Assembly (NCBI RefSeq): GCF_963675165.1
Contig: NC_087385.1
Span: 2,852,501-2,916,500 of the forward strand
DNA: 64,000 bases
From: Halichondria panicea
Taxonomy: Eukaryota > Porifera > Demospongiae > Suberitida > Halichondriidae
Reading direction: 5' to 3'
Shown here piece by piece: positions 1-64,000 of this stretch. Each line of letters starts with the position of its first letter. Position 1 is the stretch's first letter. Position numbers and translations under genes: made by a program. A model generated the notes under the pieces. It made no database searches and was not told where the DNA came from. It was given only the letters and a program-made list of their open reading frames with translations.

Positions 1-187
1 AATTGTACACTATAAACTATAAGCCCAATATCAAGATTATATTTTCTTCATTTTCAAATGATACTCACCATCAGAGGGCATATAATAATATTATGTTTAA
101 GTGTCGGAGGGGTCTTTGAGAAGCATGCATTAGACAATAAGGTTCCCGGGTTTTAGAGGCGAAACATGGATGGTGTCAGAGCTACTA

Positions 188-398
188 CCGTATATAACAT
201 GTAGAGGGTATAATTATTTCGAGGGTATAAAATGTTCGTGGTTTTCGCGTGTACCGCGAACATTTATAACCGCGAATTTAATATCACATGCATGCATGCT
301 GCAAAAAGGCTGCTATTCCACGAAAATTAAATCCGCGAAAACCTTTCTAAAGGCATTTCCACAATTATTTATACCCTTGAAATATACCCGCTATACGG
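188..398. mobile_element. TA-flanked MITE, CCGTATAGC family
   Basis: Both ends are inverted copies of CCGTATA with a GGGTATA block just inside, and a TA dinucleotide sits directly outside each end. The interior holds a second inverted pair built on TTCGCG. This matches Tc1/mariner-type targeting. There is no coding capacity. Related copies lie near 33.6, 34.6, 40.7, 61.2-61.8 and 63.7 kb. Confidence 0.6.
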
Positions 399-465
399 TA
401 TATAGACTTCATTGTAGAAGAATCACGTGAATCGGTCCGTTGCCAATCCCTTTCTCTTCAATCTA

Positions 466-590
466 TGGTATTACTAGAATATTTTGCAAGCATCAAACAT
501 AATTATGTGAACTTTGCGAGGGTTGATCAATTCGCAACAGTAAAATCGCAAAAGTACTGGTTAATACACACGATCCTTGAATGAGCAGCT
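466..590. mobile_element. Truncated MITE, TATTACTAG family
   Basis: The left part matches the complete copy at 3563-3756 (TATTACTAGAATATTTTGC, then the block TTGATCAATTCGCAAC). It runs only to the 'cacgatccttg' block, where it is replaced by another repeat. It is a 5' fragment of a non-autonomous element. Confidence 0.5.
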
Positions 591-1135
591 GAAACGCAGT
601 TGTCAATCCATGGCTCGTATAGACACTTTTAATAGATAGCTTAGGTGCAGTCTACTATAGCTTAACTATATTCAGGGCCACACGAAGATTACAAAAAAGG
701 ATACTGAAAGCTCACAAGCTAGCTGTTTTCCTTGCAATTGGCCATTTAAGTACATATACTTTTTTTGCGAGTGTTTCCAGGCCTGGAACGAAAAACGTTT
801 CATATAGCCTCAAGTATGGTAAGAAGTATCCTATAAGAGCAAGAACACAGAGCTAGAACTATTTTTAAAATGGTTACTGGATTGCAACACACCAGTAAGA
901 GCGTGGAGCGTTCCTTATATGGAAGATGTGTACACACTGTGGTCTGTTTTACTACGTAAGTGTATGAGCATACATGTATAAGGATAAGGAACCAGGCACT
1001 CCTGAAGGAACCCACAATGCTCAACACCTTTCATCAGGTGTGGCAAGGATTCTGCAAACTCTTGTGTTGTTTCTAGTAACTTGATGATCGCTCAGAGCTT
1101 TCATTGGAAGATGTTTTGAAGATTGATACTAGTCA
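565..1135. repeat. Dispersed repeat, copy A
   Basis: About 550 bp that can be aligned block by block with 31325-31720. Shared blocks include 'cagctgaaacgcag', 'ctgaaagctcacaag', 'cacagagctagaa' and 'tttctagtaacttgat'. No reading frame is kept between the copies, so it is treated as a non-coding repeat. Confidence 0.55.
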
Positions 1136-1392
1136 TGCTAAGATTTTACAACGTCCAGTAGACTACATGAAGTGGTATCGAACAGAGTATAGGTCTGAAT
1201 TACGGCTCCTGAAGCATTTGTGCTTATTATAATATGGGAATACAACATTAAATATTATTAGCCGTACTTCTATAGGTTTGGCGTATATAAGCAATATTTG
1301 ATAGTAAGATGATACAGAATCCACGTAGTAAGATGCTCCATCTCCTCATGTACGTGCTTCTGATAATATCAATCACCTGGTCAATATACCTG

Positions 1393-1667
1393 GATGATAT
1401 CAAGAGTTCATTAGGAAGAGTACGGGACTCCAATAGACGTGTACAGGAGGCATTCTATCTGACTTACGTCACTACATGTTTTTGTATTATAACCGCAACC
1501 ATTTCAGGTATAAGGCGCTCACAGATAATAACCTAGGAAAGGCCAGAGTAACATGATAAATTGCAAATTGAGATTTCACAGTTTAATACAACAGCATGTG
1601 GTTATGACGTAGGTTATACGATTTTAATTGGAGTTGCGTACTCTTCCTAATAAACTCTTGATGATAT
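1393..1667. repeat. Inverted repeat (hairpin-capable element)
   Basis: The segment at 1393-1433 recurs in reverse complement at 1626-1667, with about 190 bp between. The words GATATCAAGAGTT and GGAAGAGTACG are visible. A fragment of the same family occurs near 61115-61165. Probably a decayed foldback or MITE; no target duplication was recognised. Confidence 0.4.
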
Positions 1668-1844
1668 TGATTACTCAGGATGCAACCTCTCACCACCCCA
1701 TTGCTTTTATAAGAAACTGGAGTGCATTGATACGTGGTGAATCCCAATGCAGTTGCGTAGAATGATTGGTCCATTAGGTTACACAATCAGCAATAAGTAG
1801 GTTATTACATCATGCCCTGTGCATTTATTTTACAGGACACAGCG

Positions 1845-1952
1845 ATGGCCTACCCAGGTGAAAGCTATAAAATGGCAAATTACGGGTGGAAAAACTATAC
1901 ACCAGAGCAAGCAAAAGAACAGTGGAGAGAAAGTGTGCATCGAGAAAACAAG
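1845..1952 (+). CDS. Possible first coding exon, unidentified protein
   Basis: A 36-codon stretch starts MAYPGESYKMANYGWKNYTP and ends in RENK directly at a GTGTCT donor. It is preceded by a polypyrimidine/TTACAG acceptor nine bases before the ATG. The composition looks protein-like (charged, W/Y-containing). Its phase does not join cleanly to the CFAP90-like exon at 2572, so it is kept separate. It could be a real exon of an upstream gene or chance. Confidence 0.3.
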
Positions 1953-2144
1953 GTGTCTATATAATTATACATGTACAAACAGCTCTTATAATGTTTACAT
2001 GGTGCCGTCATGCCTGTTTAGCAAACTAAAGTCATTTAATCCTCTTACCACGCACACAAACCGTGTTATGCTGACAAGTTATGCGACTGAACGATTATTT
2101 TCCTTTCTCCATGCACTAGCTCATAGCTTGCAACCTATAGTTAT

Positions 2145-2289
2145 CAGGGTGTCATACAGGATTTTGAAGTAGAGGGGGAAATAAGGCATGCTTTGCCAGA
2201 ACATTTTGCTAAAAAAAAGGTCACCTTACCAGTCCTGAATGCAGGAAATTGGAGCCAGAGATATCTCCCCACCCTTGTATGACACCCTG
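2145..2289. mobile_element. Small hAT-like MITE
   Basis: A 145-bp segment has inverted ends CAGGGTGTCATACA. The CAGGG start is typical of hAT elements. I could not see an 8-bp duplication outside the ends, so the copy is probably old or the limits are slightly off. Confidence 0.4.
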
Positions 2290-2571
2290 GTCATGTACCG
2301 GTTAGTGTACTAACCGTAATTATTACTTGCATTTAACATAGAAATCTACAGCCAAGAACAGTCTAGAGTTGTAATTCCCTCTGATAATTATGTCAATATT
2401 CATTGCTATGCTAGCATAGCATAATTATCTGATTCTGGTGTGACATATAATTATATGAGGCAGGACATGTGCATGGAACGTTTTGGAACCAGCTGAGTCA
2501 ATACTAAATAAATGGTTATTTTGTCATAGATTGCTAAGTACCACTCAGCTGAGTCAGCTACCAGAAAATCT

Positions 2572-2886
2572 ATGGAAGATTCAAGTAGTGACACAACTAG
2601 ATCTACGATCAACTACTTCGATAACCAGAAGACGTATACACTTATGTCAACGTACGATCGCACATTTCACATCAAAGAAGGTTACTGCATGAAGTTAAAG
2701 AGAGATGATATGGAGCACACGCAAAGATTGAACGTTCACGCTGAAGAAGTGAATAAAGATGTCCCAATCGTGACATCATCGGAGTACGGTCACAGACCTC
2801 CATTGGAACATCCACACAGGAAGCATGTACGAATTGGACTGGTACAGAGAGAGTTTTATAGATCCTGTGGAACTAATATTTTATGA
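2572..2886 (+). CDS. CFAP90: CFAP90-like (C5orf49-like) ciliary protein
   Basis: A 104-aa reading frame starts MEDSSSDTTRSTINYFDN and ends CGTNIL. Diagnostic stretches are STYDRTFHIKEGY, KLKRDDMEH, NVHAEEVNK, SSEYGHR and HVRIGLVQREFYR. This order (SYFD, Y/FDRTFH..GY, RDD.EH, AEE, SSxYGxR, HVR......FYR) is what I know from the small axonemal protein family CFAP90. The length fits the family, which is short. The ATG is preceded 12 bp upstream by a CAG acceptor-like site, so a 5' non-coding exon is possible. The protein is expected at the axoneme of motile cilia. The identification is from motif memory and was not searched. Nothing in the neighbourhood conflicts, as the flanks are repeats. Confidence 0.6.
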   Translation: MEDSSSDTTRSTINYFDNQKTYTLMSTYDRTFHIKEGYCMKLKRDDMEHTQRLNVHAEEVNKDVPIVTSSEYGHRPPLEHPHRKHVRIGLVQREFYRSCGTNIL

Positions 2887-4934
2887 ACCTAACTATAATA
2901 TTGTACTTTACTTTAGAAACAGTTTAGTTAGTTTTGTGCTGTTACCGTTGTGTACCATTGTAGCGGTATACACTTTTGCAGAAAAACCATTAGAAAGGAT
3001 TTCGCAGATTAAATGTTTGTAGAGTATCTGGCTTTTGGTGCATGCATGTGATATTAGTTTATACCCTCGAAATAATACATGGAAGGTCTCATTTCCAAGC
3101 CTGTTCACTTAGAGACCTGCTTCATGGATGCAAGCGGGTCTATTTTTGTGCAATCTAAATCCCACAACTCTATAGTCTATACCCTATATAATACTTATTT
3201 GTTATCACAACTTACCAGTGCCTAACAATTTCCCTTTGAGTTTTAAAACTCCCACTCTCCCTTAAATTTCATTGTTAAATATATTTACCGGCCTGCCGTG
3301 AAACATAATAATAAATGGCCTAATATGCATTTGAAGTTATTATTGCCTCAATTTTTTAGCGCACTTCCTCTGGAGGTAGTTTGAGTGCCATGCCCACTTT
3401 TCCTACCTACATACTACATTTGGGGTAACGTAACCTTATAATTTATGGTAAGCTTATAACCTTCCAATAAAGGACACTTCCCCAATAAAGGACACTTCAG
3501 AATAACGGCACCAACTTGTCCGTTATTTGGAGGTTCCACTGTAGATAAAATAAAAACACATACTGTATTACTAGAGTGTTTTGCGAGCATCAAATATTTG
3601 TGAACTTTGCGATGGTTGATCAATTCGCAACAATAAAATCCGCAAAATCTAAATCATTACTAGTAAATACACGATCCTTGCCAGAACGCAATAGCTAGAT
3701 CGCAAAGGGTGCTCATTTGCAAAGTTTTTTACCCGCAAAATATTCTAGTAATACGGTAGTATATACAGTGTAAGATTTGATTTGAAACAGAATTAAGGAC
3801 TAGAAAGTACGTGGGAGATTGTTCCAATTTGGTATTACATCTAAGGGGACACATCCAAAGTACTTCTGCATTTTCTAATGATGCTTGCATAACCATTATG
3901 AGAGTATACATGTAATAGGCAGTTTTGGAGTTACAGGTCAGTACGAATCATACAAACATTTGTAGGCCTGACGAAAGTATACTGGTAGTTTGTTACTCCT
4001 TGGCATTCTACAGTGTAATATATAGCATGTGGCCATTATTTATATAGTTACATGTGCAACGACATGGGGCCTATGTTGTGCTTTGGAGGGAATAATAGGC
4101 GATTTGAAAAGGATAATGGTGTTAACTTGAGCATAACAGAATAGCATAATCTACCAACTCCTATCCCTCATTCCAAAATGCATGTACTCTATATATTATG
4201 TATGTGGGGGATTGAACATCATCCCACGGCCAGCGATGTGAACAATTTTGCCAGGATTACTCTCACCAAATGTCTTGTTTCCACGCTTTTTGGTGTTTAC
4301 CCTGGTCCCTGGCGACTTTTTACTTAATATAGCAATTTTTTAGTCAGTATAATAATTATTATGTTTTATGTTCATGCGCAGGGAGATTGTCCACACATGG
4401 CTGGCCGGGATGTATTGTCAAGTTGAGTGATGTAAATCAATATACTGTATAGGTGCAACATTTCTCTTTTTGAGGGCACTGAGAGCAGTTAACGCGAAAA
4501 TTAAAACTGGAATTAACTCTTACGCACTGGTATTTCACACAAAGCTATTGGTGGGTGTGGTTTCCTGGCGTTGAAATGCGAATATTAAAACCCACGAAAA
4601 TTTAGATCTCCGCACATAGTCTGGCTTCTCTATTCTCTCAAGAGAGAGAATTAAACTCTCAAAAAATGCATGCCGTTTACTGTACACAAACCAACCAGTT
4701 TTACTCGTAGCATGCCCTCTCTTTTTATACACCCTTGGTAATACCCTTTCGTCATTGGAAATTGTACACTAACAATAGACACACAATCCTTGTTGGATAA
4801 CGCCTGGCCAGATCAAGGGTGTGACCTATGGCACTGGTGTTGTGTGGACAATCACACGGTGAAATGATGAATTTAATTTGTAGAGAAGCACTCCCCCTCC
4901 AATCCCCGTCGTACTCCTCTTAGCCGATGAGTAT
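2887..4934. other. Intergenic, repeats only
   Basis: No gene is supported here. It contains the MITE at 3563-3756, a decayed mariner-type MITE ending in GGAGGTTCCACTGTA near 3543, and a solitary end of the 7-bp-duplication MITE family near 4700-4735 ('gcatgccctctctttttat'). The rest is unassigned AT-rich sequence. Confidence 0.5.
3563..3756. mobile_element. Complete TA-flanked MITE, TATTACTAG family
   Basis: Inverted ends read CYGTATTACTAGA, with TA outside each end. A TTGCGA/TCGCAA interior and the word TTGATCAATTCGCAAC are shared with copies near 466, 52561 and 60110. It is 194 bp and non-coding. Confidence 0.6.
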
Positions 4935-5023
4935 GAATTGCTCCGATACCACTCGTACGTGTCCTTCCTAAGCCAAGAAAGACACAAGGCTTAGGAAGGA
5001 CACGAGTGGTATCCGAGCAATTC
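4935..5023. repeat. Near-perfect hairpin
   Basis: Two arms of about 36 bp (start GAATTGCTCCGATACCACTC) are separated by a 13-bp loop, with only a few mismatches. It would form a stable cruciform or RNA hairpin. It is probably a minimal foldback element. No duplication outside the arms was recognised. Confidence 0.6.
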
Positions 5024-5235
5024 CGACATGGTGCCAGCCAGTATACATGATGTACGAGATTCTATTGTTTCTTGATGCACTGGAAACACACATTCATTGA
5101 CACGCCATCTGAAGGTCTACCAGGCACATCCAATGCGGTATAGCCTCTCTGGACGCTCTTGTTTGAGATCATTGCTTCTAAACATTTGACTGTTTTTTTT
5201 TATGGCCGCAATATACTGCATAACTCGGATATGAC

Positions 5236-5496
5236 TAGCCTTATCCCAGGCCGATGGCGATTTTAGTGACAACTAGCCTCGATCCCAGACCGAGTTTTCG
5301 ATTTTTATAACGGTTAGGCGAACAACTAGGCCTGGTACTAGTTGTATGCGCATGCGTCAGATTCTGACAAATGAATATTCTCGTTCACTTTCGTGACATT
5401 AATTTTATATTCTAGTTGTTCACCTAACCGTTATAAAAAGCGAAAACTCGGCTTGGGATCGAGGCTAAGTGACAACATGGTCTGGGGACGAGGCTA
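5236..5496. mobile_element. TAGCCT-ended MITE (outer copy of a nested pair)
   Basis: The ends read TAGCCTTATCCCAGGCC and, inverted, TAGCCTCGTCCCCAGACC. The interior is interrupted by a complete second element of the same family at 5274-5467. The 9-bp flanks of the outer copy do not match each other, so it is older or was shuffled. Confidence 0.5.
5274..5467. mobile_element. TAGCCTCGAT MITE with 9-bp target duplication (inner copy)
   Basis: A 194-bp element has inverted ends TAGCCTCGATCCCAG. AGTGACAAC lies directly outside both ends (5265-5273 and 5468-5476), a perfect 9-bp target duplication. The arms are nearly palindromic for about 60 bp each and enclose a GCGCATGCG core. A 9-bp duplication suggests mobilisation by a MULE-type transposase. 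Non-coding. Confidence 0.8.
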
Positions 5497-5689
5497 GGTA
5501 AAAGTAAAATTACAATGTACAGTTTCCAGTCCCACCCAGATACATGTATAATCAATACCAGGAGGGAGGAACCACTTAATTAACCTTAACTGATTAAGGC
5601 CACTATAAATTGGACTTTTGCCTATTTTTCTTCCTTCCTCGAATGTGACACGCTATACTTGTTGCCTCCAAACTTAATAACCGCGGGTG

Positions 5690-6195
5690 CTGATGCCTCG
5701 GTGGAGGTGCCAAAGCTACATAATGCTACTAATAGCTAGCTTTTATACACACATTGATCACAGGGAAACTCAAAGAGTGGGTAATGATCGACCATGATTG
5801 TTATTAAAAACGATCGATGCAAAAAGTTCAAGTCTAAAATTAATGGCTGCAAGTACGTCAGCAGAGCCTTGCAGCTCTCTTCTCACTCATGTAGTTACCA
5901 ATAGCTAGCGTTCTAGTGCAGAGCTAACTACTAAGTAGAGTAGCAACACTCGGTGAACAAGTTTTGCTACGGACTCTTCTGAAAAGGCTGCAATGGCATT
6001 CCAAGTAAGCAAAACTAGGCATAACTCGAGAATGAAGCTTTATTTTGCAAATCCACGAATATGAATCCAAGAAAACATGACTAGAAGCCTGTAGAAACTC
6101 TTACTTACACTTTATTGATCCTTGAACAGCTGTAACAGTCTACACACAGACACACTACCGTATACCTCGCTTGTGCATGCGCATTGAGGCATAAC
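5690..6195. repeat. Dispersed repeat with TGCCTCGGTG ends, copy 1
   Basis: About 500 bp, homologous in reverse complement to 59375-59940. Both ends start TGCCTCG, one followed by GTGGAGG and the other by GTGCGCATGCGC. Shared interior words include 'gttgctactctacttagtag' in reverse. This looks like a non-autonomous DNA transposon. A fragment recurs near 32035-32065. Confidence 0.55.
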
Positions 6196-6206
6196 AAGTC
6201 ATTCAA

Positions 6207-6271
6207 TAGCCTCGATTCGAGGAGGCGACCTAGCGTTCAATTAGAGACGGATCGGCCTGGGATCGAGGCTA
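6207..6271. mobile_element. 65-bp TAGCCTCGAT mini-element
   Basis: The whole element is 65 bp, starting TAGCCTCGATTCG and ending ATCGAGGCTA. The flanks are GTCATTCAA and TTCATTCAA, 8 of 9 identical, consistent with a 9-bp target duplication that has since mutated once. It belongs to the same family as 5274-5467. Confidence 0.65.
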
Positions 6272-6370
6272 TTCATTCAATTGAAAGATGACTACGGTTG
6301 CTCCGTATGGCACGCCAAGTGTAACAAAAATAAATAGCGCTATAGGACGTCATAAAGTAAGGGAAAACGT

Positions 6371-7122
6371 TAGCCTCGTTCCCAGGCCTTACTTTTTCTT
6401 GCTGTTGTCACTGTTCATCCATAAACAAGACATAGTGAGGCAGCAAGGAAAGAAATGGGCGTACAGTTAAGAAAAAGTAAGGCCTGGTTTGGGAAATCGC
6501 GTGATCCACAAGGATTTTTATGAACGTGGGCGATATGTAGCCCACAATCGTGACGTAAGGTATTCTCCCACGCATTCAGAGTAAGACTGTACTGTACTGC
6601 ACTGCACTGAGACAACCACCAAGCTGTGCTGCAAGTCAGATCAGAGAACCAGCGTGGCCAGCTCTGGTGGCAGTAGCTACCTGCTATATGATAATGATGA
6701 CTAAGCTATTCTACTATAGCATGTAGAAAGACACAATAGTGATAGAATCTAAACACACAATCTAGACTAGTAGATCATCTAGCTAAGCCTAAGGTATAGC
6801 TAGCTATAGTGCTTGCAAACTTCCAGTTCCAAGTCCATGTCCAGCTTGCTGCAGGCAAAGTTTTATTAGTCGTAGACCTCTGCGTGGGCAGTCCAACATC
6901 TCTAGCTCAGTATGCCCACGCTCATTTTCACCCTTCTACCACCCTTCTACCCTCACGCGACTTCCCGATACAGGCTCTCCTTTTTCCTAACTTTACGTCT
7001 ATTTCTTTCTTTATTCCTCCAATTAATACCGTATTTTATCTCATTGAACGAATAATACAGTATTTTATCTTATTGAACGATTGTGATAAAGAACAGAAAA
7101 AGGAGAGCCTGTGTAGAGGCTA
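6371..7122. mobile_element. 752-bp TAGCCTCG element with 9-bp duplication, inside the left arm
   Basis: The start is TAGCCTCGTTCCCAGGCC, the end is AGAGGCTA, and GGAAAACGT lies on both sides (6362-6370, 7123-7131). The right arm of the palindrome has the uninterrupted site, so the insertion is directly visible. Sub-terminal segments recur internally in inverted orientation (AAAGTAAGGCCTGG near 6475 and CAGGCTCTCCTTTTT near 6972). Two copies of an ATTTTATCTYATTGAACGA motif occur at 7031-7080. Non-coding. Confidence 0.8.
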
Positions 7123-7139
7123 GGAAAACGTCATGCATG

Positions 7140-7200
7140 CAAGACGTGCTGTAATCGTTACAAGACGTGCTGTAACGTTACAAGACGTGCTGTAATCGAG
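7140..7200. promoter_or_regulatory. Three iterated 20-22 bp repeats upstream of integrase
   Basis: Three copies of ACAAGACGTGCTGTAA, with short ATCGTT or CGTT spacers, lie 20 bp before the integrase start and near the transposon end. The same trio is kept in the other arm (29896-29955). The position suggests transposase-binding iterons or a promoter element. This is inference from placement only. Confidence 0.4.
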
Positions 7201-7221
7201 TGCGAGGCTCAAGGTCAAAAG

Positions 7222-7907
7222 GTGACTGGGTGTTCATTAATTAAAATGGTTGATCAAAGAGCAGGAGCTGGAGATCGAGTGTGGGGATGGGAAACATTTC
7301 TCCAAGAAATGGAGACTTTCCTTACTACGGTAGATAGAGAAATCGATTATACTCAGTCTACTAGTTATGCCCAGTTCGTTATTGAGAGGTTTGAGGTTTG
7401 TATACATGCTCTATCTTCCCTTCGTGTACAAATTGAAGATGATGGCGATGATGAGACGATTGAAGTTTGCACGGCATTGAAGGAAATAATGGACAGTTGT
7501 GTGTTGCTCAAGACAATGTGGTACACTCGACTTGATGAGTTGGATGCACACACAGACGGAGGCTACCAAGTTCCCCAGGTTGCTAGGAGAGTAGGACGTG
7601 GCCGTCCCCAGCTATTTATTTGTCAAGACCAGTTGGAATACCTATGTAGTTTAAATTTCACTTGGACTGAGATTAGTAAACTATTGGGTGTCTCTCGAAT
7701 GACTATCTATAGAAGAAGAGGGGAGTTCGGCATTCTAGATGTTCATAGTGCTGCAAGAAGTATAAGTGACAGTGATCTACGTACAAAGCTCCAACAGGTG
7801 CGTCGAGAAATGCCAAATATGGGAGAGACACTGGTGATTGGGCGACTACGGTCATTGGGATATGCTGTCACTAGACAAAGGGTGCGTAATGCTATCCACG
7901 CAACCGA
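7222..7907 (+). pseudogene. IS3EU-like integrase, 5' half, cut by the MULE
   Basis: This is identical in meaning to residues 1-228 of the intact copy on the right arm. It holds the N-terminal helical region, an AT-hook-like GRGRP and a helix-turn-helix (TWTEISKLLGVSRMTIYRRR). The frame is interrupted inside the codons for 'NAIHATD' by the element at 7908-21559. The gene resumes at 21569. Reading past the junction gives a meaningless tail and a stop inside the MULE terminal repeat. Confidence 0.85.
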
Positions 7908-8013
7908 ACAAGTGGCTAAATGCAGTACGTTAGCCTGTGTAGAAAGGGTTAAAATGACCGTGAATCTCATTATAATTGCACCGTAGCTAGCCTAGGGGGC
8001 GGCTAATAATAAT
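7908..8013. repeat. Left terminal inverted repeat of the MULE
   Basis: 106 bp, matched without a mismatch by the reverse complement of 21454-21559. Beyond this both sides keep CGCAGTCCAGCGAGTC and then enter the 9-bp arrays. The perfect match implies youth or homogenisation. Confidence 0.9.
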
Positions 8014-8030
8014 TATAATGTGTCACGCAG

Positions 8031-9435
8031 TCCAGCGAGTCTGGAGAGTCTGGAGAGTCTTAAGAGACCTGCGAGTCTGGCGAGTCCTGAGAGTCCTGAG
8101 AGTCTGGAGAGTCTAGCGAGCCCCGAGAGTCTTGAGAGTCCTGAGAGTCTGGATGGAGTCTGGAGAGCCCTGAGAGCCCTGAGAGTCTAGCGAGTCCTGA
8201 GAGACTGGAGAGTTTGGAGAGTCTGGAGAGTCTAGCGAGCCCTGAGAGTCTGGAGAGTCCTGCGAGTCCTGAGAGTCTGGAGTGTCTGGAGAGTCTAGCG
8301 AGCCCTGAAAGTCTTGAGAGTCCTGAGAGTCTGGATGGAGTCTGGAGAGCCCTGAGAGTCTTGAGAGTCCTGAGAGTCTAGCGAGTCCTGAGAGACTGGA
8401 GAGTCTTGAGAGTCCTGAGAGTCTAGCGAGTCCTGAGAGACTGGAGAGTCTGGAGAGTCTGGAGAGTCTAGCGAGCCCTGAGAGTCTTGAGAGTCTGGAG
8501 AGTCTGGAGAGTCTGGAGTCTAGCGAGCCCTGAGAGTCTGGAGAGTCTAGCGAGTCCTGAGAGACTGGAAGAGTCTTGAGAGTCCTGAGAGTCTAGCGAG
8601 TCCTGAGAGACTGGAGAGTCTGGAGAGTCCTGAAAGTCTGGAGAGTCTAGCGAGCCCTGAGAGTCTTGAGAGTCTGGAGAGTCTGGAGAGTCTGGAGTCT
8701 AGCGAGCCCTGAGAGTCTGGAGAGTCTTGAGAGTCCTGAGAGTCTGGAGAGTGTAGCGAGCCCTGAGAGTCTTGAGAGTCCTGAGAGTCTAGCGAGTCCT
8801 GAGAGACTGGAGAGTCTTGAGAGTCCTGAAAGTCTAGCGAGTCACGAGAGTCTGGAGAGCCTGGAGAGTCTAGGGAGTCCGGAGAGTCTGACGAGTCCTG
8901 AGAGTCTGGCGAGTCCTAAGAGTCCTGAGAGTCTGGCGAGTCCTGAGAGTCTAGCGAGTCCTGAGAGTCTGGCGAGTCCGGAGAGTCCTGAGAGTCTGGC
9001 GAGTCCTGAGAGTCTGGAGTCTAGCGAGCCCTGAGAGTCTGGAGAGTCTTGAGAGTCCTGAGAGTCTAGCGAGTCCTGAGAGACTGGAGAGTCTGGAGAG
9101 TCCTGAGAGTCTGGAGAGTCCAGGGAGTCCTGAGAGTCCAGGGAGTCTTGAGAGTCCTGAGAGTCTGGAGAGTCTGGAGAGTCTAGCGAGTCCGGAGAGT
9201 CTGGCGAGTCCTGAGAGTCTGGCGAGTCCTAAGAGTCTGGCGAGTCCGGAGAGTCCGGAGAGTCTGGAGAATCCGGAGAGTCTGGAGAGTCTAGCGAGTC
9301 TGGAGAGTCTAGCGAGTCCGGAGAGTCCTGAGAGTCCGGAGAGTCTAGCGAGTCCTGAGAGTCCTGAGAGTCTGGTAAGTCCTAGATAATGATGAGAGTC
9401 CAGAGAGTTTAGCGTGTTCTGAAAGTCTAGAGTCT
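8031..9435. repeat. Left sub-terminal 9-bp repeat array
   Basis: About 1.4 kb of 9-mers, mainly GAGTCTGGA, GAGTCCTGA and GAGTCTAGC, with higher-order blocks (for example 'gagactggagagtc'). The long open frames it produces (SLESPES repeats) follow from the 9-bp period and are not taken as genes. The array is complementary to the one at 20276-21428, so the two ends can pair. Confidence 0.9.
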
Positions 9436-9569
9436 GCTATAGTGTTCTCTATAGAGTAGAGTACTATGAATTCTAATCATGATTGTATATCACAAGCACA
9501 TAATAATTTCATAATAAATGGTTTTGATCAGAAAAGATATATTATTATTTTTTTTCAGACATGTATTTA

Positions 9570-11218
9570 CTATGTACAAAGGTTACAGAGAAAAGAGTTT
9601 TCGTTTACAGGTCTCCCACACAAAGTGTGGAGCCACAGATTGCACTTCGAACATTGAGCCCAATGAACTCGATCAGATGTACCATATTGCCTGTCATCTT
9701 CTTTGTAGCAAACAACACATACATTAATGTCCACTTTAGACAGATTTTCTTTACAGTTAGCCATAGCAGCAACTGACAGTTTAGCAATCCCTGTATGTCG
9801 CGGCCTCTTGTTCTTTATTGACTGGAATCTGATTTGAGTTTCATTAAGCGCATTAGGTGAAGAACGGCTTTTGATTGGTAAGGTGGGATGCTCTTTCCTT
9901 GTTTCATATGCCTTAAGAACATTAATACCGCTTTTGATATGCTCAGTGACACTTCGAACTGCATCATTACTGTCAGAAGATGTGAGTAGAGTGTGCAACT
10001 GGTGCAAATGATCAAATGCACTTTTCTTCAGCATATCAATTTGACCTCCAGCATTGGAGAGGATGGTACTTAAGTGTGTAGGATCATTAATGAGGGAAAT
10101 AGCTTTTTGTCTCGATTCCTCAGTGCTTATTTCAGGAGAAATGTCTGAGCCTGATAAATCATCTATAGAATTAGAAATCTCTGACCTATCCGTTTTGTCT
10201 GAAGCTGTAGTTAAAGAATGACTTTCAGTGGCTGAGTCTGCATGCACTTGTTGCATTGTTCGTGGATTTGGCCAGAAAGCATGTAGCATGGATGTGTTTA
10301 CATATTGTAGTATGTACAACCGAGTCAACACATGAACAATTGTACATGTGGATGCATACATCACATGCTGCGCACCTCAGTTTGCAAGAGAAAGGACAGG
10401 ACTGATTCTCCAAATGAACAGTGTACATTCTTCCGGAGGTTGTCTGAGAACTTATCTTCCATTCTTTGTTTGAAATCGATTGGAGATGACAGCCTTCAGA
10501 AATCATCTTAGAACTTTCTTTGTGCCTTCGATTTATTTCATTAATACGATAAGTTGTTTTCCCTTTATGAACTTTTTGTACTTGTTCAAAGGCCTTATTA
10601 CGAGCAAGCTTCAAAAGAATATGTATAAGTTGATCAAGTCGTCGATTCTTCTTTCCTTCTAGATACACAATTTTCAGTACTCGATGAAAAGATTCCAAAT
10701 ACATGTTTGTGTTCACAAACTTGCCTATTCTGTAACAGGTTGCCCACTCTTCCACCCTTGGCGTGTAATTTCTTTGAAAGTAAGAGCAAAATTGTGGGTG
10801 ACAATTTGATAAATTTCTGCAACAAACTTCGGAATTTGTCAGGTTGCAGTTCTGTCAGTAAAGTTCTCAAATGGTGATATACGTCAATTCGATTTTCATT
10901 GAGAGGAATACGCTCCTTAAGAGCTTTTCTCCAAGCACGATCTACGTGCCAGGCACACAGCAGTTTTGTGGTGTTGATACTGCTGTACGCAGCTGTCCAA
11001 GCACTCCAGTACTGCGTCGCATCATCTGACATGAACACTTGTGTGGAAAGGGGACCAGTTCTTTTCCTCAATTCTAGGAAAAAATAGGCCAGCATACAAG
11101 TGTCTTCTCGTGTAGTTATAGCCCACGCAACTGGAATTCCTTCCCCAAAATCGTCAACTACCATAACAGTTACCAGCAGGTATTCGTAATAATTAGTTGA
11201 ATGGGTGGCATCTACACA
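9570..11218 (-). pseudogene. MULE transposase, catalytic and C-terminal part (frameshifted)
   Basis: The gene reads leftwards from CVDATHSTNYYEYLLVTVMV at the insertion junction. The MULE DDE domain follows: first Asp in CVDATH, then DDFGEGIPVAWAI, second Asp region FMSDDATQYWSAW and the CAWHVDRAW helix. A frame change near 10790 leads into VEEWATCYRIGKFVNTNMYLE, then a SWIM finger (YNCSCVDSVVHTTICKHIHA, 10280-10330). A second frame change near 10250 leads to a charged linker and a C4HC3 PHD finger (CVVCYKED...CSKCNLWLHTLC...CNLC) ending at the stop. The role would be DNA cleavage and joining at the element ends. The two frameshifts make this copy inactive unless they are assembly errors. Confidence 0.8.
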
Positions 11219-11417
11219 TAGATATGGCGTGATATGGGCACACGAATTATGTACGCACATAAATGCAACAGTAGCACGTTGCATGGGATCGCCATTACTG
11301 TGGCTGTATAATCAAGGATTCGAGGCTATCCATCCCACTAGCTAGTGCGGCCTGGTAATCGAGGTACTTAAGTAGCCTCGATTACTTAGAGTGTATGGAA
11401 TCAAGGCTAAGACTTAG

Positions 11418-11575
11418 CCTAAGTCCACGCATCAGAGGAGGTCCGACAGGCGACAGGCGCGGTGCAGCTCAAGTAATTAGCCCTTTGATTACTCTCAGCA
11501 AAAACATACGACGTGGACGGATAATTATTCAAAGGCTAATTGCCTGAGCTGCACCGCGCCTCCTCTGTCCACGCA
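11418..11575. repeat. Long hairpin beside the satellite
   Basis: The arms share GTCCACGCAT, AGAGGAGG, GGCGCGGTGCAGCTCA and AATTAGCC..TTTGA in inverted order around a loop near 11490-11530. It lies directly before the 8/9-bp array. It may be a foldback end or a transposon terminus. No duplication was recognised. Confidence 0.6.
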
Positions 11576-11589
11576 TGATCACTTGCATT

Positions 11590-12833
11590 GCATGCACCGT
11601 TGCATCTGTTGCATCTGTTGCACCGTTGCATCTGTTGCACCGTTGCATCTGTTGCACCGTTGCATCTGTTGCACCGTTGCATCTGTTGCACCGTTGCATC
11701 TGTTGCACTGTTGCATCTGTTGCATCTGTTGCACCGTTGCATCTGTTGCATCTGTTGCACCGTTGCATCTGTTGCACCGTTGCATCTGTTGCACCGTTGC
11801 ATCTGTTGCATCTGTTGCATCTGTTGCACCGTTGCATCTGTTGCATCTGTTGCATCTGTTGCACCGTTGCATCTGTTGCATCGTTGCATCTGTTGCACCG
11901 TTGCATCTGTTGCACCGTTGCATCTGTTGCATCTGTTGCACCGTTGCATCTGTTGCATCTGTTGCATCTGTTGCACCATTGCATCTGTTGCACCGTTGCA
12001 TCTGTTGCATCTGTTGCACCGTTGCATCTGTTGCATCTGTTGCACCGTTGCATCTGTTGCATCTGTTGCACCGTTGCATCTGTTGCACCGTTGCATCTGT
12101 TGCATCTGTTGCATCTGTTGCACCGTTGCATCTGTTGCATCTTTTCCACGGTTGCATCTGTTGCACCGTTGCACCTGTTGCACCGTTGCATCTGTTGCAT
12201 CTGTTGCATCTGTTGCACCGTTGCATCTGTTGCATCTGTTGCACCGTTGCATCTGTTGCATCTGTTGCATCTGTTGCACCGTTGCATCTGTTGCACCGTT
12301 GCATCTGTTGCACCGTTGCATCTGTTGCATCTGTTGCATCTGTTGCACCGTTGCATCTGTTGCACCGTTGCACCTGTTGCACCGTTGCATCTGTTGCACC
12401 GTTGCATCTGTTGCATCTGTTGCACCGTTGCATCTGTTGCATCTTTTCCACGGTTGCATCTGTTGCACCGTTGCACCTGTTGCACCGTTGCATCTGTTGC
12501 ATCTGTTGCACCGTTGCACCGTTGCATCTGTTGCATCTGTTGCATCTGTTGCATCTGTTGCACCATTGCATCTGTTGCATCTGTTGCATCTGTTGCACCG
12601 TTGCATCTGTTGCACCGTTGCATCTGTTGCATCTGTTGCACCGTTGCATCTGTTGCATCTGTTGCATCTGTTGCACCGCTGCATCTGTTGCATCGTTGCA
12701 TCTGTTGCACCGTTGCATCTGTTGCACCGTTGCATCTGTTGCATCTGTTGCACCGTTGCATCTGTTGCACCGTTGCATCTGTTGCATCTGTTGCATCTGT
12801 TGCACCGTTGCATCTGTTGCACCGTTGCATCTG
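11590..12833. repeat. Satellite of GTTGCATCT and GTTGCACC units
   Basis: About 1.24 kb built almost only from the 9-mer GTTGCATCT and the 8-mer GTTGCACC in variable order. The variants GTTGCATCTTTTCCACG occur twice, near 12140 and 12440, inside otherwise matching blocks, which points to a segmental duplication about 300 bp apart. There is no stop codon in any frame, so the reading frames of about 430 codons on both strands are by-products. Scattered TGCAAC words near 11255 and 15310 may be the seed. Confidence 0.9.
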
Positions 12834-12994
12834 GAAATCCAAGCAAATGTTTGCTCTGCTGTCATGAGGTTAAGTAGAGGGTTCAATTCTCGAACCTTGG
12901 AAGGATGGTAAGTTGTCTGACAGTCTGTTCGTACATGATTTTTAATGTGCAATTAATTCATGGCAGTCATCATTATTATTATATATATATATAG

Positions 12995-14823
12995 CCTCCT
13001 CTGAACTGAAACAAACTCCTGCATCCTCCTCTCAACAAATTCCTGCATCCTCCTCTCAACAAACTCCTGCACGTGAGGCTCACCAGAGCAGGAATGTGAG
13101 GCAAACAGCTGCAGTTACATTGAAGAAATAATTGTATTCTCCTGCCAAGTTGTGTAGGTCTCCCAAGAAGAAGCGATGCACGAGACCACACCTCTCACTT
13201 TCTTTGAATGGATCACCTTCAAGTTCTGAGGCAGAATTACACACCTCTCAACAGATCACCTCTCAACAGATCACACCAATTACATCGGACAATGATGAAG
13301 TTGAGTTTACTACACGGTCCGACGTTATTGAGCATTCCTCACTACTTAATCCTCAAAAGAAGAGAAAAGAGAGAGCTCTGCCGACACCAAGAGGAGTTTT
13401 TACTAGCACTCCAATTAACAAACATTCTGTGGCTGCTCTCAATCAATCAATTTCTCCAATCTGCCACAAGATTAAACCGAGAAAGCTACAAAAACATTTT
13501 GAGGGCAGTCGTCATGATGCAGATGAAAAGACCTCCATTTCATCCATTACTCAAAGGCCACATCAGGATCCCCCAATGCTTGAATTGCAGCAAAAAGTCT
13601 CCCCTGGTAAGTGAGATAGGTCGGCCGGGACCAGCTATAATTATGCATGCATCTATATAAATTATAGGTTTTCACGATTGTGCAAAATAACAGCAATAAT
13701 TTTTTAATGGAGGTTCCATTTTGTGGACGTTTTGTAGAATGTGTTTCGCGCTATACGGTATAGACTCTCGGCTCTTTGAATTACGGTCACCTCTCTATAT
13801 ATATAATTATACCTTTTGTTTCGCTAGGCACGAATTAATTGGCATGCATGCAGGCTGTTAAAGCAGCCACCTTGCTATTGCGGCCACTGCATGCGACACT
13901 GTCCCTATATTTTATAATTCTTATAATAATACATGTACATACATGCATACATTATGTACATTATATAGGGTGACCGGACTATAATAATTATAGTATGTCA
14001 ATGTTGAGCTCGAATGCATTATTATAAATTATGCATGCAGAACAACAGATCATAGCTATTGAAGTGGTTGACTCGGTCATCAAACTCAAGAAAATACCAG
14101 GTAACTTTTCCGGCATAGTCCATATAAATTATGTGAGGATGCATGCATGATTATACCACCAGCATGCATTAGTGCGTTTTGGTGCTGCTTTTTATGAGAG
14201 GTGCGTTTTAAAAAATAGGTGGTGCAATTTTTGGAGAGGTACATTTTTCAGAGAACGACATTTTGCACAGAGGTGCGTTTTTTAGAGAGGTGAATTTTGT
14301 AGAGAGACGTTTTGTACAGAGGTGCGTTTTTTAGAGAGGTGAATTTTGTAGAGAGATGCATTTTGTAGAGAGGCGCATTTTTCATAGAGCGTTTTTTCAG
14401 CCAACTCCACCCATCATGTGGTTTGGTCAAGACAGCAGCATCTAAAAAATGGTTTTTGCAAACGTACCTCTGCTTTCAAGCGTGAAAGTAAAAATCATGC
14501 ACACATGCATGCATGCACTGTCATGCACACAGTAATTTGTTTTCTCAACAGCAACATTTTATTCATGCACACGTCACCATGCCCATTAATATTTTGTACT
14601 ACTGCATATAATTATACAGAAGACGAGAAACACTGCCAGCAAAATTAATGTGGAGGGAAATTTACGAAGAAGGGAAAACGCATGTGGGTCGGGTGTGAGG
14701 CTGACTCATGCTGGCGATGGTATCACTACACCTGTGTAGGTTTGAAGGAGCTGCCTTTCGAGAGCTAAGTTTGGATATGTCCAAGCTGTCATCCACCAGC
14801 TGGAAAGTTATCCGTGATTAACT
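12995..14823 (+). pseudogene. PHD-finger protein pseudogene (3 exons)
   Basis: The exons are 12995-13606, 14041-14100 and 14620-14823, each with AG/GT borders and agreeing phases (phase 1 at both introns). Exon 1 encodes a Ser/Gln-rich repeat (PASSSQQ), a basic patch (CRSPKKKRC) and a disordered Ser/Pro/Lys region. Exon 2 gives QQIIAIEVVDSVIKLKKIP. Exon 3 encodes a PHD finger: paired Cys, WVGCEADSCWRWYHYTCVGL, then WICPSCH. One stop interrupts exon 1 after TLKK and two interrupt exon 3, one inside the finger. PHD fingers read histone tails, so the parent was probably nuclear. It could be a captured host gene or a transposon gene. Upstream exons were not found. Confidence 0.6.
14195..14395. 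repeat. Minisatellite with GAGAGGTG / ATTTTGTA units
   Basis: About ten imperfect copies of a 16-20 bp unit (for example AGAGAGGTGAATTTTGT) lie in the second intron of the PHD pseudogene. It has no clear function. Confidence 0.6.
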
Positions 14824-15185
14824 GAATAATGCCAAAACTAATTGTACGGTATATACTATTATTATCTATTTACCCAGTTATGGTCATAATTACATGCATA
14901 ATATGTTTGATTTGTGGCATTATAATTATTATAATCCGTTGTCACCATCGTTCAGCCGGTCACTCTTTATCTGCATGGTAAACATTCAGTATTACCGGCA
15001 GAGAACTCTGATACTGATACTGACATAGAGCACAGGATCCGATTCACATTTTAGTGGGATAGCTGGCCAGATTGACTTTCTATTATTAACTAGTCTAGAG
15101 CAAGGAATCTAGGTTAGTATTAAACTCCGAGCTGCTATATATAGCGCCTTTGCATACGGGTTGGATTTGCCTGCACAGTACAGTG

Positions 15186-15231
15186 TAGCCTCGATTCCAA
15201 GCCGTTGTTCAAGGGGCTGGAGTCGAGGCTA
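15186..15231. mobile_element. 46-bp hairpin element with perfect 9-bp duplication
   Basis: The whole element runs from TAGCCTCGATTCCAAGCC to GGAGTCGAGGCTA, only 46 bp. AGTACAGTG lies directly on both sides (15177-15185, 15232-15240). It is the smallest member of the TAGCCTCGAT family here, and nearly all of it is terminal repeat. Confidence 0.75.
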
Positions 15232-15382
15232 AGTACAGTGCAGTGTTGCTAGACTGGAAACCACGCCCATAGTATAAATCAGCCGCCCTTCCTTGGGCCT
15301 GGGGGCTGCAACAGGTGCAACACATGCAACAGTTGCATTTTTTGTTCTTAATATTCGATCTACCCAAATCAATCCACAAGTG

Positions 15383-16868
15383 TCTACACAAATTACATTT
15401 CCTCCAAAAGCTTTCATCATCTCGAGCTGAAACTGCAGGGGCGGATCCAGGGGTGATTTTGAGGGGCTGAAGCCCCCCCTTTTGAAAAAACTACCATGTG
15501 TTGTAGTCTGACTCTACAACAATTTTGCCACCAATTATGCATCTGTAGACTCACTTGAAATCACTTGAGAGATGCTAGACAACAGCTACTAGGAATATAA
15601 AGGATCTAGGGTAGCTAGCTGGACGTACCTAGCTAGCTAGCTAGCTGTACGTACGTACGTACATCTGATCAGTACAGTATCACCATAGTATTAAAAGTAA
15701 GTGCAGAGGTCACGTCAACGTATTCTACTCATTAATATGAAAGTTCAAAGGTCAAATCTTGCAAAAAATTCGCCTCTGGCGAGGTTGCCCTGGGCGGCTC
15801 CGCCGCCCTCGTACGGGGCTTCGCCCCTTTCCGCCCCTTTCTAGCTAGCCCCCCCCTTTTGTTTTTCCTGGATCCGCCCCTGAACTGGGTTTGAAGTGCC
15901 AACAAAAAATCGTTGTCTTTCACTCCTTCTCTTTCACTAGACACCCCTTGCGGTTTGAAAGCAATAACTGGACAAAATTCCATGCTTTTCAGCTCTTCGA
16001 CCCATGCAGCAACACTTGTGTAGTCGTTTGAGTGCTTTTGTACTCCATCCACATTGCACACTCTTTTGATATTCTGGATATCTTTTTTTGTGCTATGATG
16101 ACACCGTTTCAGGCCACCTTCATCGACACTGTCTCTAATGTCATCTAGAATTCGATCTATCGTCACCCCTTGCAACAGTTTGTTGAATACAGCTAGCTTG
16201 AAGTCCTTAGGGAGTCGTAAATGCATTACATCTTCTTCTGGAGTGTGGCCATAATGCGTGGAACAAAAGTTAACCAGCACATTTCCTCCTGTGTGCTGAC
16301 TTACAATTAGGTGAGCTGTACAGTAGACACCTAATTTTTCCGAGCCCTGCAACTTCGAATTTCTGAGGCCTTTTGTGGTTGATCTAGATTTTCCTGATCT
16401 GTTACAATAGTAGTACCAAGTACGTACTCCACAGCGGACACGGGATCCACACGGCTGCACATACTGTGTGCAGGTTCGAGTTTCTTCACCCTCCTTCCAT
16501 CTTAAAAACTCTGAAAAGCCAGAAAACTCATGTTTCTCTGTATAAACAGTTGTTTCGTGAGCTTGTGTTAGATGTTGGATTAACTCTTGTACGAAACGAA
16601 ATCTGTAAGAAAGAAACTAATAATAATGTGGAAGTTGCAGTTGCATGATCTGTGTAATCATGTGCCATTAAGTATTCAATCGATCTAACCTGGAGTCACA
16701 AGTAATACAGCAGATATATCCAATTTCTGATGTTTCTTGTGAAGAGATTTCTTGGGTCAGATCTAGACTCTTCCCTAGAGCCTTTTCTCTGTGTTGCCTT
16801 ACATGTCGAGCTAGACTACTGCTGTGTGCATAACTGCTTGAGCAAGACTTGCAAATATAGAGCGACAT
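15383..16868 (-). pseudogene. MULE transposase, N-terminal part
   Basis: Exon 1 (16868-16690) starts MSLYICKSCSSSYAHSSSLA, a C2H2 finger. A phase-2 intron (GTTAGA donor, TTACAG acceptor at 16603-16605) leads into exon 2 from 16602. The join completes a second finger, CCITCDSRF...HLTQAH. Next comes the conserved N-terminal MULE region (EFSGFSEFLRWKEGE; CNRSG; CSTHYGHTPEED; LLQGVTIDRILDDIRD), then DNDFLLALQTQF, where a hAT-like MITE (15436-15882) sits. Reading resumes QLEMMKAFGGNVICVD up to the 4.16-kb insertion. Without both insertions the frame is open straight into the catalytic domain at 11218. The gene shares a 212-bp divergent promoter region with the ATPase gene. Confidence 0.8.
15436..15882. 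mobile_element. hAT-like MITE with 5-bp duplication
   Basis: Inverted ends CAGGGGCGGATCCAGG, with AACTG outside both ends (15431-15435, 15883-15887). Removing the element and one AACTG restores the transposase frame LQTQFQLEMMK, so the insertion is proven by the host gene. The CAGGGGCGGATCC start is widespread in animal hAT non-autonomous elements. A 5-bp duplication is shorter than the usual 8 but is known for some hAT groups. A solitary end of the same kind lies near 42000. Confidence 0.8.
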
Positions 16869-17080
16869 TGAGCCAAATCCAGAATATTATACACAGAGCA
16901 AACTATGATTTTGTTGAGACTTCTCCCGCTTGTTCAGGCTATTATAGACTGTAATTATGTACAGCACATGCGCGTAATCATCAATTAAGTATTAATTTCG
17001 CTGCGAGTACCTAATTGTTGTTCCAAAGAAGAACCAGTTCGAAGAACAAGCTCATCATTGTATCATTGTGCCATATAACC
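16869..17080. promoter_or_regulatory. Bidirectional promoter region of the MULE
   Basis: Only 212 bp separate the start of the transposase (-) from the start of the ATPase gene (+). It holds AT-rich stretches and one CATGCGCG word resembling half of an NRF-1 site (near 16969). No TATA box is clear. Shared control of the two genes is inferred from the layout. Confidence 0.45.
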
Positions 17081-20000
17081 ATGTGTGCATCACGAGAGAC
17101 TGATGGAGACAGCAGTAGTACTTTCGGGGATTCTAATTCCACAAGCTCACAGGTGAGCATGCAGAGCTCACATTTCATTGCACATATTAATTGTTGAAGC
17201 CACATGCAGTTTGAGAAAATTCAGTTTAATTATTGTGCTGCATGTATATTCTTTCAGGATTCTGGAAAGGGAGAATTTTTTATTAATTGGGAACTCGGAA
17301 CTGCTGGGAAATCAGCAAAAGGAGAAGATAAGGCCATGTGTGATTTTGCAATCAGGCTGAAGACACTAGTGGAAGCGAGAGAATTGACTGGGTTTTACTG
17401 TGAAGTGAAACGCGAAATGGATGGTGTTAGCAGGTACATCTAACCCTCCCTCTAACTATATACAGTTAATTACAGCACATGTGACACACCTTGTAGCTTG
17501 TTAAGTGCATGGGTGTGCAATACCTCAATCTGTATAATATACTGCATACATCTTGTATGTATACATACTTTATCTTTGAGGGATTTGTATAATTATAGCT
17601 GGTCAACTGCATGGGTATTTCCATTTTCCATTATAGTGCAATAAAAATTATTAAAACATACTTTCCACTGACTTATAGCTCAGCCATGTGCCTATAAATG
17701 ATATTAAAAATGTAGAGTTTGGAACCCACAAATAAGTATAGTTGTGGTTCCAACAATAGGCTGAAGTTGTGACTGTGGGATATCTGATATCACCAGAGCA
17801 TAGTTTTCTCACATCATTTTTCTACTGTCATGTGTGCAGAAAAATATTATTGTTTTAGAGCACATGCAGGACGTGCTACCAATGCAATATGCTACTAAAC
17901 TGATCATTTGTTTCAAACATGCAGGAGATGTTTCTTCACAAGTGACTCTGCAAACCAGAAAGTAAAGTTCATCAGCCAGCTGAACAAGTCTTTTGGGAGC
18001 GGTGGTGGATTCACTTGTGCTTTTTCAGACTCCGAACTCACCAGATTTCTCCAGTTTCTCAAACGAGAGCATGCTTCGGATATTAAGATCTCCAAGGGAA
18101 CCACCGTTATAGGATGCCAGCCTGGTAGCGATGTATGGGTGTTTGGTGATGACATCCATATCAAGTCTAACGGAGAGTGCATATCTGCAACGGAAAGTCC
18201 CTATGTGTGGTCACCCAATTGCATAATGGCACAGTGTGACAAAGTCAGCTTCAATGAGCTTGTGCCGAAACTTTCCATCCAAAGCAGCTCAATGGAACCT
18301 TTGAAGGATCTCCTCGACGGCCTACAGATAGCCACCAAGCACAATTATCCGCGTGCTCTCCTTGTTCTTGGTGGAACCATAATGTCTTGTCACTACACCC
18401 ACATTGCTGCGAAGTATGGAGGATTTCCAATTGTGCTTGCTGTCGGACCAACTGAGACTGGCAAGTCAACTGCTCTAAAGGCTGCCCTGAGTATTTTTGG
18501 GATGGCCAAAGATGCCTTTTACGTTGAAGGTTCCAATGCTTATTTTATGGAAAGAAGTGCCCTCTCGTGTATGCCATATGGTATTGATGAGGCCACTGCA
18601 CACAGCAAGCAGTTGGATGTTGTCAAGCTCATTGTCGACCTTCATGGAGCGGCTAAAACAGCCAATTTGCGTCGTGGTGCGTTTCTTCCACTGTCTGTAC
18701 CTGTCATAGCAACCAATGACAAATTGAAGGATGATCCAAGGTGTGTACATAATTAGAATGTTATACACCACAATTTTCATATAATTATATACAGCTATTT
18801 ATACCTGCACTTTAAACTTTAATCACAGAGTGAAGAGCAGATGTGTGGAAATTTCCTTCCGAAGGCCAAAAGTTGGTCCCTCTACCGTTGAGGAAAGAAA
18901 GTCGAGACGTGACTTAGAGAGTTCAATCATTAACGGAACGCCTTCTGGCATTCTTCACTGGGTGATTTCTCTAAGACAAGACCTCGAAAAAGATGGAGAG
19001 GCAGAGGTGGAGAGGATTTTGCAGCAGATCCTTCAGCTGCCTCAGTTTAGTGAACAACCCAGACTAGCGCAAAGCTGGGCTCTTATTCTTTACTTTACAT
19101 TCAAGGTAAGTTTATTAATTAGTGCGCATTTGTTGATTGTTATTGAACCATACATGAAATCAAGATGGTACGCGCCTGTGGGAAGGATGAGCTGGAGAAT
19201 GAAATAATGGCGTGTGTAACTCTAAATAGCACTGCAACTGAGGAAGGTACTGACAAAACTAGTTCTCTTGAAAGTGTTGTGACTGACACAGTCAGGGAAG
19301 TGCTTGAGTACTGCAATGGAAAAGTCATAAGACAGGTAATAATACTGTTAGTAATTGAGTGTGCTGTGGTGATACCTAATTCCACTTGCATGGTTTCTGT
19401 TTACTTAATTAAAGGTGTTTCTAACCACTCATATTGGTGCTCTGAATGGCTTGCACTCTTACATAATAATATGCATACACTGTAACATACATATATATAT
19501 ACAGGTACTCACCTTTGTCAGAACAAGGTTGATGGTAAGCAACCAAGAAGTTGTGGCAATCCATCTTTCTCACAACGGGCTGAAATTTACTCATTCCCTT
19601 GATGAAATTAGAAATGCTGTCGACCAACTTGAGTGGGGGAAAGGCACGGACAGCAAAGACTTCCTGAATCCTACCAAACATAGTGGGACGTTAATAAATA
19701 GGAAAACAAGTGATCGCGTAAGAGCTGCCAACATCTTTCTTAACAAACTTCCTAAAAATCTTCACGATGTACTTAGAAGGGGTTAGTTTGTCTTTACCTA
19801 TTTTGTTTATAGTATCAGTGTCACAGAATAAACATTGTGTACACACGCAGTGACCGACCCTGAGACTCCATTGGCTGAAGTAATTAAGTGTGGGCTGGAA
19901 GTGGCTGAAAAAACTCCATGCAGTGAGGAAGAGGAAAACAGTGGGCCAGGCTTAACTACTGAAACAGAAGCTGTCGATGGGGACAAGAAACATGCTACTG

Positions 20001-20140
20001 TAACAACATCACTGACTGAAACAGACGGTACATCTACTGATGGATCTGTCGATGATGGGGACAAGAAACGTGCTACAAGATCCTCGACTATTGTGCCTCC
20101 TTTTTCCAAAAGACTTTGCAAGGGGAACAATATTTACTAA
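17081..20140 (+). CDS. P-loop ATPase carried by the MULE (DUF927/helicase-like), 7 exons
   Basis: The exons are 17081-17152, 17258-17433, 17925-18740, 18829-19105, 19165-19335, 19505-19781 and 19851-20140. All have GT-AG borders and all phases agree, giving 692 aa. Exon 1 is Ser-rich. Walker A GPTETGKST lies at about residues 257-265 and a Walker B-like YGIDEA at about 302-306. VPVIATNDKLKDDPR follows, resembling a sensor-type segment. The order N-terminal beta-rich region, ATPase, alpha-helical domain with a possible winged helix (LTFVRTRLMV..QEVVAIHL), acidic tail with repeated DGDKK, is reminiscent of the bacterial DUF927 ATPase/helicase group. That assignment is by eye. A role in transposition (DNA unwinding or target handling) is inferred only from carriage. 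There is no internal stop, although the neighbouring transposase is broken. Confidence 0.75.
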
Positions 20141-20275
20141 CAATACTGGTTGAATATTATTCAGTGCGCTAAATTATATATAAGTGCACGAAATGTGTTG
20201 TTTTGTTATAATCAATCTGTTGTCGTTACGTTCTACCATGCATGCATTGAATTGACAAATTTAATTATAAGACTA

Positions 20276-21428
20276 ACTCGACTCAGCAGACTCGCTAGAC
20301 TCTCCAGACTCTCCAGACTCTCCGGACTCTCCGGACTCTCCAGACTCTCCGGACTCTCCAGACTCTCCAGACTCTCAGGACTCTCCAGACTCTCCGGACT
20401 CACTAGACTCTCCAGACTCTCAGGACTCTCGGGACTCTCGGGACTCTCAGGACTCTCAGGACTCGCTAGACTCTCCGGACTATAGCTAGACTCTCCAGAC
20501 TCTCCAGACTCGCAGGACTCTCCAGACTCTCTAGACTCGCAGGACTCTCAGGACACTCAGGGCTCTCCGGACTCTCAGGACTCCCAGACTCTCAGGACTC
20601 TCAGGACTTGCCAGACTCTCAGGACTCTCCAGACTCGCAGGACTCTCAGGACTCGCCAGACTCTCCAGACTCCCAGGGCTCTCCAGACTCGCCAGACTCT
20701 CAGGACTTTCCAGACTCGCAGGACTCTCCAGACTCTCAGGACTCTCAGGGCTCTCCAGACTCTCCGGACTCTCCGGACTCGCCAGACTCTTCAGACTCCC
20801 AGGGCTCTCCAGACTCTCAGGACTCTCAAGACTCTCCAGACTCTCAGGACTCGCTAGACTCTCCAGACTCTCGGGACTCTCAGGACTCTCAGGACTCGCT
20901 AGACTCTCCGGACTATAGCTAGACTCGCAGGACTCTCCAGACTCGCAGGACTCTCAGGACACTCAGGGCTCTCCGGACTCTCAGGACTCCCAGACTCTCA
21001 GGACTCTCAGGACTTGCCAGACTCTCAGGACTCTCCAGACTCGCAGGACTCTAAGGACTCGCCAGACTCTCCAGACTCCCAGGGCTCTCCAGACTCGCCA
21101 GACTCTCAGGACTTGCCAGACTCGCAGGACTCTCAGGGCTCTCAGGACTCTCAGGGCTCTCCAGACTCTCCGGACTCGCCAGACTCTCCAGACTCCCAGG
21201 GCTCTCCAGACTCTCAGGAATCTCCAGACTCTCCAGACTCTCAGGACTCGCTAGACTCTCCAGACTCTCAGGACTCGCCAGACTCTCAGGACTCTCCGGA
21301 CTCTCCAGACTCCCAGGACTCTCAGGGCTCTCCGGACTCTCCAGATTCTCCAGACTCGCAGGACTCGCAGGACTCTCCAGACTCCCAGGACTCCTCAGGG
21401 CTCCTCAGGGCCAGGACTCGCTGGACTG
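20276..21428. repeat. Right sub-terminal 9-bp repeat array
   Basis: About 1.15 kb of ACTCTCCAG, ACTCTCAGG, ACTCTCCGG and ACTCGCCAG units, the complement of the left array. A block of roughly 400 bp (20500-20920) is repeated at 20920-21330. Open frames reading DSPDSQ repeats are by-products of the 9-bp period. Confidence 0.9.
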
Positions 21429-21453
21429 CGCGACACAGCGTATTCGTGATAAT

Positions 21454-21559
21454 ATTATTATTAGCCGCCCCCTAGGCTAGCTACGGTGCAATTATAATGA
21501 GATTCACGGTCATTTTAACCCTTTCTACACAGGCTAACGTACTGCATTTAGCCACTTGT
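21454..21559. repeat. Right terminal inverted repeat of the MULE
   Basis: A perfect 106-bp inverted match to 7908-8013, ending GCCACTTGT directly before the duplicated CGCAACCGA. Confidence 0.9.
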
Positions 21560-21568
21560 CGCAACCGA

Positions 21569-22602
21569 TCCCCTGAATGCAGCTCTGAGATGGAGAGGAA
21601 TCCTCACTGCTCGGCGCCCTTACTCTGTTCCCTCGCCCAACTCTCTATGGCACATGGGTAAGTCATATATAGGTGTTGTGTGACCAGGTTTATGGTTAAT
21701 GTGTGTCAATTAAGTTTTAGATAAAGGAGCCCAGATGTGTGTACATGCATGTATATAGGTTGGAGCCTTATTATTATAGTAGTAGCAAGACTTGTGTATA
21801 CAATACATGCATACTAATCATATCTTGTATTCGTACAGATGGCCACCACAAGCTTGTGAGATGGGGCATGGTAACGCACGGGGCTATTGACGGATATAGC
21901 AGACTCGTCGTGTTTCTTCGCTGTAGCAATAATAACACTGCCGAAACAGTTTATAATCTCTTCCTTTCAGCTGTCCAACGGTTTGGACTACCGTCAAGAA
22001 TGCGATCTGACTACGGTGGTGAAAATTATCGTGTAGCAGCACATATGCTAGAGAGTAGAGGATATGACCGCAACAGCATGATAACTGGCAGTTCCGTGCA
22101 CAACCAGCGGATTGAGCGCCTCTGGCGCGATATGCATCGTTGCGTAACAGTGATATTTTACAAGTTATTCTATTACCTAGAGCAACATGGTTACTTGGAT
22201 CCTGATAACATGTTTCATCGGTATTGTTTACAGTACGTCTATCTTCCACGTATCAACCAGTCACTGAAAGTATTTATGGAGGGTTGGAACTGTCATGGGG
22301 TTCGAACGGAACACAATCTAACACCACATCAATTATTTGTGCGGGGAGCACTTTAAATGCAGAGAAGAGGACTTCAAGCCCTAGACTTTTTCGAACATAT
22401 TGATGAAATGTATGGTGTAGACGAAGAAATCAGTACGGGTGATGACGATTACACAGTTCGTATACCCCCAATTGGTCTTGCATTGTCTGATGAGAATATG
22501 GCTTTGTTGAAGGAAAGAGTAAATCCTCTGGCAGACAGCGATAATTTTGGGATAGAACTGTATGTTGAAACACTTACTTTTTTACGTACTTTGATTAACT
22601 GA
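21569..22602 (+). pseudogene. IS3EU-like integrase, 3' half (left arm, nonsense mutation)
   Basis: The gene continues as DPLNAALRWRGILTARRPYS, with a donor after 21657 (CATGG|GTAAGT) and an acceptor before 21839. Exon 2 holds DGHHKLVRWGMVTHGAIDGY, MRSDYGGEN and HNQRIERLWRD, the three catalytic acidic positions. The codon at 22354-22356 is TAA where the right-arm copy has CAA, which removes the last 81 residues. Together with the MULE insertion this copy cannot make full-length protein. Confidence 0.85.
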
Positions 22603-22672
22603 GATTTGTTAATGAATGTGCAGTGCGTAATGCCAGTAATAATTACAAATTTATATCCAAGTTGAATGATGG

Positions 22673-22824
22673 TACAGTGCATGGAACCCCTCTATAACGG
22701 ACACCTTTAATTGGAGAACAAAAAGTTTTGGCCGTTGTTAAGGGGTTGTTTTGTATGCAAACTTTTGGGACCTGGGTGTCTGGCCGTTATGTCGCAGTTG
22801 GCCGTTAAGAGGGGTTCCACTGTA
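22673..22824. mobile_element. Mariner-type MITE (TACAGTG...CACTGTA), left arm
   Basis: The ends are TACAGTG and GGTTCCACTGTA, with the interior word CTATAACGG / CCGTTA. The same insertion sits at the matching place in the right arm (27931-28082), so it predates the arm duplication. Confidence 0.65.
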
Positions 22825-23543
22825 TATAATTTTTATCATTTATGTTAATGAATGTCTGTCAGATGCAGGTACACATAATTATATAGACACACTATAAAGA
22901 GTATGACTAATATTATAGTAGTACTGCCAATACACAATGTTAGGACGTATATTATTATTATACTGGAATAGGTTGCAAGTACGTAGCCACTGTATATACA
23001 CTTGGTAGATATTGTCATATAGTTTTACAGATGCTGTTTATTAGTCTGAGTCAAATTTCTCATTGGCTTGTGGCACCGTCTTCAATTATACCTGAATCCG
23101 GATAGAAAAACATTTGCGATGTGAAAAATTGCTACAATCCTATGTACAACCTACTGATTCATATAGCATTTGAACGTGGAACATTTGTGGAACAATCATA
23201 ATTATTACATGCATGCTTGCAACATGATAATCATAAGCTCATGCAGATAACTATATAATTATATCTTCACTGTGACAAATGCAAGCACATGCATGTACTA
23301 CTTGCATGCATGTATAGAAGGTCTTGCTAATTTTGCATTCATAAGTTATAGGTGTTATATATAACAATTCTCCTGGGACCAAAGCTTGCATGCTTTTTAT
23401 TGGACCTATATACCTACATCACTCAGTAATACAAAAATCACAGCGATGAATGCTTTACAATACAATAACATCGTCATAAAGGTAATAATTATGGCCAAAA
23501 AACATTGACAGACATGCATGCAGTGTTATCAATATTGCAAACG

Positions 23544-23876
23544 TCAATAGCTGTCCATTCTCCACAAGTACTCGCTTGACAAACAAGCTCGGAACTCAGA
23601 AACAAACACTTGGTATGAAGGGTATGTTGAGGATAGAATCAGGGATGGTGCACAGGTGAGGGCAATGGGTCTACGTGAAGAACCGGTAAGAGCATTAAAT
23701 TCTAGAGATATTTTCGAAGAGGAACACACCGAGCTGCCAGTAACGAAGCGCAGAAAAGTTCGCAATTCATCCAGTCCCATATTTCCTATAAATTGACGCA
23801 GATAACCTAAAACCCTATTCACATGTATTTTACACATAGTTATGTGGAAGGTCTTGCTAATTTGATATGCTATCAT
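23544..23876 (-). CDS. HECT-like domain, C-terminal end (left arm, partial)
   Basis: The frame contains RVLGYLRQFIGNMGLDELRT, FLRFVTGSSVCSSSKISLEF, RRPIALTCAPSL and ends EFRACLSSEYLWRMDSY. The pattern LR.FLRFVTGSS, RRP.A.TC and a short C-terminal tail with SEFRACL resembles the C-lobe of HECT-type ubiquitin ligase domains seen in G2E3-like transposon proteins. The true catalytic Cys is probably the TC pair. It lies convergent to the integrase. The N-terminal part of the gene was not found in the centre of the palindrome, so it is partial or has exons I cannot recognise. Confidence 0.5.
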   Translation of the reverse strand: MIAYQISKTFHITMCKIHVNRVLGYLRQFIGNMGLDELRTFLRFVTGSSVCSSSKISLEFNALTGSSRRPIALTCAPSLILSSTYPSYQVFVSEFRACLSSEYLWRMDSY

Positions 23877-26800
23877 TATAATAGCTGTTTTATAACAATT
23901 CTGCCTTTATACACATGTATATATACCAACCAAAGCTCACATGCACAGTATTTTGATTTTATAGGACCTACTGAGTGTTCTACGTAATTATATAACCAGC
24001 GTGCTGTCCACAAACTGTTCTCTTGCAGATGATATAAGGGGTTGTATGGGATAAATATGTAAGAGTGTATGGATTGGTAAGTGTATAAAAACATGATAGT
24101 GACGATCAAAACGGATGCAGTTAAATTGCAAATGGGTTGTTTTCCACAATAATTATCAACAATTTGAACGAACACTGGACAGTCTTGATCAAGTTTCTAA
24201 AGGATGACGGCTGGCTTTTACCATCCACTCTTATCCAATTTGCTCTAATAGGAACAATTGTCGTGCAACAATATACATAACAAATTAAAAATTCCGATAA
24301 TTAATAGTATCAAGGGCGTATAAAAGAAGAGAGGGCATGCAACTCCACTATCAGTACACGTAGCTAGCAGAGTTCAAACGTGGGCGGAGGAATGTGTGCA
24401 TTTGCATGCAGTGCTAAAAATAGAAATGTCTATTTTTAGTATTTCATGCACAGTCATGCACATTTATCCGCCCACGTTTGAATTCTGCTCTTGGAGTTGC
24501 ATCCCTCTCTTCTTTTATACGCCCTTGATAGTATTACGTACATAAGTACATAACAGCCAGCTGTATAGGTATAGTCTTCACAGTCATGTAATAACAACTT
24601 ACCTACAGCTTCTTTTTGCAACTCCGGGCCTATACTCAGTGAGGCTACTGAATCACCCGGGGAGTATACACATGCACACAGTTATTCTTGCCCGTTGGTA
24701 TGTGGTTAGGTATATATGCAGTGGTTTATAACTGTGCTACATGCAGAACCTGCTTTTACATAGGAATGATATATACGTCATGTATAGGGAATCATATATA
24801 TACAGATCCCTGTGGTTAGGGATGTTGATGCATGCATGTATGTTTTTCACATGCTTTTCATGTATATAATTATCACTTGTTTACATACGTAAAATCTATT
24901 TTCTTGCCATGGCCATACATGCAGCTGCAATTTAAAACTTCTTTGTCATTGCAGCATATAGAGCTTGAGTAACGCATTTAGAATGAGTTATATAGACTAT
25001 ATCGATGTTTAGAAAGGACCCTTTTCATCAGAGAGGCACCTTCAGGGGCATGCATGCATGATCTCTCTTGAGTAGCCAACATGTATATAGTCTAGATTAA
25101 GAATTCATTCTCAACTCTATAACTTATGTATATACTCTTTGTTCTCAGTATGCCTTTTTATTGCTGTCATATAGCAACTGGCAATAAAATCATTATTGAC
25201 CAATCACTCGGTTTGTATGGATACACTGACCAAACCTATATACAAGAGCATGGTTACATTTACCCCACTTGATACCCCATGCATGCATGCAGGGAGTTGC
25301 AACTAACACTATACAAGGATATAAAAATAATATACTGTCACAAAAAGCACATGCGTGCATGTCTTAACTATATCATGCAGGCATGCATGCATGCATGTAT
25401 ACATTATATACATGCAGAGTATTTTACACCATAATTATATATAATTATAGCGGGTAAATTTGGCAATTTTCATTTGACGATGTTGCATGGAACAGCGCCC
25501 TATATAATATTATATGAACCTTGTGAGTTCGCATACACTCAATGCCTTTAATACTGCAAATCTTTGAGCATGCGCAATTAAAAAGGCTGCAGTAACACGC
25601 AGCGCGGGAACAAATATCTGGACAGCGATTTAGTAAATCAGGACACCGATTTAGTAAAGCGTGAGACCGGTACGTGAGACCGCTTTAATTATAGTAGTGG
25701 GACACTGATATAGTGAAATAGTGAAGTGCATGACGTGGATTAGACATGCAGTTTTTACACATGGTGTTTTGACACAAACGACACTCCATAGTATACTACG
25801 GCACGGCATTATTAACCACGTGGGATATACTGGGCATTGGCGATTTTTAATTTTTGGTGACCCTCATGCATGCACCTTCATTCGCCAAATCGACAATTAC
25901 CCACTATAATTACCCACTATATACAGTATATATGTATACATGTGCACACTTACTCAATGATCAGTCTTGGTGCATGCATGCATCAGATAGTGCATTTTGG
26001 GGGCATCAGTATAGAGCTCACAAAAGGCTATTGAAGGGTTTTTGAGGTAAGCAACTTCATCTGAGTGTCGAGATCTGGGGAAAATAGATGGTCTGTGATT
26101 TCCAGCATGAGAAGGTAATTGCTCCAATGTGGGTTATCTTCAGGAACAAATTGGGCCACCATGCATGAAAGGAAACAGGCGGCTCAGTAACCATGCACGA
26201 CTGCATGCTGAAGGTAAATGCAAATCAATACCTTTTCTTTTGTTTCAGCTACTGTGGAAAAACACTGACGACAAGGCGGTCTGTATATGCACTCGCTCCT
26301 TCCTTAAGCCTCCCATAAATGAACTAGCAGGATTATCATTGCATGCTAGCAACCATTGGTCAACCACTTCAGAGTGCCAAAAACTCTGAGGGGTTCACTC
26401 CCATGTATACCCACCACTTCTACTATACTGATTATCATTGACTGATTATCATTGACCCTGCATGCCCCACACTATTCCTACACTATTCGGAATTTCCAAT
26501 ATAATATTGACTGAGTCCTATACACTATTACTTTAATTCATCGTCCTAACACTATATATAATCTGCAGCTATAATAATTATTGCACGAGAACATAATTAT
26601 AACATCAAATCTATATAAGGTATAGGGGTGGGCACATTATCATACTGGTATAATGATGGGCACACTTTCGACAGCACTGCCAAACATGATTCTACAGTTA
26701 CTGTAGCACAGTGACATTCTGCACACATGCATGGTTGAGACGATTTTTGTAGATTCAATTGTAAGCATGTAGTGTAGTCACTCTGTGATGTTACATTATT

Positions 26801-26898
26801 TTTCATGGTTGAAATCACTGAAATGGGTTTGAGCATATAGCACTTTTTCAAAAGTATTGCAAAGCATAATTATATTGGGAACATTTCTGAACATAATA
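23780..26898. other. Unique centre of the palindromic element
   Basis: About 3.1 kb between the arms. It holds the 227-bp MITE at 24311-24537. Apart from the start of the HECT-like reading frame on the left margin, no gene is supported. It is rich in GCATGCATGC and ATAATTATA words. Confidence 0.5.
24311..24537. mobile_element. CAAGGGCGTATA MITE with 7-bp duplication
   Basis: Inverted ends CAAGGGCGTATAAAAGAAGA, with ATAGTAT on both sides (24304-24310, 24538-24544). The arms continue through CGTGGGCGG / CCGCCCACG and enclose a central AAATAGA/TCTATTT palindrome. It belongs to the same family as 57869-58410. Confidence 0.75.
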
Positions 26899-26899
26899 A

Positions 26900-27139
26900 A
26901 TGATGGGACTGGATGAATTGCGAACTTTTCTGCGCTTCGTTACTGGCAGCTCGGTGTGTTCCTCCTCAAAAATATCTCTAGAATTTAACGCTCTTACCGG
27001 TTCTTCACGTAGACCCATTGCCCTCACCTGTGCACCATCCCTGATTCTATCCTCAACATACCCTTCATACCAAGTGTTTGTTTCTGAGTTCCGAGCTTGT
27101 TTGTCAAGCGAGTACTTATGGAGAATGGACAGCTATTGA
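26900..27139 (+). pseudogene. HECT-like C-terminal fragment (right arm)
   Basis: It is the same protein end as the left copy, from MGLDELRTFLRFVTG to WRMDSY, but it begins exactly at the inner edge of the right arm. The upstream part present in the left copy is missing. It is therefore a truncated copy created when the arm was duplicated. Confidence 0.6.
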
Positions 27140-27149
27140 CGTTTGCAAT

Positions 27150-27295
27150 ATTGATAACACTGCATGCATGTCTGTCAATGTTTTTTGGCCATAATTATTA
27201 CCTTTATGACGATGTTATATTATTGATAACACTGCATGCATGTCTGTCAATGTTTTTTGGCCATAATTATTACCTTTATGACGATGTTATTGTAT
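27150..27295. repeat. Tandem duplication of about 75 bp in the right arm
   Basis: The block 'attgataacactgcatgc' to 'gacgatgttat' occurs twice in a row here. The left arm (23460-23540) has it once. This accounts for most of the length difference between the arms. Confidence 0.8.
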
Positions 27296-27930
27296 TGTAA
27301 AGCATTCATCGCTGTGATTTTTGTATTACTGAGTGATGTAGGTATATAGGTCCAATAAAAAGCATGCAAGCTTTGGTCCCAGGAGAATTGTTATATATAA
27401 CACCTATAACTTATGAATGCAAAATTAGCAAGACCTTCTATACATGCATGCAAGTAGTACATGCATGTGCTTGCATTTGTCACAGTGAAGATATAATTAT
27501 ATAGTTATCTGCATGAGCTTATGATTATCATGTTGCAAGCATGCATGTAATAATTATGATTGTTCCACAAATGTTCCACGTTCAAATGCTATATGAATCA
27601 GTAGGTTGTACATAGGATTGTAGCAATTTTTCACATTGCAAATGTTTTTCTATCCGGATTCAGGTATAATTGAAGACGGTGCCACAAGCCAATGAGAAAT
27701 TTGACTCAGACTAACAAACAGCATCTGTAAAACTATATGACAATATCTACCAAGTGTATATACAGTGGCTACGTACTTGCAACCTATTCCAGTATAATAA
27801 TAATATACGTCCTAACATTGTGTATTGGCAGTACTACTATAATATTAGTCATACTCTTTATAGTGTGTCTATATAATTATGTGTACCTGCATCTGACAGA
27901 CATTCATTAACATAAATGATAAAAATTATA

Positions 27931-28082
27931 TACAGTGGAACCCCTCTTAACGGCCAACTGCGACATAACGGCCAGACACCCAGGTCCCAAAAGTTTGCAT
28001 ACAAAACAACCCCTTAACAACGGCCAAAACTTTTTGTTCTCCAATTAAAGGTGTCCGTTATAGAGGGGTTCCATGCACTGTA
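27931..28082. mobile_element. Mariner-type MITE, right arm copy
   Basis: Reverse complement of 22673-22824 at the equivalent position in the right arm. Ends TACAGTGGAACCCC and GGGGTTCC...CACTGTA. Confidence 0.65.
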
Positions 28083-28152
28083 CCATCATTCAACTTGGAT
28101 ATAAATTTGTAATTATTACTGGCATTACGCACTGCACATTCATTAACAAATC

Positions 28153-29872
28153 TCAGTTAATCAAAGTACGTAAAAAAGTAAGTGTTTCAACATACAGTTC
28201 TATCCCAAAATTATCGCTGTCTGCCAGAGGATTTACTCTTTCCTTCAACAAAGCCATATTCTCATCAGACAATGCAAGACCAATTGGGGGTATACGAACT
28301 GTGTAATCGTCATCACCCGTACTGATTTCTTCGTCTACACCATACATTTCATCAATATGTTCGAAAAAGTCTAGGGCTTGAAGTCCTCTTCTCTGCATTT
28401 GAAGTGCTCCCCGCACAAATAATTGATGTGGTGTTAGATTGTGTTCCGTTCGAACCCCATGACAGTTCCAACCCTCCATAAATACTTTCAGTGACTGGTT
28501 GATACGTGGAAGATAGACGTACTGTAAACAATACCGATGAAACATGTTATCAGGATCCAAGTAACCATGTTGCTCTAGGTAATAGAATAACTTGTAAAAT
28601 ATCACTGTTACGCAACGATGCATATCGCGCCAGAGGCGCTCAATCCGCTGGTTGTGCACGGAACTGCCAGTTATCATGCTGTTGCGGTCATATCCTCTAC
28701 TCTCTAGCATATGTGCTGCTACACGATAATTTTCACCACCGTAGTCAGATCGCATTCTTGACGGTAGTCCAAACCGTTGGACAGCTGAAAGGAAGAGATT
28801 ATAAACTGTTTCGGCAGTGTTATTATTGCTACAGCGAAGAAACACGACGAGTCTGCTATATCCGTCAATAGCCCCGTGCGTTACCATGCCCCATCTCACA
28901 AGCTTGTGGTGGCCATCTGTACGAATACAAGATATGATTAGTATGCATGTATTGTATACACAAGTCTTGCTACTACTATAATAATAAGGCTCCAACCTAT
29001 ATACATGCATGTACACACATCTGGGCTCCTTTATCTAAAACTTAATTGACACACATTAACCATAAACCTGGTCACACAACACCTATATATGACTTACCCA
29101 TGTGCCATAGAGAGTTGGGCGAGGGAACAGAGTAAGGGCGCCGAGCAGTGAGGATTCCTCTCCATCTCAGAGCTGCATTCAGGGGATCGGTTGCGTGGAT
29201 AGCATTACGCACCCTTTGTCTAGTGACAGCATATCCCAATGACCGTAGTCGCCCAATCACCAGTGTCTCTCCCATATTTGGCATTTCTCGACGCACCTGT
29301 TGGAGCTTTGTACGTAGATCACTGTCACTTATACTTCTTGCAGCACTATGAACATCTAGAATGCCGAACTCCCCTCTTCTTCTATAGATAGTCATTCGAG
29401 AGACACCCAATAGTTTACTAATCTCAGTCCAAGTGAAATTTAAACTACATAGGTATTCCAACTGGTCTTGACAAATAAATAGCTGGGGACGGCCACGTCC
29501 TACTCTCCTAGCAACCTGGGGAACTTGGTAGCCTCCGTCTGTGTGTGCATCCAACTCATCAAGTCGAGTGTACCACATTGTCTTGAGCAACACACAACTG
29601 TCCATTATTTCCTTCAATGCCGTGCAAACTTCAATCGTCTCATCATCGCCATCATCTTCAATTTGCACACGAAGGGAAGATAGAGCATGTATACAAACCT
29701 CAAACCTCTCAATAACGAACTGGGCATAACTAGTAGACTGAGTATAATCGATTTCTCTATCTACTGTAGTAAGGAAAGTCTCCATTTCTTGGAGAAATGT
29801 TTCCCATCCCCACACTCGATCTCCAGCTCCAGCTCTTTGATCAACCATTTTAATTAATGAACACCCAGTCAC
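28153..29872 (-). CDS. IS3EU-like integrase/transposase, intact copy (DD35E)
   Basis: Two exons, 29872-29098 and 28916-28153, separated by a 181-bp GT-AG intron, encode 512 aa without interruption. The N-terminus is helical. GRGRP near residue 127 looks like an AT-hook. A helix-turn-helix follows (TWTEISKLLGVSRMTIYRRR). The retroviral-integrase-like core has D259 in LWHMDGHHK (codon split by the intron), D316 in MRSDYGGEN and E351 in HNQRIERLW, giving D-x56-D-x34-E. The C-terminus is acidic (STGDDDYTVRIPP). This core with WH.DG.HKL is the family I know from IS3EU-type elements of fish, cnidarians and sponges. It would cut and join the TATGGCACG ends. The start could also be Met9 (MVDQ). Confidence 0.85.
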
Positions 29873-29895
29873 CTTTTGACCTTGAGCCTCGCACT

Positions 29896-29955
29896 CGATT
29901 ACAGCACGTCTTGTAACGTTACAGCACGTCTTGTAACGATTACAGCACGTCTTGC
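29896..29955. promoter_or_regulatory. Iterated repeats upstream of the right-arm integrase
   Basis: Three copies of TTACAGCACGTCTTG, the reverse complement of the trio at 7140-7200, lie between the integrase start and the transposon end. They are candidate transposase-binding sites. Placement is the only evidence. Confidence 0.4.
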
Positions 29956-31324
29956 ATGCATGACGTTTTCCCTTACTTTATGACGTCCTATAGCACTATT
30001 TATTTTTGTTACACTTGGCGTGCCATAGCTCCGAGGTACATCCACACCTATACCTCACTCCGTGTTTGCGGTTCAACTGCGCCGGCACACATTAAAACCC
30101 CTAGTCTGTATTCAACTGTGCACGCTGTTTCCAGATGTGTGATGTGGCTTGTGAGACTACCTACCCTAGCTTGGCTACACATTCGCCCCCCTGGGATTAA
30201 CAATGTAAATCACAGGATGAAGTTCTGATTATCTAGGGGGAGATTCATGAGCGATTTTCATTAAGTTAGGTGTTGCTCAGTGTATTAATGAGCTTCGTCC
30301 TCTGAATAGACACAGCTATTTATCTATCTAAACTGACTCGTTTTAGCACATAGACACTTGAAATTGTTGCCGCTTGCATTTTTAAACAAAACTGTGTTTG
30401 CAATTTATTTGAAACCCTAACTCCACAGTTCTTAAGAATGCACCAGAAGCGATACCAGAGTCTAAAAACCAATTTTTTGAGGCAACATGCCGCCAGACAG
30501 CGCCTTGCCCCCTACCGTCAATTTTTTCCTGTATGAAGTCCTACTACAGTTTGGGGTGCAATCATGTTGGAGAGTACAGACCTACTCCACACAATTTATA
30601 TATCCAATGCAACAGTCAAGTATACGTATAACTAGACAAATATGATCAAACAATCAAATAGTCCATCATTAATTTGCAATCAGTCACAAAAATGTGTGAA
30701 CATAAGGGCGAAACTTAACATTGCTCTCATTGACACAGAGTTCCTAGAAATGTTCAATGTGATCAGCGCAGCTACAGAGGAAAAGTTAGAATTTACATTA
30801 ATACACTCTGAAGGTCAAAGGGATTTACAAACAGAGATATTGTGTTAATCGTTGCATGTCACCTTTTGAAAACCAATATATGAGGCATTCTCCCTAAAGC
30901 ACTGACGACAACAGTTAAGTCCATATTTCCTGATTAGGCCATGCCGGTTACCACAGATGCGACTGCAAAAATACATTTAATGAAAGCACAGGAGGTGGAA
31001 ACACAAACACTTTAATTGCATGCAAGGAATGGTACAAAAGAGTGGGAAATGATAGACCATGATAGTTTCTAAGGATGCCAAAATTATTGTTCAAAGTCCC
31101 TTTTTCTTGCCATTATTCTATTCTTCCACAATGAACTCTGACTATTCCACAAAAAGACAAGTGACAAGACATAGCACAGCGGGTTACTATGCATCGGTGT
31201 GCAACATGTGTTTATCCTCGAGACAAGAACCGCAAAAGTAGTCATTACATTTGAGGTAAGGTTGTTTTAAGGTTACGGTCAACCGTTTGCTCATTAATTA
31301 TTCATGAGCTAGATCTTAGTGATC

Positions 31325-31720
31325 TTTTCCAGCTAGAAGTCCAGCTGAAACGCAGTAGTCATTTCATGGCTCGAATAGACATTTTTACTATAAAGCTTAG
31401 GTACAGTCTACTGTAGCTTCACTATATGCAGGGCGGGTCGAAGAGATATTTCGAAAAAAGGCTACTGAAAGCTCACAAGAGGCTGTTTTCCTTGGCTCTG
31501 GCCACCATTTTAAGTGGAGTTAGTCTACATATTTTTATTTTGTGAGAGTTTCTTGGCCTGGAAAGAAAAAAAAAAACGCTTCGACCCGCCCTCCAGAACA
31601 CAGAGCTAGAAGTGTTTTTGGAAGTTTAAAATGACTACTGGTTTGTGTTGTTTCTAGTAACTTGATAATCGCTCAGAGCTTCCACTGGAAAATGTTTTGA
31701 AGACTGATACTTGTCATACA
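31325..31720. repeat. Dispersed repeat, copy B, with internal inverted pair
   Basis: Aligns with 565-1135. It also has an inverted pair GGGCGGGTCGAAG at 31431-31444 and 31579-31592, absent from copy A, which may mark a small insertion or a stem. Confidence 0.5.
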
Positions 31721-32321
31721 GGATACACCAATATATTTATCATGTATGTGCTTCAAAGTTTTATCATGGCATTTATAGTTTCACAAAAATCATTATAAGA
31801 AAATCATGAATATTCATGAGCAAACTGTTTACCGCAACCTTAAGCTGCGGCTATTTCTCAAAATACAGCCACCTCGCTATTCCGGCCAGGCTGTACTGTC
31901 TCAAGGGTGACCAGATTAACGAGAGTCTACTGTATTCCTGGTCATTTATAAATGACTTGTTATTCAATTAGCTTATCTTATTGTACATTTATGGTTATGT
32001 ATTGTGCCACATGCAAAATAGATCAATGAAGGTGCTGATGCCTCGGTGGAGGTGTCAAAGCTTCATAGCATGCTTCATAGCATACCGTATAGCGGCCAAA
32101 CATTTTGCGGTGTGCGTAAACCTCCCTCCCCCAAAACTTTTAATCCCAGATGAAACCCTGGATACCTAAGATGGCCAGAACAATTCCTTGGTTAATTCGT
32201 ATTCCAGAAGAGTAATGTTGAGAGAGGCTTTTTAACCAGATTCTTGGAATCGACTCAAGACTGATTCGCTAGACAATTATTGACAGGAGGACCTCCACTA
32301 GAAGATTTTGATTATGAACAT

Positions 32322-32482
32322 GCTGTAACTGTTTGGTCTTCAAGACTAATAACTGTGAGACAGGGCCACCACATTTTTTTGATTTACATGCTCTGAGATT
32401 GATCCTGGCGTAATACAAAAATGTACTATAATACAGAATACAAACAAGTTATTAGTCTTTGAAGACCAAACAGTTACAGCTT
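32322..32482. repeat. Hairpin element of about 160 bp
   Basis: The arms read GCTGTAACTGTTTGGTCTTC and AGACCAAACAGTTACAGC, then ACTAATAACT / AGTTATTAGT, around an 85-bp middle. It looks like a small foldback MITE. No clear flanking duplication. Confidence 0.55.
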
Positions 32483-33557
32483 GTTTGTTATACGTACAAG
32501 TGTCTTGATGATTTCATGATAATGATATTCATGATAACTTAATGACATTATTAATCCGGAAATTTCATGTATTAGGATGGTCTGGCTCTATTCGGTTCTA
32601 TTGTACCCTTTTGTGAGTGACAATTTTGCATGAGCAGGAGTGTGTGTGGCACCATGTGACATCTGGTCATGCCCCCTTTCATCTCCGCCATGGAACCACG
32701 CAGAGGAGGTACAACATCCGCGTTTCTTAAAGACCCACATTCCTTATTATATCCGGGTCAAGCATCCCTCCTGAAGGTTCTGAAGCTGATACGATGGTTG
32801 ATTAAGCTAATAGCTATAACTTGATCAAACAGTGCACGAATCAGACTCTTGGCAGCTAAAAATAGCCCAGTGCTTAATAATTATGTTTAAGTTTGGCAGG
32901 GAATGCGAGTCTAAAAAACTTCCTTTGACGCGCGGATGTCGTACCTTCTATGGGAGCCACGTATCTGTCATGATCCTCAATCCTCATTATTTACTAGGCG
33001 TGGCAAGAAGGGGTTCAGCTAGGTATGTTAACTAAGGGAAAGTTAAAATAATTATTTAGGGCGTTTCCAACATCTGGTGCTGTGAATAATCATAGATATA
33101 AGAAGGGAGAGGGGATGGGAAACGCAATTTTGACGATCCGCATTTCAGTCAACTATTTCTTCTTTATTTTCTCCAGCCCATGCTGCTTCTAGCTAGTACT
33201 AGGCTATAAACTAGCTTCTGAGCTCCATGTATTAACAATGGCTGGTGGAACAGTCACAACAAGGTAGCAGTAATAGTTAGTGAGACTCCTTAAGCAGTAA
33301 AAAGCAGCCTGGACAGCAAATTCTTGAGAGGATCTTGTCTGTACCGTTGAGTATTCCAATACCAGGGTACAGTCACAAACATGATCAAAATGTAGAAAAG
33401 TTTTGTCGTAAATTACTGTGCCAATGCAATAAACCAACTATGAGTATCAATGAATACAAAGAGACATTTACCTACATTCAATCATTGATATAACTTTCTA
33501 ATCGGGTACACAAAGAGTCTGCACTTCAAAACCAGGTTACTAAGACAAAAACGAATA

Positions 33558-33754
33558 CCGTATAGCGCGAAATTTTCGAGGCACTTATATTTAGGCCTCT
33601 AAAAGCATTTCCGGAATGAATACTTACCGAAAGCCACGCCTTTAAATCTTTGCATGTTATAGCAGATAATTCTAATTAAACAGCAATTTTCGTGGACTTA
33701 ATTTTCGTGTAGAATTGCTAACCCACAAATCCGCAAAAACTTCGCGCTATATGG
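33558..33754. mobile_element. TA-flanked MITE, CCGTATAGCGCGAA subfamily
   Basis: Inverted ends CCRTATAGCGCGAA, with TA on both sides, 197 bp. The interior words TTTTCGAGGCACTTA and GCCACGCCTTTAAATCTTTG recur in 61167-61381. Confidence 0.65.
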
Positions 33755-33964
33755 TATTACTTACCAACCTAAAGCCAAGTGGTTTTGATTTTATGCGCAT
33801 ACAATGCCAGCTATTTAAGAAAGAGGGATCGAATCACTAATATTTTGCACTGCAGCCACAGCCTTTTCTTGTAGAAGGCACACAAAGCCACTAGATAGAG
33901 CCGAAACGATAACAAACTGCTTTCAAAAGACATACACAATGCTTTTAATGCACAGTAGGCGTGT

Positions 33965-34141
33965 ATGCTCCAGATGGAGGCTGGATACAGTGAGGATTAT
34001 AACGTTTTTCAAGTGGCAGACCATAGCACAAAGTGGTCAGTCATAAAGTTGAGTCCTTCTCACTCTATAGTAGCCTCAGCAGCTTGTCTCTCACTTTTCT
34101 TGCTGGAGTTAGCTATCATAGCATATGCATGCACTGCAAAA
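33965..34141 (+). CDS. Possible first exon with a membrane segment
   Basis: A 59-codon stretch starts MLQMEAGYSEDYNVFQVADH. It ends with a hydrophobic run, SACLSLFLLELAIIAYAC with neighbours, followed at once by a consensus GTGAGT donor. It reads like a single-pass or multi-pass membrane protein start. No downstream partner exon was identified, so this may be chance or a gene remnant. Confidence 0.25.
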
Positions 34142-34165
34142 GTGAGTATTTCAATCAATCACATG

Positions 34166-34255
34166 ATATTTTCCGTTTTTACCTTATTGAACACGACATT
34201 TTCCGTTTTTTATCTTATTGAACATGGTATTTTCCGTTTTTTATCTTATTGAAAT
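34166..34255. repeat. Three tandem copies of a 30-bp unit
   Basis: The unit ATTTTCCGTTTTTTATCTTA plus TTGAACA-like tail is repeated three times. A related TATTTTATCTYATTGAACGA pair occurs inside the element at 6371-7122 (7031-7080). Confidence 0.6.
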
Positions 34256-34604
34256 AAGCCACGTGATAATTCTGCCCAGTCAATTTGTGACCGAATGTTG
34301 GAGTCTCTGGTCTGTCATCAAGCTATACTGATCAGTTTTTGACCAATGTCCGACCGTTGTAATCCTCACTGGGACACGCGTCATCCGTAGTCATTAATAA
34401 TCACATGAATACACCACATAAAACCGAGCCTTTTCGATCCAGCTGAGCCAGCATTTACCTAACTTGTCTATTCTTACATGTATTATATCTCCTGTTAGTT
34501 TGTGAGTCGTAGTTGTTTAACACTACTAAAATTGTTATACCTGCTACATCAAGACAAGAGTAAAAATAAAGGGAAGTGCAGGAACAACTTGAAGTTTGTG
34601 ACTA

Positions 34605-34852
34605 CCGTATAGCGGGTAATTTTCGTGGGGCAAAAATATTCGTCGTTTTCATGGTTGGAGGTATGACCACAAATATTTTAACCACGAATGAAGCGACATT
34701 GCCTACCTTTACCTGCAGTGCAAGCAGCTACCACGAAAATATTACCAACGAAATGTCCTCAATATTGCACATTCATCCGCCCACGTTTGAACTCTGCTCT
34801 TTTGCTGTTGCATGCCCTCTCTTCTTTTATACGCCCTTGACGGTACCTCTGA
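34605..34852. mobile_element. Joined fragments of two MITE families
   Basis: The left part starts CCGTATAGCGGGTAATTTTC after a TA, as in 63670. The right part (about 34765-34842) is an end of the CAAGGGCGTATA family (GTTTGAACTCTGCTC, then ATACGCCCTTG). The normal partner ends are missing, so one element probably landed in the other, or recombination joined them. Confidence 0.45.
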
Positions 34853-35005
34853 TATGGAGTGCTAAAATTGTTTGCAGTCGTTTGGCTTAGCTAGGATAGC
34901 TACTGTTCTCTCTAAGTTTTCGTAACCTCTCCACCACACACATTTCTCCGTAAAACACTATGATGTGTGTCCAACCTCTTCGGGCACAGATTAAGAATGA
35001 TAGTA

Positions 35006-35114
35006 CCGTAATTGATGTAATTACAGTGCCAGAAAAATTAATTCCACTTCTTGAGTAGCACATCTTTTAGAACACAAACAGTTACGTTCAGCCCAGCTGG
35101 CACCTAAATTACGG
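35006..35114. mobile_element. Truncated TA MITE, CCGTAATTGATG family
   Basis: The left end CCGTAATTGATGTAATTACA is preceded by TA and matches the complete copy at 56996-57300. Internal parts such as AGCCCAGCTGGC and TTCCACTT are present, but the copy is much shorter and its right end is degraded. Confidence 0.45.
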
Positions 35115-35211
35115 TGTCACATAATAATGTTCCACCGCTAGTACAGAATTTTTTTTAGAGAAAATGGGCGTGGTCTAGCTCAGTTCTACTTGCTAGCTAC
35201 ACCGTTGAGAG

Positions 35212-35757
35212 TAGCCTCCTTCACAAGGCCTGCTAGCGCATGTGCAAAATTATTGGATAATTTCCCCGTAAAGTCTCCCATTAAACAGAAATTTTACCAG
35301 AAAAAATATCCTGAATAAGTATACTGACAAAGTAGTCACACACAGAGCTGTATAGCTAGCTAGCTAGAGACATAGCTGTACGTTTGGTTGCAGCAGCTAT
35401 TTCTTTCTGATAGAGTCTACATGTAGACTTTCAGCAATGTTAGTAGCAGATGGGCGTGGCCTGTCCATATAGGCTATTGTCAGCCTTCACTCCGTTCAGA
35501 CGATTGTCATCCATACTGTTGCAGGCTTGTGAGTCTTTTGTTAACATAGCAGGCTAAGGGTAGCTATTAGAAATGCTATCAGATAGGCTAGAAACCTTCA
35601 TAATTGAACTTCTATCTACTTTCTTCAATCCACTTCATTGTTTTACTGAGCATATAATATGATGTTATCCAATTTATTCAGTTTCTGGGTAATAGGTAGC
35701 GCATGCGCAAACAGTCGATACCAGGCCCATCTTCAGTGTGGCCTGGAATTGAGGCTA
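35212..35757. mobile_element. TAGCCTC MITE with perfect 9-bp duplication
   Basis: 546 bp, starting TAGCCTCCTTCACAAGGCC and ending GGCCTGGAATTGAGGCTA. CGTTGAGAG lies on both sides (35203-35211, 35758-35766). A GCGCATGCGC palindrome lies about 45 bp inside the right end and a diverged version inside the left end. No coding capacity. Confidence 0.8.
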
Positions 35758-35766
35758 CGTTGAGAG

Positions 35767-37869
35767 CTGAGTGACTCCTTAACAACATTCATTGCTATGG
35801 GTTAGACAACTGTTCAGAAGTATGAAGGAAGTCAAAGATGCAGGATGATTGTCTTGCTGTCTCAAACAAGCCTTTTATATAACAAATTATGTTGATGCGG
35901 CGCTGTAAGTACATTTCCCGCTGGGTTGGCGGGGTGTGTCTGGAGGCGAAACACGGATCAACTTTTGGCATTACACAGAAATAATTGTGCGCACATGCTC
36001 TGTTCTATCTAATTCCCTTCCCTTTTTAATATATCTATGGTATAATCCAAACTTTCTTAGCTACCCTAATCTCAGCCCAGAGACCTAGAGGAAAGGCATG
36101 GGGAATTACATATGGTAGAATCACGAGGTAGGCCTACTTATAATTTATTGTAAAAATTCTCATACATTAAGGTAACATAACTCACCAGCTTCTTGATCCA
36201 GGTCCGTATTTCCTTGGGTGACTATACCATACATTGTTATGCCCCATTTTGTAGACGTACACGGGTCAGAGAAATACTTCCAACCTGTTTTAAGATATGA
36301 CACTCAACAACGTGGTCGGCTAAGGAAAGTTCACTTGCGCATGCTCAAAAAAAAAGAAGGGGATTGGAAACAGAGGAGGTACGACATCCGCGTGTCATCC
36401 GCATGTCTTAACACACATTCCTTAGGTCAAAGGTCTCCCTGTGTAAACTTCCGCGTTATATTTCGCGGTCGCGAATATTTTCGTGATTGAACGGTCTGTG
36501 TTGTCTGTTTCTAGCTCTCCTGATCCACTAGCAATCACTCAGAAGCTGGGAGATACTCTAGAGAAGTAAGTTTATACCACTGAAAAGCTCTAAGTCCTTT
36601 GTCTTTACTCTGTTTCCCATTTTTGTTGAGTTTAGCTTGAATTACTTTGTCAACTTTTCTTTTTCCCTGCTGTGAAGTCAAAACAGCAAAGGACATTGCT
36701 TGACTGGGTTATTATGTATTTTAGTGCTACATAGAATGGCTTCATGCTATGGATAAGCTGTACTGTCCTTCAAACTGCTTTAGTACACTTTTACTAGACA
36801 CACCACGCCCACGGGCCTTGACCTCTCACGACTTCATAGTACAGTAGAACCTCGATTATCCGGCTGGCAGTTTTCTTTTTAATTAAATTAATGCATAAGG
36901 AGTGATATTACTATTGTAAAATTCAAGTGGGTCAAATATATCAGCATGGATAGCCTTCACATAACAATATCTTGATTTAAATAGTGACAGATTTTGATGT
37001 TAAAGCTTCTTTGTCGAGCAAAAGCTAAGAAGCTTAAACAAGCTTGTGACTGGGTCTGCTTACTTGGATATTCTAGCACTGCATTAACAGCATGAGTAGC
37101 CTCCACACAACAAGTTAGTACTTTTGATAGTGGCAGCTTTCGGTGTTAAAGCTTCGTTGTCTAATAAAAGCGAGCAAAATGTAGCTTGAACAGAACTTGC
37201 ACATGCGTTACTTATAACTGAAGTGATCCTGTACCAAGAACGATGGAACAGGGTCACTAATTAGTAGAAAGCTTGAATTATAGCTCCTGCTGCTTTTTAG
37301 GATCCTACTGCAGGACCTGGAGCCATACTTCTCTGAGACTCCAGGCTTCTTTGCTGTGATCCTAATCCATAATGCATATATCTATACTATATCTATACTA
37401 TAGTACCACTACCAGTTCTGAAATGTTTCAGCATGCCTCCAGTCTGGTTTAGTTTTATTGCTCCTGAGTTGGCTGTGCAAGTCATATGTGATAACAACAT
37501 CACTATAATTATGCACTGCATTATATTTCTGGTTTCTTTATAATCATGTCACCAGCCGAGGGTTTGCACTTTAGTGCTCTAGTTTAGACATTGATAATCA
37601 TGAGCATTTCATGGCTAACAGGTATTCATACGTGTATAATTATATGATGTATGTTATTGCTGCACTTGATCGAATTTCAATAGAAATGTACAACAAAAAA
37701 TGAACATGAGCAGTGAACAATGCTATTAGAAGAACATAATTGTTTATAGTCGTGCGAGTGTTACAATTATAAATTACATCAACAATGCAGTCATTGGAAA
37801 TCAATCAACGCAAAATTAGGTTAGGCGACAACAGTACTTACTTCAACATTAATTTGATGGATATGGCCA
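35767..37869. other. Intergenic with decayed repeats
   Basis: No gene is supported. Near 36843 there is a lone mariner/pogo-type end (TACAGTAGAACCTCGATTAT). Positions 36891-36940 repeat 37936-37985 in inverted orientation (reads IRSDITIVKFKWVKYIS on +). Two diverged tandem blocks sharing GTTAAAGCTTC lie at 36945-37030 and 37100-37190. Confidence 0.45.
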
Positions 37870-38210
37870 TACACCTTTCGTTGTTATGTTAGCAAAAAAA
37901 CCCTGGGCCCATATGGTATATACCAGTCACTGACAATTATTTGACCCACTTGAATTTTACAATAGTAATGTCATTCCTTATGAGGGCATCGTACACAGCA
38001 TCCCGTGATTCCTTCACTACGTATACAAAGGAACCGTCTACAACGCGATTGCATTTGGAGTCACAGGATTGTCAGGTTCAACATGTACTTCTATATATAG
38101 GTACAGGGACACCTTCATCAATAAGTACACTTGCTTTTCAGAGTACTTCTGGATATAGTTTTTCCTTAATACATCCGATCACCTTTGTTTCAGACTCTGC
38201 GTCTGAATAG
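37870..38210 (-). pseudogene. HIRAN-like domain remnant
   Basis: Reading leftwards, pieces in two frames give VEPDNPVTPNAIA, then VYVVKESRDAVYDALIRNDI and TIVKFKWVKYLSVTGIYHMG. The pattern 'EP.NP.D.NAIAF' followed by an IS..F.W..YVTD stretch resembles the protein at 45490-46042. It is frameshifted and has no clear start, so it is a dead fragment. More minus-strand fragments may continue to about 38470. Confidence 0.4.
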
Positions 38211-38867
38211 TCCGGGGTTCCATTGGCCGAAAACAAACAGCAATTCTCCTTACTATTATTACCGTCTTGTCTTGTGGATGTAGCACCTGCCACTTCCAAA
38301 TAACAAACACCTTGCCATCTTCAATTCAATCCATCGACATTGACCACATTGGCAAACTCAGGTGTGAATACTAATGAGGAAGAATGCTCGAGCTCATCAA
38401 AATCTTCATTTCTTGTCGTATCTTGAACTGGTTTGGCAACAACAAGATCATTTTGGAGTTGAATGAGCGTCACATGCACATTAACTGTGTGAATGAGAAT
38501 GGATTATTAAAACGTAAAACAGAGAATAAAACTTACTTGTGCGTTTAGCCTAGCTGCTTTGCAGTCAAGTATTGAGCTGCTCCCTCCCACAGTCAAACAC
38601 AGGGAGAATGAGATTTTGGCCAGGCTTCTCAATAGCTGGCCTTTGTTGCATGTAGCATGCATGTACGGTCCACTTTATACGTATATACATTGTAAAAGGA
38701 GGCCTCAGGCTCTTCTGCTGTGGTACATGCATGGTCCAGGATATAACTTCTTTTAATCATAGATGATGGCTTCTTGGTTGTTTTGGAGTGTTCCCTGACA
38801 TGATTCTATTGATGGCAAGCTCTGCTCCAGGCTGTCTTATGATGTACTTTCAGCTTGTTGGTTAGCC

Positions 38868-38927
38868 TCACAAATTAGCCGCCCTTCCTAGGTCTCTCAC
38901 TTAGGAAGGGCGGCTAATTCATGAGAC
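38868..38927. repeat. Short hairpin
   Basis: The arms TCACAAATTAGCCGCCCTTC and GAAGGGCGGCTAATTCATGA lie around a 14-bp loop. It is a minimal inverted-repeat element or a structured RNA site. Its outer bases TTAGCCTC recall the TAGCCTC family. Confidence 0.55.
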
Positions 38928-39248
38928 TGGCATGCAATTAACACAACAGCAATTAATAATCTAGTCGGGCTCCACTCAACTATTCATGTTACCGTCGTAG
39001 CTCCTCCTCTTGCCTCCGGTCACAAGACGTAGATCTAATGATGCAACTTTGCGCTTTGTTATCACAATAAGCTAGCTGATAATCCTTACAACCGTATTAA
39101 TTTTCTATCTGTGTGCTTTGTAGGGACCCGGAGTATCTAACACCTAGAGGATCCAGGAACGAACAGGTTCGGAATTTAATAGTTGTCAATGTCAAACCTA
39201 AACATCACTTCTAGTTCCTAATTCCTAGGTACGTGTGTACGTGTAAAG

Positions 39249-41625
39249 ATGCCTTCGACTGGTGAAGTAGCTGGAAAAGTTGTATTTTGTTTGTGCGGCC
39301 CTATTGGATCCCTCTGCTGTTTCGTGATCAGTGTATGGGGAGTACTTATGCTGGTGTGTTAAATCTAGAAGTAGTAAAGATACGTAAAAAATTGATGAGA
39401 GTTTGTGCTAGTTTGTGCTATTTCGAATTACAGCAACCCCAATGTAAAAAACAATAATTCTAGTTTGGTGCTTCAAGTTATATTAGCTGTCTCACGAGGC
39501 CATAATAGATCAATTGCGCATATAATTATAGCCTCGATTTCAAAGTCGCGTTATAATAATTACCTAAGCGCCAGCAAATAATAAATTATTCCAGGCACTC
39601 ATTTGGAGCAAAACCCAAAATTTGATTTGACTGTAATTAAAAGAACGGTATGTCGGTATGTTAAAATTAAATGTAGCTTTAAACTATAATAATAGGCCTA
39701 TTCATTCATCTTTGTCTATTGCAAGTGTCTGTTCACACCTTTGAAGTATGTGTGTTTGTCAAAATACTACTTTGATGTGTGTCATTCATATTCTTGTAAT
39801 CAGTAGTCTTAAAGTCTCTTAAGGATAATTAATACAGTGGAACCTCCATTAACGACCACCTCCGAATAGCAACCACACGCTATATAACGGCCAAAAGCTC
39901 AGGTCCGGATTGAAACTACAATGACTTCAATGTAAAGCAACCTCTCAGGAGCGACCACCTCTCTACTCCGTATGCCGAGCAGCTTTCTATTCTCCCGATT
40001 AGCTTTAGCAATGGAAAATAACCTCCCAGAACGGACAGCCACACCCAGAATTAGCAGGAAATTATTGCTGAGATAGTATTATTTTGCACAATCGTGAAAA
40101 CCTATATTATTGTCTCTACAGCCTCTTGTATGAGCTAAAGAAGCAGTTAGCAAAGCCCCAATTGCAAGATTCATTTGCAGCAAGAAATGACTCAGCGAGC
40201 ATAACATAGCTGGCAATCGAAACCTCCCAAGTAAGACCACCTCTCTATAACGGCCAAAATGCTGTTTTCCCCCCAATGATGTCCGTTTTATGGAGGTTCC
40301 ACTGTAGTATAGTTAATTATGATGAAGTTCTCTGCTGTTTTATTAACATTTTCAGCCACTGCCGTTATTCGAAAATTGTTACGTTGTCATTGACAGTGGT
40401 GCAATCACTTGGCAGGTAATTGCACGTAATTGCACGCTGTCAATAACGACGTGTGATATAGGATTAATTGCTGTACACTCTCCAGTCACTAACAACTCAT
40501 AGTATGGTTAAGAGTGCAATATAGTACGAGTAACATTATGAGTGCTATTAATCCCGTATTGCATGAGTAACCATACTATTGATTTCTAATCGTGTATGAT
40601 GAAGTTCTCTGCAGTTTTATTAACATTTCAGCCGCGGCCGTTATTTAAAAATGTTTTCGTTGTCATTGACAGCGTGCAATTACCTGCTGGACCGGATGTG
40701 ATATAGGATTAATTGCTGTACATTCTCCAGTCACTAACAACTCATACCGTATAGCAAGCGGGTAATTTTCGTGGGGTCGTTTATCTGGAAAACGGTGGTT
40801 TTCGTGAGTAAAAATGTTGTTGTCTGCACTGCATTCATACGTTCCAGTAAGCCACGCCTACGTTAACAGTTTGTGGAGGTCAACTTGCCCACGAAAATAA
40901 CGAATTTTGTGCCCCACGAAAATTACCTGCTACACGGTAGTATGGTTAAAAGTGCAATATGGGATTAAAAGCACGAGTAACATTATTAATCCTGTAACCA
41001 TACTATTGATTTTTGATTGTGAATGATGAAGTTCTCTACAGTTTTTATGAACATTTTCGGCCACAGCTGTTATCAAACTTTGTCATTGACAGCGCGCTGA
41101 CAGCCCCAAAAGCAGATTTCTTCCACGAAATCTACTGCATTTACATACAGTGCAGTATGTATATAATGTACATATATTTATGGTTGCTATGGTAGTGATG
41201 CCTATACAGAGCACTGGATTGCTTTGATCTGCCCACTCACTGGGCTAACAGCAACTCATACGATTATAATTACTGTATAAATTTATTAATACAGTTTCTG
41301 CTTGGAATCTTCTATTACATTAAAGCTGTTGTCTTGTTTGAGGACTTACTCAAGACTCAGTTTGTTGGTATAGTGCATCAAGAGGATACACCCTACTGGA
41401 ACAATAAAACCAAATTGCCCTTGATTGAGTATTTTAGCCCTGAAGATGTGGATGTGGCTTATCAACAGGCTGCTTAGTAAGTTGAGTTTCAAGTATTGGT
41501 GTACTTAATATAAGTTTTACTGCAGTGCTTGCTGGGGAGCAGGGGTGATTTACTTGGCCTTTTTGATCCTGTCCGGAACGTTCATTGGTGTCAACATATG
41601 GAGGACAAAAATGGCAGCACGATGA
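39249..41625 (+). CDS. RNASEK: Ribonuclease kappa (RNASEK), V-ATPase-associated membrane protein
   Basis: The exons are 39249-39353, 41295-41476 and 41526-41625, with GT-AG borders and agreeing phases, 128 aa. Exon 1 encodes CGPIGSLCCFVISVWGVLML, matching the family start CGPK...C.I.LS.WGV.ML. Exon 2 begins FLLGIFYYIKAVVLFEDL, the conserved LGIFF...AVL.ED segment. Exon 3 encodes CWGAGVIYLAFLILSGTFIG and ends WRTKMAAR, the second membrane helix and basic tail. RNASEK is a small two-helix protein linked to the vacuolar ATPase and endocytosis. The loop between helices (TQFVGIVHQEDTPYWNNKTK onwards) is about 30 residues longer than in the 98-aa human protein I remember. Intron 1 (1.9 kb) is filled by MITEs and a triplicated segment. 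Confidence 0.85.
39833..40306. mobile_element. Mariner-type MITE in RNASEK intron 1
   Basis: The ends are TACAGTGGAACCTCCATTA and TGGAGGTTCCACTGTA, about 474 bp. Internal repeats contain ACCACCTC and CTATAACGGCCAAAA. TA target use is typical. Non-coding. Confidence 0.7.
40319..41265. repeat. Tandem triplication in RNASEK intron 1
   Basis: Three copies start ATGATGAAGTTCTCT at 40319, 40596 and 41023 and share GTCATTGACAG and CAACTCATA blocks. The unit is about 280 bp. The second copy is longer only because a MITE (40747-40937) sits in it. The third copy is shortened. Confidence 0.75.
40747..40937. mobile_element. TA-flanked MITE with internal empty-site proof
   Basis: The ends are CCGTATAGCAAGCGGG and, inverted, CCGTGTAGCAGG, 191 bp. 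The first copy of the tandem triplication has the uninterrupted site CTCATAGTATGG. Here it reads CTCATA, element, TAGTATGG, so the duplication is TA. Confidence 0.85.
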
Positions 41626-43027
41626 TCCATGGCTATTTACGTGTGTGTTCAAGACAGCGGTGCATAATTAGTTGTTTAGTAGAGAAGTACAAGCTGTTTA
41701 GCGTTTTCTGGAATAATTCATGTACATGTATAATAGTGATTATAATTATGTATACTCTTAATAAAGTAAATTGTTTGTTTCTCAGGCAAAGGTGAGGCTT
41801 CTTTTCCCCCCTTGATAAAAATCACACAAAAAAGAGTATCTTGTACATCAAATTTAACTGGTCCACTACCATAATAACATCCAAATTGACGTCTTGACTT
41901 CATCTGCTACATGCAGGTTGCTAATTCCTGAGATAATTGCATGCTTAAAATGGTGGCAAAATATAAGGTAAATTAATACGGATACCGTAGGCGTTGACAG
42001 TGGCGGATCCAGAGGGGGTTCTTTGGGTTCAATGATTGGTCAAATTGTTGTGCAGTGCATCCAGCTTAGAGAGTAGATTACCACAAATCTGTAATGTAAA
42101 TATCTTTCGATTGGAACATTTCTTAGAAATGGTGCTGACACCAATGTGTAGGTGAATGCCCAAGGTACAACATACCCAAAAATGTTTCCAAGGTGGTGGG
42201 TTTGTGGTGATTAATAGAACAGCAAATTATTATAGTGGGTAATCAGTTAGAGTAATAAAACAGTAATCTTGTACAGCTAAGGTCCTAGACTTCATCACAT
42301 AATTGTTTAGGTATCCTGGCTATCCTTTAGGAGTCTCACAAATGTCCACCCACTTCCCTAAGTGAAGTGGGAAGTGCGGCCTGGGATCGAGGCTAGATGA
42401 ACTCTTGATTATATGTAGCCATAGGGTGATTACATGGTAGTCTCATGAACTCTTTGGTACCGCGGCCTTACCTCGAATCCCACAATCATATAGGCGTGGC
42501 TTCTGGTTACATGCATGCCTACCGCACATGCGCATCCAGTATACACAACCAAAAATCCACGTATATGATTAGCATCTGTGAGAGGTGCACTTATTATACT
42601 GATGTGTGCACAGAACCGTATGAAATCTATTTTGTAATACAAGTGGATCAGATGTGTGTTAAAGATGTGTGTGCAATATGTACTTCACTCGTGATTACCA
42701 ATGTGATGTTCTGCTATGTATCACAAGTGAGGAAGGAGCTGCTCTGCTACACATCTGTGCATGTGAGCAAATGAGAGCTTGTGATTTAAATTATTTATTA
42801 CTGTAGCTATTAAGAAGCAGGCATTAGACAGTGTGGAAAGGTGCAGACTCACATGAAGGTTTGTTAGACAACCAGAGTTTAATACTTTGGTTATTTTTAT
42901 TAGGTAGAACAACTGGCCAGACAGCTAGATGCCAGACAGCTAGACGTCAGTCATCTATAGAGTGGAAACGCGTGAGTCTATAACTATGTATGCACTGATG
43001 ACCAAAATTATAATTATATATTTCTAG
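41626..43027. other. Intergenic
   Basis: This is the 3' flank of RNASEK. An ATTAATAAAGT-like polyadenylation signal lies near 41757. There is a lone hAT-type end near 42000 (GTGGCGGATCCAGAGG) and a lone TAGCCTCGAT-family end near 42392 (GCGGCCTGGGATCGAGGCTA). No gene is recognised. Confidence 0.4.
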
Positions 43028-43129
43028 GCTTGAAAGTCATCATTATTTGACAACATTCAGACGAGGGGTTAATTGATGATCCACTACTTCCCTATTACTT
43101 TGTGATTATACATTTATTTCAATTATTAG

Positions 43130-43964
43130 ATGGCTGCTTTTATTGTGACCCCTTATGTGACTAACTATGAATGGCTCGCACTTTCAAAAGTGAGTGCACT
43201 ACATGTACGTATACGTTTAGACGTGTGTACGTGTACATTTTACATTTCAAACTCTACCCCTGCGTGCATGTGTATCTAGGTGTTCAGAGTTGCATAGTGT
43301 GTTTCATTTTGGAAAGCAGACAAGTATGTAAGGGGTTCTTAGACCTGGTAAGGAATGCAACCCACACATTAAAAAAAATGGAAGTGCACCCGCTGCTCAA
43401 CCTTGTGGAAGACCTTGCTGTCTCTTCGGTCCAACTGCTGCTTTCAATTAACACTGAAAGGTTAATGTTTAAACTGTGTACGTATATATGATATGTAACA
43501 CTTCCTTCGTCTTGTGTTGCAGGTGTGAAGCCTTTAATTTATATTGATGAGGGAGAAGAAAGTTTTTCAAATAGACGAGCCCTAAGTGGTGATATTACTG
43601 CTTCGTTTTCAACATTACAAGCATTGAGATTTGTCTATTCAAGTGGCTATTACCAGAGTGAGATTTTCAACAGTGAGTATTATAATTTATGCTGTTGGTT
43701 TACCTACGTTATACTTATTTAGGTGTGTTGCTGGGTTGACTAATCTCTACAACCAGCATGGAATGGCCTGGTGTCTCATCACACATCTTGGCAAGGCTAT
43801 ATCAGTCTGGAGCAGCACTGAGAAAGGTATTGTACATGCATGGATTAAGCTATAATTATGTTTGTTTGCATGCTATCTAAAAACAAGGCTCAACCAACAA
43901 GTTGAGAGATATTGCCAGATATTGCCTTAATTGTCTTTCAATGGCACCAATCAGAATGGTGTGA
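43130..43964 (+). CDS. Unidentified multi-exon gene, 3' part
   Basis: Likely exons are 43130-43189 (MAAFIVTPYVTNYEWLALSK), 43288-43477, 43523-43672, 43723-43826 and 43888-43964. An upstream exon at 43028-43067 (LESHHYLTTFRRG) also has fitting phase, because the first Met follows directly after an AG acceptor. Recognisable stretches are CKGFLDLVRNATHTLKKMEV, VKPLIYIDEGEESFSNRRAL, YYQSEIF, GLTNLYNQHGMAWCLITHLG and LRDIARYCLNCLSMAPIRMV. The join between exons 43672 and 43723 is out of phase by one, so there is either a frameshift, a missed micro-exon or a pseudogene. The composition looks helical and cytosolic. I do not recognise the family. Confidence 0.45.
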
Positions 43965-44350
43965 AGTCCAAGAGAATACGATATACATTCATCATAGTCT
44001 TGGATGTTTTCAATCGGTGCAAACGTATATGGAGCAGTTTATGGACACATGTACGAATTACTTCTTGCTTGAATGTAAGTGTTCAATATCAATTTTGAAT
44101 ATAATATTATACAATGTACCATTGACAATATATTTCAGGTTGTGTATGCAGGACTCCTGTTGTTCATTCTAATTGCTTAATTGACGGCATATAGTGGTCT
44201 GTGCCATAATGGAAGAAGAATCTTCCCCCTTCCCCCTTGCCAAAATGAGAGGCTTTTGACCCTTCGGACTGAACACGTAAACACATGTTCCTGACATGTA
44301 CATATGTTACACTGGACAATTCGACCTGGGAGCTCGAGTTGGGTTTCACC

Positions 44351-44951
44351 TAGCCACGATTCCAGGCCGATTAAAATACGGCCTGGTACCTATTGCAGGG
44401 GTGATAGTGCGCATGCGTTAGTTTATTCTCCAAAATCTGGGGAATCCCCTTTTTCTTTCTCTCATCTATTTTCTATCTTTGTACATCAGCTTAGCTCTCT
44501 ATTGCGTTGTTCCAGAAGGCTTTCACACTAGTCTGAAGCCAGAAGAGGCTCTCATCTACCTCTATGACGGTTGTATGGTCAGGATGTCTTACCTTGGATC
44601 TGTACAGGCTATGGGAAGTGTATGGTGCCTCAAACTGCTACTTGCGAAGACAACCCGGCTATAGGACCATCCTAGACGTAGATGAGAGCCTCTTCTGTCT
44701 TAAAACTAGTGTTCAAGCCTTCTAGACCAACACAATAGACGGCATAAGCCACAGCTTTACAGAGCTCAGTCATAGAGATAAAGTATTACGGAACATATTC
44801 TTAGTAAACGGACTAATTTCCTGTGTAATTTACTAAGGTTTTACGTTCGTAGTACGATTACCCATATTCTGGGTAATTTGAAGCGCATGCGCACTATCAC
44901 CCCTGCAATAGGTACCAGGCCGTATTTTAATGCGGCCTGGAATCGAGGCTA
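44351..44951. mobile_element. 601-bp TAGCCTCGAT MITE with perfect 9-bp duplication
   Basis: The start is TAGCCACGATTCCAGGCC and the end is GGCCTGGAATCGAGGCTA. GGTTTCACC lies on both sides (44342-44350, 44952-44960). The arms are near-palindromic for more than 80 bp, including TACCTATTGCAGGGGTGATA and GCGCATGCG. An inner pair (GAAGAGGCTCTCATCTAC and inverse) makes the whole unit a long hairpin. Confidence 0.85.
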
Positions 44952-45489
44952 GGTTTCACCATATACAATGAGCAAGACTGTCCGTTGTTAACTTAACATT
45001 ACTACGCAGCCTTTTACAATCGAACAAGAACGAGAGCAACTTAGCATTATCATAGTAATTTTTATAAGTTGTCCTCTAGCTATTTTAACCATCCTTTTCA
45101 TGCATGCACTTGTCAATACATAATTATCTCTGCCAACTGCATGATCTATATTTATAATTATCATAATTACTGTAAATACAATGATATACAACCGAGCTAC
45201 TAGCTCTAGGTTATATTTACATATATGTACCAGATTATGTACAATGCTGAATCACAACTGTACAGCTTCCGCACATATCTGTGCTATCACTTGAACTTTC
45301 ACTAATTATGACCTTTTAATGACATTCCAGGCCAAATTGCTTTTACGTTTTATGCTGATTCAGCACAAATAATGCTGACTCTAGCACAAATAATGCTGAC
45401 TCAGCAGTAGCGTCTCCTTGCGTTTCTGCATTGTGACAGAAACCCTAAACCAGTTTGCATGCAGTTATATATAATTATATTAAGATCTG

Positions 45490-46042
45490 ATGGCTACTGG
45501 ACCTAACCCTATGTCTATGAGCACCGACAGCGACAGTAGCAGTGAGGATGAAGGCAGCAATGGCAGAAACAGTGACAGTGACAGTGACCCTAACATTAAC
45601 AGTGACAGTGCTAGTGAGCCTGATAGTGATCCAGAGGAGGATGTTCGAGAGACAACATTAACACAGAGATGTCACAGACTAAAATTTAAGTGTATTGGTA
45701 GCAAGAAGGAGCAAAGATACCAAGATGCTCTTCGATCAGCTCAGGATGTGCGACGGCTTGGACATACAATCCCTGTCTCATTATTCAAGGAACCTCTAAA
45801 CCCTAGAGATGCACAAGCAATAGCCTTCAAATGTCAGTTGGATGGAAAATGGAAAACGATAGGATATGTCGTTAGTGAATTGTTAGATGAAGTCCACAAT
45901 ATAGCAGAATAATATCTGTGGAGTTCGCCTGGATATCTTATGTTACTGACTGGAGATCAGGACCAGCATACTTCGCTGGTATATGGGTCGAGAAGATGGG
46001 TGAGTGGTCAAACCTAGCTAAACGAAAAGCAAGTACAAGATA
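45490..46042 (+). pseudogene. HIRAN-like transposon protein (one frameshift)
   Basis: The first 140 codons begin MATGPNPMSMSTDSDSSSED. An acidic Ser/Asp repeat is followed by LKFKCIGSKKEQRYQDALRS and VSLFKEPLNPRDAQAIAFKC, then GKWKTIGYVVSELLDEVH. The stop at 45910-45912 is followed in another frame by IISVEFAWISYVTDWRSGPA and YFAGIWVEKMGEW, ending at 46042. Loss of one base near 45910 explains this. NP.DA.AIAF with G.W..IGYV is what I expect of HIRAN-type DNA-binding folds. A partner role with the minus-strand gene is inferred from co-residence and from the remnant at 37870-38210. Confidence 0.55.
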
Positions 46043-46207
46043 ACTGGTTATTGAACTTTATGTTATGTGTATTTTATTATCTATATTTATTATGCGTTCA
46101 TGAATCTTTTTAATCCCTTGTTGTGTTGTATATATAATTATAATTTGATTTTCATATAAATTATTGCTTAATTGAACACAATAAGAAGTATAATGTTGGA
46201 GTGAAGT

Positions 46208-49206
46208 TTATTGAGCGTATGAGTGTTCAAATAGGTGATGTTGAGTGCTTTCCAGTGGTGGTGGCATTGGAATGGGTAAATTATGGAAGGTCATCCTAGT
46301 TGAACGAGCACCAGATTCAGGGAGTGTTGCTCTTCCATACATAAGGTGAGCTGGTTGTTCTTTTCTTCGAACACGTTTCTTCCTCTTTGAAGGTTTCTCG
46401 TCAAAGTGCGGTCTGCTTCCTTCATAAAAGCGGTCATGTGATGAAGAAAAGTAATAAAACCCCAGAGCTGAGTCTGACCTCTTGTCAAACTCGATGCACA
46501 CCTTCCTCCAGGTGTACCTCGCTTGCCGTAAGGTAAAGTGCTTTCCTGTCAAATCTCTCATGATTGAGAACAGCACTCAACATCATCAGTAGTGCTTGAG
46601 CGGGGATTCTCCATTGGCCTTCCAGTTTGGGCGTACTCTCGTCTTTTCCATTCAACACTTTCGATTCCTGTGGTGAGGGCATACACAATCTCCCTGGTGA
46701 ATCCTAGGACAGTTACTTTCCTGTGTGGAAAAATTGCCACTAGATCATTTTTGCTTCAATTCACATCAACAGTAAACTTTAGGTTACCTTGTAACTTCCA
46801 TCAAGCTGAAGTCGTACTGGGCTGTATGCCAAGGCATCAGCTCATCTAAAATGAGATTCAGGAGGTCATAGTTGTACTTTGACCTCTGGAGAGATGACAG
46901 ACCTCGCTCATCACAAGAGCGCCTCCAATTCCTGATGACTCTAACGTACTTCTCTTCATACTCATATTTATTTTTTCTCATAACAGTTCAACACCCTCAG
47001 AGAAAAGATTTTCTGCATCTTGGACTGACTGTTTTCTCTGGCCTGTCAATGCTGGGTATGTTAGTCCAGACTCGTCATCATATAATGCCTCATGAAATCT
47101 TTCAACCCTGATTGGTTGTGGGCTGGACGTCTATCAGCTATGGACTGGTTTGTGCAAAGCATATCAATTGCAGAACGACGTGTACGATACATGTGGTAGA
47201 GTTCCTGGACAGCATCTCCGTTCCATTCAAGCCGTACAGACTCCTCCAAACCACTCACGATATCACAACCGTCAGCCTTGATCCACCATTTAGCCTCAGG
47301 ATGCACCTCTACAGCATGGTCTAGTGTAGCCATCTGAAAAATATTATAAAGAAACTTCAGAAAATCAAATTTACCGAATATGTTCCAAGAATTAGAGAAC
47401 TGGGTATTCACAATGTGCCTTCTCATTGTGCGCTCACCTAGGGCAGGTACATTCACTCGAGCCTATGAGATCAATCATACAGATTTACACACATGATGTC
47501 ATACATGTACCTGTATGGGATCCAAAAAAACTACGTTTTCTTGTCCAGTTTGAGATGTTGAGACCTGACTCCACATTGGACCACATAGCATTTTTGAGAA
47601 CTTAGTCCCAATAGAGAGTACATGCTAACAAGCCACTTCTCGTAACCTTCTTAACACACAGCCTGCATGTGTATAGGTTTAAATTGAACAATAATAAGTC
47701 TATACGTACACCACTTACATGAGTTGTATTTGTAGAAGTAAAAAAAGTCGTCATGTACTGAAGTAACCCAAAAGGCATCCTTGATACTGGAAAGCGTGAC
47801 TCGTTAGAGTTAGGTCGGAGTGTACCTAATCCTTTGGCAAGATGATACAATACGTTCACTTGAGTCCAAGTGCTTCATTGCAAGCAGTGTCAACTCAAGA
47901 AAGTTACCATCCACGGCAACTTTATAGAAGCTGGTAGCGAGTTCACAAAACAGCTCACTGATTAATTTCAGCTGGTCTGCAGGTGGAAGGTTTAGAACCT
48001 GCCGTTTGAAGTTCTGAAACTTGTCAACCATTACGAGATTAACCTGGCATTCTCCAGTATCAACCTACGTGGATAAAATAATAGTACACACAGCCTGTAC
48101 ATGATATACTTCAGTACGTACATAAGAGATACTCAGAGCTTGTACGTGGCTCTGAAGATACTCTTGCAGGGAGTGTCATGAGGGGTGTTGTACTAGGGTG
48201 TTTAGAACGTGTAGCTGTTTCTGCTTCCCTCGGTGCTGTGTAGTGTTTGCTGAGAACCTTCCTCACTCGAGAGCTACACGCCAAACCTAGTCATATACAT
48301 TTTAGTCATTATTTTAAAGTATTTTAACACACACATCCATGCAACGGTATTTATTTCACTCACTGCTTCGCAATGGTTCTCGGCTTCTTTGGTGTACAAA
48401 CAGAGCAGCTGACTTCCAGAAATTCTCAGACATTGCAGGCCAACTATTGCTAGGTGTTGATAATAGAATAAACTTTACAATTGCTATATCTTCCTTTAAT
48501 TTCCATTTCGATGCAGTAGCCGGAGAGGGTGTACACGAGGCACCGGATTGTTGAGCAACTGAGCTTGTGCTGTTTTTCACTGTGAGGGGAAGTCTTCGAC
48601 TGCGGAGTCGCTTCTCCTGCTGCTTGGGTGTTATTCCAGTAGGAGTGGACAACTGTCGACATCGCTTTCTTTCACCACTAGCTCTAGCTCTGTCGACATG
48701 TTCAGCCATGGCTAGCTGGTTAGTGCTGCTCGGAATTCGACTCTGGGGTCGCTTCTCATGCTGCTTGGCCTTGGCCGCCCTGGGTACGGGTGTACATATT
48801 ACATAAACACTGGCAGTAGGAGTGGACAACTGTCGACATTGCTTTGTTTCATCAATAGCTCTAGCTCTGTGTTCAACCATGACCAGCTGGTTTAATAGAT
48901 CTAGTGTTGCTCCTGAGGGGAATTCGACTCTGGGGTCGCTTCTCATGCTGCTTGGCCTTGGCTGCCTTGGGTGTTACTGTACATATTACATCAACACTGG
49001 CAGTTAGGAGTTGAAAACTGTTGAAATAGCTTTCTCTTGGCTCTGTGTTCAACCATGACTAGCTGGTTAGATCTAGTGTTGCTCCTGAGGGGAATTCGAC
49101 TCTGGGGTCGCTTCTCATGTTGGCTGCCTTGGGTGTTACATCAACACTGGCAGTAGGAGTTGAAAACTGTTGAAATAGCTTTCTCTTGGCACTGTCACGT
49201 TCAGCC
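46208..49206 (-). pseudogene. Transposon protein with SANT-like N-terminus and 'KADGCD / TTDDVEC' blocks, decayed
   Basis: Reading leftwards, MAERDSAKRKLFQQFSTPTA begins at 49206. It is followed by about four diverged tandem copies of a 120-150 bp N-terminal segment (48570-49200). A SANT/Myb-like block follows (WKLKEDIAIVKFILLSTPSN to FWKSAALFVHQRS, 48400-48500). Further exons give NVLYHLAKGLGTLRPNSNES, MRRHIVNTQFSNSW, AKWWIKADGCDIVSGLEESV, PWHTAQYDFSLMEVT, RKVTVLGFTREIVYALTTGI, RSSTTDDVEC and FYYFSSSHDRFYEG, ending EHSYAQ. This block order is known to me from unnamed cnidarian and sponge transposon proteins. Introns of 41 bp (near 47333) and about 57 bp (near 46730) are visible. Frameshifts near 47855, 47090, 46985 and 46573 make it inactive. 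Transposase activity is unproven. Confidence 0.6.
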
Positions 49207-49569
49207 ATAGCTAGCTAGCTAGGATCAGGATTATGGTTTTAGATCCAGTTATTTTACTGCTGAGTCAGCATTATTTGTGCTAAGTCAGCATAAAAAAAGC
49301 AATTTGGCCTGGAATGTCATTAAAAGGTCGTAATTAGTGAAAGTTCAAGTGATGTCCGACCTCCTCTGAGATGAAATGTACAAGTTCAATTGCACACAAC
49401 TGTACGGACTTGTACACGGACACGGAACAGATCAGGACTTTTTGGTTGTGTAGCATCCTGGTTCCACGTGCTAAAGTACAGCTACTGTCAGCAAGCCCTG
49501 TACAAATTGGCTGCTCAAATCTTAAGTCTGGCTGACTGTCTCAAGCTTAGCCTCTTCTCCAACCCTCCC

Positions 49570-52450
49570 TCTCCTTGATTGGCCCCACTGCGCTCTCTCA
49601 AGAGCAGATAAAGGAAGCTACATCAGGTACAGAGCGCTCCTTTGTACCCAGGACTTGCCACAGACAATAGGTGAGTGGCTTACACTCACAACAGCTGCTT
49701 TATAGCACGAGCATAGCGGCTCAACCTTAGGATGCAGTTGCTCGCTAGCCCAGACGACAGGCCACTCACTGCTGTGGAAGCAGCCCTCAGGTACCCTCAC
49801 GCTCAGCCCCGCTCGCCCACCCACACGGAATCCCCGCCCAGGGCTTGCCCACACATACACATGTACACACACAGCCGCCGCAGTATACACACGTGTAGCT
49901 CACAGCTGTTGGAAATCCTGCCCAGGGATTGCCCACACGGGATGCAGCCCACCCACACAGCTGTTAAAAGCCCCGCCCAGGGCTCGCCCACACACAGCCT
50001 GGGCACCAAAAAGGTATTCTGTGGGTAAGAAACAGCTGCAAGAAAAGGGCAACCCCAACGTAGAATGCACACAGCTGTTGGAAGCCCCGCCCACACAACC
50101 TGGGCGACCGCCTCACCAAACAGGTTTTCTGTACTAATTCGGGTAAGACACAGCTGGCACAGCTTGGGCAACCTCACTTCAATGTAGCCCCACCCACCCG
50201 CTGCACAGGGATGCATCCCACCCACACAGCTGTTGGAAGCCCCGCCCAGGGCTCGCCCACACACAACCTGGGCAACCCCCTCACCAAACAGTTTTTCTGT
50301 GCTAATTCGGGTAAGACACAGCTTGGGCAACCTCACTTCAACGTAGCCCCACCCACCCACGCTGCACAGGGATGCAGCCTACCCACACAGTGGGCTCGCC
50401 CACACACAACCTGGGCAACCCCCTCACCAAACAGTTGGGTAAGACACAGCTGCTAGCTGCACAGGGATGCAGCCTACCCACACAGCAGCCCCACCCAGGC
50501 TGTTAGACTCCCACCCACGCGATGCAGCCCATCCACACAGCTGTTGGAAGCCCCACCCAGGGCTCGCCCACACACAGCCTGGACAACCTCCTCACCAAAC
50601 AGTTTTCTGTGCTAAATTCGGGTAAGACACAGCTGCAGCATGGCTCGTCCGCTGTTGGAAGCCGGTTTGTCTATACACATAGCTTGGGCAACCCCGCCCC
50701 CACACTATTCACTACTTCAACAGCCCCACCCACCCACGTTGCTCAGGCCGTCCTTGATTGGTATTGAGCTTAGATTTCAGTGCCCCGAGTTGATTACCAG
50801 ACCCACCGTATAAGCTTCAATCTCACGCTGGCTATTGAGTCAGACAACATTTCCAACCCCATGGCTCGCCTATGCACCGTTGGAAGCCCCGCCCGGGGCT
50901 CGCCCTATACACACAGCTTGGACAACCACGCCGGCCCGACCTTGAGTTACCCCGACGCTGAACTCTACAGTGCCTTGTTCTAATCTCACGTTGGATCTTG
51001 GGCTGGGTATTTTGGACAAAAACCCAACACCCTTCTGATTATCACAGTCTACACCATATTGTTTCCGTCTACATGCTACCCACACCATGTGTTTTTTAAT
51101 ATCTGTGTTGCTCAGGCCCATACGTACTATCGTTCAGGCTACACATAATATTATACTTGGCGTTAATTAAAGCTTAGCTCGGCCACACAGCCCAAAGTTG
51201 CTTTTAAGCTGGGTATTCTCTATCTCAGTTTCTCGAATTCAGGCCACATAGCCCCGCCCAGGAATTGCCCACCCACACCGCCTTTTTCAATCTCAGTGGG
51301 CGCAGTAGAAGCGGGCCAGGCCTGCCCACCTAGTCATATTTTGTATTCATTAATTAAACCCAGCGCCAGACTGTTACTCAGCACCCATCCGCAGAGCCCC
51401 GCCCAGGGCCTCTTTCACGGACCGCTCGCCCAGTCAGTCACAACAATGTTCATACTAGCCTGGCCTCTGCACTAGTTAGACTGCCGACCCCTCTACAGTA
51501 GACCAATCTCAGCACAGAATCATACGTTACATTAATTAAAACTTGTCTGTTAACCCGCAGAGCCCCGCCCAAGGCCTCTCTCACAGTCATACTGGAAGTC
51601 GCCTTTTCATTTCATACCAGCCATCAACAGGTTCTCCGCTAGGGGGGTCCACAGGCCGCTGCTTACAGGTGCCCTATGAAGTATTTTCTACAGGCACCGC
51701 AAACTCAACCCTCACAGATGTTGAGAGCCCCGCCCAGGGCGCAGAACTCAGAGCCCACTCAAGGCTCCGCTAACAGCACAGAATCATACTTTGACCCACA
51801 TCATACTCATTTCTTCAATCTCGGTCGCTAGTCAGACCGCGGTACATGTAAACTCATGCCCCTGCCCACGTCAGAAGGCATGAACTCCCGCTCCGAGGCG
51901 CACTTACAGTCAACCTGACCGCCCAGTTGAAATCCCACACAGCCCCTCTCCCACACGCCATCCGAAGCACCGGCTCTGCGGCAAGTGTTTTCTACAGCCG
52001 GCACCGCGGTACATGTAAACTCAAACATTCTTTGCCCACCAGTCCCAGTCCCCTGCGAAGACATGCACTTACAATCAACCAATCAACCTGACCGCCAGCC
52101 CCGCTCGTGGCAGCTCATTGCGCAGAGTCAGAAGCACAGTGCTCAGTAGTTATACCTGCTTAGCACCATCGCAGTCAGTAAAGTCATTGCCTGTATTACT
52201 GCTTGTCGTGAATCTCCGCAGAGCCCCGCCTCGGCCTGCGCATAGATCAGCACGACCCCAGGCCACACCCCCGCCAGCAACAATAATAGCTCTCCCACTC
52301 AAAACGCATGCGTTCATCGGCAGCGCCGCCTCTCATACTAACCCTGCAGGCAGACTCGCTTATAAGCACCTCATTCTTCTGAATCTCCGCAGAGCCCACC
52401 CAGGCCGCACTACCTACATTCAACCTGACGGTTTCAGGCGTAGCTCTGGT
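49570..52450. repeat. GC-rich degenerate minisatellite region
   Basis: The motif AGCCCCGCCCAGGGCTCGCC with CCCACACACA recurs many times. From 49830 to 51000 a longer irregular unit of roughly 165 bp is visible (CAGCTGTTGGAAGCC, CTGGGCAACC, CACCAAACAG, GGGTAAGACACAGCT, GGGATGCAGCC). From 51000 to 52450 only shorter pieces such as CCGCAGAGCCCCGCC remain. It is far more GC-rich than the rest of the window. No convincing protein is encoded. Confidence 0.6.
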
Positions 52451-52560
52451 CACACAGCTTATGATTATTATTATTATTACTACAAGTGTTTAGCAGTCTC
52501 AGTTAGGACTCACGGCCACATCCCGCCAGCAACAATAATCAACAGTATGCCAGTGGCAGA

Positions 52561-52690
52561 TAGGAAATGTTTTGCGAGTATCACGAGGGTTGATCAATTC
52601 GCAACAATAGAATCCGCATTATTACCACACGATCCTTGCCAGGACGCAAGTATATAGTTGGATCACAAAGGGTCAAAATTTTCTACTGAT
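52561..52690. mobile_element. Truncated MITE, TATTACTAG family
   Basis: Contains ATGTTTTGCGAGTATCACGA, TTGATCAATTCGCAACAATA, CACGATCCTTGCCAGGACGC and GATCACAAAGGGTC as in 3563-3756, with decayed ends. Confidence 0.5.
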
Positions 52691-53270
52691 TTGCACTGTA
52701 GCATGCACTATTCTCAGCCCACTACAGGGCAATCCTCTGGATCTCGGGTGCTTTCCCTCAGGTTTCACCACCGGTCGCACGAACCCGCTGCTAATACTAA
52801 TAGTTATTCTGACCACGCTTTGGCTGAACGTCCGGGCAACCATGCAGTGTACCCCCTCAATTGTCCATTAGAGTCACAATCATGACCGTCGTCGACTGCT
52901 GGCCCTCTATACACATCAGTGCAAGACTATACTGGTCTGGGTGCTAGTCTCCAAAACAAACAGCCCAGCCTTGCCAGCGTTACACCCACACTCCATGGCA
53001 TGCTAGCAGTACAACAATCTTCTCCCCGTGAATACCATGCGATTCTCCCCGTCGACTCAGTCCGTACTGCCGGTATGTTCTTCCCACATTCGCCGACTCT
53101 TCACAACTTCGTGCACTTATATTTTGTATATACACGACTTCCATTATTTGTTATGACGGTTTATGTATAGATGGTTTGTGTGTAAGCTATATATTTTATT
53201 GTAGATAAATAATTCCACCTCCGGGTGTTGAGCCATATCGGCAACCTAAAATACGCATACCCACATTCTG

Positions 53271-53527
53271 CCTCGACATGGCTTCCCCTCAACAGGGATT
53301 ATTACTCAATGCTCAGTATGCAGCCTACATGTGTTCCCTTAACAGGACCCGCGCCTTGACATGGCATACCCCTCAATGGGGATTATTACTCAATGCTCAG
53401 TATGCAGCCTACATGTGTTCCCTTAATAGGACCCGCGCCTCGACATGGCTACCCCTCAACAGGGATTATTACTCAATGCTCAGTATGCAGTCTATATATA
53501 TACATGTGTTCCCTAACAGGACCCGCC
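53271..53527. repeat. Three tandem copies of an 81-90 bp unit
   Basis: Each copy holds GGGATTATTACTCAATGCTC, AGTATGCAG and ACATGTGTTCCC, then AGGACCCGC. The open frame across it (LLLNAQYAAYMCSLNRTRA) repeats with the unit and is not accepted as a gene. Confidence 0.7.
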
Positions 53528-53847
53528 ATTGTAACCCCCCCCCTTTTTCGGTGTCGTACCCAGGTATTTTCCTAGTTTTGGGGAGTACACTACCTATTTC
53601 TATTCCTTGGGGCTGAATGAGGGCCCCCAACACTTACGTGCTTAATGCTAATCGCAGGGGCCCCTCTCTCAGTACTCCCCCAAAACCTAACCGCAGTCAC
53701 GTGACCCCAACCTCTAGCATGACAGAGATAAATGGGCACGTGACATCCGCTTAGACCGGTACTGCCAAAAGATAGTAATATCCTCGCGTAGGATATGACG
53801 CATTACCTATAGATCGCAATCATCTACTGCAATCTGTACGACCATAG

Positions 53848-53969
53848 TTAAACACTGTTTTGGAGGTGTCTATGGGATTTAGAAGCCCAAAGGCACTGAT
53901 TTAGTATCCCGAGCGTAGCGAGGGTACTAAAGTGGCTGAGGGCTTCTAAATCACATGGACAGTGTCTAA
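53848..53969. repeat. Palindromic hairpin, left
   Basis: Arms TTAAACACTGTTTTGGAGGT and inverse, with GATTTAGAAGCCC / GGGCTTCTAAATC inside and CGAGCGTAGCGAGGG at the loop. The same design as 55436-55558, and more distantly as 54168-54302. Confidence 0.6.
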
Positions 53970-54167
53970 CTCATTTAGATACTAGTGCGCATGCGCAAAC
54001 TGCTTGACTACAATACAATTACTTGACAACGGAATACTAGGTATACTAAGTAAATTTGCAGGTATACTAAGTCCCATAGTATACCTGCTCTGAGGCACTT
54101 TTCCCATGTACTTCCCATGTACTTCCCATGTAGATCTTATCAACTAGTGTCTAAATAATAGTTATAG

Positions 54168-54302
54168 ACTGAGTCCAAGGTCTCTATGGGGTTTTGAGAC
54201 CTGAAGGCCCGAGGCTGTAGCATCTCGAGCGTAGCGAGGGTGCTACTAAGGGCCTGAGGGTCTCAAAACTCCATAGTGACCGTTGACGAGGCCTATAACT
54301 GG
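54168..54302. repeat. Palindromic hairpin, middle
   Basis: Arms TAGTTATAGACTGAGTCCAA and inverse, then GTTTTGAGACC / GGTCTCAAAAC, with GAGCGTAGCGAGGG at the loop. A diverged relative of the two neighbouring hairpins. Confidence 0.55.
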
Positions 54303-54949
54303 TTTAGAATAGTGCTAAGCAAGCTAAGCTATATTAACACAAAGAAGACTCTGAAACCAAGAGTTTCTACAAGCCTCAAGCAACGTTAAAGCTTTGCTCT
54401 GGCTAGTCTACATAAAAAAACTCACATTGATGAAGGCAGTTTCTGTTTCTTGAGAATCACGCATTGCAAATAAAAAGTTGCTATTGTCATAGTAGTTAGC
54501 TCTGCACTAGAGCACTAGCTATTGTAGCTGCAAGAGAGAGATAAAAGCTGCAAAGCGGCACTGCAGAACGCAAAACTTTAAAAAAAATTAATTTTTAATG
54601 ATGCACTGTATCATCGTTACTATGACTTCAACATAAACTGTGTGATGTTGCCATGTTCCATACAAGTTAATCTTGACATCATCTTGCCTGTAGGCATAAT
54701 CAGTATAATAGACCTACTTAGAAGACCTCAGGTCCATAAGTGAAATAATGGACCTCTCAGTGACCTATCAGATTGCAGTATTACTACAAGCATTTTCTAA
54801 TTGATATTAGATCATGTTTGTCATAAATACTGCAATCTGATTGGTTAGAGGAAATGTTCTATCCAATTTAGAAAATCATGTACTTACTTAGAAAATCATG
54901 TACTTCAATAGAAAATCATGTAGCAAAGATTTGATCAAAATAAGATAAT

Positions 54950-55378
54950 AACCATAATAAAAGTACATAATAATAAGCAATACTTGATGACAATGAGTGT
55001 TTCTTTGGTATTGTTTCCTTTCTTGCTTGTTTTACTTCTTTACTTGACTTTGGGGGAGCGAATTTTCTTGCTTTCTTTGCCACTGGAGCAGTAAATACGT
55101 TCTCACTGGCCGGCTGTGGAGGAGAGCAAATAGTCTACGAACTCTTTGTCTTGCAGGTCAGAGAGAGCAGATAGGAAGGTGGGGCTGGTTGCTGCAGCAG
55201 ATATGGAGGTGGGGCTGATTGCTGCAAAGACAGAGCTGGAGGTGTGGCTGGTTTGGAAGGAAGCAGGGAAGGATGTGGGCTGGGTCTCAGTAGTTCTAGA
55301 AACCGTAATAGGCGAACTCAAGAAAGCGTTCGGCACCGGAGGAGGCTCAGAATCCATTAATTTTGTTTGTGCGTTCAA
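54950..55378 (-). pseudogene. Possible Crypton-like (DUF3504-type) N-terminal remnant
   Basis: A Ser/Thr/Pro-rich reading frame from 55378 (MNAQTKLMDSEPPPVPNAFL to DLQDKEFVDYLLSS) meets a CTCCTCCACAG acceptor-like site. A second frame then gives SENVFTAPVAKKARKFAPPK and SSKEVKQARKETIPKKH. The phrase KFAPPKS..EV..AR...IPKK is typical of the region before the tyrosine recombinase in Crypton-like and QRICH1/ZMYM2-like proteins. No recombinase domain follows here, so it is a fragment, identified from memory only. Confidence 0.35.
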
Positions 55379-55435
55379 ACCATTGTTGTCAGGCGTATGA
55401 GCGTTGTTGCTATGATCTAAAATGCTTAGACACTG

Positions 55436-55558
55436 TTTAGGAAGTTTCCACGTGATTTAGAAGCCCTCAGGGCTAGTAGAACCCTCACTGCGTTCGGGAT
55501 TCTACAGAACGCCCTTTGGGCTTCTAAATCACGTAGAAACTTCCTAAACAGTGTCTAA
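55436..55558. repeat. Palindromic hairpin, right
   Basis: A near-perfect 123-bp palindrome with arms TTAGACACTGTTTAGGAAGT and inverse, then CACGTGATTTAGAAGCCC. It could extrude a cruciform or be a minimal foldback element. Confidence 0.65.
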
Positions 55559-56832
55559 CTATTATTTATGTCCCATCTGATTGGCTGACTGGTTGCTATG
55601 CATCAAGCTGCATGACTACCACATAGCAACACTATTCAAACAAGAAGACAACTAGGAAAAGATAGCTCGTTCACACCAGGGCTGCTGTCCGCACTCAAAT
55701 CCTTGCGCAGCCTGGACAGAATATGAGCAGCCAGCCCCTCCCTCAAAGCGAAAGGTACAGAGCCACTCCACCTCTCTGTTCAATTAGTAAGCCCCTCCCT
55801 CCACTTACTGCGCAGCAACCAGCCAGAAGAAACAACACAGCTTGCTCTAGACGGTGTCTAGACCAGCTCTCTTCAGCTATGCCAGGCTAGTAGGCAAGCA
55901 AAGGTAAGCTTAAAATAGCCACTCCTATATTATTTACTAAACTGGCTTCTTTTTATTTAAATACAGAAGCTAAACAGGCCTATTAAAGTGCAGTGCGTGC
56001 AGTACCAGTGCTAGTGAGCAAGGCTCAGCCTGAGCCCTAGCCCTCTCCCAGAGTGTCTTTAAAGCAGCTCCTTCTGCAAGCACACAGCAGAATTTTTGAT
56101 GAACTAGTCAACAGACTACACCCTCTGTCTCTATGTTTTCATTTATGACAATTTGTTTCTCATGCAAGACATTTTCATTCTTCGAAAACACCATTAATTT
56201 ATTTTTACTGCATATGCTTGAGGTGCCAATTTATGAGCCATATTTTCCCTTGTAGCGCTATAGCCCTGAGGTGCCAATTTATGACAGTTAAACCCCACTA
56301 GACTACATAGCAAAAGTGTAGTAGGTGGGAAATATGTACATCAGAAAACGAGTGTTGCAAGCGTGCGCTTGCTAATGCCTCTCACCATGTTATGCTTTCG
56401 CTCAAAAAGTATTAGTAGTTTCTAAAGTTAGCTTATCTATATAAAATCACTGAGAAGAAAAGACTTATTTACATGCATCTATTGTTTAATTACCAGGACG
56501 TACCTCAAGAATGAAGAAAATTGATTCTTCCAGGATCTGTAGTTCAAGTGTATATAATATCCAAGAAGAAAAAACTTGTGTACATGCATATTGTTATATG
56601 TATTGGAGAACGTGGCTAGAAGCTGTTAGTTTTCGTCGCATTGCAATCGTTGAGCAGTTACAGCTGGAACAGACACACAGACAGACAGTCACGTACGTAC
56701 CCTCCGTGCGGCTACGCCTCTACTAGTTTTTATAAGGGGGAGCCCCACGTATACAGAGTAATTATGATGTAATCCTATCAACAGTTGCTATGTATAATAA
56801 ATTATTACAGTAAGCTCATGATTTTGTGCAGG
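55559..56832. other. Intergenic and upstream flank of BBOF1
   Basis: No gene is supported. It holds a repeat fragment at 56330-56410 (GTGTTGCAAGCGTGCGCTTG) that recurs near 58545, and a partial dispersed repeat at 56505-56740 related to 58860-59350. Confidence 0.45.
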
Positions 56833-59800
56833 ATGCCTTTAAAAAAGAAGAATAAAACTGGAAAGAGTAAGAGCAAGGGGAAAGGAAAGGTTAAAAGGAA
56901 GGGAAGAAAAGCTAGGTGAGATCAAGTGACAACATGTAGTAGACAATTCTCATGGAATGTATTTGTGAAAGTGACAAATAATTTTTATAGCCCTACCGTA
57001 ATTGATGTAATTACAGCGCCACGTCAGCATCAGCATAATTTTTAGGTCCTAAAAAAGCGCCAACCGTTGCTAGAATAATTTTTTCTGGCGCTTATAAAAA
57101 GGCTTCTTTGAGACATCAAGACAATCATCCTGCATCTTTGACTTCCTTCACTTCTAAACAATCGTCTAACCCACAGTTGAACATAAGCGCTACCATAATT
57201 TAGGCGCCAGCTTGGGCTGAACACAATTTTTTGTGTTCTAAAGATGCGCCACTCATAAGTGGAATTAATTTTTCTGGTGCTGTAATTACATCAATTACGG
57301 TATTACATTAATTGATCAAACTAGTAATTAAATTAACTACTCCACAACCAGTTCAGAGAAAGGCGATAAAGAATGTTTCTTAAAAGAGGCTCTAGCAAAC
57401 TCTAAGTTGTGGGAGTCAAGATACAATGCAGCCGAGAAATCAAGACAGGAATACCGACAAAATACCAGAAAACTGGTAGTTGACAATGAAAGGCTCCAAA
57501 CTGCGGTGAACCAGGTTCGTAGTAAGTGTCATTTACAGCTAGTTATAGATAGTATAGGATTACACACTTACAAGCCTGATGATGGATATATGGGGTGTTT
57601 ATTCTCCGAGTAGGTGTGACTTATGCACTGGTAAAACTAATGCCCACACACCCCCTACCGGGGATAGGTGGGGATTAGTGGGATTATACTTGAAATTGCT
57701 TCCCTACATACCTTAGAGGTGTAATCCCACTAACCCCCATGTGTACTACGGGCTACCAGGGGATTAGACCAAATATCATGCCCAAAGGTAAGGGGATTAG
57801 ATTGATCTAATCTCCACCTTTCCCCGGTAGGGGGGTGGGGCATTAGTTTGACAAGTGCAGGGCCGTAGCAAGGGCGTATACAGAAAAGAGGGCATGCAAC
57901 TTACCCTATTCTCAGAATCATCCAACTTCGTATTGAGCTGAACTGCCCACAAAAACGCCCACACGTAACCTTTGACCGCACAAGGTAAATCAATATCTTT
58001 TTTTATTGTTATATCTGCAGGTACTAGGTAGCTGCATGCTAGCTAGCTAGCTCGATTGCGTATATAGAACTAGTTCTCAGCAGCAGTATGGCTCGTACTA
58101 GCAGTGTCAAAGGCAAAGGCAAACTATCCAACAGTTACAACACCAAGAAGATGAAATCTAGGTACAATAAACTTGTCTTCCTGAGTCTCTGGTACTTCTT
58201 AACAATACGCCCAGCACTTAACTTAATTCCCGCTCAAAGGGGTTGTCTTGGACCTGGCTGGACTAGGACTGGTCATGACACTTTTCTAAAATAATACTGC
58301 ACTGTTAGCTAGCTAGCAAAGGCAGCTCTGATGTACACGCCCATAATTATAACTCCATAAATGTACGGTACACAGTGAGTTGCATGCCCTCTTCTCTGTA
58401 TACGCCCTTGGCCGTAGATAGCTTAAATTTACAGGGGTAGCAATAACAGATGCGCGTGAGTGTGTCGTAATTTGTTGGGATACGCCCCCTTTTTCCAGAG
58501 TATATATCAGGTTACAAGTATCTACTTACTATCTAGTGCACCTCAAGCAACGAGTGTTGCAAGCGTGCACTTGCTAATGCCTCTCGCCATGTTTTTGCTT
58601 CGCTCAAAGTATTAGAGTGTTATAGAAGAGGTAAAAAAATTTGCAATGTGATTTCAAATTGACGAAATAAGTGTTATTGAATGAACAATAAACACAGTAA
58701 CGAGTAATACAAAAAATCATCAAAATTAATCGATAATAGAGCACATTGCAGAAAGTAGTATCAGTCTAAAAAGAGACAGAATTCCATCACAGAAAGTAGT
58801 ATCTATAACAAGCAGTGTTATCAGAAAAGGTTAGTTTGTGGCTTACCAGGGCCTCAACAAAGAAGAAAATTGATTCTGCCAGGATCTGGGGTTCAAAATG
58901 GATTCTCTTACACGTATTAAGCGCGCGTGCGCATTACATCCAGGAATAAGGGGTGTGTCTGCAAGTTCACAAAAAATTAATAACGGCTGCTAAAATAGCT
59001 AGCTTCTTTAGCAGCTCTTTCTGACTCTTGTAGCTAACAAAAAGCTACCGCTTTAGTGCAAGGCTAACTCATAATTATGTTGAATAGAAAGTTTGTACAA
59101 ACAGATAATGCTATGAAAGATTCTGAAGAGACTTGCAACAGCCTTCAATGTGAGTCAAACTACTGTCTAGCCATAACTCGAGAAAGAAGCTTTAGTTCGC
59201 TAATCACGAATCGAGAACGTGGCCAGAAGCCTATAGAAGCTATTAGTTTTCGTCGCATTGCAACCGTTGATCAGTTACAGCTGGAATACACAGACACACA
59301 CACAGTCAGCTTTACCGTATCCCTCGTACGGCTACGCCTCGAGGCATAATAATTATATTCACTAGATCTACCATTTTATAATTATTATGCCTCGGTGCGC
59401 ATGCGCAAGCGAGGTATACGGTAGTGTGTTTGTGTGTCTGTGTGTGTAGACTATTTCAGCTGCTCATGGATCAATGAAGTGCAAGTAAGAGTTTCTATAG
59501 GCTTCTAGTCATGTTTTCTTGGCTTGCAATGGTTGGATTTGCAAAATAAAGCTTCGTTCTCGAGTTATGCCTAGTTTTGCTTACTTGGAATGCCATTGCA
59601 GTCTTTTCAGAAGAGTCCGTAGCAAAATTTGTTCACTGAGTGTTGCTACTCTACTTAGTAGTTAGCTCTGCACTAGAATGCTAGCTATTGGTAGCTGCAG
59701 AGTGAGAAGAGAGCTGCAAGGCTCTGCTGACCTATGGAGTTGCCATAATTTTAGACTTGAACTTTTGGCATCGATCGTTTTTAACAACAATCATGGCCGA

Positions 59801-62045
59801 TCAATACCCACTATTTGAGTTTCCCGCATGCAGCAAAATTATTCATCACGATAATTATAAATCAATCAATGTGTGTATAAAAGCTAGCTATATATGTTAT
59901 GTAGCTTTGGCACCTCCACCGAGGCATCAGCACCTGCGGTGCTTTCATTTTAGAGGTTAGAGGTTCAAATGACCACACTCCTACATTAGAGAGGTCTTTC
60001 AACACCGGAAGTAAACCGGTGTTGAAGTAAACCATAACTCCCAAATTTTCGAGGTTCGAATCAATCTGCAATAATCACGAAAATTTAGTGCCTTGAAGAT
60101 AATCAGCTACTGTATTACTTTGCAACTGGTAATACACACGATGCTTGCCAGAACGCAATAGTTAGATTGCAAAGGGTCAGTTTTTCTGCTGATTTGGCTC
60201 ATTCGCAAAGGTTTTTCACCCTCAAAATATTCTAGTAATACGGAGCAACTTAGATTGCCAACGTTTCTACTGGTGGATCGTATCATTGCATGGTTTACAT
60301 GCACTGACTTATAACTCTAGAACACTAAAGTGCAGTTTGTCCGTCTGTCTGATATCTGAGTCTACTCACCTGGATGCCGTATGTTTGTACTAAGCCCCAT
60401 TTACACGACACAAAATCCGTGTCAAATCCGAATTGAACAGATTTTTCTAGGCAGTAGGCATAGTAAAATGACCACTAATTTCATTTGCGCAAACATTGGC
60501 TGATAGGAAGCTCAGGAACACCCACAAACATGTACAACTCTTCAGAATTAGCCCTTTACGTTTACTCGCAGCTAAACCGCTTCTGACACAATCTGAACCA
60601 CCTCCAGAGTGGGTTAGCTAGAACCCGGATAGGCCCGTTTACACAAAAGCGATTAGGTTTAATCCGGATTCCTACCCCGATTAAGTTAGGCCTGTTGTAA
60701 ACGGGGCTCTAGTCTACATGTATGATGAACATGTCAACAATTTTGGGGGGTGGAACAGGTGGTATTATCAGTTTACGGGGTAAACGACTGCTTGCAACTA
60801 CTCGTGACTGCAACCATGCAGGTAATCAACCGGTACATGTATATAATTGTCAGGAGCACATGAGAAGATGGAGCATCTTACTATCCATAATTATATAGTA
60901 TTGCAGATTCACTATCGTCTAACCAATTTTATTTGCTTGTAATCTGCTAAATGCTCTCTTAAAGTATTGGGTGGAGGGTGGTCTCAGGTGAGCCACGTCT
61001 CAAAAGATCAACTTTTCTCCGTACAATATGCCATAATTTATACTCACTGACACTGCTCTTCCTTTAATCTCAGAGGTCAAAAGGCAACAAATGTGGCATC
61101 ATTTGTACATAGCAGGCGATACAGAGTCCACGTAGTAAGACGCTACCTCCTCATGTGCTCCTGATATCGTATAACGCGAACTTTTCGAGGCACTTAAATG
61201 TTGTTTAAATGTCGTGCTCTAAAAAAAAAGCATTTCGTTGAATAAATTTCATGGGTTGACTACTGCTTACCAGAAGGCCACGCCTTTAATCTTTGCACTT
61301 GTTTAACATGCAGCAATTAATGCATCGTTTTACGTTCATGCTCTATGGATTATTAGTTGGCCAAGAACTTCCGCAAGGTGATACCATATAGCGGGTAATT
61401 TCCATGGGGTAAAATTCGTTCAACTCGAAAAACGGTGGTATTCGTGAGTAAAAGTTTTGTTTTGTCTCGTGGCTGCACTGCATTCCTACGTTCCGGTAAG
61501 CCATGCCTACGTTAAAATTTTGTGGAGGTCAGCTTGCCCACAAAAATAACGAATACTTATCCCACGAAAATTACCCGCTATACGGTAGTGTATGCTTTAG
61601 TACATTACTGCTTGTAATTTTCCTGAGGTAAAAATTCGTTAACTCGAAAACGGTGATTTTTGTGAGTAAAAATTTCGTTTGACTTCATTGGCTGCACTGC
61701 ATCGCATGCGTCCCATTAAGCCACGTCTACGTTTTCACGGGAAAATTTTTTGTGAAGGTCAACCTGACCACAAAAATAAACGAATATTTTACCCCATGAA
61801 AATCACCTGCTATACGGATTATTTTATTGTCAACTGCCCTTGATTTGCAGACAGAACGGGACACAATTGAAGTAATTGCATTTTTAAAACGCGAAGACTC
61901 CCAGAGAGATCACGAAATGGACAATATGAAGGAACAAGTAAACGATTTAACAGGGGTGACACAAGCAGATAAGGTGCAACTCATGCGAAGACATGCAGAT
62001 CAACTAAGCCAGCTACAGTCAGCTCTTGATTCAAAAGAAAAGGAG
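56833..62045 (+). CDS. BBOF1: Basal body-orientation factor 1 (BBOF1/CCDC176), first three coding exons
   Basis: The exons are 56833-56915, 57352-57514 and 61851-62045, with agreeing phases, about 147 residues so far. Exon 1 is very basic (MPLKKKNKTGKSKSKGKGKV). Exon 2 encodes LANSKLWESRYNAAEKSRQE and YRQNTRKLVVDNERL. Exon 3 gives TERDTIEVIAFLKREDSQRD and a coiled coil with MRRHADQLSQLQSALDSKEK. The order Lys-rich start, LWE.R...AE.SR.EYR...R.L...NE.L, then E.DTI.V..FLK..D fits BBOF1, a coiled-coil protein of motile-cilia basal bodies. The family is about 500 aa, so the rest lies beyond 64000. Intron 2 is 4.3 kb and packed with transposons. A CAG just before the ATG suggests a 5' non-coding exon. 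Confidence 0.75.
56996..57300. mobile_element. TA-flanked MITE, CCGTAATTGATG family, in BBOF1 intron 1
   Basis: Inverted ends CCGTAATTGATGTAATTACA, with TA on both sides, 305 bp. The word GGCGC/GCGCC recurs internally. It forms most of BBOF1 intron 1. Confidence 0.75.
57869..58410. mobile_element. CAAGGGCGTATA element with 7-bp duplication, possible captured exon
   Basis: Inverted ends CAAGGGCGTATACAGA and AGAGGGCATGCAACT, with GCCGTAG on both sides (57862-57868, 58411-58417). At 58088 a short frame starts MARTSSVKGKGKLSNSYNTK and reaches a donor-like TCTAG|GTACAA. That could be a host exon picked up by the element, or chance. Confidence 0.7.
58860..59350. repeat. Dispersed repeat family, copy (+)
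   Basis: Matches the reverse complement of 62588-63070: GATTCTGCCAGGATCTGG, AAGGGGTGTGTCTGCAAG, AGTCAAACTACTGTCTAGCC and TCGAGGCATAATAATT at the end. It is a non-autonomous transposon inside BBOF1 intron 2. The ends TATGCCTCGAGG are related to 59375-59940. Confidence 0.6.
59375..59940. repeat. Dispersed repeat with TGCCTCGGTG ends, copy 2
   Basis: Reverse-complement partner of 5690-6195, from TGCCTCGGTGCGCATGCGCA to CCACCGAGGCA. It directly follows the copy at 58860-59350. Confidence 0.6.
59941..61166. other. BBOF1 intron 2, remaining sequence
   Basis: Holds a fragment of the TATTACTAG MITE (60111-60242) and a repeat fragment related to 1310-1440 (61115-61165). Nothing coding is recognised. 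Confidence 0.4.
61167..61381. mobile_element. TA MITE, CGTATAACGCGAA subfamily
   Basis: The left end TCGTATAACGCGAACTTTTC follows TA. The right end GAACTTCCGCAAGGTGA abuts a TA that is shared with the next element. Related to 33558-33754. Confidence 0.5.
61384..61585. mobile_element. TA MITE, CCRTATAGCGGGTAA subfamily
   Basis: Ends CCATATAGCGGGTAATTTCC and, inverted, CCGTATAGCGGGTAATTTTC, with TA on both sides. Closely related to 40747-40937 (GCACTGCATTC, ACGTTCCGGTAAGCCA). Confidence 0.7.
61610..61816. mobile_element. Diverged second copy of the same MITE
   Basis: It follows immediately after the previous element and repeats its interior (AACTCGAAAACGGTGATTTT, GGCTGCACTGCATC, AAGCCACGTCTACG). 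The left end has decayed. It ends ACCTGCTATACGG just before BBOF1 exon 3. Confidence 0.55.
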
Positions 62046-62244
62046 GTGAGTAATTGATCTAACACCAATCGGCATTAATTACTTGTGCAAAAACAATTTA
62101 GTCGTTGCTAATACATGTACATGTAATAGTTGTACCATGGATATCAAGGGTGTATTGGATTTGTACTACTGAGGGTGCAGCCCGAGGGAATACATATAAA
62201 TGCACGAAGTAGTAATATGGAGTGGTATTTTTATATGCTTGGCA

Positions 62245-62465
62245 AAATCGATTGGAAAAACGCATAGTCAGCGGCAAAATGCAGATAAAAAATTGCATAG
62301 TCAGCTGAATTGATCTGCAAATCGCACAGAGTCAGCAAATCGATCTGCAAAATACAGATCAAAATTGCATAGTCAGCTGAATGCAGATCAAAATTGCACA
62401 GTCAGTTGAATCGATCTGCAAAATGCAAATCAAAACTGCAGAGTTAACAAATCGATTTGCACGCG
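62245..62465. repeat. Minisatellite in BBOF1 intron 3
   Basis: About five imperfect units with GATCTGCAAAATGCAGATCA, AAATTGCATAGTCAGCTGAA and shorter derivatives, period near 40 bp. Confidence 0.65.
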
Positions 62466-62587
62466 AAACGAATCGACAACAATGCTGAAGAAGGTCTGAC
62501 AAGGTCACAAGAGGTCACTAAATACAAACCTTAATAGCATTCAAAGTTCTGTTACAGCTTTAAAGTATAGGTGTGTCTTCACAGTTC

Positions 62588-63070
62588 ACATTCATTATGC
62601 CTCGAGGCGTAGCCGCACGAGGAATACGGTAAAGCTGACTGTGTTTGTTTCTGTTCCAGCTATAACTGCTCAACGGTTGCAATGCGTTCTAGCCACGTTC
62701 TCTTGGATTTGATTCGTGGATTAGCAAACTAAAGCTTCTTTCTCGAGTTATGGCTAGTTTGACTCACATTGAAGGCTGTTGCAGCCTCTTCATAGCATCA
62801 TCTGTTCGCACAAACTTTCTATTCAACATAATTATGAGTTAGCCTTGCACTAAAGCGCTAGCTTTTTGTTAGCCACAAGAGTCAGAAAAGATCTGTTAAA
62901 ACAGTTAGCTATAGTAGCCATTTGTGAACTTGACCTCTTGCAAACACACCCCTTATTCCTGTGGATGTAATGCGCATGCGCGCTCATCCCCACATGTGAG
63001 AGAATAAAGTCCCAGATCCAGATCCTCCTGGCAGAATCATCTTTTTCTTGAGGGCAATCTGATAAACCAC
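62588..63070. repeat. Dispersed repeat family, copy (-)
   Basis: Reverse-complement partner of 58860-59350, from TATGCCTCGAGGCGTAGCCG to CAGATCCTCCTGGCAGAATC. It contains a GCGCATGCGCGC word. Confidence 0.6.
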
Positions 63071-64000
63071 GAGGCACAGCCGAGTTGATTACTCGAGCGT
63101 GTAAAGCAAATCAAATAGGGAGAGGGATTGGAAACGGAAGTTACCTCGAATTATATCCGCATTACGTTGGGGTGTAATCGAGGCTGTGTCTAACATTAGT
63201 ACCTTGACTGTCTGCTGGATATACTGTACATTTGTACTAAAACTTGCACTTACTTGAGACCATAATTATGGGACACAGTACACCGATGAGTTGCACAGTC
63301 TTAGCTATATTAGAAGCATTCTAGGTACATAAAGATCTCATAGCGTGACAAAGAACGTTTTGTACCTCTATAGCTATATGTTATCTTCACAAAAGTCAAA
63401 TATGTATTTTTTCTTTTCCAACTGATGCTCACCATTAGGGGGCATGAGAATGACGTTTTAGGGGGGCTCTGAATATCTTGTAGTGATCATAATTCATGAA
63501 ACATTGTTTCCTGCGTGTTGACACGGATTGACATCAAAGGCTCTCTGCTGCCATGCTGCAAATTCAATGTAAAGTGTCACGTGATGCTACTTTCGTTTCC
63601 AATCCCTCTCCCTATTCAATCTATGAGCAAATATACCACGAGAGGCCATAGTTTAACTGGCTTGTACTACCGTATAGCGGGTAATTTTCGGGGGACAAAA
63701 TATTCATAGTTCAGCAATATTGAGACATTTCGTGGTAGCTGCTTGCACTGCAGGTAAAGGTAGGCAAGGTCGCTTCATTCGTGGGTAAAATATTCGTGGT
63801 TCGTACTTATAACGATTATTGCCTTTTTCTTTATAATCTCCTGTGTAGCCATGCCGTAAGACTGCAACTTTAGGAAAAAATGTAAAAAAGATATTAATCG
63901 TTCGGATTTTGATGGCAATACTGGACTTTTTTAAGAGGCCACCATTATCTAACGGTTTGCAGTCAGACTTCGACACCAGAGCTGTACATAGTTTACTAGT
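63071..64000. other. BBOF1 intron 3 continued; MITE end at 63670
   Basis: No exon is recognised. A CCGTATAGCGGGTAATTTTC end after TA begins at 63670 and runs into sequence shared in inverted order with 34650-34740 (GTAGCTGCTTGCACTGCAGG). The element probably continues or is truncated before the window end. Confidence 0.45.

Follow-up and report, generated by a model that had tools for sequence, protein, structure and literature searches.

A young two-gene MULE-superfamily transposon with inverted arrays of 9-bp units in the sponge Halichondria panicea

The 64,000-nucleotide stretch of Halichondria panicea DNA analyzed here (NC_087385.1, positions 2,852,501 to 2,916,500; the window) contains a confirmed transposon at 7908-21559, with terminal inverted repeats (TIRs), target site duplications (TSDs), an empty site, and inverted arrays of 9-bp units. 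The element belongs to the MULE superfamily, as seen from its PF10551 domain, TSDs of 8 to 9 bp, and conserved D, D, E, and C..H residues. Its family is most likely a young, recently mobile, cut-and-paste transposon of about 9 kb that carries two genes, a transposase and an ATPase.

Structure of the element in the window

The left TIR (7908-8013, plus strand; 106 bp, perfect, 17 matches within its own genome) pairs with a right TIR of 106 bp (21454-21559, minus strand), and identical copies of the 9-mer CGCAACCGA flank them at 7899-7907 and 21560-21568. The insertion sits in a host inverted repeat, pieces of whose arms are 98-100% alike. The joined 60-bp flanks match exactly, on the minus strand, an empty site in the opposite arm (29157-29216) that holds the 9-mer once (29187-29195). 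The perfect terminal repeat, 9-bp duplication, and internal MULE transposase reported in the first-pass annotation were all recovered.

Two mutually inverted arrays lie beside the TIRs. Arm A, on the transposase side (8029-9383, plus strand), comprises ~150 copies of the 9-bp unit GAGTC-Y-N-G-M; arm B, on the ATPase side (20287-21393, minus strand), has the same unit in inverted orientation. TRF periods were 9/18/27/45 and 9, respectively. Such long inverted arms, composed of short tandem repeats, are a foldback trait. The arrays had been described as 1.2-1.4 kb long; they are present, but at ~1.35 and 1.11 kb. The unit profile is similar in both arms, with GAGTC and G constant and three positions variable, and arms A and B of any one copy are distinct sequences. 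This profile could represent ancestral variation copied by slippage.

The transposase gene runs on the minus strand. Exon 1 (16690-16868) has the start codon and the first C2H2 finger, and a GT-AG intron inferred at 16689-16603 splits the second finger, as it does in a related element, C12. The 5' part of exon 2 (15883-16602) continues from the end of that finger, and the 3' part of the gene (9570-11218; frame broken) encodes the catalytic D-D, C..H, and E, a SWIM-type CxC..CxH, and a C-terminal PHD-like C4HC3. PF10551 was detected in the window ORF (E 6.5e-12) and in the 809-aa protein of the copy L005 (E 2.6e-11; 44.2 bits, with the cut-off at 27.6). Residues D261, D323-D324, C346, H349, and E437, which we take to be the catalytic residues of the MULE transposase, were invariant, together with the SWIM-type residues, in four aligned transposases (this family and three relatives; 4 of 11 known loci). 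The C2H2, SWIM, and PHD-like assignments combine reading by eye with sub-threshold Pfam matches; the two N-terminal C2H2 fingers were sub-threshold, and the C4HC3 spacing, read by eye, was accompanied by a Pfam PHD match on the window ORF (E 0.13, below cut-off) that is not listed for the 809-aa protein. The N-terminal FLYWCH zinc finger, a Phantom/Muta trait, did not appear among the listed matches (E up to 1; for the N-terminus, 25 of 28 families).

In the window copy the transposase frame is broken, in part by two nested insertions. The first (11219-15382; 4164 bp, with the 8-bp TSD TCTACACA) is not MULE sequence; it is a shortened relative of a KDZ-like element, C13. Each of its two ends has near-identical counterparts at five other places and a diverged one at C13. 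A third array (11599-12833) was considered as part of the MULE and rejected, as it lies inside this insertion. The second insertion (15436-15882) is a MITE with CAGGGGCGGATCCAGG inverted ends that is also found in the copy L002. A short piece of transposase between the two (15383-15435, minus strand) opens with the second of the two TSD copies that belong to the first insertion.

The second gene is divergent to the transposase gene. Its main exon (17899-18735, plus strand) encodes a P-loop ATPase (GPTETGKST), and open frames at 18785-20140 on the same strand are putative further exons; one of them, at ~18827-19108 (placed by offset from L006), matches C12 in translation. The exon structures of both genes are predicted from sequence rather than from transcripts. 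DUF927 matched 5 of the 11 aligned ATPase sequences weakly (best E 1.7e-4), as did a phage primase/helicase family the ATPase (E 1.9e-4), and several of the weak family matches span little past the P-loop. The predicted structure was unusable (mean pLDDT 40), and solved structures gave no sequence match to the ATPase exon at E up to 1. Viral contigs, scanned with the ATPase exon and with the transposase at a reach limited to close relatives, held no relative of either. A search of literature titles and abstract openings found no ATPase gene in a MULE, which does not in itself show that such a gene is unpublished.

Family copies and related elements

A genome search returned six more full-length copies, each with both arrays, which excludes chance as the source of the arrangement and brings the full-length total to seven. 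Their TIRs are 97-100% alike to the query, and their interiors differ by 0.08-0.65%. TSDs of 8 or 9 bp flank six of the seven: 9 bp in L003, L004, L005, L006, and the window copy, and 8 bp in L001; L002 has none. Compared among copies by TRF, array length stayed between 1.08 and 1.36 kb across all 14 arms. An exact array 25-mer occurred 42 times in the genome, always inside the arrays of the seven copies (exact-match search only). The description of a foldback-type MULE that owns its arrays is borne out by these copies. Array-less copies, named earlier as the telling counterexample, did not occur among the seven; a 67-bp remnant of two TIR tips, with an 8-bp TSD, was the one array-less case. 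This remnant suggests that the arrays may be dispensable for insertion, unless they were deleted in place.

The transposase frame of 809 aa is intact in L005 and L006, so the coding interior first described as complete is a property of the family and not of the window copy. L001, L002, L003, and the window copy have frame breaks in common, close to residues 397 and 592. Because these breaks are shared by copies at different sites, and the MITE by L002 and the window copy, broken copies appear to have moved. Alternatively, conversion from one copy to another, of which L002 provides evidence, could have spread the shared MITE and breaks.

Two further ideas about the copies were dropped. Hypervariable arms disappeared once L001 and L006 were flipped into the common orientation that the comparison needs (arm A 97.1-99.7% and arm B 98.1-99.8% identical), and unrelated cargo in each copy proved to be the same interior on the other strand. 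Between copies, extra array change persists in length and in certain pairs.

The related element C12, present as one full copy, has the same divergent gene pair and layout, with a 9-bp TSD, a 92-bp TIR, and inverted arrays of a different unit (10/20 bp) in the same two places. A KDZ-like transposon also carries this ATPase type together with an array. Arrays of at least 400 bp, counted with period limits and against a small control, were found at 5 of the 10 loci examined that bear the ATPase, at none of four transposase loci without a recognized ATPase, and nowhere in the 49.3 kb of the window outside the element. Four loci with related transposases (L011, L012, L013, and L033) had no long array in the fetched stretches, which suggests that arrays are not obligatory across the wider lineage. 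The ATPase loci without an array above threshold were C15, C10a, C1z, C1c, and C17; of these, C10a and C15 (a third family) are degraded and were scored array-less with repeats below the length and period limits, and a second arm was sought in them and not found. C2 and C1a have an inverted pair of 57-65 bp, their shared 7-kb region extends past that pair, and their TSD was not fixed.

Possible roles of the arrays

We narrowly favor the view that this is a mobile, Rehavkus-like, two-gene MULE whose arrays are putative docking stretches for element-encoded proteins. The transposase of intact copies would act in trans on all copies, with its cutting site within the TIR. The ~120-150 units beside each TIR would offer many short putative docking sites, read by either the two-finger transposase N-terminus or the ATPase, and docking would improve end recognition and synapsis of an unusually long element. 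Selection would retain the presence, orientation, and short period of the arrays, while the unit sequence would change along with the protein reading it. The ATPase may serve large transposons as a helicase- or remodeller-type accessory. Support for docking comes from C12, in which the same gene pair is accompanied by inverted arrays of another unit, from the unit profile that the two arms share, from the distribution of arrays between loci with and without the ATPase, and from a precedent, Galileo, whose transposase has been shown to bind tandem repeats inside its long TIRs (PMC3688188). That 2013 paper gives binding as untested for the repeats of Foldback and Phantom. The array-less remnant and the related transposase and ATPase loci that lack a long array weigh against docking.

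The arrays may instead be passive, that is, harmless and tolerated products of slippage, unequal exchange, or gap repair, with the foldback look as a by-product. We judge this somewhat unlikely. In its favor, 225 of the 275 pairwise gaps of at least 6 nt were multiples of 9 (the pairs are non-independent, and the aligner favors this outcome), and a gradual growth of the TIRs has been put forward for foldback elements (PMC3169594). L002, which has no TSD, joins L005-like arm A and TIR alleles to an interior that belongs with the other group, showing that copies exchange arms. Passive arrays, however, sit poorly with the narrow length range of all 14 arms, with the retention of both arms, still inverted, in every full copy, with the differing array unit that C12 has in these two positions, and with the recurrence of arrays at several ATPase loci.

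If the arrays were iteron-like sites for replication or helicase loading by the element's own ATPase, the element would be copied as it transposes and not just cut and pasted. The matches to DUF927, a domain known from initiator-type helicases that mobile elements carry (PMC7581432), and to the phage primase/helicase family point this way, as does the joint presence of ATPase and array in MULE-type and KDZ-like elements. Those matches are weak, however, several barely extend beyond the P-loop, and perfect TSDs with a clean empty site suit ordinary cut-and-paste; we consider this distinctly unlikely. Binding by a host protein, exploited by the element or using it, is highly improbable: a Mutator TIR motif marks chromatin loop anchors in placozoans (PMC12221973), but the turnover of units among the elements of one genome better suits element-encoded readers. 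That the element landed within or beside host satellites found no supporting point and is refuted, within the limit of exact matching, by the confinement of the 25-mer to the seven copies and by the position of the arrays, which all full copies have inside their TIRs.

Beyond docking in this family, it is conceivable, if rather doubtful, that array and helicase-type ATPase form a portable module, adopted separately by unrelated MULE and KDZ-like transposons, in which the ATPase loads on the iteron-like array. A period of 8-10 bp (about one helical turn) would then be conserved while the sequence is replaced by family, and the ATPase would aid synapsis, target selection, or replication of elements overlong for transposase alone. 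The second gene, common to the array-bearing KDZ-like element, is a hint that different transposon superfamilies may use one accessory system. The family matters because a related element of the same genome keeps the design with a different repeat. What long repetitive foldback arms do is a question that this young family can address, as seven near-identical copies, two of them with intact transposase frames, together with the different array of C12 make swap experiments feasible.

Relation to known systems

Drosophila FB elements have long inverted arms of short tandem repeats and 9-bp TSDs, and their partner NOF has a MULE-related transposase. The element was initially likened to this pair, yet FB/NOF is not its nearest counterpart by traits. 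Compared with Drosophila FB, all seven full copies here retain an interior large enough for genes, and within a copy the two arms differ in sequence.

Other systems share some features. Galileo, the binding precedent, belongs to the P superfamily and has a transposase of another superfamily (PMC3688188). Tm1 of root-knot nematodes shares the 9-bp TSD, a Mutator-type transposase, and repeat-bearing TIRs, in which a motif, usually of 14 bp, is present in 1-9 units; it differs in its short repeat runs, mostly non-autonomous copies, and FLYWCH-type N-terminus (PMC3169594). Two-ORF MULEs, such as group 6 MULE-Co of Filozoa, resemble our element in having a second ORF beside the transposase, which is listed as unknown, and are listed without arrays (PMC6446971, Table 1).

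Nearer are the Aedes MULEs, with subterminal tandem repeats of 9-15 bp, among which Muta1 is named a type 2 foldback element (PMC5225508). Muta1 has 9 repeats of 12 bp within a 145-bp TIR and a total length of 3198 bp, and 13 families have a FLYWCH finger (PMC5225508), whereas the fingers here are C2H2, with FLYWCH not among the matches listed.

The closest described group, placed by traits only, is Rehavkus, which has a 9-bp TSD, a PHD finger, and a minisatellite preceding the 3' TIR (PMC6446971). Five of the seven copies here share that TSD length, a sixth has 8 bp, and the seventh lacks a TSD. The minisatellite is likewise shared, as arrays adjoin both TIRs in all seven full copies. Rehavkus is listed with one ORF and from Arthropoda and Annelida (PMC6446971, Table 1), in contrast to the second, ATPase gene found here. 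In Rehavkus-1_TC, an element of 9.5 kb, the inverted termini contain tandem repeats, with a 164-bp unit that is present mostly five and eight times (PMC10218199), against ~120-150 copies of a 9-bp unit in the sponge element.

Structure and copies of the element

The element at 7908-21559 (13,652 bp) carries a perfect 106-bp terminal inverted repeat (TIR) at both ends, is flanked on each side by an identical 9-mer, CGCAACCGA, and contains a minus-strand ORF with a Pfam MULE domain (E 6.5e-12). Near the ends lie mutually inverted arrays of a 9-bp unit (8029-9383 and 20287-21393, by TRF). The insertion splits a host inverted repeat (arm pieces 98-100% alike) within one arm, and the other arm preserves the uninterrupted empty site with a single 9-mer at 29157-29216. 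Terminal repeat, duplication with empty site, internal transposase, and inverted arrays had all been claimed in the first-pass annotation, and each was recovered. The host repeat itself spans ~3 kb (7123-7907 plus 21560-23780 versus 26903-29971, with a 3.1-kb spacer); its right arm carries an integrase-core gene (PF24764, E 5e-77), and its left arm is the same sequence, divided by the element.

Searching the genome of the window (131,455,214 bases, 39 contigs) with the 106-bp repeat gave 17 matches, 14 of which pair up as seven full-length elements. This search, of the kind that the first-pass annotation had proposed, added six to the window copy: L001 (8792 bp), L002 (9242 bp, about 376-9617 of its locus), L003 (8833 bp), L004 (7633 bp), L005 (9038 bp), and L006 (8961 bp). 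The target site duplication (TSD) is 8 bp in L001, absent in L002, and 9 bp in the others, including the window copy. The three remaining matches are locus L007, with one diverged end and a short array, and both ends of the remnant L008. This 67-bp remnant (1033-1099 of its locus) consists of TIR tips alone, with the 8-bp duplication GAAAATGA on both sides; in L007, telomere-like GGGTTAGGGTTAGGG (~890-930) stands immediately ahead of the short 9-bp array. Both arrays were found in all seven full copies. An array 25-mer occurred 42 times genome-wide (reversed control, 0), always within the seven copies, in an exact-match search that the diverged L007 array escaped and similar ones would too.

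Interiors differed by 0.08-0.65% between copies (counted without the 4.16-kb insertion nested in the window copy; ~5 kb compared for L004, which is deleted in part) and formed two groups, L001/L002/L003/window and L004/L005/L006. The 809-aa transposase frame is unbroken in L005 and L006 only. The window copy shares breaks near residues 397 and 592 with L001, L002, and L003, and an identical MITE sits at an identical point in it and in L002. Because copies with these shared features sit at different genome places, it seems that broken copies have transposed, presumably using transposase made elsewhere and acting in trans; conversion between copies could imitate part of the pattern. From its sequences, the family looks recently active.

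Compared in a common orientation, the array on the transposase side (arm A) was 97.1-99.7% identical between copies and that on the ATPase side (arm B) 98.1-99.8%. Identity of A to B (86-89%) was not above that of 25 unit-shuffled controls (mean 89.9%, with 29% gaps). Alignment scores of A against B (1154-1327) exceeded the controls (799 ± 61, maximum 941) and fell far below same-side pairs (1883-2384), so the arms are distinct inherited sequences without homogenization between them. Arrays differed between copies chiefly by whole units, with multiples of 9 in 225 of 275 pairwise gaps of at least 6 nt, a count drawn from non-independent pairs with an aligner biased towards multiples of 9. The unit is GAGTC-Y-N-G-M; its constant and variable positions agree between arms in a tiling model that uses no motif anchor, the other profile being anchored on GAG and partly circular. 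L002 probably arose when copies recombined or underwent conversion, since it combines an L005-like arm A (just 4 mismatches, two TIR variants in common) with the interior of the other group and has no TSD.

Transposase and second gene

Transposase exon 1 (16868-16690, minus strand) opens with a C2H2 finger, and a second is joined across a GT-AG intron, as it also reads in the related C12 element. Pfam matches to the fingers were slightly under cut-off (E 9.5e-6 and 7.8e-5), and FLYWCH was absent among the Pfam families listed (25 of 28). The remainder comprises the MULE domain, a SWIM-type CxC..CxH, and a PHD-like C4HC3 end, the last with no Pfam support above cut-off. Catalytic and SWIM-type residues were invariant across an alignment of four transposases, one from this family and three drawn from the ten related loci (the rest being broken, partial, or unfetched). 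As aligned, the frames of these three relatives stop short of the PHD-like end, translated matches to which are present in C12, C2, and C1a.

The second gene, with its main exon at 17899-18735, is transcribed divergently from the transposase. The exon's protein contains a P-loop, is identical in five of the seven copies, and is damaged in L001 and L004. Weak DUF927 matches appeared in 5 of 11 aligned ATPase sequences (best 1.7e-4), together with a weak phage primase/helicase match (1.9e-4); NCBIfam matches were at chance level only. DUF927 is reported from helicases that bacterial mobile elements, staphylococcal ones among them, encode (PMC7581432, PMC10061031). The product may be termed helicase-like, stopping short of helicase.

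Arrays and ATPases elsewhere in the genome

The C12 element (11,848 bp) repeats the divergent transposase-ATPase arrangement and has a 92-bp TIR (4 mismatches), a 9-bp TSD, TTCTTTTTG, and two inverted arrays (1.8 and 1.5 kb) with a 10/20-bp unit. Its TIR occurs in the genome at its own two ends only; C17 holds a partial 92% match (1.4 kb). A third kind of repeat adjoins the transposase end at C10a and C15, both degraded, and a search for the other arm did not find it; an unexplained inverted stretch of this repeat lies 2.4 kb further on in C10a. The C2/C1 family has a related transposase, but the fetched stretch showed neither a long array nor an ATPase match.

Of ten ATPase-bearing loci examined, five had arrays of at least 400 bp (period up to 70); these ten are a small, non-random sample that omits ATPase matches not fetched with flanks. 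Positive were the window family (counted once), C12, C10b, C1:4675500, and C13, and negative were C15, C10a, C1z, C1c, and C17. Such arrays were found at none of four transposase loci without a recognized ATPase and nowhere in the 49.3 kb of the window outside the element. By TRF, the five positive loci had shortest periods of 8-10 bp (17 in the nested window copy), and C12 has an additional 446-bp array of period 24. Near the ATPase loci L032 (1157-3178) and L031 (2800-3423) are long arrays of still different units, an 8/17-bp unit, CATGGTTC, and a 9/18-bp unit, GTTCTCATG; the 9.9 kb fetched contained neither a related transposase nor inverted ends. L025 and L026 (C1:16746500-16759500) hold frames resembling the ATPase, together with an open frame that, judged by eye, the nested element also has; ATPase match pairs ~9 kb apart, like these, recur on C1.

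Nested in the window copy is a 4,164-bp insertion (11219-15382; 8-bp TSD, TCTACACA), whose ends each have six matches at 99-100%, including the window copy, plus a diverged one at C13. It is a shortened relative of the longer C13 element, which has CTGGCCAT on both flanks and its own 0.9-kb array. The C13 element encodes a PHD finger above cut-off and a KDZ-type fragment, an assignment from one sub-threshold match (PF18758, E 3e-4). Its ATPase aligns with that of the window family (30% over 139 residues; E 1e-22 in a single comparison, 6.4e-17 in the genome search), so that two transposase superfamilies in this genome seem to share a single type of ATPase.

Possible role of the arrays and comparison with described MULEs

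What the sequences show of the family is its ends and target duplications, arrays in all full-length copies, and a mix of intact and broken copies. The transposase would act at the TIR in trans, and the arrays most likely offer many docking sites to its fingers or to the ATPase, which would help a long element. A precedent is Galileo, whose long TIRs contain tandem repeats with binding sites for its transposase (PMC3688188). A serious rival to such docking is that the arrays arise by passive slippage. It is also possible that a host protein reads them; in placozoans, chromatin loop anchors are reported to be marked by a motif in Mutator TIRs (PMC12221973).

Subterminal repeats of 9-15 bp are described in Aedes MULEs (PMC5225508), and Tm1 has a motif, usually 14 bp long, repeated in runs (PMC3169594). 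The Drosophila FB/NOF elements named in the first-pass annotation belong to the same set of comparisons. In the literature consulted, arrays of this size, this second gene in a MULE, and an array that changes between relatives with one and the same gene set are not described. The closest described group, judged by traits, is Rehavkus, for which the consulted accounts give a 9-bp TSD, a PHD finger, a minisatellite, one ORF, and arthropod and annelid hosts (PMC6446971), and, for the 9.5-kb Rehavkus-1_TC, inverted termini with tandem repeats (PMC10218199). By traits rather than sequence, membership of the window family in Rehavkus is plausible.
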